DNA of 41,306 nt from a virus: the IMG/VR virus record IMGVR_UViG_3300009420_002288, positions 1-41,306 of that record; one strand, given 5' to 3'. Position numbers and translations under genes: made by a program. The first letter of the stretch is position 1. Each line of letters opens with the position of its first letter. This document shows, piece by piece, positions 1 through 41,306 of this stretch. The notes beneath the pieces were generated by a model. The model saw only the letters and a program-made list of their open reading frames with translations, did no database searches and was not told the origin of the DNA.

Positions 1-417
1 ATTACTCCAAATTTGCCATTCGTGCTTATTATAATCAATATCCATAATATCTTGTGTAATACTTTTAAACTTCCAATCTTCTTTAACTTGGTTTCGATTA
101 ATTGTATCAGCTATTTGTAAACATGATTCGTCTATGTCAAAACTTCTAATTTTATCTATATTACATTTACTTTGAAATAACATTGCCGCAAGAGTAGCAT
201 ACCATCCAGCACATAAAAAAATAGTACCTAACGAAATGTCTAACGATTCTAGTTCAGTTACAAGCCATCTTTTACTTTTTAGTTGTCCCCAACTAAGTGC
301 ATCACTAAGATCAGCATCGTAGTTGTCAACTGCATTTCGAAGATTATTAAATAATGGATTGTTAGTTAGTACTAACATTCTTCCAAAAATGTCGTTATCG
401 TCTTTCCATTCAATCAT
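1..417 (-). CDS. Class I SAM-dependent methyltransferase-like protein, 3' end cut by the window
   Basis: Translating the minus strand from the ATG at 415-417 gives 139 codons with no stop before the window edge, so the gene continues to the left. The visible part has a nucleotide-binding loop like methyltransferase motif I (IFLCAGWYATLA, residues about 65-76), followed about 16 residues later by an acidic strand end (SFDIDESC), which in this fold binds the ribose of S-adenosylmethionine. This order is typical of class I (Rossmann) methyltransferases. The start overlaps the stop of the preceding glycosyltransferase-like gene by 8 bases, so it looks translationally coupled. The acceptor is unknown. 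Its place at the end of a radical-SAM and glycosyltransferase cassette makes a sugar or a modified peptide plausible, but that is inference. The catalytic C-terminal part lies outside the window. Confidence 0.72.
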   Translation of the reverse strand, partial: MIEWKDDNDIFGRMLVLTNNPLFNNLRNAVDNYDADLSDALSWGQLKSKRWLVTELESLDISLGTIFLCAGWYATLAAMLFQSKCNIDKIRSFDIDESCLQIADTINRNQVKEDWKFKSITQDIMDIDYNKHEWQIWSN

Positions 418-1075
418 CAAACTGTTCCTTTAGCCAATCAAAGTTGTTTATTAAATTAAGATCAGCGCCGTTAGATAAACCAAACTCCATACCGTCACTA
501 GCACCTTTAATACAGTATTCGCCGAACGGTTTGTCTTTTCCCACTGTTGTCCAAATTCTAAGTCTTTCATTCGTTTCATCATTTTTTTGCCCTTTTATAA
601 TTTTACTTGATAGTTTAGCACATTCTCTAAAAGCACTTTTCCAAGTACTAAAAGGATCTGTATTAAATGCTGTAATATTTGCAATGTCAGGCATTGCTTT
701 AAACTTGTCACTAATACTAGTTGTCATGTCTGTTGAATTAATATCAACGTCTAACGTTAATTTTCGAGGAAATAACTTTACTCCTCCGTAACCGTACACT
801 AAATCATTAACAGGATTTTGACTACGCCACACATGTACGTGATCTAGTTGGTGCAGAGGTACTTCGTGATCAAAATTAAAATTGTCCATAATTATTGCAT
901 CAGCATCTACAATCCAAAACATTTTAGTAAAACATTTCTTTGCTGCTTCGATATGTGCTTGATGTATTCCCTTAACACCATGCACACGTTTAGCAATTGG
1001 AAATCTAGTTTTTAATTTTTCCCAGTTTTCGTCTGCACTAAGTTCTTGATAACTTATAAACATAATATCATACAT
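410..1075 (-). CDS. Glycosyltransferase-like protein (short paralog, 221 aa)
   Basis: The protein begins with a beta strand and the phrase FISYQELSADENWEKL, then AKRVHGVKG. A DAD triad follows at residues 57-59 (MFWIVDADAII), the usual metal and nucleotide-sugar binding DxD signature of GT-A glycosyltransferases. The same phrases occur in the gene at 9497-10429 (LSYDEPNAEKNYADLL, AKRVHGVEG, VDGDN), so the two are clear paralogs; this one is about 90 residues shorter. The ATG at 1073-1075 has AGGAG about 13 bases upstream in a 30-base gap. It lies between the gene ending at 1106 and a methyltransferase-like gene. A sugar-transfer role is inferred from the DxD and context; the donor and acceptor are not visible. 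Confidence 0.75.
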   Translation of the reverse strand: MYDIMFISYQELSADENWEKLKTRFPIAKRVHGVKGIHQAHIEAAKKCFTKMFWIVDADAIIMDNFNFDHEVPLHQLDHVHVWRSQNPVNDLVYGYGGVKLFPRKLTLDVDINSTDMTTSISDKFKAMPDIANITAFNTDPFSTWKSAFRECAKLSSKIIKGQKNDETNERLRIWTTVGKDKPFGEYCIKGASDGMEFGLSNGADLNLINNFDWLKEQFDD

Positions 1076-1105
1076 ACTTAATTATACACTCCTATTTCTT
1101 TTTTG

Positions 1106-2227
1106 TCAACCATATCGTATCTTATCAAATAAATTTAAAAACATTGGCATGTGTGATCTATTTAAAAATTTTTCTTTGTTAAGTTTAGCAAATTTCTTTG
1201 TGTTATTTAAAATATGCGTGTTGTCGTTATCTTTAATTCTAGTTAGTTCGCTACAAATTAACTTAATCCTAACATCTATGTCTAAATAAGAATCATATTT
1301 TTCATTAATAAGATCATAAAAGGTAAAATATCCTAAACTATTTAAATATTTAATTGTTTGCTGGCATCCTATTATTATAAAAGGTTTTCCCATTACTAAT
1401 AATTGCCATATATCTAAATTTGTAAATAAAGCATTTATTTCACTCATATATGTTTGATTTACAACCGGAGAAGTTGGAGTTATTATTGTAAAGAGACTAT
1501 TAGTATGATATTTAATATTGTCACTCTTAGTTATAGTACCAACATCACATAGACTACTGTTTTCTAAACTTTCTATTAATTTAGTGCGATGAGGTAAGGA
1601 TTTCTCTCCGTATAAATGAAATAACATATTAGGATTAAAAGTCTGTATATCAAAATTGTGTACTTGTAATAACGGATTTATTGGTTTAAAAAAATTATTA
1701 TATTTTTTTGTAGTTTTATTAAGAATTAATCGAGATTCTATTTGCCACCAATCAATACCATATGATTTACAAGGATATAGTAGCTCTTGGTACGAATTAT
1801 TAATGTCACTAGTTATAATAATAATATTATCAGGAGCTATATTCATTTTTATAAACATATTTGATAAAAACTTTAAGTGTAGTATTTGGTCATAAAATTG
1901 AAACGATTGTCCTAATAATAAAAGTTTCATTTTTCCTGTACGTAAGTGGTTTAATGTATTTGGAGGAATGTAAACATTTATTCCGTTTCCTATTTCTAAC
2001 GGATAAAATAAATGATCACTGAAATTTTCGTTAGTAAATAATGAAATTTGACAATTATTTTCTATCATTGAATAATAAAAACTAGAAATTACTTCTGTTA
2101 ACCCGTCTGCCTCAGTAGCAGGGCCAAACGGCAATGGCCAATATTTTTCATCAATACAATAATCTAAAATTCCGTTTGGAACTGGGCCTGTTTCAGTTAT
2201 CTTATCATAATAAAAATTAATATTCAT
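1106..2227 (-). CDS. Possible glycosyltransferase-like protein, function uncertain (373 aa)
   Basis: I do not recognise the whole protein. The C-terminal third (about residues 260-335) holds a block with GKPFIIIG, then LNSLGYFTFYDLINEKYDS and an Arg-rich helix. This resembles a family seen in phage and bacterial surface-polysaccharide loci, where a [K]PF-I-I-x-G strand is followed by GF-x-TF and DE-x-YD. Identification rests on that pattern only. The most extended reading starts at a TTG at 2231-2233; I prefer the ATG at 2225-2227, because it overlaps the upstream TGA as ATGA, the usual coupled junction in this cassette. No signal peptide or clear membrane segment is seen. Ile, Asn and Lys are very frequent, as expected from the AT-rich DNA. 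Confidence 0.6.
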   Translation of the reverse strand: MNINFYYDKITETGPVPNGILDYCIDEKYWPLPFGPATEADGLTEVISSFYYSMIENNCQISLFTNENFSDHLFYPLEIGNGINVYIPPNTLNHLRTGKMKLLLLGQSFQFYDQILHLKFLSNMFIKMNIAPDNIIIITSDINNSYQELLYPCKSYGIDWWQIESRLILNKTTKKYNNFFKPINPLLQVHNFDIQTFNPNMLFHLYGEKSLPHRTKLIESLENSSLCDVGTITKSDNIKYHTNSLFTIITPTSPVVNQTYMSEINALFTNLDIWQLLVMGKPFIIIGCQQTIKYLNSLGYFTFYDLINEKYDSYLDIDVRIKLICSELTRIKDNDNTHILNNTKKFAKLNKEKFLNRSHMPMFLNLFDKIRYG

Positions 2228-4245
2228 TTGCAAATATCGTCAATATGTCCGTTATAAGTAAAAGTTTCGTTCTTAAACGACTTATCTTCTCGAACTAACT
2301 CGTGTGTAATAACATCAGGGTCTTCTTTAAGTGATTCGTGTACAAATTTATGAGTACATGTAAAGTTTAGTATTCCTACGTTATTTACAGTTGCACTTAC
2401 ATTAGAGACATAGTTATTTGTTACAAACGTTCCAAATTCAGGTAAATCAATCTCAGGTGAAAATTTTAATGTAATAGAATATGCACCCATAGTCTTATAC
2501 ATAACCCAAATAAAAGGAAGATATTCATTTACTAAAGTAGCAGATAAACTTCCTTTAAAATAATCAAACGTTTCAATACCTTGTTCAATACGTTCAATAA
2601 AAGAACTATTTTTATATGTTACATCGTAGGACTTTTGTAAACTTGGTCTATACTGAGCGTTTATAACTGTCCCGTCTGCTTGTGTAATAATTTCTTTTAA
2701 CCAAATGTTTGTTAACTTTAATCTAATAAACCTATGAAGGATAGTGTTTTTATAATTAGTTGTCCACCAATTTGATAAAAATTTATTATCACCGGCTTGT
2801 TCAATCCATTCTAAGTTATATTTCTTCCATTCTAAGTTCATACTGCTAAATGGAGCATCGCCACAAGTAAATCCTGGAGAAATAACGTGCATGTGCTTAC
2901 GGGTATTATACAACAACTCTAAACTATGTAAAAACTCGTTTAGATGTTCAGTTGGAAACCCAATTAACCAATTAACATGATTTGTCATTCCGACTGACTT
3001 GCCATCTTTAAGATTAGCTTCTACTTCCCAAATCTTAATTTTTTTCTGCATATCATCTAAAACTTTTTGCGAACCACTTTCTACACCAAAGCTAAGAGTT
3101 GTGCAACCAGACTGGTGGATTTTTTCAAACATTTTTAAATCCATTCGGCCATCGTTACGTGCATAACTATTCCAACGTATTTTTAAATCTTCAGATAATA
3201 TTAAATCTACTAATTTTTGAAACTCTTTAAAATTTCCATTTGCTAAACTATCAACAAACCAGAAACGTTTAATACCGTAATTACTAATCATATGTTTCAT
3301 TTCTGCAATAGTACGATCTGCCTGAGTCCATCGAAATTTCCAAAAATGCGTTTCTGCACAGAAGCTACACTTTGCTACACACCCTCTACTAGTTTCAATA
3401 CTTGTGCCATCAGGATAATCATATAAAGATAAATTATAATCAGAGTAATCAGGAAAAGGAAGTTCATCTAGATTTAACTTACTCTTAAATCCTCCTAACA
3501 CCTTAGGAATTTTATGCCTAGGAAACTTTTCTAAGTCTTCTAATAGTGTTAATATTAACTGTTCACCTTCTCCTTGAATTCGAAAGTCTATTAACGTAGG
3601 ATCAAGACCTTGATCTAATAGTTTAGCGTCAAACCAATCAGTAAACGCTTCTGGTCCACCAGCAACAATTATGGTTTCTGGGCTTAATCTTTTAATTTCT
3701 TTAATCATATACATACTAGCGAGTATATTAGTTAAGTATAAACTAAATCCTACTACAGGAGTATGCTTTTTAATAATAGATTGAATAGCTTTATCTAATA
3801 CTGGTTTAATTAACGGTTCAATTTCATCTCTATAAGCTGGCATTTCCCAGCTATAATAGTAGATACTATCCCAAAAATTCTTTTTGTTGTGCTGTTTAAC
3901 AAAATGAAAGGATTCAATATTAACATCAAATACATCAACCTTGTATCCATTTTGTCTTAATACACTAGATAGCCTAGCAAGGTTATACGGAGGAAAAATA
4001 GTTCCCCAACTAGGAGCAATAACAAGACTTATTCTAGTATCTTTTTCAATTACAGGGACATTTTCGCTCCAATAATCATATCCTCTTTCATTAATTTGTT
4101 CATTCCAGTATTTATAATGTCGTGCATTTTTTAAATTTGGATTAGTATTACTTAAATGACTACTTGCATGACGTACTTCTTGAGCAATCATTGTTTTTAT
4201 TATTTGATCTCTATCTTGGCTAGGAAATTCTATAGGGTCTTCCAT
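2224..4245 (-). CDS. B12-binding-type radical SAM enzyme (class B-like)
   Basis: The 673-residue protein has a cobalamin-binding-like Rossmann domain (about residues 72-235, with PPYNLARLSSVLRQNGYKV, VAGGPEAF and IQGEGEQL). A radical-SAM domain follows, with the cluster motif GCVAKCSFC (C289, C293, C296). Further family features are a strand ending FVDSLANGNF, GVESGS, and a late WLIGFPTE. This is the layout of B12-dependent radical-SAM enzymes, which often methylate or rearrange carbon centres. The cobalamin-ligating DxHxxG motif is not visible, so B12 may bind base-off without a protein histidine or may be absent. About 200 C-terminal residues are unrecognised. The ATG at 4243-4245 has a strong GGAGG 11 bases upstream and overlaps the previous gene by 16 bases. 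Substrate unknown. Confidence 0.88.
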   Translation of the reverse strand: MEDPIEFPSQDRDQIIKTMIAQEVRHASSHLSNTNPNLKNARHYKYWNEQINERGYDYWSENVPVIEKDTRISLVIAPSWGTIFPPYNLARLSSVLRQNGYKVDVFDVNIESFHFVKQHNKKNFWDSIYYYSWEMPAYRDEIEPLIKPVLDKAIQSIIKKHTPVVGFSLYLTNILASMYMIKEIKRLSPETIIVAGGPEAFTDWFDAKLLDQGLDPTLIDFRIQGEGEQLILTLLEDLEKFPRHKIPKVLGGFKSKLNLDELPFPDYSDYNLSLYDYPDGTSIETSRGCVAKCSFCAETHFWKFRWTQADRTIAEMKHMISNYGIKRFWFVDSLANGNFKEFQKLVDLILSEDLKIRWNSYARNDGRMDLKMFEKIHQSGCTTLSFGVESGSQKVLDDMQKKIKIWEVEANLKDGKSVGMTNHVNWLIGFPTEHLNEFLHSLELLYNTRKHMHVISPGFTCGDAPFSSMNLEWKKYNLEWIEQAGDNKFLSNWWTTNYKNTILHRFIRLKLTNIWLKEIITQADGTVINAQYRPSLQKSYDVTYKNSSFIERIEQGIETFDYFKGSLSATLVNEYLPFIWVMYKTMGAYSITLKFSPEIDLPEFGTFVTNNYVSNVSATVNNVGILNFTCTHKFVHESLKEDPDVITHELVREDKSFKNETFTYNGHIDDICK

Positions 4246-5498
4246 TTTTTAAAAACCTCCGATAACTTTGGATGTATTTTTGTAACATCTTGCTTTCTTA
4301 TTCTATCATAAGTAACCGTTCTGTTAACTAATGCTCGAATTAAATCAGTTTGTTTTGCAATTCCTGCAAGACTTTTATCTTCTGGTTGTTTTAACCTATT
4401 AATAATATGATGTATACGACTAATATTGCACTGTTCTTCGTTAAAAACTGATAATCTGTCTTCTAATTCTAACGCTATTTGTAATCGATCTTGCAATGGT
4501 AATAAATCTAATTGCATGTCTTTAGGATGATCAACTATATTAAATATAAAATGTCCGTTAGAACCATTAGCTACCCAGTAATCAACTAACTTTGGTAAAT
4601 CCCAAGCATTATATAACTGTGCGGTTGCTAATAAATGTACTCTTACATTAGGCATTTGTATATAGTTTGCATATGCAGTATTTAACTGCTCCCAATTTGC
4701 TCCATATCGTATATAATCATTTGTATAACCTATTCCGCACATACTAAATTGAATATCTACTGCTTTAAACTTAGGTAATAACGAAGTAACCTTTCCTTTA
4801 GTTCGACTACCATTTGTTGTAATGTCTAATCTTAGGTGTGTATTATTACTTTCTACGCACCAGTTTAATAATTTAATTACTCCGGGCATAAACAATGGTT
4901 CGCCGCCGGCTAGTTTTAAGATTCTCATATGCGGGATTTGTTTTTGTATGCTTTTAAAACAAACCGGATCGTCTATCCATTCATCAACATCTAGCCATTC
5001 TTCTCCCATTATAGCTTGTGTTTCAGGAAATAATAATTGTTCATCTGCAATCTTACTACTTACTGCGCCAAAGCACATTCTACAACTAAAATTACACATT
5101 CGACCAGGGCGAATATCTGCCCACAAAGGATAACCAGTATCATTTCCAGTTATTACATCTAATTCTATATCTCCATACCATTTAGTAAAATGATAATTTT
5201 GACTTTGTCTATCTGATCCGCCACCAGTTTTGTCTTGCTTATAACAAGTTGAGCATCTCTTTTCAAATTTACCATCAAGCATATCTTGACGAATTTTTTG
5301 CATATCATCGCTTGTCCAAATATCTTGAAGATCAGTACCTTGAACATTTTCGACTACCGGTGTCCCCCAATTAGCAATGCAGCATAAATTTGAAGCCCCT
5401 GTTGTAGTCACATAGGTATGAGTAAACGGCATAATACAAAATGCAGGATTACTTTTTACCTGCGACTTTAAGTCGTACTGTAGTTTTTCTATTTTCAT
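4230..5498 (-). CDS. Radical SAM protein with N-terminal SPASM/Twitch-like half (422 aa)
   Basis: The N-terminal 90 residues carry C21, C39-C40 and the pair C82-x2-C85 around a phrase typical of SPASM/Twitch proteins (FCIMPFTHTYVTTTG ... LCC; then ...IRQDMLDGKFEKRCSTC). Such cysteines commonly hold an auxiliary iron-sulfur cluster. The radical-SAM core follows, with C135-x3-C139-x2-C142 (GRMCNFSCRMCFG), then AGGEPLF near residue 200 and DITTNGS. Members of this group modify peptides or small metabolites by hydrogen abstraction. The start ATG at 5496-5498 overlaps the preceding gene by 50 bases, the longest overlap in the cassette; the next Met is inside the cysteine motif, so this start is needed. 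A close architectural relative is directly upstream (5449-7110). Confidence 0.88.
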   Translation of the reverse strand: MKIEKLQYDLKSQVKSNPAFCIMPFTHTYVTTTGASNLCCIANWGTPVVENVQGTDLQDIWTSDDMQKIRQDMLDGKFEKRCSTCYKQDKTGGGSDRQSQNYHFTKWYGDIELDVITGNDTGYPLWADIRPGRMCNFSCRMCFGAVSSKIADEQLLFPETQAIMGEEWLDVDEWIDDPVCFKSIQKQIPHMRILKLAGGEPLFMPGVIKLLNWCVESNNTHLRLDITTNGSRTKGKVTSLLPKFKAVDIQFSMCGIGYTNDYIRYGANWEQLNTAYANYIQMPNVRVHLLATAQLYNAWDLPKLVDYWVANGSNGHFIFNIVDHPKDMQLDLLPLQDRLQIALELEDRLSVFNEEQCNISRIHHIINRLKQPEDKSLAGIAKQTDLIRALVNRTVTYDRIRKQDVTKIHPKLSEVFKKWKTL

Positions 5499-7110
5499 TA
5501 CACTCTTTCATCATTTTTTCAAACTCTGGCATAGAAACTTGCCAAGATTCGTTGCGTATTTTATCCAACTGGTGTGTTGTTTCCCACAATCTTTTAAATT
5601 CTTCTTTGTTACCTTCTTTATCCCACATATGCGTTAAGATACTATTAAGTCTGATTTCGACTAACTTACAATATGCTTTATCTTCGTCTGTAATATTCCA
5701 TCTTCTATTAATTGCTAGAATATATTGTTTATACCGTTTGTCAATATACATTTTATAATCAGTTGGTAAATTTTGTATGTTAAGAAATTCTGGCCCATAT
5801 AAATTGTGTATTATAATTACTTGGTTAATTCTTTTCCAATTTTGTTCTTTCATCCACCATTGCATATCAAGAAAATGTAATACGTTCATCGTACTTAATG
5901 TTAAAGTAACACTAGGTACTAATCGATCAAATCCTTCTTCAGAATCAAGTCTACGCATATTTTTTTCAACTGTAGAAAATTTTCCTGGATGACGAATATA
6001 TTCAAAATGTTCGTATATTCCGTCAATGCTCATACCTACATGCACTTCTTTAAAATATTTCCATTGATTAAATACTTTGCTAGGAACTCCTGCCATGTTA
6101 GTGTTATAATCTAATATTACTTCATTAGCAGTTCCTCTATCAATATAGTAGTCTAATAATTCTCTATGTTTTAAATTAATAGTAGGTTCACCACCTGTAA
6201 AATAATATCGTTTAATAACATCTAAATTATTTAATATATGTTCCCATAATTTTATATACGTTTGGTCATAATCAAATAATTCTGGTACACCATACGTACC
6301 GTCTGGTAAATTTTCAATCTTAACTTCCATATGGTCTCTATAAGTAAATGTAGGATTATCAGGACGCATTGCAACCCAATCATCATACCATAAACTACTA
6401 TCAGTAGGACCGCAACTTCTACATTTTAAATTACATTTATTTCCAAATCTTAAATCCATGTATGTAATTGGAAATTCTTTATTATCTATAGAGCCATCAC
6501 TATCTGTTAGCCGTACTGCTTTATAATAAACATCTTCATATATTTTTTTAGTCCATTGACGTTTACTACCAATACCATTCTGTTCTTCATCAGTGCATAA
6601 TTTACATATTTTAGGATCAATGCCATTTAACATATCTTTTCTTAACTGTTTCCAAGCAGGAGCATTCCTATGTTTAGTAATGTCGTCTTTACCTGTAAGA
6701 ACATTACCATCGTCTTTATAGACAGTTCCAAAACTTGGTTTAGTATCATGAATCATTTGACAACACATTCGAATACTTCCATCTGCATTTGTTGCTAGAT
6801 GATTCCAAGGAATTGGGCAAAATGCAGAGTATCGTTTTTTACTAAGGGCAGTATTTTTTGCTTCGGCAAGTTTATCTAAGTGATCTGTTTTTCCATTTAA
6901 TTTAATATTAAGAATTGATCTAATCTTACGTCCATTAGGAGTATCAACACTAGGTAGTTCTTTTTTAACCCATAGAGCTTCAAGTACTGCTTGGTCAAGA
7001 TCATGTTCGGCAACTATTAACATTACTTCAATTGGACAATCAGGATCATTAATCATTTTGATTCGTTCATCTGTTGTTCTAAATATATCTAAGTCAAATT
7101 TATCAGGCAT
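5449..7110 (-). CDS. Radical SAM protein with N-terminal SPASM/Twitch-like half (553 aa)
   Basis: Residues 1-90 form an unrecognised, probably helical extension. Residues 96-175 repeat the layout of the downstream neighbour: FCPIPWNHLATNADGSIRMC, C116-C117, then KQLRKDMLNG and the pair C169-x2-C172. The radical-SAM cluster motif is C226-x3-C230-x2-C233 (NKCNLKCRSCG), with FTGGEPTIN near 305-313 binding the SAM amino group in this family. A HVGMSIDG strand follows. ATG at 7108-7110 has AGGAGA 7-8 bases upstream, a strong ribosome site. The 3' end overlaps the next gene by 50 bases. The architecture matches peptide-modifying or metabolite-modifying SPASM/Twitch enzymes; no partner precursor peptide is recognisable nearby. 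Confidence 0.88.
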   Translation of the reverse strand: MPDKFDLDIFRTTDERIKMINDPDCPIEVMLIVAEHDLDQAVLEALWVKKELPSVDTPNGRKIRSILNIKLNGKTDHLDKLAEAKNTALSKKRYSAFCPIPWNHLATNADGSIRMCCQMIHDTKPSFGTVYKDDGNVLTGKDDITKHRNAPAWKQLRKDMLNGIDPKICKLCTDEEQNGIGSKRQWTKKIYEDVYYKAVRLTDSDGSIDNKEFPITYMDLRFGNKCNLKCRSCGPTDSSLWYDDWVAMRPDNPTFTYRDHMEVKIENLPDGTYGVPELFDYDQTYIKLWEHILNNLDVIKRYYFTGGEPTINLKHRELLDYYIDRGTANEVILDYNTNMAGVPSKVFNQWKYFKEVHVGMSIDGIYEHFEYIRHPGKFSTVEKNMRRLDSEEGFDRLVPSVTLTLSTMNVLHFLDMQWWMKEQNWKRINQVIIIHNLYGPEFLNIQNLPTDYKMYIDKRYKQYILAINRRWNITDEDKAYCKLVEIRLNSILTHMWDKEGNKEEFKRLWETTHQLDKIRNESWQVSMPEFEKMMKECNENRKTTVRLKVAGKK

Positions 7111-7133
7111 TTCTTTCTCCTAACATTCTATCA

Positions 7134-8495
7134 TTATTCTTGTTGTTGGAAAAATTTAAGTTCATTTTCACTATATCCTACTAATTTACTACTGTCAGCT
7201 AAATCTCTAATTGGGACTAGACTGATGGCACCAATTTGTCTTTTATTTGCTCCTATACTATCTAAACCTAAATTAACAATTTTATTTTTAAATTCTATAG
7301 CTCGATCTAACATTCCCGGAGGTGTCATTAATTTAATTTCTAACCAATGGTCATTTGATACTTCTTTATGATGATTAATAATTATTTCACAGTTTTCAAT
7401 AAATCGAGTTTCGTTACCTGGATACTTGTCCATACTATCAAAATGAGCACTCATATTAACACTATTAATGTATTTACTTGCTTCTTTCCAATATTTTTTA
7501 CTACGGCTCCCGTTAGTAGTAACAAGTACCCACTGATTTCGTTGTTTAAGGTGTTTAAGAATATCTAAAAACTTTGGGTTCATTGTTGGTTCGCCACCGC
7601 CAAAGTTCCAACGTATACTACTTCCGTTACTCCAATCATTTATAGCTTTATCAATTGTTTCAATAATCTTATTATAGTCATGATGTTCTTCAGTATTATT
7701 ATGTACACTTGGCCAACAATAATCGCAGTTATAATTACACCGTCGAGTTATATCCCATAATATTTGATAATCAATAGGAAAATTCATTTCAATCCCAGTT
7801 GCAGGATCTGCATGGTCTTTAAAGGTTCCTAATTCCTGTCCTTTATAACCTAAAGTTGTTACATGTAGCTGGTTTAAAGATGAGTCATCTTTTGCCTTAC
7901 TTAGTATAACGTCAGCACCGCAACCGCATGTAGAAAAGGGACATGTAACCCAATTAGTAGGAGTAGTCCACCCTGTAAAAATACTGCCTTGTAGACCCCA
8001 AACATCATCACTAGTTTTAGATTTCCATTGCCATATTTCGTGTCCAGCATTACCTAAGTTAGTTGGAACTTTAAAAAATTCTTTTTCTAAATTAGTAATA
8101 CATTCCATAAGTTTTATATGTTGTTCGCAGGTTTCCCAATTATCTTTTGGCATTGGCCAACCCTGCTCGGTATTTTTTTCAATCCAATCACGATGTGGAT
8201 ATGCACCAATTATATTTTCTCTATATTCTTTCCATAATTGATCAACAGTAGTTTGATCATTAGTAAATGCTTTTATTTGTTGATCATGCACTTTACCATA
8301 ATGTGTTGCACTAGCACAGTTTGCTATCCACACATTTCCATCATAATCAATATATAAACTTCTTACGCCGGCGCTACATTTCCAATTTTTCCAAGTATTT
8401 AAGTTATTTGCTATTATCTCGTCAACACTAGATAATTTATATTGATTATCTTTATTATAAAGCCGAAGTTGTTTGTTTCCAGTAGGTTGATCCAT
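7134..8495 (-). CDS. Radical SAM protein with auxiliary cysteine domain at its N-terminus (swapped order)
   Basis: The first 195 residues resemble the C-terminal domain of the upstream neighbour (8497-9483). Both have NxW-K-x-W followed by C, S-G-V and an I/V-V/I-D-F/Y-D-G strand, a second Cys 20 residues later (C40, C60), then C-x4-C-x-C (C185, C190, C192). Here about 125 residues separate the two cysteine groups, against 24 in the neighbour. The radical-SAM core follows, with C253-x3-C257-x2-C260 (RRCNYNCDYCW), FGGGEPTMNP near 298-307 and TTNGSRS. The enzyme therefore carries the auxiliary domain before the catalytic barrel. Only one base separates its ATG from the upstream TAA, and no strong ribosome site is seen, so translation is probably coupled. 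Substrate unknown. Confidence 0.85.
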   Translation of the reverse strand: MDQPTGNKQLRLYNKDNQYKLSSVDEIIANNLNTWKNWKCSAGVRSLYIDYDGNVWIANCASATHYGKVHDQQIKAFTNDQTTVDQLWKEYRENIIGAYPHRDWIEKNTEQGWPMPKDNWETCEQHIKLMECITNLEKEFFKVPTNLGNAGHEIWQWKSKTSDDVWGLQGSIFTGWTTPTNWVTCPFSTCGCGADVILSKAKDDSSLNQLHVTTLGYKGQELGTFKDHADPATGIEMNFPIDYQILWDITRRCNYNCDYCWPSVHNNTEEHHDYNKIIETIDKAINDWSNGSSIRWNFGGGEPTMNPKFLDILKHLKQRNQWVLVTTNGSRSKKYWKEASKYINSVNMSAHFDSMDKYPGNETRFIENCEIIINHHKEVSNDHWLEIKLMTPPGMLDRAIEFKNKIVNLGLDSIGANKRQIGAISLVPIRDLADSSKLVGYSENELKFFQQQE

Positions 8496-8496
8496 A

Positions 8497-9483
8497 TTAC
8501 GTTTGATTCTCTACCAGTAATACCTTTTTACTCATAATATCAAAATTACAATGACAGTAGCTCTTATTACAAGTTACTGGTTTTGATGGCCAAGCTATGT
8601 TAGTAGGATCTTTCATATTTCCTAAAGAGCCACCAACGCGGCACCAACCAATCATTACAGTTCCATCAAAATCAACTACAATTTGTTCAACGCCACTATA
8701 ACACGCCCAGCCCTTCCAGTTATTTGTATTTTCAGCAATAAATCGATGAGCAGAACTATTTGTTGTTTTATTATTTACAGTATCTATCATATCCATACTG
8801 CCGCGATACAATTTCCATTCTTTAGTGTGTTTAATATTAATTGCTAAGTTATGCCATTGCCTATCAATGTATTCAGTTTGCTCATCAGTATAAGTATATA
8901 AGGTTTCTCCAAAATCAATAATTAAAGGCTGAAGTGCTAAACTAATATTAGGAATTTCTATTACTGATTCAGCAACTGTTTGACAACGTGGCCATATTTT
9001 AGGATCGTAGTGCATCATTACATTTACGTGTGTTCTACACTGCTGACTCATAATTTTAACTACTTCAATAAAGTGTTTAGGATCACCTTCTTCGGAATGG
9101 AAACTTAAACACACATGATCAAAATTTTCTTTATTTTTTTCCCACCAACGAAGCGTACGACTGCCGTTACTAATAAATCCTATATCGTGTCCTTTTGATT
9201 TAATATACTGAGCACACTTTATAAAGTCTTTCCATAATGTAACCTCGCCTCCTGTAAATTCAAAATATACTTTACGAGGTGCATAATGAGATTCACAAGA
9301 ATCAATAAACGTTGTTACCGTTTCAAAATCTTGCCAACCAAATGATCCGTTGTTTAACACTGGAGGACAGTAACTACACGAGAAGTTACACATGTTTCCT
9401 AAGTTCCAATTAACAACAACCCAATCTTTAGCCTCTTTATGATGATGATCTAAAATATTGTAAAATTTATTTTCATTTAACAT
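8497..9483 (-). CDS. Radical SAM protein with C-terminal Twitch/SPASM-like domain (328 aa)
   Basis: The catalytic domain comes first: C32-x3-C36-x2-C39 (NMCNFSCSYCPP), FTGGEVTLW with GGE at 78-80, and ISNGSRTLRWW. The C-terminal 75 residues hold C261, C281, C305, C310 and C312 in a WACYSGVEQIVVDFDG ... GWC ... C-x4-C-x-C layout, enough ligands for one auxiliary iron-sulfur cluster as in Twitch domains. This domain order is the common one. The gene starts with ATG at 9481-9483, with AAGG about 11 bases upstream, 13 bases after the preceding gene. It forms a tight pair with the swapped-order enzyme at 7134-8495, which suggests that the two act in one pathway or as a complex. That is inference. 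Confidence 0.88.
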   Translation of the reverse strand: MLNENKFYNILDHHHKEAKDWVVVNWNLGNMCNFSCSYCPPVLNNGSFGWQDFETVTTFIDSCESHYAPRKVYFEFTGGEVTLWKDFIKCAQYIKSKGHDIGFISNGSRTLRWWEKNKENFDHVCLSFHSEEGDPKHFIEVVKIMSQQCRTHVNVMMHYDPKIWPRCQTVAESVIEIPNISLALQPLIIDFGETLYTYTDEQTEYIDRQWHNLAINIKHTKEWKLYRGSMDMIDTVNNKTTNSSAHRFIAENTNNWKGWACYSGVEQIVVDFDGTVMIGWCRVGGSLGNMKDPTNIAWPSKPVTCNKSYCHCNFDIMSKKVLLVENQT

Positions 9484-9496
9484 ATACAGTATTACC

Positions 9497-10429
9497 TTAT
9501 TCTGGATCTATCAATTTTTGGTGTCTAGCTATTCTGTCTGGTTGTTGATATACTGCTTTAAAAAACTTACTTTGTTCAGCATCTAATGGATTTGCTGCAA
9601 TAGGAATTCTAAGCTCGCGTATTAACGTATCTCCTAATTTTATAATTTCGGAAGGTAACATTTCATCTGTAATTTTACTATACGCTTTATCCCACATATT
9701 GTTTAAATATTCAAAGTCACGTACATTTACATAATCCCAATCTGTACACATGGTTTTATATAACCCTTCGCGAGCTCCATAAATAGCCCACAATCCGTGT
9801 TCTACATCAGCACCGCTCATGGTCCAGATATACAATCGGTGTAAATTTTTCCAATGACTAGTCAGAAGTTCTTCAGTAGTATTAAGTTTTACTCCTTGGT
9901 CAAGTGCCATCTTGACGCCTTCACGGAAACCAGCTCTCCATGCTTGTTGTGAAGTATAATTATTATATACATCACTAAAACAACTATTTTGTTGAATGTA
10001 TTGTAAATCCCAACAAAAGTCTACTTGTGCATGGGCATTATTAGGATCTGCATTTTCATGTGTACGCATGTTTAATACATAGTCTTTAGGCCAGCATTTA
10101 AGTCCCCCGTTACCGTACATTAGTCCGTTGATTATATTCTTTCCGCACCAACTAATTACACTATGTTCTAAGTCTGCATGGTCATCAAAGTTAATTTCTT
10201 GTTGTATAAAAGTGTCTCTAATAATATTATCGCCGTCAACTGTAATAAAACGATCTGTTTCACTTAGTTTAGCACATGCTTTGTGTGCGGCATCACTGCC
10301 TTCTACACCGTGTACACGCTTTGCCCAAGGCACCTTTGTTAATAAATCGGCATAATTTTTTTCTGCGTTTGGTTCATCGTAACTTAAATAAATGATGTCG
10401 TAATCTACAACTTTAAATACTTTAGACAT
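9497..10429 (-). CDS. Glycosyltransferase-like protein (long paralog, 310 aa)
   Basis: The N-terminus reads DYDIIYLSYDEPNAEKNYAD, then WAKRVHGVEG, then FITVDGDNII with the DxD-type triad at residues 65-67. The same three blocks occur in the gene at 410-1075. A GNGGLK segment follows, and a conserved TSQQAWRAGFREGVK helix is mirrored by TWKSAFRECAK in the paralog. This pattern fits a GT-A-like nucleotide-sugar transferase found in T4-like marine phages. The remaining 130 residues have no recognised motif. ATG at 10427-10429 lies 3 bases after the upstream stop. With its paralog it brackets the radical-SAM block. Confidence 0.75.
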   Translation of the reverse strand: MSKVFKVVDYDIIYLSYDEPNAEKNYADLLTKVPWAKRVHGVEGSDAAHKACAKLSETDRFITVDGDNIIRDTFIQQEINFDDHADLEHSVISWCGKNIINGLMYGNGGLKCWPKDYVLNMRTHENADPNNAHAQVDFCWDLQYIQQNSCFSDVYNNYTSQQAWRAGFREGVKMALDQGVKLNTTEELLTSHWKNLHRLYIWTMSGADVEHGLWAIYGAREGLYKTMCTDWDYVNVRDFEYLNNMWDKAYSKITDEMLPSEIIKLGDTLIRELRIPIAANPLDAEQSKFFKAVYQQPDRIARHQKLIDPE

Positions 10430-10432
10430 ATA

Positions 10433-10999
10433 TTAGCATTCCTTAACAACATGATAAAACTGTTCATTAATAACAGGACAGTATAAACTAACGTCATTCC
10501 AAGACACTATTGAAGGATCATTAACAGAGATATCAAATAATGGTTTTTTTGTAAACTTTTGCATGTCGATTGTAAGTTCGCCTATTAATATATTCGGATT
10601 ATGTGCTTGTGTTATGTACACTCTTTTGTACTGTTGCATGTATTTATGGTGCAGTATTCTTGTTAAGGACGGTCCTGATAAATTTGCTTTAGCTTGCCAT
10701 TTCTTTTTCTTTAAGTCCTGAATAATATAAAATGAATTTTTTAAATACTGCTTGGGTTGGTGTATTTTTTTAAGTTCATGAACACTTTTATCAATGTTAA
10801 AAATTTCAGCAGCATCTTTTCTTAAAAACGTTGGAGGACCACCATCAGTTAGTTCTATAAAATAATCAATAAGATTATTTTTTCCAGAAACAAATTCGAC
10901 ATATGTAGCTTGGTCAATTGGAAGGTATGACTTATTATCATGTAATTCGTTGGTTACTGAAAGCAAATCTCCAGCTTTATTATAGTATACATAAAACAT
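10433..10999 (-). CDS. Hypothetical protein between glycosyltransferase genes (188 aa)
   Basis: No family is recognised. The protein starts FYVYYNKAGDLLSVTNE, has a Lys-rich middle (about residues 90-105) and ends in VVKEC, with a Cys as the last residue. There is no signal peptide or membrane segment. Its ATG overlaps the stop of the upstream glycosyltransferase as TAATG, so it is translated together with it and is probably a real part of the cassette. It could be an accessory subunit or a substrate of the neighbouring enzymes; nothing in the sequence decides between these. Confidence 0.8.
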   Translation of the reverse strand: MFYVYYNKAGDLLSVTNELHDNKSYLPIDQATYVEFVSGKNNLIDYFIELTDGGPPTFLRKDAAEIFNIDKSVHELKKIHQPKQYLKNSFYIIQDLKKKKWQAKANLSGPSLTRILHHKYMQQYKRVYITQAHNPNILIGELTIDMQKFTKKPLFDISVNDPSIVSWNDVSLYCPVINEQFYHVVKEC

Positions 11000-11826
11000 T
11001 ATAACGACTCCAGTCTACTAATCATTTGGTCTGTTAAGAATTCCGGTTCAATATAATGTAATATATTGCGTTGTAGGAAATTACCAATTAACAAATTTTT
11101 TTCTTGTGTTAAATATCCGCCTAATACATTAGTCCATTTTTCAGGAATATCGTGCCAACTTTGACAATGTGTTTTCATATGCGTAAAAGTAATATTAGAA
11201 TTAGGATTAGTTATACTAGTTTCATTATCTAGTATCTTGCTTACAACTGCACAACTTAGATCAAAACTGCACCATTTCTGATAATAATTTCCTGCAACTT
11301 TTCCATAAAACATTTCCCAGTTGTTCATTACTAATTCTAATAGTGTAAAAAACTCATGTGCTATTTTGCTTTTTTTAAAATAATAAAACCCACTATATAA
11401 ATTTGGTAACTTGTTTTCGTCAAACGTTTTTCTGTAGTAGCGAGAAGTAACTATCTCATTTCGATAATTCTTTACATTACTAACAAAAAACAAATCTTGT
11501 TTACTAAGTTCGTCCCACCAGTGAGTTATATCATGTAATACTAACATATCAACATCCATAACAATAGTATTATCATACGGTGATGCGTGATACACTTTCC
11601 ATCGATTTTCAATTTTCCAATCTGTATCTTCTGCTTGATCTGTCCACGGAATTGGAATTATTTGATCAAATACTGATTGCCATTCAACAGGAACAGGATC
11701 ATTTGTAATAATACAAATTTTCTGATCTTTATTAAACTTATGAATACTTAATGCAAGTGCATATGCTTGTCGTACATAGTCAGTTGTAGAATTATTTTGT
11801 GCTAATAAGCAAAATCCATTATTCAT
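10999..11826 (-). CDS. DxD glycosyltransferase-like protein (GT8-type, 275 aa)
   Basis: The protein begins GFCLLAQNNSTTDYVRQAY, then has RWKVYHASPYDNTIVMDVDM with a DVD triad at residues 91-93, and later a YSGFYYFKKS strand. This is the fold outline of family-8-like glycosyltransferases, where DxD holds a metal and the sugar nucleotide. The next upstream gene (11819-12682) aligns throughout (RSDCYRLTPFDETIVLDADY; ATGFYFKKS), so the two arose by tandem duplication. ATG at 11824-11826 overlaps the upstream gene by 8 bases. The role is inferred: adding sugars to a phage or host surface structure. Donor and acceptor are not evident. Confidence 0.82.
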   Translation of the reverse strand: MNNGFCLLAQNNSTTDYVRQAYALALSIHKFNKDQKICIITNDPVPVEWQSVFDQIIPIPWTDQAEDTDWKIENRWKVYHASPYDNTIVMDVDMLVLHDITHWWDELSKQDLFFVSNVKNYRNEIVTSRYYRKTFDENKLPNLYSGFYYFKKSKIAHEFFTLLELVMNNWEMFYGKVAGNYYQKWCSFDLSCAVVSKILDNETSITNPNSNITFTHMKTHCQSWHDIPEKWTNVLGGYLTQEKNLLIGNFLQRNILHYIEPEFLTDQMISRLESL

Positions 11827-12682
11827 TTGTAAACTCTTTATCTATAACTCTTCCTAAACTAAATTTATTCATTACGTGTACATTTAGATCTTCTACACTT
11901 ACTGTAATATATTTTTGGCCATTATTTGCACAATCAGCAATAAATGTTAGTTTATTATTTTCTATTGAAAGGAACAAATCTGAATCAGAAGCAAGATACA
12001 TATTACCCGGCATTACAACAGGCCAGTGTTGATTAAGTTGAAATCCTCGTAAAATATGCACTGCTATACTAAAAGAAAAATCATTTCGATAATTGCTATC
12101 AGGAATTTGATACATTAACCTATAATAATGCCAATTATCTTTAATATGATTTACTAAATTAAAATATAGTTCCATAAACGGACTTTTTTTAAAATAAAAC
12201 CCAGTAGCCCAATACATATCAATTGTTCTATCACTAATTCTATTAAATTTTTGTACAGTACGAACAGTACTAATAATATCCTTTGGCGTACTATATATTA
12301 AAAAGTCTTCGTTGAGATCAAAACAATTTAATAAAATATTGTTTCCAATAATATAATCAGCGTCTAAAACAATTGTCTCATCAAATGGAGTTAATCTATA
12401 ACAATCAGATCTGCTATGATTTTTCCAAGGCAGTCTCTTAGTAGTATACACTCCGTCTAAGAAATTTCGTTTTTGATCTACATAAACTTCTGGAATTACA
12501 ATAATCTCGTCAATGTATTTTTTATAAAACTTAAATGCAGTCTCTAGATAGTCTGGAGTATCTGTTACTATTGCAACAGGTAATTTCAAATGCTCTTTAA
12601 TTTTTTTTGCACAAAAAACCGCTTGTTTTATATAATCAACTTCTTGATTATTTAATGCATAAAGTAACACTCCCTTTGTCAT
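11819..12682 (-). CDS. DxD glycosyltransferase-like protein (GT8-type, 287 aa)
   Basis: It begins GVLLYALNNQEVDYIKQA, has PFDETIVLDADY with a DAD triad at residues 107-109, and MYWATGFYFKKSPFMELYF further on. These blocks match the paralog at 10999-11826. Both lack signal peptides and membrane helices and are expected in the cytoplasm of the infected cell. The ATG at 12680-12682 overlaps the TGA of the preceding small gene as ATGA. This is the first enzyme gene of the accessory cassette after the fibre genes. A family-8-like fold is my assignment from motif order; an exact family would need a profile search. Confidence 0.82.
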   Translation of the reverse strand: MTKGVLLYALNNQEVDYIKQAVFCAKKIKEHLKLPVAIVTDTPDYLETAFKFYKKYIDEIIVIPEVYVDQKRNFLDGVYTTKRLPWKNHSRSDCYRLTPFDETIVLDADYIIGNNILLNCFDLNEDFLIYSTPKDIISTVRTVQKFNRISDRTIDMYWATGFYFKKSPFMELYFNLVNHIKDNWHYYRLMYQIPDSNYRNDFSFSIAVHILRGFQLNQHWPVVMPGNMYLASDSDLFLSIENNKLTFIADCANNGQKYITVSVEDLNVHVMNKFSLGRVIDKEFTNE

Positions 12683-13026
12683 AGATCTAACATACCTTTA
12701 ATTGATTTAGATTTTTTTAGTTCATTAAATTTTACTAGATACGAATTTGTGTTTGAAGAATATATACTAAGAATATCTTCAAAAAATTCATTAAGATTTT
12801 CAATTTCAACAGGTGTGTTATTGTCATCTATAATAACAGCACTTGTTTGATTATTTTGAATTAGTGTATTACAAAAATTAAGTAATTCCTTATTAATATT
12901 AAATTTTCCGCCATAAACATAATGCTCACAGCTTTCTAGAAACTTTTCGTGGATTAAATTTCGTTGGTTATTAAGTGTAACAGTAAAATTAGAAAATTCA
13001 AGAGCTCGTTCTAATCGGTCGTCCAT
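12679..13026 (-). CDS. Conserved small phage protein of unknown function (115 aa)
   Basis: The protein reads DDRLERALEFSNFTVTLNNQ at its start, then YGGKFNINKELLNFCNTLI, SAVIIDDNNTPVEIENLNEF and a final helix with KKSKSIKGMLD. I recognise this as a type of small protein that recurs in T4-like marine phages, but I know of no assigned function. It is mostly helical with one short hairpin (IDDNNTPVEI), and no cysteines are paired in metal motifs. The start ATG at 13024-13026 has GGAG 7 bases upstream. It heads the accessory cassette, 61 bases after the last fibre gene; that gap holds only the ribosome site, a weak imperfect hairpin and a TATAAATA octamer touching the start codon. Confidence 0.82.
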   Translation of the reverse strand: MDDRLERALEFSNFTVTLNNQRNLIHEKFLESCEHYVYGGKFNINKELLNFCNTLIQNNQTSAVIIDDNNTPVEIENLNEFFEDILSIYSSNTNSYLVKFNELKKSKSIKGMLDL

Positions 13027-13087
13027 ATTTATACTCCTTTAACATACAGTACTAGTATATACTAAAAACTAGAAGAAGTCAAGGACT

Positions 13088-14104
13088 TTATTGGATATTT
13101 TGACTTATAGTGTAACCCGGATTAAGAATAGTTATAGGTGTTGTACACCTTATTTGTGACATAGTAATGCTTACGTCACCGTTGACTGATTCGTCAGTAT
13201 AAGGATCACCTGAGTCAGAATCTGTCCAAACAAACTGAAACAGTATGTTTCCTGATCCATCTATTTTAGCATTTATAGAAAAATTATTTTCAGCATATAA
13301 AGCATCAGATCCATACTTAATAGCAATTTGTTGATAGCTTGTTGTTAAATCTTCTGAACCAAATCCACTACCAACTGTTGCAGATCCTGTAGTAGTTGTA
13401 GCACTATTTTTAAAAGAAATAGTACCTGCATTTACTAACATTGTTGTCCAGTCTGCTGCTTTTGTCCCTGAACCGTTTGTCATTTCTGAAGAAAAACGAA
13501 TTTCTCCGCCTGTATTAAAAAAGTGTCTTCTGTGGTCATCAGTAGTTGCTGTTACTGTTGCGCCTGCATTATTTTTACAATTATATCCGCCAGCAAATGT
13601 AACTTGTACTATAGCAGATAAACTTTGCCAAGATGATGTATAGGATGCTCCTGACGTTGATGGTACGATTTTTGATTCTAATGATAAGTTAGGTGCATAA
13701 ACAGTTCTTGGATTAGCTTCAATTGTTTCTAATATTCCACTAAAGTCATTTATACCTTTGTTATTAGCAGGATTAACAATAGTAAAGGTATTTGTAGCGT
13801 CATCACGAATTACAGTATTTCCAGTTCCTGTATTTGATACATCGGCTCCAATTATATTTCCTGAAACAAGTTGTCCAACACTTGTAGTTGAATTTAATTG
13901 ATGGGCATAAATTAGGTTAATATCTGTACGCAAGCCATCCCATTGAGCAGCTGAAATTTCAGTAGTTCCTGCAACTGCTTGTCCTGGGCCGGTCATTGCA
14001 ACACCATAACCAGAGGTGCCGGTGCCAATACCTAATATTGCGTTAAGACGCAACACATAATCATTATATTCAGTAATTGTTACATTTGTACCAACTGCGA
14101 CCAT
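13088..14104 (-). CDS. Short tail-fibre/adhesin protein with RRHFFN domain (338 aa)
   Basis: The N-terminal 90 residues contain helices and a GTSGYG turn, with YAHQL near residue 69. The C-terminal half has DDHRRHFFNTGGEIRFSSEM, then SGTKAADWTTMLVNAGTI and a beta-rich end (YAENNFSINAKIDGSG). The gene upstream (14170-15072) has the same blocks in the same order, so these are tandem paralogs. Domains with RRHFFN-x-GG recur in virion structural proteins of marine phages and are expected to form small beta sandwiches, probably at a fibre tip or on the capsid or tail surface. ATG at 14102-14104; AAGGGG lies about 12 bases upstream and a late-promoter-like octamer about 32 bases upstream. Confidence 0.82.
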   Translation of the reverse strand: MVAVGTNVTITEYNDYVLRLNAILGIGTGTSGYGVAMTGPGQAVAGTTEISAAQWDGLRTDINLIYAHQLNSTTSVGQLVSGNIIGADVSNTGTGNTVIRDDATNTFTIVNPANNKGINDFSGILETIEANPRTVYAPNLSLESKIVPSTSGASYTSSWQSLSAIVQVTFAGGYNCKNNAGATVTATTDDHRRHFFNTGGEIRFSSEMTNGSGTKAADWTTMLVNAGTISFKNSATTTTGSATVGSGFGSEDLTTSYQQIAIKYGSDALYAENNFSINAKIDGSGNILFQFVWTDSDSGDPYTDESVNGDVSITMSQIRCTTPITILNPGYTISQNIQ

Positions 14105-14135
14105 ACGCTAAATACCCCTTTATTGAACTATATTG

Positions 14136-14143
14136 TATTTATT
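14136..14143 (-). promoter_or_regulatory. T4-type late promoter-like octamer (AATAAATA)
   Basis: On the minus strand the 65-base gap before the short fibre gene reads AATAAATAC, one base from the T4 late consensus TATAAATA. The octamer ends about 31 bases before the ATG at 14104. Other gene-proximal copies in this window share ATAAATAC. In an AT-rich genome chance matches occur, so the support is the repeated placement in the rare wide gaps. Confidence 0.5.
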
Positions 14144-14169
14144 AAAAAAGAAGGTACCCTAAATATTTT

Positions 14170-15072
14170 TTATAACAAAGTAGTGTTAGAGTAAGTAGGT
14201 GACGGAATAGAAACATATGTTCCTGAAGGTCTACGATGTGTAATAGAACTAGTAATCGTTCCTGTTACGTTAGGATCTCCGCCACCGTCTGCGTTATCTT
14301 GTAACTGTATCTCAATTTCTATTTTATCACTATCTATTGTTTTTGCATTAACTTGAAACATGTTATTAGAATAATCATACGCTGTTCCTAGCTTATGAAA
14401 CAATCTCTGCGATGTTGAAGTTAATTCAAAATTTCCAATTGCCGTAGGAACTCCTGTTCCTGATTGTGTTGTAGCATGAGACGCAATAGTTATTGTGCCC
14501 ATTGCAGATAACATAGTAGCCCAATCTGAATCTTTTGCACTACTTCCAGATGTTAATTGTCCTTGGATTCTTAGTTGTCCGCCTGCATTAAAAAAATGTC
14601 TTCTTGCATCTATACTTGCAAACGTTATTAAAAACTTATGAATAATCGTTCCGTTCCATTCTGAAACTCGTGTACTTGATAATACAGCCTCTACTGACGC
14701 TTGTGTATCATCGCATTGTTGCTTGTCACCTTCGATGTTATTAAGCAATGCTAAGTAATCGTTGATTCCTTTTGACGTGCTAATTGCACCAGATGCCGAA
14801 ATAGACTCAGTTGCTCCAATTTGGTCTGTAACTCCTATAGTTTCTAACGGAGATAGACTACCTGTTTGGTGAGCTCGACATTTATCAATATCAGATTTTA
14901 AATTATTTAAATGCTGTGCAGTTATAACAGTATTAGCAGCAACGATTGAACTGCTGAGAGATTGTCCGTACCCAGTATCAGTAAATCCTTGTCCTAAAAC
15001 AGTTTCTATTCTACTTTGCAAACCGTTAAATGTAGCTGCAGTGATTACTTCTTGTGATACAACATCAACCAT
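14170..15072 (-). CDS. Short tail-fibre/adhesin protein with RRHFFN domain (300 aa)
   Basis: The N-terminus (VDVVSQEVITAATFNGLQSR) has two helical blocks of the type 'T-x-x-x-x-N-x-L-x-x-I' and a TGYGQSL turn, then RAHQTG. The C-terminal half has DARRHFFNAGGQLRIQGQ, SAKDSDWATMLSAMGTITI and NNMFQVNAKTI, all mirrored in the downstream paralog at 13088-14104. The two differ in loops and at the last residues, as expected for binding surfaces under selection. The likely role is a virion adhesin or fibre component. The ATG at 15070-15072 has AAGG about 11 bases upstream and lies 24 bases after the preceding fibre gene. The exact place in the particle is unknown. Confidence 0.82.
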   Translation of the reverse strand: MVDVVSQEVITAATFNGLQSRIETVLGQGFTDTGYGQSLSSSIVAANTVITAQHLNNLKSDIDKCRAHQTGSLSPLETIGVTDQIGATESISASGAISTSKGINDYLALLNNIEGDKQQCDDTQASVEAVLSSTRVSEWNGTIIHKFLITFASIDARRHFFNAGGQLRIQGQLTSGSSAKDSDWATMLSAMGTITIASHATTQSGTGVPTAIGNFELTSTSQRLFHKLGTAYDYSNNMFQVNAKTIDSDKIEIEIQLQDNADGGGDPNVTGTITSSITHRRPSGTYVSIPSPTYSNTTLL

Positions 15073-15096
15073 AATTCGCTAACCTTTTATTTAACT

Positions 15097-16623
15097 TTAA
15101 ACTTTTAATACACATTCGACCAGTTTCTCGCCTTCATTGGTATTAGATTCTAGTGCAATACCTACAATATTACGCTCTGTTGCTATAGAAGCTTGGCAAA
15201 TGCCATTCTCTCCAACATATACTGCATTGCCTTTTTCTACTACTCCAATTATTCGTACTGGTACTCTTCCTTTTAATCCAATTATTTGACCTTTACTTTC
15301 AGCATTCATTAGATACGCAGGAGAATTCGAAACTACTCCAATACATATATCTAATCCTGATGCTGCATCAGCTTCATGATCTGGATGAGTGCATATAGAA
15401 ACTGCTGTTCCTACAGGAAGTTCTTCTACAGTTGTATATTTTTCAGCTAAGTCAGCATATTGTGCTTGTGTCGAAATACCAACAAAATAATTAGCCTTTA
15501 ACGACCCTGCTGGAATAGTTTGTGCATTAATAACTTCTGAAGCAGCTGTTCTTGTTGCAACTGTACCGTTAGCAATAGTTTCTGAACCTGCTCGACTAGT
15601 GCCGTCTACAACCAATGCTGTAGCTTTTTCTGAGGTACCTGTAAAATTAGTTGCATATACATTATTAAATAAATGATCTGACGATCCTAATGTTACTGTT
15701 TCAGTTGTAATGCCGTCAGTTGCTAATCCAGGTATAACAGAATTTGATTTAACACGTAATGGATTTTTAATTGCTCCAGCAGCTGTTGCTACTCTAACAT
15801 TTATAAGTGCTCCAATTTCGTTAGCAATTACTGCTTCATTACCGTTTTCAATTTTAATTCTAAAATCGTTTGAGTCACCAATTGCTATACCAATGTCTGC
15901 AAATTCAGCTAAACTTGTAAAGTTTGCATCTCCTACTTGAATATAGTTTGCTGCATCAATTCCACCAAGTTTTAGTGCGTTTGATGCTGTTCCCCAATAT
16001 ATAAAGTTGGTTGAAGTGACGCCGCCAGTTGAATTAACAGTGTTCTTTAATGTCATACCTTGTTTGATAATATCAAACCCTGCAATAGCATTAGTTACGT
16101 CTGTCGAATCAATTGTAAATGTTTGGTTTGAAACAACCATTACTACTTCGTCATTAATGATTGCTTTAATTATTGCCCTTGCAGTTCCAGTGTTATCATT
16201 AACTGTGTCACTTTTCCATTGAGTTAATAATGCTCCAGCATCTTGCGGGCCGACTAAAACAAAGGTCGAACTATTATATGCATATAATTGTTCATTAGTA
16301 GTATCCCACCAAAAATCACCTTCAGTTAATCCTGACGGTTCAGTAGCACTTACTTCTGCGCCGCCTGTAGTACGGAATTTAGTCCCGTCATAAAATTTTA
16401 ATTTTCTTGTTGAACTATCAAACCAAATTTGCCCTGATATAGCTTTTGGTGGAGCACTTATTCCAGAAAAGTTTTCTGATAAGAATACAAAATTTTCGTT
16501 TTGTATCTCTCCATATCCAGCATAATTTTTACCAACTAATTTTAAATCAGTTGTTTGGTCAATGGTTCCATCCTCGACAACTGTAAGTTGAGTATTATTA
16601 TATTTGTCAATCGTATATGCCAT
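15097..16623 (-). CDS. Tail fibre protein with C-terminal ADLAEKY domain (508 aa)
   Basis: The first 130 residues are the shared fibre module: KLVGKNYAGYGEIQNENFVF, then GQIWFDSSTRKLKFYDGTKF and EGDFWWDTTNEQLYAYN, ending VLVGPQD. A beta-rich stalk follows, with IYWGTASNALKLGG and LGSSDHLFNNVYATNFTG. The last 120 residues are a compact domain starting YADLAEKYTTVEELPVGTAV, with VVSNSPAYLMNAE, GLKGRVPVRIIG and KGNAVYVGENG. I recognise this end domain from other T4-like marine phage fibres; its fold is probably a small beta barrel. There is no collar domain here, unlike the paralog at 18586-20610. ATG at 16621-16623, with TTAGGGG about 12 bases upstream and an ATAAATAC element before it. Confidence 0.87.
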   Translation of the reverse strand: MAYTIDKYNNTQLTVVEDGTIDQTTDLKLVGKNYAGYGEIQNENFVFLSENFSGISAPPKAISGQIWFDSSTRKLKFYDGTKFRTTGGAEVSATEPSGLTEGDFWWDTTNEQLYAYNSSTFVLVGPQDAGALLTQWKSDTVNDNTGTARAIIKAIINDEVVMVVSNQTFTIDSTDVTNAIAGFDIIKQGMTLKNTVNSTGGVTSTNFIYWGTASNALKLGGIDAANYIQVGDANFTSLAEFADIGIAIGDSNDFRIKIENGNEAVIANEIGALINVRVATAAGAIKNPLRVKSNSVIPGLATDGITTETVTLGSSDHLFNNVYATNFTGTSEKATALVVDGTSRAGSETIANGTVATRTAASEVINAQTIPAGSLKANYFVGISTQAQYADLAEKYTTVEELPVGTAVSICTHPDHEADAASGLDICIGVVSNSPAYLMNAESKGQIIGLKGRVPVRIIGVVEKGNAVYVGENGICQASIATERNIVGIALESNTNEGEKLVECVLKV

Positions 16624-16659
16624 TTTTTCTTTAACCCCTAATATGCATTGTATTAATAG

Positions 16660-16667
16660 TATTTATC
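16660..16667 (-). promoter_or_regulatory. T4-type late promoter-like octamer (GATAAATA)
   Basis: The minus strand of the 48-base gap before the ADLAEKY fibre gene reads GATAAATAC, one base from the T4 late consensus. The octamer ends 36 bases before the ATG at 16623, close to the spacing seen at 14136-14143. The same GATAAATAC occurs at 21249-21256. Confidence 0.5.
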
Positions 16668-16671
16668 TGCA

Positions 16672-18582
16672 TTACGGATAATTACTCGTACTTGAATGTG
16701 TCCATGTTGACCCATTACTTGTAAAGATCATAGTATATCTAGACGGTGTAATAGATGCAGTTCCTGAAACGCCTGCTGCATCAACTGCAATATCTTGTAG
16801 TACTGATTGCGATGATGATACATTGTCTTTATCTACTGATACATAGCTTTTATTTAGTGCATCATCTAAGAATGACTGTCCAATATTAATTGTGGCGCCT
16901 GCATAGTCTGTACAATGTATCGTAGCTGTTGCTCCGTTTTTTGTAGTTGCAGGATACATTGTCTGTAAAACTGCTATAACATTAGTAAACGGCCCATATC
17001 CTACGCCGCCTACATTAGGAGTTGAGAAACCTGTAATATCTAAATTAATACCAATATTATCCGAATCAATCTGTGTGTCTACATAATTCTTTGTAGCAAC
17101 TCCTGAAGACGTAAGCGGATCTACAACACCTGTAATTTTCTGTGTGTTAATTGCTATATCGCCAGACGCAACTATATTAAGTCCGCCTGTTGCAGTAATA
17201 GTAGATCCGTTAAAGTTAAGATTATCAATATCAAGACTTCCTAATGTTCCAATATTAACTAAACCTGTTGCTGTTGTAACTGTTGATGCAAGTGTTGTTG
17301 TACTTAACACTTCAACGCCGTCAATTTTATAAGCAGGATCTGCATTAAGACTATTAGTTGTTAAATTTAAATCTTGATTAAATGTCCAACTATTAGTTGC
17401 GTTTATCCAAGAAAGTTCTTTGTCACCGTCTGACGATTTTAAAATAAGTCCGCCGCCGTCAATTACTGCATCAGCACCAACTGTACTATCATCTTGTATG
17501 CCTAGTTCTATATTCTTATCTTCAACACGTAAAGTTGAAGTATTTAAGTATGTTGTATCTCCTGATACTAGTAAGTTTCCACCTACTGTTACATTTCCTG
17601 AAAATTTTCCAGCACCAGTAACGTCAAGCTCAACTGTTGGTGTGTCAGTAAATATACCAACTCGTTTACTTGTTGCATTAACAAGTATTCCTGAGATGTA
17701 AGCATTACCTTCTCTTACTTTTAGATTAATATCTGTATTAGCTTGTTGAGCTTCTAATTCTATTTGATTAGTTGCTGAATTAAATTTAATAATGCCGTAT
17801 TCAACATCACTAACGCCAATTGCTAAACCAAGTGGGTTCTTAATAGAAAGTTTACCTGTAGTTTGTGTTGCACCAACTGCACTCATAAAACTAGCTGTAT
17901 CAAAAGATACGCCTGCATCATTAACTAATGCCTTTGCTGACGCAGCTGTACCCCAAAATGTAAACGCATTACTAACAGGATTAAAGCCATTTTTAAACAA
18001 TTGTCTTTTTGGAGTTTGTGTATCATTTGTATCTTGTGGATATCCTGGAATACCATTTACAAGTTCTACATAGTACTGACTATTAGCAAATACACCAACA
18101 AGCAATCCTCCTATATACAATTTTAAGGCAGTTTTTGTTTGGTTAACAGAATCAATAACTGATTGTACTTCAAACCCTGTTTTTTGTTGTCCAGCTTGAT
18201 ATTCAGGGCCAACTAATACTAAGTCAGTTCCGTCATAAAAGTGTAATTGATTATTTAGACTGTCTATCCAAAGGTCTCCTGAAACCATTGTTGGTTGGAC
18301 TGCAGAAACAATAGGTCCGCCTGCAGCTTTAAACGTTGTTCCGTTGTACACTTGCAAACGTTGGCCTACAGTATCAAACCATAATTGACCAGTTAATGGT
18401 GTACCTGGTGAAGTAGTATTTGCAAAGTTTTCTAACAAAGCAATAAAGTTTTCATTAAACGCTTCACCAAATCCTGAATAATTTCTACCAACAAGTGTTA
18501 AATTACTTGAAGATATATCAACTTGGCCGTCTACGAGATCTACTAGTAAATCTCCATTAGTTTTATTAATTCTATAACTCAT
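16672..18582 (-). CDS. Tail fibre protein without a recognised tip domain (636 aa)
   Basis: The fibre module opens the protein: LTLVGRNYSGFGEAFNENFI, GQLWFDTVGQRLQVYNGTTF, SGDLWIDSLNNQLHFYDGTD, VLVGPEYQAG. A stalk follows with FTFWGTAASAKALV. A segment at about residues 335-400 (VGGNLLVSGDTTYLNTSTLR, VEDKNIELG, DGGGLILKSSDGDKELSW) is widespread in phage fibre stalks. The last 130 residues (GVGYGPFTNVIAVLQTMYP, then SSQSVLQDIAVDAAGVSG) match no domain I know and may be the receptor-binding tip. The start ATG at 18580-18582 has GGAG about 10 bases upstream and lies 3 bases after the stop of the collar-domain fibre. It is the middle member of three fibre paralogs in a row. Confidence 0.85.
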   Translation of the reverse strand: MSYRINKTNGDLLVDLVDGQVDISSSNLTLVGRNYSGFGEAFNENFIALLENFANTTSPGTPLTGQLWFDTVGQRLQVYNGTTFKAAGGPIVSAVQPTMVSGDLWIDSLNNQLHFYDGTDLVLVGPEYQAGQQKTGFEVQSVIDSVNQTKTALKLYIGGLLVGVFANSQYYVELVNGIPGYPQDTNDTQTPKRQLFKNGFNPVSNAFTFWGTAASAKALVNDAGVSFDTASFMSAVGATQTTGKLSIKNPLGLAIGVSDVEYGIIKFNSATNQIELEAQQANTDINLKVREGNAYISGILVNATSKRVGIFTDTPTVELDVTGAGKFSGNVTVGGNLLVSGDTTYLNTSTLRVEDKNIELGIQDDSTVGADAVIDGGGLILKSSDGDKELSWINATNSWTFNQDLNLTTNSLNADPAYKIDGVEVLSTTTLASTVTTATGLVNIGTLGSLDIDNLNFNGSTITATGGLNIVASGDIAINTQKITGVVDPLTSSGVATKNYVDTQIDSDNIGINLDITGFSTPNVGGVGYGPFTNVIAVLQTMYPATTKNGATATIHCTDYAGATINIGQSFLDDALNKSYVSVDKDNVSSSQSVLQDIAVDAAGVSGTASITPSRYTMIFTSNGSTWTHSSTSNYP

Positions 18583-18585
18583 TTA

Positions 18586-20610
18586 TTAATTGCTCCTGCC
18601 AGTGTAGATAATGTAATTAATAATCAAATGCGGATTCATTAAATCTAGTGACTGCCCAATTGCCGCATCAGATTCAATTCCTCCACTGTTTGGCAAATAC
18701 TGGCCTCCAGAAGCAACTGATGGACCGTCGCCTCTAAATGCGCCAGTGTCTGTTGTCGGAGCACTTAAATCATTAATAGCATAAAACTGTGTAAGGGCAT
18801 CGCCCTTCATATCGTGTTTGTGATCTGGTAAATTAGCAACATCAATTAATGTAGTTTCTTGTCCATCCTGCGACCCTATAACATCCGCTGACTCAGCAGT
18901 AATAACATTAGCACTTGATCCGCCCATGTTATCTTTACCAACTGCTGTTCTTCCTCTTAAATCAGGAACTTTAAAATAACCAGTTGCTACTGAAGCAATA
19001 GCACCAAAATTATATCCTACTGCTTCAAATAATAAAGCATAGTCAGAAATTCTATATTCAGATCCATCACAAAGTAACCAAGTTTCCGGAGCAGTGTTGC
19101 CACCGTATGCCATCATTACCCCTGCTGGGTTAGTTGGAACTGCTTTAAATAAATCTGATCTTGTTATTTTTGCAAGACCAGTTGCGCCAGTTACTCTGTT
19201 TAACAAAAATTCATCATCAGCTTGTGACGAAGTTAGTGCCGACTTGCCTCCAATAATAGTATTACTAATAGTAGAAGTAAATGTTTTTGTTGTTCCGCCA
19301 GTTTGTCCATCAAATATAAACGCTGGAGAAGTAACATCTCCAGTTAATTGGAATGTAGTTGCTGTAGTTATTTTATCTGCAGAGCCTGCTCTACCAGAAA
19401 CTGTACCACTTACATTACCAACTAAGTTGCCAGTAAATGCTGTAGCATAAATATTTTTCCATTTTATTGCATTAGTACCTAAACTATATGCATTATGTAC
19501 TTTTGGCATTAAGTCTGTTAACGATGAAGTTCCTGCAACATCTAGTGTACCGCCAATCCATACATTTTTTGCAACACCAGTTCCGCCTTTAACTATTAAA
19601 CTACCTGTGCTTATAGTTTCACTTTCTGTGGTAGAATTTATAACTGCTGTACCACTAGCTTTAATATTTCCTGTAACATCTAATGCTTCGTCTGGAGCAG
19701 TGTTGTTGATACCTATTCTTAAATTTGAATCAATTCTTAATACTGTTGTTAGTATACCGCTATTCTTAACACGAACATCAATATTTGATCCTTCAATTTG
19801 ATGCTGTATAACTCCTGCACTACCTTCAACTCCAACATTTAATTCTGCATTTAGACCGTAGTTAATACCTGAATTATTTTGAACATTGATTGGATAATTA
19901 GTTGTGCTTGTTAAATCACTTCTTAAAAAGTTTGCGGCACCTACTTCTGTACCTGCTACTACTAAACTTTCTGCTTTTTCAGAAGTGCCTCTATATTTTA
20001 AAAAGCCTGCGCCAGTAATATTAAGACTACTTAAATTAAAACCAGTTGATATTACTGTAAATCCTGGAATTGCTGTTTTTGGAGTGAATGTCGATGTTGA
20101 AATGATTGCCGCTGGTTGTGATAGCACATCAAGTCGAATAACTGTATAAGAAATATTATCAGTTCCAACTATTGTTGATGGTGTAATACCAGTTGATAAG
20201 CCGTCACTAAATTCAGGGCCAACTAGCACCCATCCTGAGCCTGAAAACAAATATAATTGTTGGTTGTCAGTATCAACCCAAAGATCGCCAAGTTGTGAAG
20301 CTGCTACTTCCGGTGCCGAAACTGCTTTTTTAATGCCAGCAGCTGATATCCAATTTGTTCCGTCATATACTTTAAGTGTTTCTTCTCCTACTGTATTATC
20401 ATACCATAATTGGCCTTCAACACCGTTACTTGGTTGCGTGTTAAATGCAAAATTTTCTAATAAATGTAAAAAGTTAGTAGCAACAGCTGCACCATAAGCA
20501 GTAGTGTTTCTACCAGGTATCTGTAAAGAAGTTTCTGTATTTAATGTAAGATCTTCTACTACAATAGTACCCTTGTTTGCAGCGTCTGTATATGATATTG
20601 TATATGCCAT
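18586..20610 (-). CDS. Tail fibre protein with C-terminal phage collar domain (674 aa)
   Basis: The shared N-terminal module reads LQIPGRNTTAYGAAVATNFL, GQLWYDN, LKVYDGTNW, LGDLWVDTDNQQLYLF and VLVGPEFS. The stalk has DVTGNIKASG, a GGTGVAKNVWIGGTLDVAG stretch, and LGTNAIKWKNIYATAFTGNL near residue 380. The C-terminal part is a phage tail collar domain (family of T4 gp12 and Mdp proteins): GVMMAYGGNTAPETWLLCDG near residue 495, FKVPDLRGRTAVG near 550, NLPDHKHDMKG near 593, and an end NPHLIINYIIYTG. Collar-domain tips mediate reversible or irreversible attachment to surface glycans. ATG at 20608-20610 follows the previous stop by 4 bases, with GAGG about 11 bases upstream. The best functional analogue is a gp12-like short fibre. 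Confidence 0.88.
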   Translation of the reverse strand: MAYTISYTDAANKGTIVVEDLTLNTETSLQIPGRNTTAYGAAVATNFLHLLENFAFNTQPSNGVEGQLWYDNTVGEETLKVYDGTNWISAAGIKKAVSAPEVAASQLGDLWVDTDNQQLYLFSGSGWVLVGPEFSDGLSTGITPSTIVGTDNISYTVIRLDVLSQPAAIISTSTFTPKTAIPGFTVISTGFNLSSLNITGAGFLKYRGTSEKAESLVVAGTEVGAANFLRSDLTSTTNYPINVQNNSGINYGLNAELNVGVEGSAGVIQHQIEGSNIDVRVKNSGILTTVLRIDSNLRIGINNTAPDEALDVTGNIKASGTAVINSTTESETISTGSLIVKGGTGVAKNVWIGGTLDVAGTSSLTDLMPKVHNAYSLGTNAIKWKNIYATAFTGNLVGNVSGTVSGRAGSADKITTATTFQLTGDVTSPAFIFDGQTGGTTKTFTSTISNTIIGGKSALTSSQADDEFLLNRVTGATGLAKITRSDLFKAVPTNPAGVMMAYGGNTAPETWLLCDGSEYRISDYALLFEAVGYNFGAIASVATGYFKVPDLRGRTAVGKDNMGGSSANVITAESADVIGSQDGQETTLIDVANLPDHKHDMKGDALTQFYAINDLSAPTTDTGAFRGDGPSVASGGQYLPNSGGIESDAAIGQSLDLMNPHLIINYIIYTGRSN

Positions 20611-20614
20611 TTAA

Positions 20615-21229
20615 TTACGCCTCATTAAAACCAGTTAAACTTTGTACTCTAACTGTATAATCTATTTGTATAAGTCTATTAAGCGACTTTTGTACAGGGT
20701 GAAAAATAACATGAGTAAGAAGTCGTCCAGTTCCGCTTGCAGAATATGCTTTAAGACCTAATTCGTCAAATACATATAAGTTTGAGCCATCTGTTGCTGT
20801 GTCGTATGCATCTTGGCCGCTTGGTTCACTATAGTCTAATAAACATGATACTAGCACATCAGTATAATTTGTGCCGCTTACATGCCTTGTTTCTATTTTA
20901 TTTCTAACAGGGTCTAAATTATTTACACTTCTATCATCAATAACCTTTGTGTGAGTTTGATTATACAAACTGGCATTGGTGCCTGTTGAGTTCGGAGTTA
21001 AATATGTAATAATTCCGGTTGGGTCAACACTAGTGCCACCGTTACCAAAACTCATTTCATATATCCATCCAGTTCCGCCATTACCAATGCTTTCAGCAAG
21101 GCTTAAACTCATATTTTCATAATGAATTGCATTGCGTTTATCAATGTACGTATGATTTGATTCTGGGTCATGAATCTTAATATGTCCCTGAATTAAAACT
21201 CCGTTCATATCATTAAAATTGTCTGTCAT
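20615..21229 (-). CDS. Virion structural protein of unknown role (204 aa)
   Basis: The protein starts TDNFNDMNGVLIQGHIKI and has DKRNAIHYENMSLSLAESI, YEMSFGNGGTSVDPTG, SLYNQTHTKVIDDRSVNN and HVIFHPVQKSLNRLIQIDYT. I recognise this pattern from structural proteins of T4-like marine phages, but it does not resemble T4 gp8, which holds this position in T4. A longer reading begins at a GTG at 21271, overlapping the giant gene. I choose the ATG at 21227-21229 because AGGG stands about 8 bases upstream and a GATAAATAC late-type element just before that. It may connect the giant baseplate protein to the fibres; that is inference from gene order. Confidence 0.8.
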   Translation of the reverse strand: MTDNFNDMNGVLIQGHIKIHDPESNHTYIDKRNAIHYENMSLSLAESIGNGGTGWIYEMSFGNGGTSVDPTGIITYLTPNSTGTNASLYNQTHTKVIDDRSVNNLDPVRNKIETRHVSGTNYTDVLVSCLLDYSEPSGQDAYDTATDGSNLYVFDELGLKAYSASGTGRLLTHVIFHPVQKSLNRLIQIDYTVRVQSLTGFNEA

Positions 21230-21236
21230 ATTGTTT

Positions 21237-21241
21237 TCCCT
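21237..21241 (-). promoter_or_regulatory. Ribosome binding site AGGGA deciding the start at 21229
   Basis: On the minus strand the sequence ACAGGGAAAACAAT precedes the ATG at 21227-21229, placing a purine-rich AGGGA 7 to 9 bases upstream. The alternative GTG at 21269-21271 has no such site and would need a 20-base overlap with the giant gene. Confidence 0.65.
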
Positions 21242-21248
21242 GTCATTG

Positions 21249-21256
21249 TATTTATC
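21249..21256 (-). promoter_or_regulatory. T4-type late promoter-like octamer (GATAAATA)
   Basis: The minus strand reads GATAAATAC straddling the end of the giant gene, 19 bases before the ATG at 21229. It is one base from the T4 late consensus and identical over nine bases to the element at 16660-16667. It would start a separate late transcript for the 204-aa protein and the fibres. Confidence 0.5.
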
Positions 21257-24200
21257 GCGGTAAGTCAACACTTGTAGCCCTTAAGAATCTACCAATGTCT
21301 GAATCTGCTTTACTCATTGGAGTTCCTGGTACTGTCCATTGTTTTCCTTGTTTTCTTATAATAATAATGTTATTACCTTCTTTTAATTCAGTTTCTGGGT
21401 CGTTAACTGTTATAGTTAACGTATTTCCGCTAAGACTAAATTCTGCTGGTAAAGTTATATCGCCTTCTGGAGAATCCTGTGCAGTACTACTAGTTATTAC
21501 GCCGGCATTATCTTTACTTTCAAACTTATAAGAAGAAATTGCTGTTTTTCTTAGTCGCCTTCCAGCTACAAAAACTTCAAACTCGTTAACTCCTCCTGCA
21601 CCTGGAACAAAATCTAACTCAAAAGCATTACTAGTGCCGTCTGCTGTAAATGTTGTGGTTAAAGTTTCATCTTTATATGGCATAGAAGCTTCAATACTTT
21701 GATCGTAAATTTCAACTCCTGAACTATGTAAATTAGGGACTCCTGTTCCTAAAGTTCCTCTTTGTAATTGTTTTAATAAATTACCATCTTTAATTCGATA
21801 TTCAATTCTTTCGCCATTAACCCATATAACTCCAGGGTACTTAGATGCTACTGCAACTTCTGTTATTCCGTTTGCGTTAGCAATCTCAATAGTTTTATCG
21901 TGTTGAAGTAAGTCTTTTGCTAAAATATAATTCTTTTCGCCGTCAATTCTCTTATAATGTGTTTTATTGAGCATATCTTTAAATTGGCGCCATCCAAACT
22001 TAGTTATATTTGTAGGATTTCCAAAATGTAATACTTCAATCCTATCACCTTCGTTTAGATTATTAACAAGTTTAATATATGAGTTATCTTTAGTAACACT
22101 ATAGTCAACATCAGCAAGCAATAATGTACCATTTAATATAACCCAAACATACTTTGAATCAACTGCTGTAGTTCTTAGTTTAAATAGTCCTGCTCTTAAA
22201 TTGTTTAAAAAGTAATATGCTGTAGATCCTTTAGTAAGAGGAGTATCTTCTCGTACAGTGTAAGATTCTCTTTCAAACTTTTGGGCAATACTATTACTAA
22301 ACTGAAATACTCTTATACGAGTTCCAACTGGACGAGCAACTTCAAACGAACAAATAGTTGGTTGTGGAACAAATACTTGTGATGCTTCGCCTTGGTTTTC
22401 AAAATATCCAAATCTATATTCACTTTGTTTAATTATATAAACTAGTAACTCGTCGCCGGCAACCCCGATAGTTTCAGCTAGTTGCACAGTACTTCCAATT
22501 TGTTCGTCTAACGGAGTATCACTATCAAACGCTTCAGCACTAATAAATGACCACTGTGTTGAATATTCTAGCAAAGTGCCGTTAAGATAAACTTGTACTT
22601 CTGAATTAGTTAAAGTCCCAATTGGTATTTGCCAAAGATCTAATTTATATTCTCTTTCTGCTGAAACTGTAAATGACTGATTGTAACCAGAATGTAATAT
22701 TTTATCTCCAAGTTGTACAAGTGTATGAATACCTGCAGGACCATATGAAAATGGAGCTTGGCTTAATGTTAATCTATCATTTACACCGTCGGCTATAAAG
22801 TCATCAACTACAACTTGACTAAACGAATCAAGATCACTACCTTCTCCAATAAATAATGCATATCTAATAACATCACCTGCTGCTAATGGAGATGCTAATA
22901 CAAGTTCAACATTGTTTGGATGTAATCCTGTAGTTTTCATAAGTGTAGTATCTAATTTAATACCGTTACTAGTTGCAATTGCTTGTACGTTATCAGTCCA
23001 CCTCATGTTTGTTTCAAAACTGTTTGAACTTCCGTCACTAATAAAGCTGTCAATGTCTAATATCTGTAATCCTGCTACTTCAACAAGGGTTATATTAATT
23101 CTTGCGCCGTCTACTGGTGCTATTTCAAAATTAACTGCCTTATTAACATAATCTATAGTATATCCCAAGGTTGAATCATTAGTAGTCGGTTCAAGAATAT
23201 CATTATTAATTTTTACAAATAACGAACTTTCAGTAAATGGTGATTTACCAATATCAAATATTTTTGTTGAACCGTCACCTATGTAATTTCTATTAACAAT
23301 TATACTACTGCCGCCAGTTGGTCTTTCGAATACTGAAATATCAACAGTATCTAAAACTTGTCCTGGAACAATTTCTTCTGGGCCTTTTGAAGTAGTAGGT
23401 GTTACAAAGCCGTCACCATCAATCGTAATATCCTCTGCTTTTAAACCTGTAGCAGTAGTGTAAGCAATGTTGCCGCCTTCAATTGTAGTATCATAGCTTT
23501 CTGGATCATTAATAAAGCTACCATCACTAGTAGTTTTTCTAATAATAATAATATCTGTAGAACTTACGCTCTCGTCAATGCCAAGCCCGTCGCCATCAAG
23601 GAATATAGTAGTTGTTGTTCCGTTACCTGTAATACTTTGACAGATTGCATTTGGGTTTGTTTGACTACTTGGATAATTAGGATCATCAATTCTTACACCA
23701 TTTTTATAGATGTTGTAAACTATGCCGTTTTCTAATGCCTTACTTAGTGTAATACTACTAGTAGAACCATCTAACTTAAATACTTCATCTTCATAAGTTG
23801 TATCATATGTATCCCACGAGTCGGTATACCAAGGTAGGGCGTCCCAACCAGTAGTGCCACCAAATTCAAAACTCTTAACTTCAACTCCGCCATAATCAAT
23901 TCCGTCCATTAATTGTGATAAATCTTTACCAAATTTTCCTGACTGTGTATCATAGAATAAATTAATTCTATCTGCAGCAGTTAATAATTCTACTGGTTTC
24001 TTATACGTAATTGATATTAACTGGCCAAATTTTGGAGGAACTGTAAACGTAACCCTTCCTGAATATCTATCATACCCCTTTGTAACATCTTTAATATTTG
24101 TGTAAGTATATTCACTTTGTAAAGCAAGTTCGCCACCAATATTAATTTCTATTGTATTAGTTCTTAGATCCATTGGAAATATAAGATCAAAAATAAATTT

Positions 24201-27200
24201 ATTTCCAGTACCAGTAAACGTTTCAACTTCAGTAAGTTTAGTTATTACAAATGAACCTGATACTCTATCAAATTTAATTGTTGAATGCATTCCTCTTACT
24301 AATCCATTACCAATATATGCTATTAACTTAGCTTGAGTACCACCTTCGGACATAGAACCATTAATTTCTACTATTGGTGGATTCAAATATCCACTTCCTG
24401 AAGAAACTAATTCTATTGATTCTATTTTACCGCCACGTCCTAATTTTGCAATTGCCTTTGCTCCAGAACCAGTGTCAGTTGAACTTTGATCTTGTCCTAC
24501 AAAACTAATAATTGGAGGCTGCGTATATCCGCTTCCTGCATCTGCTATTACAATTGATTTAACTTGGTACGCTATATTATCAAGCCAATTTTTATTTGGA
24601 TAAGTGGTTAAGTCTGCATTTGTTCCTACAATAACATTATCTATAACTTTTACGTTCTGAGGGGTTATAGATTTAGTAATATCATTCCATCTCGGAGGAA
24701 GATCAAAATCAGTAACTAAGTTGCCAGAAACATTTAAATAATTATAATCACTTATATATTCGCGTAGTTTAGATTTAAAAGGTTTAACTTCTTTTAAATA
24801 TTCTTCGTAACTTGGCAAGTTATCATTTTGGAATGTAATTTTTTTAGATAAATCACCAACGTTATGTTTTGCTTTTATAAAACTAGTTTTAAATGCCCAA
24901 TCAACTAACTTTTGTTCCGAAAATACATATTTTAAACTTGATAAGAATAAATTATTATACTCAATTGCTAATTCATCAACAAATAAATTATCTCTTAATG
25001 CTTTAAGAATTATTCTTGATTCTTGTACAGGTTGTGAATCATATACCTTTATATCATAACTTATACTATCAAAGCCTGAACTTATTCCTGCATTATATAA
25101 AGTTGGTAAAAACTTAATTGTTCCGTTTTGTCTACCAACTGTTTTATAACTTATTGTATAATCTATTGACGAAGAATTATCAATCTTTTCTAACAACAGC
25201 CAACCGCCAGTTCCAACATTTGAAATTTTAATTATGTCACCTGTAGTATCATCTAGTGACTCTAGTTGATAAGTTGAATCAATTAAATGATCAATCTCAG
25301 TAAAGATATTATAACCTTCATCATACCAATCTATGTAATTCCAAAACAATGAAGTATCATACGACTGACTTAATTTTCTTGTCCATTCAGTATTTTTAAT
25401 ATTTCTTTCATATAAGGCCCATTTACCTTGTATAGTAGAATCACTTTTTACAAGAGCAGTAAAGCGTCTAACAAATAACGTAGTATACTGCTCTGAGTAT
25501 CCACTTCCTTGATTAGTAACTGTAGCTGATATTACTGAACCTACACTGTTTAGTGTTAACGCTATAGCGGCAGGAGTTTCATTTGATCCATAAATTTGTA
25601 CATTAGGAACAACTTTATATCCTCTGCCTGGATCTGTTATTGTAACTCTAACTATTTTACCATCAACAAATACTGGAGTAAGTGTTGCCTGGGATACTTT
25701 AGCAGATCCAACAAATGATAAATCTTGGTAAGTATCTACGGTAATATCAAAAGAACTAGACGTACTAACTGGTATTTCCTGTTTAGAAAGTAACGGAGTA
25801 ATAATTTTATCATCAATAATTAGATTCTTTAATAATACACCATTTACTCTATCAATAACTTGTTTAAAGGCTTCGTTTTTATTTACAAACCAAGATTGTC
25901 TAGGATTGTTTAAAATTCCATATCTTTCTTTAACTGATAGATTAGGATCAGGAACTGTCCGTCCAGCAGTGTCATATCCAATTAAACTATCAAACCATTT
26001 TCTTTCAATATCATAATTAGGTTTGCTTGTATCTAATCCAGCTGTAAATAATTGGTATTGGTTATGAATATTAATATTCTGATTTTCTATTTTCCAATAC
26101 TGAGTGCTAAGAGCAACATCAGTATCTTTAAGTAAACTTTCGCAATTATGTAAAACAAAACTAGTTGGAGTTATAAAGTTAACAAACTTATATCCCATTC
26201 CAGCAGGATTATCAATATAGCGGGCTACATTAAAACTGCTTATAGTTCGATCAGCAACGTCTGGAGTTGTTATTTTACCTTTAACCCAATAAAAATATTT
26301 TAACGAGAATGTTTGTGATATTGAATCGTATATTCTCTTAGAAGCATATACTGTATCATCATATTTTGTAAGTCCGGTTATACCTTCAACTACGCCGTCA
26401 TCTGTTATTGCAATTTCATTCCATTCTGATGGAAGTAAAGTAGTTTCAATCCACTCGTATACATCTATAGAATTTCCTGTAAATTGAGTATTCCAAATAC
26501 TAGAACTAAAAATTGTATTATTTTGATACGGATTTAAAAATTTACACGTTGATAAATCCCACCATAAACGACCAACTTGATCTCTGTTCCAAACATCTGA
26601 ATTACTAACAGTTACTTCGTCTGTACCAATAGTATAAATTGCTGGATCATAATGTAACTTATAAGAAAGCTCTTGTTCTGCAATTCCAGCAATTTTTCCT
26701 TGTAGTGGATCTATATAATCAAGATATGTTACTAGTTTATTTTCTTTAGTATCATATAAAAATAATTTTTTAATTTTATTAAGATCAACTGTTTTCTTAG
26801 GATTAGAATGGACTTCCCAAATATTTTTAGTATTTGGTTTTTTATAATCAACAACAGCTCCAACGTTTCCAGCTTCAACTGATTGATTAGGTAATCCTAC
26901 ATATACATGATCATTGTTTGCATATAAATTTGCACCAAAGTTCTTAGGAACTTCAGTAGAACCATCAGTAATATAACTTAACGTTTGGCCATATACTAGC
27001 GTATCATCAATATTTTCATATACATAAACTACTCCAGTATCTATGAACGTCTTTGCAAACAATGTAAAATTATTATCAAACGTAGTAGCTAAAGCATCAA
27101 ACGTAGCAGGAGAAACTATATCTGCATTTTTTGATGCTATTGCTAGTATATTATTACTAAACGATAACGTATTTCCAAATAACTCTACAGATTCATTAGA

Positions 27201-30200
27201 TCTACTATAAAGTGTTTGTGATAATTCAAAGAATCCAGTAGTTTTACTTTTTACTAAAATAAAAACTCTACCTTGATCATTTGTAACTTTTGTTGGATCT
27301 TCATCTGTACGCTTTACTTCTGCTTGTGGCTCAGAAATAGCTATCATATTTCCGTCGCTGCTAATATCAATTGATCCGCCCCAATTGGTGTTGTCATTCC
27401 AAATATCATCTTCATTAACCGGTAAATCTGTTTGGGCAATAGTTTGATGCCTTTGGAAATTTCCGTTATTATTTCTATAAACAACTACTTGTGCCGGAGT
27501 AGTACTATTATTTTCATACTGTGCTAACCCTATTAATACTTCACCGTCTTTAGATACTGCCATTTTGTTAAAATTAAACAAGCTACCTTGATCAAGAACA
27601 GTACTAGGATCAGCACTATCAAATAATGGCAGTATTTCTTTATCATTAGGAATATATCCAATGTAATCTATCGGAGTTGTTTGTTGCGTCCATTCAGCAC
27701 CATTAAATATTCCAGGGGAAAGATTTGTATTTGCTTTAAATATACTTCCATTAATATATACAAGGTCATTAGTTTGATAACTTAGAGAATCTGCAAATTC
27801 TCCTTGGAATTTCTTATCTTTAGATAATTCCCAATTCCATACATTTCCTTCTTCGTCAGTACCGTAATTAACAAAATACACTCTACCCGGTATAAAAGTA
27901 CTGTCGTCAAGTGTTGTACCAGATTTTAGAAATTCTCGGTTAGTTTTAAAATTTTGCCCTGCACGAATAAAGAGTTTATATAAATTGTTTAACTTTGATA
28001 GTTTAACATCTGAACCAAAATAAAAGTCATCACCTTGAACACCTGGTCCAATATACGAATTAACATACGAGAATATATTAGATCCTACAGTAGTATAAAT
28101 AGAAAACATTCCTTGATGGAAATGCTGTCCTGGATCAGCTAACTTCACTGCTGGAATATTATATACGTTTATCCAGTCATTATTTGTAACTGATGGAATA
28201 TTTGCAGCTACCGGAACGCCTGCAACCGTGTCCGCTTGATAAAACCAATATTCAAAATTGTCAGAAGCACTATTCTCCCAGGTAGTTGGTGTACGACCAG
28301 TTACTGGTATATTTCTTCCTGCGTCAATTACAAGAAGTTTTCCTATACCTTCTGAATCTAATCCTAAAGATACACCATATATTTCTCCCATTACACGATC
28401 AACTTGATAAATTGGACTTGGATCTAATGGGTCTCCTAAAAATCTTATTTCAGCATTATTACCAAATATAAAACCTTTAGACCAATTTCCAGTAACATTT
28501 TTAACAAATACTACTACGTTTAATGCACTTCTTCGCATATATGTAACTTCGGCTTGTGCTCCTGTTGTTACATCTTCAACAATATCGCCTATTCTAGGTT
28601 CATAAGGTTCACCAAATAAATTAAATTTAGTAAATTTAAATTTTATATATCCGTCCCATAACTCAGTTACAGTTAAAGTTTTAGTAAAATCTGTGTTTAA
28701 TAACCCAATTGCTTCAGGATTGTTACCAGTGCCATCATATCTTAATAAAGATGGCATATAACATTTAATTGTATCTGCTGGCGACAATGTATCTGTAAGA
28801 ACTTTTGGTGCTCGCATTACAAAAAGACTACTTAGAAACGGATCAGTTGAACCTCCTGCTCCTGGTAGGCCTTGATAACTTAAACTAACGATTTCACTAG
28901 CTTTAGTATTTTCACTATCTACAGTAGCAGTTTCGTAATCTCTAGAATTATAATAATACTTGTTTGATACTGAACTATCAGTAATTGCATCTTGATATAC
29001 TAGTCCGTGACCTGCATCCGAAGTAGTTACTGAAGATACTTGATAAGTTACAGGAACTGCTATCATCCAATAACCACCATAGTAACTATCAACATCAATT
29101 GTTTCTGAAGGTGCAGCAGTTGTATATTCTCCAACAAAATCTCCGCCAAATAAGAATAGACTATCAGTTTGAGCAAAAGATCCAGATATGTTGTTAAGGT
29201 AAATTCCAAGACTTCCGTCAACTTCGAATACATATGCAACTGTGCCTGTGCCTGTTTGAGTGCTCACTGTTGAACCAACTGTTGGTTGATTAGTAAACGA
29301 ATTAATCTTAAAAATTAAATCTACTTTTAATTGAATTGTATGTTCACCAGTAAAGAAACTTGAATTTAACGCTGTCATTCCGCTGCCAGCAAATGGTTCA
29401 AGTGCAGTATATGATGTTTGATTTTGATTAGCTATTGTTTTAGTATTCCACTTTAATTTAATACTATCATTAATATCAATACCAGCGTACATAAATTTAG
29501 GCGCTCTAACTAATACATGGTTAGTTGTTATATTAGTAAACGGATAATTACCAGTTAGTAATATATTTATTTTTTGAGATTGTTCTGTTATATTACCAAT
29601 TGTTTCACTAGTTTGAACTACACTAGTAAAACTTGAAAACTGTACATTATCAGACTCTGGAATAATTGCTGTTGTAGCTTTCCATAATTTGTTGTTATAG
29701 GAAATAATATCGTCAGCTACATACGCAGTTGTTTCGTTATAAAATTGTTTATAATTTGTTCTTACTCTACTAGCTGAAGGAGATCCAATAATTAAAAACT
29801 TTCCATCATCTGATAACTCTATACTCTCTCCAAATTTTTGTAAATCAGGAGATGTTAAAGAATGGTATGATTCATTAAATATTTCAGTAGACGTATGAGC
29901 AACAATAACTCTATAAAAATTATTATTATATTTTACTATGTCGTTAATACTATATAGTAATCCTTCATAAAATCCTTTATAAGAGTCTGCAATACCGGTA
30001 GGAGCAAGTATTGTTTGTGTTAATAGATAGTTGCTATTTGACGAGGATCTTTGGTATACATAAACTTTGCCATCGTCTTCGTGTGGCGAACCAACAACTA
30101 ATGTAGTATTAGATGCATTAGTTGATATTGATGATGCAAAATCTAAACCAGTTAAATCTGTATCACTACTAACTTCTTGTAGCTTTGTAAATGCTTGTGT

Positions 30201-33200
30201 ATTTTCGTAAACTTTCCAACCGTTACTATCTGCTGAGTCTACCCAAAATTTAGATTTTAAATTTGCTAACTTTTGTGCAACAACGTTTAAGGTAGTTAAT
30301 GTGCTTGTTCTAACCGAAACTAGTTTGCTTAATCTACCAACACAGGTTTCAATATCTTCTATTGCTTCAGAAGATATAAATGTAATTTTTTCTAAACTTA
30401 TAGATTTAACTTTAAAAAATGCACCAATATTTGCTTTAGAAGTTTGAGCACTTGCAAATGAACTATCTTCAGTACTTAATGTTGTAGAAAGTAAATCATA
30501 TACGCCAAATATTTCGCCAGGTAAAATATTCTGTGGTGTTGAAGTTAATACTACTGTAAACTCAGTTTCTCCACCAACAACACTTTCAATATTAAAATTA
30601 GTATCGTCGTGTCTATAAATATTCCAAGTTAATTTATCATTGCCTACCCATATAAGATTTCCTCGGTTACACAAAGAAAAGTCAATATTTAATATTGCAT
30701 CATAATCTTTAACAACAAAGTTTACATCTTCTTGGTTAACATATCCGCTGTCTTGAACATATCCCTGCTCAGGAGCAATATATTTTTCAGGAAACGGAGC
30801 ATGAGTATATTTTTTTGGTTTTAAATAAGTTTCGTATGGCTGGATTCTATATATTAAATCTGTTTCTTCTCCAGTTACGCTTTTTACTAATTCTATTGGT
30901 TGGGGTGAAAGTCTAAATTTTGTTTCATCTAGTTTGTATTCAACTTCGTCAAATCCATCAGAAGCGCCATATTGTCCACTTTTAATTGCCCATTCTTCAT
31001 AGAATTCTAAACTATCTTTATCAGCATTTCCTAATACATCAAACAACTTTGTTAACGCATTTTGAGTTCCTTTATCTTGGATAAATCCTTGATAGAACTT
31101 ATATTGGCTAACATCGTCATTAATAATATTTTCTAAATATTTTCTTTTCTGATAACCAATTAAGTGTTGTGCCATCCTCTGTTGTTCTGCATCAAAATTA
31201 TCACTGTCTAAATCATAAAAGTCTGCAAACTGGTTAGTTTTATATTCAAAGTTTGGTGTTAGTCCCGGAGTTGGTTTTTCATCTAATCGATTCCAAAAAG
31301 ATGGATTAAACGTTTGTGTTCCAGGAACTTTTTGACTTGCAGTGTAATAAAATTCTTTTTGTTTAATAATATCACCAATAAAATAATCCTTGTTTGATTC
31401 CCAATTAGTTATTTTAGCCTGATCGTAAACAAATCCTTCAATGTTAAGACTGCCGTCCCAGTTTGCTGTTCTGTACCCAAGGACTTTTATTCGTTCTTGT
31501 CTATACCCAGGCTCTAGGTCATATATAGTATCATTAAATACTGTTTTATTATCCAACAATACTACATGTTCTTTTTGTACTAACGGTAATTTTATTGCAT
31601 ATATACCATCAGCAGTGTTCTTAGGCGTTAATATAAATTCATTCGGGTCTTGTCTATTAAGCTGAACAAAATCTTCTGTTAACTTTTTGCCGTCAACTTT
31701 AACAAGTGTGTATCCGTAAAATGTATCAAAAATATTATCAACAACACTATAATCAGATTTAAATTTTAATTGCGAAGCACCCGGACTTACACTTATTAAA
31801 GTACCGCTGGCCCAATTATGTAATGTCCAATATGCAAACTCTTTTGCCGATGTTTGCCAATCGTCTACTACGCCTTCTTCTTCTCTATAGTTATCAAAAA
31901 CAAATCCAACAGACTCTAAATATTTTCCGTATCCTTGTAAGAAGTCGGTTACTTCTTCAATAGTTTTTAAAATAGTACCATATGGAAGTTCTAAAGGAGC
32001 ATACGTTGCATACTCTTTTCTTAATGTTATTTCTCTGCCGCCTCTAATCGGTAATGACGGTAACCTTGCAAAATTATCTAAATTAAACACATCAGCAGTA
32101 TGAGATTTTGTTACTCTATAAAACTGTCCACTGTTTTGAACTACTACTCCTGTTGAATACGTTCTTCCTGCTTCAAACTCTATATAAGGATCCGAGGCGC
32201 CGCCAATAGTAACAACAATATCTTTATCTCTAGGAAGTACTGGAAAATATTTAAATATCGGTGATGTGTTATCATAACCTTTAATTTTATAACCATTTGA
32301 CTTTCTTTCAATCATTACTCCGCTATAAGAAATTGTTTTTACCGGAGAACTTTTATTAAGGAAGATGCTATAATTTTCTTCTGGAACAAATACATTTCCT
32401 TCATTAAGAGGCGTTCTACTATCTAAAATTAATTTAAATTTATTCTTATCAGTATACCCAGCAATTTTAAATCCTATTTGATTTGTAATTGAAGTTAAGT
32501 CTAGTTTATATTTAGAATATCCTAAAACAACGTTAGATGCCATATAACCTGCAACATAATTTATTAACCCAGAAGTATAAACTTGAGTAGAATCTAAATG
32601 GGTATTAGGAAAAATTAAACTCTTTAATTTAATTTGATTATTATCAGCTTTGTATATAATTTGTTTTGTTAAAGTTCTAACTTGATTAACTCTATCAAAT
32701 CCAGTAGCTAACACTTTAGACGGTTGATTTAATGTCCAGCTTGTAATTAAAGAAAAAGGATATTCACTACTTCGGCGCCAGGCAGTTTCAACAGGTGAAT
32801 AATCACCAAATTTAAATGAATCATTTAACTCACCCGAGTTAAAATTTTGGGCATATCCTGAATCATTTGGACTTAACAAAGTACCATTTTCGTCAACTGG
32901 AATGTGTGTTAATAATGTTGCCCTTTTATAATTATTTAAAATCTTAATCTTTTCGCCTGGGGCTCTAACAACACCGTTTTGCAAATCCGTCCATAGAATT
33001 AAATTGTCTTTTGTATATGGCGCAGGACCGTACTGTGTGTCCCACCAATTAGGTTTAATCGTAAATCCTATCATTTCCCAGGGGTGTGTATGAGGACGAT
33101 CTGTGTCGTATGCTTGTTGATACACTGCTCTCCAAAATCCCGGAAGTGTATTTCCGTTAGGCGATGACATTGTAGAATAATTAAATGTCCAAGAATTTAA

Positions 33201-36200
33201 TCTATCATAATAAGAATTTTCAGTATAGTCAGTATCAACTAAGGAAGACCACTGTATAAAATCAGCCAACATAGGTGAATCTACAGCTGACTTATTAAAA
33301 TCAGTAGTTCTAAATTCGCCGCCTTTGAAGCTATCTATATCAAATAACGAAGTGTCATATTTAATTTTTAAATTATTATAAATTCTCTTTTCTAACTCTA
33401 ATAATAGATTATCTCTAAAATCATTAAATGCTTTTATAATACTACCATCATGTCCTTGAATTACATTTACTGGTGTTTGGTAAGTATTATCATTATACAA
33501 ACTTGGAACAAAAGAAGGATATAAGCCTAACTTTGTAGGAGTAGGTGGTACATAACTTCCGTTTGTAGTTTCGTATTCGTAAATATCAAGTAAGTCACCT
33601 TTAGTTTTAGTTTTTGTAACATTACAAAACCCTTCACTATTAAATGTATAATCTTTACCGTGAACTAACTGCATATCATTTAGATACACTTGCACAGAAT
33701 TTCTACTTGGAACATCTAAACTAAACACTTTTGCTATAGCAAAATATTGCTGAGTATTATCGTCTACTATATGCGAAGTTCTTTTTACAGATCCTTGAGG
33801 AACCATATCTGAGAAAAAGAAGGGCATTGAGTTTATTTTATCTTTATTTATTTCTGCTAAGATTCTATCAACGTGCTCTTTAACCGGTCCTTCCCAACCT
33901 AAGTCATTTGCTGTTTGCAGGAATAATCTTTTAAATTTCCCATACTCTCTTCGTGCATATCTAATTGAGGATATTATATTAGAATCTTGATCTAATATAC
34001 TATACATTGCTAAATTTAATGGAGAACTATGCTTAACAAATCTATTACCAAATTTTGTTATATCTCCTAAATCTCTTAAATTTCCTACACCTGGAAACTT
34101 TCCTGAAAAATTAGATAAGTTTTCAACTATACTGGTTACGTGATTGTTTACTTCTCCTAATGTAAATTCATTAACATTATCGTTTAATGGATTTCTCTCT
34201 AAATTACTTGGAAAATCATAGTATCCGTTATCATTTTTACTAGCAACAGAAGTTGTTTTAATTATAATGTTGTCACCATCTGTTAATCCAGTTAATGAAG
34301 TAAATGCTGGTTTTAAAAATGTAACTGTAGTTAAATTATTAGGAGATATTCCTAATGTGTAATCAACATCTTTAAATTTTAATACGTTATTTAAAAACAC
34401 CGTTACGTTTAAATCTGCAAGAGCAGCACTATTTTCATAAACATCAATATCAAATATATTAGTAGTATTATCAAACACGTAATTTCTTATTACAGGCTGT
34501 GTACTATCAGTTGGTGCTTTAATCCAACCATTTGTATTTGTATATGTAGATATACTTGAATACGTTCTAAGAAATCCTACATCTGTATTTTTGTAGTATA
34601 ATTCTTCAATATTACGATATTCAAAATAGTCATTTAACAAATTAAAATTAAATGTAATATCGCCTACGTTTGTTATTGTTCTGTATGAAAGAGGAATTCC
34701 AACTTCAGTATCTACTGAGCCTGTTCCTTCTTTATAACTAAAAAGTTTATTACCTTTAAAAGTTGTTGAATCATAAATTGTAGCATCGCTATAACTATTG
34801 TTATTTTCGTCAAATAATTCAAACAACGGAGGTTGGTTTACTTTAGTTTTTGTTTGTGCTACTTTCCAAGATGTTCCGTTGTAATAATACATTAATCCTT
34901 TGTATGTATTACCGTCTGTAATTAACACTACTTCGTTAGTTACTGGTATTGAGTCAGTAACGTCAATTAATGAAATCTGTTTAATAGTTTGATCAACTTC
35001 AATTCCGGGGCCATCAAAATTAAAGAACTTAACTTGAAATATTCTTCCGTTAACTAGCTTATCAGTATCTGCTGTAAATAAAATACGCATTCCGTCAATT
35101 AAATCTATGCCATCAATATTGTAACCTGTGCTACCTTCAATAGTAGAAAATACATCTTTTGTATAGGTATCTAATAAATTAACATTTTGTTTAATACTAG
35201 TACCAAAGTTAAATAGCTTTATGCCCTTTTCAAATTCAATTATTGGACGTTTAGCTCTTGCAGATTCGTCTACATTAATAGGTTGCTCGTTTAATATAGC
35301 ACTTTGTTCAATAACAGATTTATGAAACCACCTATTGTACCTACTCCATAAATTTCCGTCAATTGCACTACGATTAATTAACATATAATCTCGTACAGTA
35401 GGATATCCAATTGCAGTATCAAATGGCTGTCTGTCAAATCCTGCAATATCAAATTGTACGTCTACGTCTTTAACAAATGCACTAGGAACTGTTAGTAAAT
35501 TTTGATTAACAAGAACAATTTTATCGCCAACTCCTTCAACATAATATTCTCCTGTAGCATATTTTGCTGGCGTTACGTCTCCAATAAAGCTAATTTTCAT
35601 TCCATTAGTTAAACTAAATCCTTCACCTGTAGTATATGTCTTCTTTCCTAATATTTCAGCATCAATGTCAATTGCTGACGACTCTTCTATATTAGCAACC
35701 TTTATTAAACCTGCTGCTTCTATATCATTATCAGCAACATAATATAATGTATCTGGAGTAGTAGCAGTTGGAGTAAATGTTATTGTACCTTTTTCTGTAC
35801 CCTGATTATCAATTAGCGAATCATCAATTAAAAACGAGTTATCTAAATCACGCTTTGTTCTAAGTGTAAAGGGTAAACCCGGAGTGTCAATATCAAACTT
35901 GTATGTAACGCCTCTAAATAATTTAATTGTTGGATTCTGCGTTAATCCATCTGGCGAAAATACATACCCAAAATTATCATCATTGTCAGCAGCTGACACT
36001 GTATAGGTGCTAATTACTTCTGTAGATTGTCCTCGTACATTAACAACTTGTGGACCATTAGGTAACCAATAGTATTCTCTAAAATTAACAAACTTGTCCC
36101 AGTCAATGTGCGGGTTCCAAGCATAATATTCTTGTTTATTAGTAATACTGTGATCAGAAACCTTTGAGTTAAAGCCTGTTAACTGATTCATGTAATCATT

Positions 36201-36509
36201 ATAGTCTTTATAAAATGTTACATTTCCTAACTCATCTTTAATAATAGTTGCTGGTTCAAACTGATAATTTTTTCTACTAGTTGAAATATCACCAACATAA
36301 TTGTCATCTTTAGTAAAAGACGCTGCTGTTTCTCTACCAAAATAACCATTAAGTTTTTCAGCAACTCCGGGCTGTATTAATTGGTCTAGTGTACTAGCTA
36401 AGAACTTACTGTTAGGTACTGTTCTAAAATACCTAGGTAAATGCCTTTCGCTTTTTCTTTTTGCGTTAGGATCGCTAGTGCCGCTAGACTGATTATTGTC
36501 GAATGCCAT
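21252..36509 (-). CDS. Giant baseplate/tail structural protein (5085 aa), in the position of T4 gp7
   Basis: One uninterrupted frame of 5085 codons lies directly after gp6. The N-terminus (RHLPRYFRTVPNSKFLASTL) and the blocks RPHTHPWEMIGFTIKPNWWD (near 1146) and FYQGFIQDKGTQNALTKLFD (near 1805) match very large structural proteins of T4-like cyanophages, sometimes called VrlC-like. Modules in order: cupredoxin-like domain (about 168-272), chitin-binding-like modules (near 1465, 1727, 2198, 2270, 2925), FG-GAP-like blades (about 2130-3220), GxGY beta repeats (about 3610-3674 and 3984-4067), 'F-x-x-DG' repeats (from about 4404), and an end block PGVIWVNGERIEYRI (near 4900). T4 gp7 is about a fifth as long, so equivalence is by position only. 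ATG at 36507-36509 has AAGGAAAG upstream. It is probably a baseplate wedge or peripheral tail protein that touches the host surface. Confidence 0.9.
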   Translation of the reverse strand: MAFDNNQSSGTSDPNAKRKSERHLPRYFRTVPNSKFLASTLDQLIQPGVAEKLNGYFGRETAASFTKDDNYVGDISTSRKNYQFEPATIIKDELGNVTFYKDYNDYMNQLTGFNSKVSDHSITNKQEYYAWNPHIDWDKFVNFREYYWLPNGPQVVNVRGQSTEVISTYTVSAADNDDNFGYVFSPDGLTQNPTIKLFRGVTYKFDIDTPGLPFTLRTKRDLDNSFLIDDSLIDNQGTEKGTITFTPTATTPDTLYYVADNDIEAAGLIKVANIEESSAIDIDAEILGKKTYTTGEGFSLTNGMKISFIGDVTPAKYATGEYYVEGVGDKIVLVNQNLLTVPSAFVKDVDVQFDIAGFDRQPFDTAIGYPTVRDYMLINRSAIDGNLWSRYNRWFHKSVIEQSAILNEQPINVDESARAKRPIIEFEKGIKLFNFGTSIKQNVNLLDTYTKDVFSTIEGSTGYNIDGIDLIDGMRILFTADTDKLVNGRIFQVKFFNFDGPGIEVDQTIKQISLIDVTDSIPVTNEVVLITDGNTYKGLMYYYNGTSWKVAQTKTKVNQPPLFELFDENNNSYSDATIYDSTTFKGNKLFSYKEGTGSVDTEVGIPLSYRTITNVGDITFNFNLLNDYFEYRNIEELYYKNTDVGFLRTYSSISTYTNTNGWIKAPTDSTQPVIRNYVFDNTTNIFDIDVYENSAALADLNVTVFLNNVLKFKDVDYTLGISPNNLTTVTFLKPAFTSLTGLTDGDNIIIKTTSVASKNDNGYYDFPSNLERNPLNDNVNEFTLGEVNNHVTSIVENLSNFSGKFPGVGNLRDLGDITKFGNRFVKHSSPLNLAMYSILDQDSNIISSIRYARREYGKFKRLFLQTANDLGWEGPVKEHVDRILAEINKDKINSMPFFFSDMVPQGSVKRTSHIVDDNTQQYFAIAKVFSLDVPSRNSVQVYLNDMQLVHGKDYTFNSEGFCNVTKTKTKGDLLDIYEYETTNGSYVPPTPTKLGLYPSFVPSLYNDNTYQTPVNVIQGHDGSIIKAFNDFRDNLLLELEKRIYNNLKIKYDTSLFDIDSFKGGEFRTTDFNKSAVDSPMLADFIQWSSLVDTDYTENSYYDRLNSWTFNYSTMSSPNGNTLPGFWRAVYQQAYDTDRPHTHPWEMIGFTIKPNWWDTQYGPAPYTKDNLILWTDLQNGVVRAPGEKIKILNNYKRATLLTHIPVDENGTLLSPNDSGYAQNFNSGELNDSFKFGDYSPVETAWRRSSEYPFSLITSWTLNQPSKVLATGFDRVNQVRTLTKQIIYKADNNQIKLKSLIFPNTHLDSTQVYTSGLINYVAGYMASNVVLGYSKYKLDLTSITNQIGFKIAGYTDKNKFKLILDSRTPLNEGNVFVPEENYSIFLNKSSPVKTISYSGVMIERKSNGYKIKGYDNTSPIFKYFPVLPRDKDIVVTIGGASDPYIEFEAGRTYSTGVVVQNSGQFYRVTKSHTADVFNLDNFARLPSLPIRGGREITLRKEYATYAPLELPYGTILKTIEEVTDFLQGYGKYLESVGFVFDNYREEEGVVDDWQTSAKEFAYWTLHNWASGTLISVSPGASQLKFKSDYSVVDNIFDTFYGYTLVKVDGKKLTEDFVQLNRQDPNEFILTPKNTADGIYAIKLPLVQKEHVVLLDNKTVFNDTIYDLEPGYRQERIKVLGYRTANWDGSLNIEGFVYDQAKITNWESNKDYFIGDIIKQKEFYYTASQKVPGTQTFNPSFWNRLDEKPTPGLTPNFEYKTNQFADFYDLDSDNFDAEQQRMAQHLIGYQKRKYLENIINDDVSQYKFYQGFIQDKGTQNALTKLFDVLGNADKDSLEFYEEWAIKSGQYGASDGFDEVEYKLDETKFRLSPQPIELVKSVTGEETDLIYRIQPYETYLKPKKYTHAPFPEKYIAPEQGYVQDSGYVNQEDVNFVVKDYDAILNIDFSLCNRGNLIWVGNDKLTWNIYRHDDTNFNIESVVGGETEFTVVLTSTPQNILPGEIFGVYDLLSTTLSTEDSSFASAQTSKANIGAFFKVKSISLEKITFISSEAIEDIETCVGRLSKLVSVRTSTLTTLNVVAQKLANLKSKFWVDSADSNGWKVYENTQAFTKLQEVSSDTDLTGLDFASSISTNASNTTLVVGSPHEDDGKVYVYQRSSSNSNYLLTQTILAPTGIADSYKGFYEGLLYSINDIVKYNNNFYRVIVAHTSTEIFNESYHSLTSPDLQKFGESIELSDDGKFLIIGSPSASRVRTNYKQFYNETTAYVADDIISYNNKLWKATTAIIPESDNVQFSSFTSVVQTSETIGNITEQSQKINILLTGNYPFTNITTNHVLVRAPKFMYAGIDINDSIKLKWNTKTIANQNQTSYTALEPFAGSGMTALNSSFFTGEHTIQLKVDLIFKINSFTNQPTVGSTVSTQTGTGTVAYVFEVDGSLGIYLNNISGSFAQTDSLFLFGGDFVGEYTTAAPSETIDVDSYYGGYWMIAVPVTYQVSSVTTSDAGHGLVYQDAITDSSVSNKYYYNSRDYETATVDSENTKASEIVSLSYQGLPGAGGSTDPFLSSLFVMRAPKVLTDTLSPADTIKCYMPSLLRYDGTGNNPEAIGLLNTDFTKTLTVTELWDGYIKFKFTKFNLFGEPYEPRIGDIVEDVTTGAQAEVTYMRRSALNVVVFVKNVTGNWSKGFIFGNNAEIRFLGDPLDPSPIYQVDRVMGEIYGVSLGLDSEGIGKLLVIDAGRNIPVTGRTPTTWENSASDNFEYWFYQADTVAGVPVAANIPSVTNNDWINVYNIPAVKLADPGQHFHQGMFSIYTTVGSNIFSYVNSYIGPGVQGDDFYFGSDVKLSKLNNLYKLFIRAGQNFKTNREFLKSGTTLDDSTFIPGRVYFVNYGTDEEGNVWNWELSKDKKFQGEFADSLSYQTNDLVYINGSIFKANTNLSPGIFNGAEWTQQTTPIDYIGYIPNDKEILPLFDSADPSTVLDQGSLFNFNKMAVSKDGEVLIGLAQYENNSTTPAQVVVYRNNNGNFQRHQTIAQTDLPVNEDDIWNDNTNWGGSIDISSDGNMIAISEPQAEVKRTDEDPTKVTNDQGRVFILVKSKTTGFFELSQTLYSRSNESVELFGNTLSFSNNILAIASKNADIVSPATFDALATTFDNNFTLFAKTFIDTGVVYVYENIDDTLVYGQTLSYITDGSTEVPKNFGANLYANNDHVYVGLPNQSVEAGNVGAVVDYKKPNTKNIWEVHSNPKKTVDLNKIKKLFLYDTKENKLVTYLDYIDPLQGKIAGIAEQELSYKLHYDPAIYTIGTDEVTVSNSDVWNRDQVGRLWWDLSTCKFLNPYQNNTIFSSSIWNTQFTGNSIDVYEWIETTLLPSEWNEIAITDDGVVEGITGLTKYDDTVYASKRIYDSISQTFSLKYFYWVKGKITTPDVADRTISSFNVARYIDNPAGMGYKFVNFITPTSFVLHNCESLLKDTDVALSTQYWKIENQNINIHNQYQLFTAGLDTSKPNYDIERKWFDSLIGYDTAGRTVPDPNLSVKERYGILNNPRQSWFVNKNEAFKQVIDRVNGVLLKNLIIDDKIITPLLSKQEIPVSTSSSFDITVDTYQDLSFVGSAKVSQATLTPVFVDGKIVRVTITDPGRGYKVVPNVQIYGSNETPAAIALTLNSVGSVISATVTNQGSGYSEQYTTLFVRRFTALVKSDSTIQGKWALYERNIKNTEWTRKLSQSYDTSLFWNYIDWYDEGYNIFTEIDHLIDSTYQLESLDDTTGDIIKISNVGTGGWLLLEKIDNSSSIDYTISYKTVGRQNGTIKFLPTLYNAGISSGFDSISYDIKVYDSQPVQESRIILKALRDNLFVDELAIEYNNLFLSSLKYVFSEQKLVDWAFKTSFIKAKHNVGDLSKKITFQNDNLPSYEEYLKEVKPFKSKLREYISDYNYLNVSGNLVTDFDLPPRWNDITKSITPQNVKVIDNVIVGTNADLTTYPNKNWLDNIAYQVKSIVIADAGSGYTQPPIISFVGQDQSSTDTGSGAKAIAKLGRGGKIESIELVSSGSGYLNPPIVEINGSMSEGGTQAKLIAYIGNGLVRGMHSTIKFDRVSGSFVITKLTEVETFTGTGNKFIFDLIFPMDLRTNTIEINIGGELALQSEYTYTNIKDVTKGYDRYSGRVTFTVPPKFGQLISITYKKPVELLTAADRINLFYDTQSGKFGKDLSQLMDGIDYGGVEVKSFEFGGTTGWDALPWYTDSWDTYDTTYEDEVFKLDGSTSSITLSKALENGIVYNIYKNGVRIDDPNYPSSQTNPNAICQSITGNGTTTTIFLDGDGLGIDESVSSTDIIIIRKTTSDGSFINDPESYDTTIEGGNIAYTTATGLKAEDITIDGDGFVTPTTSKGPEEIVPGQVLDTVDISVFERPTGGSSIIVNRNYIGDGSTKIFDIGKSPFTESSLFVKINNDILEPTTNDSTLGYTIDYVNKAVNFEIAPVDGARINITLVEVAGLQILDIDSFISDGSSNSFETNMRWTDNVQAIATSNGIKLDTTLMKTTGLHPNNVELVLASPLAAGDVIRYALFIGEGSDLDSFSQVVVDDFIADGVNDRLTLSQAPFSYGPAGIHTLVQLGDKILHSGYNQSFTVSAEREYKLDLWQIPIGTLTNSEVQVYLNGTLLEYSTQWSFISAEAFDSDTPLDEQIGSTVQLAETIGVAGDELLVYIIKQSEYRFGYFENQGEASQVFVPQPTICSFEVARPVGTRIRVFQFSNSIAQKFERESYTVREDTPLTKGSTAYYFLNNLRAGLFKLRTTAVDSKYVWVILNGTLLLADVDYSVTKDNSYIKLVNNLNEGDRIEVLHFGNPTNITKFGWRQFKDMLNKTHYKRIDGEKNYILAKDLLQHDKTIEIANANGITEVAVASKYPGVIWVNGERIEYRIKDGNLLKQLQRGTLGTGVPNLHSSGVEIYDQSIEASMPYKDETLTTTFTADGTSNAFELDFVPGAGGVNEFEVFVAGRRLRKTAISSYKFESKDNAGVITSSTAQDSPEGDITLPAEFSLSGNTLTITVNDPETELKEGNNIIIIRKQGKQWTVPGTPMSKADSDIGRFLRATSVDLPR
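24310..25690 (-). repeat. GxGY beta repeats encoded in the giant gene
   Basis: At least four copies of a short protein repeat occur, with a G-[SR]-G-Y turn followed by P-x-[IV] and preceded by a G-x-[IV]-x-S/R-[IV] strand. Examples are TDPGRGYKVVPNVQIYG and TNQGSGYSEQY (25490-25680), and DAGSGYTQPPIISFVG and SSGSGYLNPPIVEINGS (24310-24560). The two clusters are separated by about 300 residues of other sequence. Such repeats are frequent in phage tail proteins and probably form stacked beta structure. Confidence 0.75.
26850..30120 (-). repeat. FG-GAP-like beta-propeller blades encoded in the giant gene
   Basis: Recurrent blades have the form 'S-x-D/N-G-x-x-[IL]-x-[IV]-[GA]-x-[PAS] ... G-x-V-[YF]-[VI]-[YL]'. 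Examples: TTLVVGSPHEDDGKVYVYQR (near residue 2140), SDDGKFLIIGSPSASR (2235), KMAVSKDGEVLIGLAQ (2985), SSDGNMIAISEPQA (3050), FSNNILAIASKNAD (3120) and NDHVYVGLPNQS (3200). Six blades are visible; a seventh is possible. A long insertion of about 700 residues separates the second and third, and chitin-binding-like modules are inserted between blades. FG-GAP repeats build integrin-type propellers; calcium loops are not convincing here. Confidence 0.6.
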
Positions 36510-36525
36510 TTAATTCTTTCCTTGA

Positions 36526-36533
36526 AATTTATA
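36526..36533 (-). promoter_or_regulatory. Weak late promoter-like octamer (TATAAATT) before the giant gene
   Basis: The minus strand at the end of gp6 reads TATAAATT, seven of eight bases of the late consensus, 16 bases before the ATG at 36509. It lacks the ATAAATAC form shared by the other elements and would leave a very short leader, so it may be chance. Confidence 0.3.
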
Positions 36534-39500
36534 CACTTTTTATTCCAGAAGATACTGTTGTTGTTGCTGTAGAAATAGTTCCACTAGCTCGTAATCTACT
36601 TGCTGTAATAGCGTCTATAACGTCGACATTATTAACAGTTGCTCCGCTTATAAAAATTTGATCGCTTTCTGCTTTAATTTCAAATAAGCTGCCAAATGTT
36701 TGACTTGTTTGTGTAGGGACAATTAAAAATGTTACTAGGTCCGGTGTAAGTTCAGACATTACGTAGTTTGCCATTTCTGAAAAGAAAAACTTATCGCCAA
36801 AGTCCCAATTTTCTAGTGCAAAATATTCATTAATTGCTGCAATAATTCTTGACTTAATGTCGTTATCGTTTAACACAAGATCTGGATTCTTAACCACTTT
36901 GAATGATGCTTGCAAATCTGCTGTTGCCTTATTACCAAATAATACTTTGTACGTAACTGGATGATAAATTATCTCATCACTTAATGACTTAATCTTAGAT
37001 AATTCTGTATTATAAGAAAGAGCTAATGCATCTGAACTTGCTGGTAATGGTTCTTTTGCACTTCCGTTTAAAAACGCTCTAAAATCTGTATCATAACTTC
37101 TAGTTAAAATATAAGTATCAATTAAATTACTTGAACTAGGATCAAGTCTTGAACTATCATCTGCACCATGAACATAATAGAAAGATATAGCTTCTCTACC
37201 AATTCTTGCTCTGTAATCAGTAGTTTGTACTAATAATCCTAATGTACTATTATAGTTTTTAAACACGTTAGTTGTAGTAAAATAAAATAACTGCCCATTT
37301 GTATATGTACTAAGTGGAGATAATAATGCTTCTGAACTTAATATTATTGGATATAATGTTTCAATCTTAATAAAATTATAATCTTCAACACCGTCTGTAG
37401 TAGTAACCTTTTCTTGGAATATATATTTTGTTAATGGATTAATTGTTTCATTTACTACAGTGTCAAAAACGTCCGGATCGTCGACTACTCCGTCATCATC
37501 AGTATCAAAAAACGATACTTCTATCTTTTTACTATCTACATATCCTTCAGCATCTCTATATTCTTCTGTTAATTCCCAATCATAATCAATAGTAAACGGA
37601 AGAGCACTATCGGGTTGAGTGTTTATATTTAAGATACTAATCCTATCCTTAACTATTTTACCAGTTAGGTTATTATAGATTTTGTCGCTAGAGTTAAAAT
37701 AGAATCGTATTTCTTGATCGCTTTCAAAAATATACCTCATTGCTCTATTTTTAATTGTATACGTTTCGCCGTCGGTTTCAAACAATAACATCCAGCTTGA
37801 ATCTAATTGTTGGTTTGAAACATCACCAGTTTTACCTGTACTAAAATCATTAGAAGTATTTAAATTATTTTCTGTAATAATTCTCCAAGACTGTGTATCT
37901 GTACTATACCGAAGTCCAAATGTTTTATAAGCAAAGACTTGGTCAATTAATTGTGTTGCAACGTCAGTTGCTAAAGTTGCAGACAACCCCGGTCGAATTT
38001 CTGATAAACGAGAACCACTAGGAATAACATCATTTAATGATACTGGTCCTAGTCCAGTAGTAGCAACTATAGATCCATCTCCAGTAACTGATGCTATTTT
38101 AACCCATTTATAATTTACTACACCTTTTTTACCTTCATAACCAGTTATAGAAACTAAGTCAGTATTAAGGAAACTTTTTCCTACTGGAGGTAAAAACTTA
38201 ACCATTGTTCCAGGAACTATTAGTTTTAATAACGATGAAGTATACGATCCTAATTGAGATTTTATATCAGCTGAATTTTTAAAATATCCTGTACTTAAAT
38301 TTGTAGCGTTTGTTAGTTGTGTCCAAGTTACTCCAAGATCTATTGAGGATATTTTAGGAAAATAATTATAATAATAATTTCTAATTTTTTTGTTAACTAA
38401 TATAGGCTCTATAGTATTAACAATTGCGCCTTCAATATCTGTTTTAGTAGAAAAAGTAAACGTTGTTTTAGGTATTAGTGTTTCTTTATATAATACTCCG
38501 TCAGTGCCGTACAAACTAGTTTTACTATATTTTCCAGTAGCGTCTATTAAATCAAAATACCTACTAATACCGCTTGATGTTCTATTAATAGATTTTACTT
38601 TAATGATCTCTTGGCTTATTCCCAATGGAGCAATTTGATAATCTTCAGCAGTAACCATTCTATTCTGTGTATAGTATGTTGATGGAGCATTTTGCTTAAT
38701 ACTTGCACTAGTTTCACTTGAAGTTGAGTTATCAACAGTATACTTTAATTCATAAGAAATTGTTAATGTTTCAATTTTATTATTAACTGATAGGTAAGGA
38801 ACTGTAACAGTTATTCCTCGCATATCGTCTGGTGTAACAATAACTCTTTCATTTTTACTTACTCTATAAAATACACGGAAACTACCTTTTGGTAATTTTC
38901 CAAATACTCCGTCGGAAAATATTAAACTAATTCTATCATCTACACGAGTTAACACACTGTAAATATTTTGTATATTTTTATCTAAACTATTATATACTAC
39001 ATTATTACCTTCAACTGCATCAACCTTAGACCATAATTCAACTTCGTTTCCAAAACTATCTAATTTGTATAACCATACATCTGTAATATTAACATTAGTA
39101 GCATCAATAGCAACAACTTGGTTAGTGCTAGGAGTGTCTATTGTGAAAGTGCCTTCGTCTATCGACCCTTCTCTAAAATGACTAAAGAATCCAGTATTTG
39201 AACTTGCATTTCCTCTGCCGTCATCTCGGTATAAAAATGCAAAGTTGTTTCCAGGGAACGGTGCTTCTTCTTGTATAACAGTATCAACAACATCTGTTGA
39301 TACAATCTCAAATCTTACACTCCTACCGTCAACTGCTTTAGAAAAGCTATAAACTGGAACTTCGTCATTAGTACTAAGCATGCGATATTGTTGTGTTGGA
39401 ATACCACTAGAAACATCTTTCTTAATAGGTCTTCCAAACTTTGCATTGGCTGGTAACGTTACATTCATAACTTTTATAAATTGCTCGTACCAATCTAAAT

Positions 39501-39945
39501 TAGTAGGATCATTCCAAACAATTGTCTGCCTGGCTAAATTAACATTATTAGAATCTATAATTTCTTCTGATGTTGAAATACTTTCAATTTTAAGTAATCC
39601 GTTTGCAGATTGATTACGTTTAGGATTGTAAGACAGTAAGCGAGCAAGACGGAGAACTGATTCTCTACGCTCTGCTAACTCTAAGTAATTTTCTCTTGCA
39701 TTTAAATCAATGCGGAATGATATATTTTGACCCATATATGCAATTAAGTCAATTAATGCTAAGTATTCACTTGATTCAATATAGTCATTAAAATCTTCTG
39801 GATAATTTTCTCTCAAATAGTTAATCATTGTCCGACGGAGGTTTTCAAAGTCATAACTCTGAAAATCTGCATTACGGAATGACTGGTACACCCGTTTCCA
39901 GTCCTCTGCTAATAATAATCTATTTTGTCTATCTGTCGCTGACAT
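36529..39945 (-). CDS. 6: Baseplate wedge subunit gp6-like (1138 aa)
   Basis: The N-terminal part (LRRTMINYLRENYPEDFNDY, then SSEYLALIDLIAYMGQNISF and ARENYLELAERRESVLRLAR) is the conserved gp6 wedge signature of T4-like phages. The C-terminus (WDFGDKFFFSEMANYVMSEL, QIFISGATVNNVDVIDAITA, SRLRASG) also matches gp6 ends in marine T4-like phages. T4 gp6 has about 660 residues, so this version carries large additions in its middle (about residues 200-950), mainly beta-rich sequence with few motifs. gp6 dimers form the inner ring of the baseplate and clamp the wedges to the hub. ATG at 39943-39945 has AAGGA about 10 bases upstream, and a perfect late octamer lies before it. The gene precedes the giant protein by 19 bases. 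Confidence 0.92.
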   Translation of the reverse strand: MSATDRQNRLLLAEDWKRVYQSFRNADFQSYDFENLRRTMINYLRENYPEDFNDYIESSEYLALIDLIAYMGQNISFRIDLNARENYLELAERRESVLRLARLLSYNPKRNQSANGLLKIESISTSEEIIDSNNVNLARQTIVWNDPTNLDWYEQFIKVMNVTLPANAKFGRPIKKDVSSGIPTQQYRMLSTNDEVPVYSFSKAVDGRSVRFEIVSTDVVDTVIQEEAPFPGNNFAFLYRDDGRGNASSNTGFFSHFREGSIDEGTFTIDTPSTNQVVAIDATNVNITDVWLYKLDSFGNEVELWSKVDAVEGNNVVYNSLDKNIQNIYSVLTRVDDRISLIFSDGVFGKLPKGSFRVFYRVSKNERVIVTPDDMRGITVTVPYLSVNNKIETLTISYELKYTVDNSTSSETSASIKQNAPSTYYTQNRMVTAEDYQIAPLGISQEIIKVKSINRTSSGISRYFDLIDATGKYSKTSLYGTDGVLYKETLIPKTTFTFSTKTDIEGAIVNTIEPILVNKKIRNYYYNYFPKISSIDLGVTWTQLTNATNLSTGYFKNSADIKSQLGSYTSSLLKLIVPGTMVKFLPPVGKSFLNTDLVSITGYEGKKGVVNYKWVKIASVTGDGSIVATTGLGPVSLNDVIPSGSRLSEIRPGLSATLATDVATQLIDQVFAYKTFGLRYSTDTQSWRIITENNLNTSNDFSTGKTGDVSNQQLDSSWMLLFETDGETYTIKNRAMRYIFESDQEIRFYFNSSDKIYNNLTGKIVKDRISILNINTQPDSALPFTIDYDWELTEEYRDAEGYVDSKKIEVSFFDTDDDGVVDDPDVFDTVVNETINPLTKYIFQEKVTTTDGVEDYNFIKIETLYPIILSSEALLSPLSTYTNGQLFYFTTTNVFKNYNSTLGLLVQTTDYRARIGREAISFYYVHGADDSSRLDPSSSNLIDTYILTRSYDTDFRAFLNGSAKEPLPASSDALALSYNTELSKIKSLSDEIIYHPVTYKVLFGNKATADLQASFKVVKNPDLVLNDNDIKSRIIAAINEYFALENWDFGDKFFFSEMANYVMSELTPDLVTFLIVPTQTSQTFGSLFEIKAESDQIFISGATVNNVDVIDAITASRLRASGTISTATTTVSSGIKSV

Positions 39946-39967
39946 ATTTTACATCCTTCGTTATAAG

Positions 39968-39975
39968 TATTTATA
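39968..39975 (-). promoter_or_regulatory. T4-type late promoter octamer, perfect TATAAATA
   Basis: In the 57-base gap between gp25 and gp6 the minus strand reads CTATAAATAC, an exact match to the T4 late promoter consensus, which is read by the sigma-like gp55 protein in T4. It ends 22 bases before the gp6 ATG at 39945, with the ribosome site GAAGGA between. This is the best promoter in the window. Confidence 0.72.
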
Positions 39976-40002
39976 GCATCTAGTTAAGTGCGTATATTAA
40001 AA

Positions 40003-40452
40003 TTACGACTTTAAAAAGCCTGCATCTTCGTCAAATCGCATCCTTAATGTCTCTGAAATGTTAAACGGAAGATAAGTTATAGTACACTCTATTTGTATTC
40101 CTTTTTCATACTGATCAATTACAATACGGTCAACGTTGGTCCTTGGATCACTGTTAACAATTTTTGTAACATTTTGTGTTATTGCTTCTTTCAATGTCTC
40201 AGTTAATGGCTCAAATAAAGCGTCCCATATAATTGTTCCAAACTCAGGATTACTAAGTTTTTCACCTTGCCTAATATGAAAATGATTGATTAAATCTTGC
40301 TTAATCAAAGATATATCGTATAAACTATAGGAAGCATTGTCAGGATTAACTGTACTCATTCCTCTATATGATGTTTTTGTATTAACATCATCTTTTCTAG
40401 CTTTTCCAGGAACAGTAATTTCTGAATATATTTTTTTCTCTATTGTGCTCAT
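40003..40452 (-). CDS. 25: Baseplate wedge subunit gp25-like (149 aa)
   Basis: The protein belongs to the GPW/gp25 family. The core signature is LINHFHIRQGEKLSNPEFGT with IIWDALFEP directly after, followed by the helix ITQNVTKIVNSDPR and a strand-rich end (CTITYLPFNISETLRMRF). gp25 forms part of the wedge-hub junction and nucleates sheath assembly in contractile tails and related injection systems. It is slightly longer than T4 gp25 (about 132 residues) through an N-terminal extension with GKARKDDVNTKTSYRGMSTV. Its gene is followed by the late promoter and gp6, the same order as in other T4-like phages. ATG at 40450-40452 has AAGG about 12 bases upstream. Confidence 0.95.
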   Translation of the reverse strand: MSTIEKKIYSEITVPGKARKDDVNTKTSYRGMSTVNPDNASYSLYDISLIKQDLINHFHIRQGEKLSNPEFGTIIWDALFEPLTETLKEAITQNVTKIVNSDPRTNVDRIVIDQYEKGIQIECTITYLPFNISETLRMRFDEDAGFLKS

Positions 40453-40470
40453 AACGTATTTACCTTATTT

Positions 40471-40764
40471 TTAATCACCCACAAACACATCAGGCGATCC
40501 TTGGGCTGTTACTGGTCCGCAGTGAGCACCACCCGCTGACGGGCATAAACTGTCTGGGCTTGCTCCGTCTGGTGTGTGGTTTACTACTAGTAAGTTATTA
40601 ATAAAAACAGCTTTAGATCCTGCAATTAGGGCGCCTCCGCCGTGTGTATTTGGATCACCGTTGACTGATACTAACAAGTTATTAACGTATACTTTTCCTT
40701 GCCCTGCAACTACTGTTGTTGCTCCACACGATCTTGCATCACTATGTCTATGTATAGCCGGCAT
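40471..40764 (-). CDS. PAAR-repeat tail spike tip protein (97 aa)
   Basis: The small protein has Gly-rich turns and strands typical of PAAR proteins: PAIHRHSDARSCGATTVV, KVYVNNLLVSVNGDPNTHGG, ALIAGSKAVFINNLLVVNHT, then SLCPSAGGAHCGPVTAQGSP. His5, His7, His41, His63 and Cys74/Cys82 are candidate ligands for the metal that stabilises the cone apex. PAAR proteins sharpen the spike formed by gp5 or VgrG; the T4 counterpart is gp5.4, of about the same size. Its start overlaps the stop of the gp5-like gene as TAATG, fitting production of spike and tip in step. Strong assignment. Confidence 0.93.
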   Translation of the reverse strand: MPAIHRHSDARSCGATTVVAGQGKVYVNNLLVSVNGDPNTHGGGALIAGSKAVFINNLLVVNHTPDGASPDSLCPSAGGAHCGPVTAQGSPDVFVGD

Positions 40765-41306
40765 TATGTTGGTCCAACTTGTTGATTATCAGCTTTCTTT
40801 TGTGTAGGAGTTAACGGAGCTACAACACATTTCTTTTTCATAGTATCTTCAGTGGCGGCTTTCTTCTCAATTTCTTTAGCAGTAGCTGCAGCTGTTTTTG
40901 AAGTTGTACCCGAAGCTGTTGTACCTTTTGGATTTAATTTGTTTAAGGATATTGGATCTCCTCCGTTAGCAAGATCAGTACTACTATTGCTTGCTAAACT
41001 ATCTGTTTTTGCCGGAGTGTGTTCTACCGGATCATAATTCTCATGTCCTGCCCATGGTTCAGCCTGTGGTGATCTAAACGGTAAGTTTGCTGTTTCAGCA
41101 CCGGCTGCAACAGCTGCTGGTGGACCATTCATATCAATCTTAGTAGCAGTTTCTAAATGATGTTTGCTTGTAATATTAGTTGTTTTTCCTGCTGTAATTT
41201 TTCCGTCTTCTCCTATAGAAATTTCCCAGTTTTTTGTAGAAGTTTGTCTAATAGTATTACCTACGTTTAAATCAAAATCTTTTCCAGCTTTTTGTCTAAT
41301 ATCAAT
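40764..41306 (-). CDS. 5: gp5-like baseplate hub/spike protein, 5' end outside the window
   Basis: An open frame runs from the window edge to TAA at 40764-40766, giving 180 C-terminal residues; a later internal ATG at 41130-41132 is not the true start. The visible N-terminal part has short strands with regular Gly turns (DFDLNVGNTIRQTSTKNWEI, then GEDGKITAGKTTNITSKHHL, ending KIDMNG), as in the triple-stranded beta-helix spike of T4 gp5. After it comes PWAGHENYDPVEH, a phrase I associate with gp5 C-termini of T4-like marine phages. The end is a low-complexity Ala/Thr/Lys-rich tail (ASGTTSKTAAATAKEIEKKA). The lysozyme and OB-fold parts, if present, are upstream and cannot be judged. The adjacent PAAR gene supports the call. 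Confidence 0.85.
   Translation of the reverse strand: MDIRQKAGKDFDLNVGNTIRQTSTKNWEISIGEDGKITAGKTTNITSKHHLETATKIDMNGPPAAVAAGAETANLPFRSPQAEPWAGHENYDPVEHTPAKTDSLASNSSTDLANGGDPISLNKLNPKGTTASGTTSKTAAATAKEIEKKAATEDTMKKKCVVAPLTPTQKKADNQQVGPT

Follow-up and report, generated by a model that had tools for sequence, protein, structure and literature searches.

A fibre-linked cassette of glycosyltransferase and radical SAM genes in aquatic jumbo-type phages, with a possible role in glycan remodelling

Radical SAM (rSAM) genes have often been reported as enriched in marine viromes without being given a role, and Tasman Sea viromes show enrichment of rSAM together with glycosyltransferase (GT) genes (PMC7150976). 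In pelagimyophages, fibre, GT8 and rSAM genes occur together in one variable island (PMC7029224), while the surface-polysaccharide clusters of jumbo phages and cyanophages have been proposed to prevent superinfection (PMC7824862); both studies are precedents for reading GT clusters as systems that act on the surface or against superinfection. A T4-like TARA contig carries 12 radical-SAM genes and Fe-S assembly proteins (PMC5332604).

The locus described here lies in a viral DNA stretch of 41,306 nucleotides (the window; IMG/VR record IMGVR_UViG_3300009420_002288), which is 99.98% identical to part of an overlapping 135,781-bp contig. Thirteen genes, all on the minus strand, form a single co-directional run from 13026 to 1 with overlaps or gaps of at most 30 bp, and five fibre-type genes (13088-20610) stand immediately upstream. 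The features are as follows.

20615 to 21271, minus strand: P0019 (phrog_11259), conserved gene that separates the fibres from the giant structural gene; served as an independent seed
13088 to 20610, minus strand: fibre-type genes P0018 (collar domain), P0017, P0016, P0015 and P0014, immediately upstream of the cassette
13054 to 13082, minus strand: sigma-70-type promoter TTGACT-17-TATACT at the cassette head, its position conserved across marine relatives
12679 to 13026, minus strand: p13 (P0013), 115 aa, conserved by alignment, function unknown, cassette gene 1
11819 to 12682, minus strand: GT8b (P0012), GT8-like glycosyltransferase, DxD D107/D109 invariant
10999 to 11826, minus strand: GT8a (P0011), GT8-like glycosyltransferase, paralog of P0012
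10433 to 10999, minus strand: P0010, 188 aa, function unknown; some relatives have divergent ORFs in its position
9497 to 10429, minus strand: GTx9 (P0009), GT-A-like glycosyltransferase, DxD D65/D67 invariant; the copies found are in phage only
8497 to 9483, minus strand: P0008, radical SAM enzyme with a C-terminal Twitch domain (profile and alignment)
7134 to 8495, minus strand: P0007, radical SAM enzyme whose N-terminal Twitch domain is a homolog of the P0008 one, in mirror order
5449 to 7110, minus strand: P0006, N_Twi_rSAM (NF033640), SPASM/Twitch N-terminal, 334.6 bits against a cut-off of 170
4230 to 5498, minus strand: P0005, N_Twi_rSAM (NF033640), SPASM/Twitch N-terminal, 299.2 bits against a cut-off of 170
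2224 to 4245, minus strand: P0004, B12-binding radical SAM enzyme, probable C-methyltransferase type (profiles)
1106 to 2233, minus strand: P0003, putative glycosyltransferase, without profile support
1081 to 1109, minus strand: perfect sigma-70 consensus TTGACA-17-TATAAT before P0002, the top-scoring site in window positions 1-18000
410 to 1075, minus strand: GTx2 (P0002), paralog of GTx9 by pairwise comparison
1 to 420, minus strand: opening part of the run's final gene, a putative SAM-dependent methyltransferase named from motif reading only

The original prediction, made from the window alone, described a same-strand run of overlapping genes right behind adhesin genes, and the 13 co-directional genes agree with it. 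Its count of four rSAM enzymes becomes five by CxxxCxxC motifs and profiles, while the C-terminal Twitch, N-terminal SPASM/Twitch and B12 architectures that it distinguished all stand. Profile searches gave no support to P0003 as a further possible glycosyltransferase. The predicted methyltransferase gene is present, cut by the window end and complete at 232 aa in the overlapping contig (L086:18356-19054), but the name finds no support in Pfam, NCBIfam or PDB profiles. Compared with PDB profiles, p13 gave weak matches only, the best being a syntaxin helix bundle (E 0.005). No clear transmembrane segment was seen in any cassette protein (maximum 19-residue hydropathy 1.71). The cassette contains no membrane protein, flippase or lipid-carrier enzyme, unlike a Gtr-type serotype-conversion cassette with its membrane flippase and lipid-carrier glycosyltransferase.

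This arrangement resembles the pelagimyophage host recognition cluster (PMC7029224), in which fibres, GT8-type glycosyltransferases and rSAM cassettes form a variable island after the very large VrlC protein of the baseplate region. That cluster lies between VrlC and gp14; here a giant structural gene of 5085 aa (a candidate VrlC), fibres and glycosyltransferases are present. Whereas rSAM cassettes appear in PMC7029224 in passing only, the present locus has a fixed p13-GT8b-GT8a head with its own promoter, co-varies with the fibres, and belongs to a lineage with up to ~15 NF033640 genes per record. It is also like the clusters of PMC7824862, where paralogous glycosyltransferases occur with sugar kinases, nucleotidyltransferases, epimerases and methyltransferases, although radical SAM enzymes go unmentioned there. 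With the TARA contig it shares an rSAM expansion in marine myoviruses and, in some records, A-type Fe-S carriers; a position beside fibres and glycosyltransferases goes unreported in the portion of PMC5332604 considered. Relative to the known island type, the new elements are the five rSAM genes, the fixed core, a promoter specific to one clade, how far the rSAM expansion goes, and the co-variation.

The virus is a jumbo-like phage and not an ordinary T4-like cyanophage. Its gp6 has its best matches among jumbo phages (Salicola SCTP-2, Rak2-like), not cyanophages, which overturns the T4-like placement made from the window. It belongs to a jumbo-type myovirus lineage widespread in aquatic habitats, with contigs of up to 524 kb. 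Searches of annotated phages by tblastn with P0007, P0008, P0009, P0011 and P0013 returned zero matches, and P0006 showed resemblance in only two Vibrio jumbo phages among the annotated phages searched.

Relatives were collected via three separate seeds (P0019, P0009 and P0008) and then made non-redundant; P0019, separated from the cassette by the fibres, provides an independent seed. From this seed, fibres were followed by consecutive p13-GT8b-GT8a in 40 of 46 loci, and p13 was present in 42 of 46. GTx9 was found in 23 of these loci, where the 9.5 kb of room barely extends to it. In all 49 P0009-seeded loci the upstream genes include p13, GT8b and GT8a; the 10 kb downstream hold 0 to 8 rSAM copies, with one or more in 47 of 48. 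The four-gene head lies upstream in 43 of 52 P0008-seeded loci. Cellular homologs of GTx9 were sought in bacterial and archaeal genome assemblies, and the scan gave only phage-like contigs binned into MAGs. In these seven contigs, rSAM genes lie downstream of GTx9 in every case and the p13-GT8b-GT8a head is present in six. The block is real and its linkage to fibres strong: a fixed head of p13, GT8b and GT8a, usually with GTx9, stands behind the fibres, and a variable, rSAM-rich part lies downstream. The gene-neighbourhood comparison, in which the genes are linked to each other and to fibres rather than scattered, gives good support to the predicted multi-step pathway connected to the fibres.

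The rSAM repertoire differs greatly among relatives (mean Jaccard distance 0.92). Their variable downstream part also includes Pfam-supported UDPG_MGDP_dh, epimerase (NAD), CTP_transf_3, DegT aminotransferase and FkbM methyltransferase genes, and SGNH-motif ORFs occur in 21 of 38 loci (at motif level; Pfam did not detect them). The sugar-nucleotide and related genes point to glycans rather than peptides.

Each of the five rSAM proteins carries a CxxxCxxC motif, which is invariant in the P0007 and P0008 family alignments. Three exceed the Pfam cut-off for radical SAM; two fall below it, yet exceed that of NF033640, a family without an assigned reaction. P0005 and P0006 score well above the NF033640 cut-off, and P0007 (35.4 bits) and P0008 (26.5 bits) lie outside the family. 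These last two have homologous Twitch domains (HHalign probability 98.5, E 3.6e-15), placed before the rSAM domain in P0007 and after it in P0008. For P0004 the best NCBIfam model is the RiPP C-methyltransferase TIGR03975 (123 bits against a cut-off of 282), and no rSAM member reaches a substrate-naming equivalog cut-off in NCBIfam. Two further rSAM genes lie just outside the window, among the convergent genes met by the cassette end, so that all seven rSAM genes of the 135.8-kb contig fall within 15 kb, an arrangement reached in 0 of 20,000 random placements. Another five long records show similar clustering, over 15 kb in four of them and 45 kb in the fifth. NF033640 is above cut-off in 19 of 20 lineage records, with up to ~15 matches, and in 0 of 14 control genomes. 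A-type Fe-S carriers occur in 6 of 20 relatives, and this phage's 135.8-kb contig gave no match to them (PF01521).

The two GT8-like paralogs of the original prediction stand as a pair (P0012/P0011, 27.9% identity, E 2e-15). The P0011 family profile finds glycogenin, a GT8 enzyme (E 4e-6), and the structural model of P0012 has a predicted GT8/GT24-type GT-A fold whose nearest folds are UGGT and glycogenin. Despite this and the DxD motif, the Pfam GT8 model matches neither gene, and we keep the term GT8-like. The second predicted pair, P0009/P0002, is upheld, with 31.8% identity (E 4e-31), a GT-A-like fold and an invariant DxD. An assignment of GTx9 as a SunS/ThuS-type S-glycosyltransferase was rejected (Foldseek E 2e-4 but TM ~0.3), and we claim the GT-A fold alone.

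In marine relatives, the interval from the last fibre gene to p13 contains a sigma-70 promoter close to consensus (at least 11 of 12 matches). This site precedes p13 in 43 of 52 P0009-seeded marine loci against 0.8% of shuffles, and in 29 of 45 P0019-seeded and 16 of 20 marine P0008-seeded loci (shuffles at most 1%). The other block genes show no comparable enrichment in relatives, and the site preceding P0002 is not conserved there. The promoter of the window itself (13082-13054) scores 10 of 12. Read from the window alone, sigma-70 promoters are a weak call (108 sites against 97 in shuffles); the weight of the reading comes from the conserved position in relatives and not from the window count. 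Freshwater relatives have the sigma-70 site in 0 of 23 loci and a late-like motif in 18 of 23. The T4-late motif is enriched at fibre genes. Elsewhere in the 135.8-kb contig, a gp32-like SSB gene, a dNMP kinase gene and the gene for an HldE-like sugar kinase also follow perfect or near-perfect sigma-70 sites, and TATAAATA stands before the sheath-like gene and gp6 (SSB, dNMP kinase and sheath were identified by reading, the HldE-like gene by Pfam). As far as promoter motifs can indicate timing, the pattern favours early expression of the cassette, in the marine clade only.

Distal-fibre distance correlates with the downstream repertoire when p13 and GT8b are controlled for, in the full set of marine and freshwater relatives (r 0.30, p 0.001, n=68), and in the marine subset when GTx is controlled for as well (partial r 0.23, p 0.001, n=33). 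In this subset p13 and GT8b, which lie between fibre and repertoire, lack such a correlation. GTx distance shows no correlation with repertoire in the marine-plus-freshwater set (-0.12) and 0.40 in the marine subset; because the two sets differ, we treat the co-variation as supportive, not conclusive. It could reflect a shared host rather than direct function, and the distances are partly saturated. It fits decoration of the fibres and remodelling of a surface glycan recognised by them alike.

We read the cassette as an operon that builds and tailors a glycan and is coupled to the fibre locus and its specificity, and the likeliest role, which we hold tentatively at somewhat under an even chance, is remodelling of host surface glycans. 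The GT-A glycosyltransferases would build a short glycan from nucleotide sugars, and the rSAM enzymes and methyltransferases would alter its sugars, for example by dehydrogenation, epimerisation, deoxygenation or C-methylation, with tailoring repertoires swapped between relatives. In the marine clade the product would be made from early in infection, and the altered surface of the infected cell would block binding by related phages and by the phage's own progeny. The cassette's lack of a membrane protein, flippase or lipid-carrier enzyme argues against this role, as does the late-like motif of the freshwater relatives. The glycan may instead decorate virion proteins, the distal fibres or others, where an rSAM-tailored sugar would tune or shield host recognition. 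This is possible, if doubtful. The invariable position right behind the fibres, the co-variation that skips the genes in between and the cytosolic appearance of all cassette enzymes speak for it, and the nearest folds include protein or peptide glycosyltransferases (UGGT and glycogenin for GT8b; SunS/ThuS for GTx9, with TM only ~0.3). Virion glycosylation in mycobacteriophages, cited in PMC12619734, offers a precedent. The separate sigma-70 promoter of the marine clade weakens fibre decoration and strengthens remodelling of the host surface, and no conserved acceptor motif was seen at the fibre C-termini; the freshwater late-like motif together with the co-variation keeps fibre decoration alive. 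We modestly prefer remodelling of the host surface to decoration of the virion.

A modified peptide had also been proposed as product and is the least supported of the three substrates. SPASM/Twitch and B12-rSAM enzymes often act on peptides, and the best model for P0004 is of that kind, so a RiPP-like or direct protein-modifying system might alter the side chains of amino acids in a fibre or in a peptide made by the phage. Such a system is improbable here: cassette gaps never exceed 30 bp, leaving no room for a precursor gene (none had been seen in the window either), no maturase or other RiPP model in the cassette exceeds its own cut-off, and relatives carry sugar-nucleotide genes. The variability of the rSAM repertoire would also suit a hypervariable site where recombination keeps genes beside fibres without a shared pathway, an idea to which we give very little credence given the head order fixed in nearly all relatives, the intact catalytic motifs, the conserved promoter and the fibre-repertoire co-variation.

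Linking rSAM genes to a fixed GT core, the fibre locus and a separate promoter offers them a definite part, open to testing, in the arms race over host recognition. Rather unlikely, in our view, is a locus for combinatorial glycan diversification, in which a fixed GT core and a fast-exchanged rSAM set (up to ~15 per record) would put radical-tailored sugars on the phage's own fibres, matched to fibre specificity. The locus points to a reservoir of unassigned, likely sugar-acting rSAM enzymes. Among the records examined, the most elaborate carries at least 14 rSAM genes, together with an epimerase and a nucleotide-sugar dehydrogenase, in one co-directional run of 40 kb.

The adjoining cassette genes P0008 and P0007 encode radical-SAM (rSAM) enzymes whose Twitch domains are homologous but lie in mirror order, rSAM-Twitch versus Twitch-rSAM (window 7134-9483), which suggests that the pair arose by duplication with domain permutation. 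A GTx2 domain, named for another cassette protein, a GT-A-like glycosyltransferase, sits within a 656-aa fusion protein of the 275-kb relative (L266:3203-5170).

Past the cassette lie convergent genes (L086:19037-20975, on an overlapping contig; G001:5223-8443, on a contig of this phage), including two additional rSAM genes, one of which scores above the cut-off for the N_Twi_rSAM family NF033640. Further genes elsewhere in the same phage are as follows.

G001 (loci L255:14404-16227; L256:4638-7476; L257:10637-11404): carbamoyltransferase, NAD epimerase, HldE-like kinase/nucleotidyltransferase and cupin genes, one of the set preceded by a perfect sigma-70 site
Window 21252-36509: 5085-aa gene, N-terminal half matching phrog_10938 (virion structural protein)

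The 5085-aa gene is a possible counterpart of VrlC/gp7.

In freshwater loci L040-L085, the cassette is preceded by a late-like TCTAAATA motif in place of the promoter, a hint that regulation may have switched from one clade to the other.

Vibrio phage K566, an isolate jumbo phage and possible cultured model, carries an NF033640-like rSAM gene cluster adjoining hypothetical genes (L249, 161548-167037). Phage-like contigs of this lineage (L258-L264) turn up in the MAG bins of marine bacteria (Neomarinimicrobiota, Rickettsiales, Rhodobacteraceae and others), making the host labels of such MAG genes unreliable.
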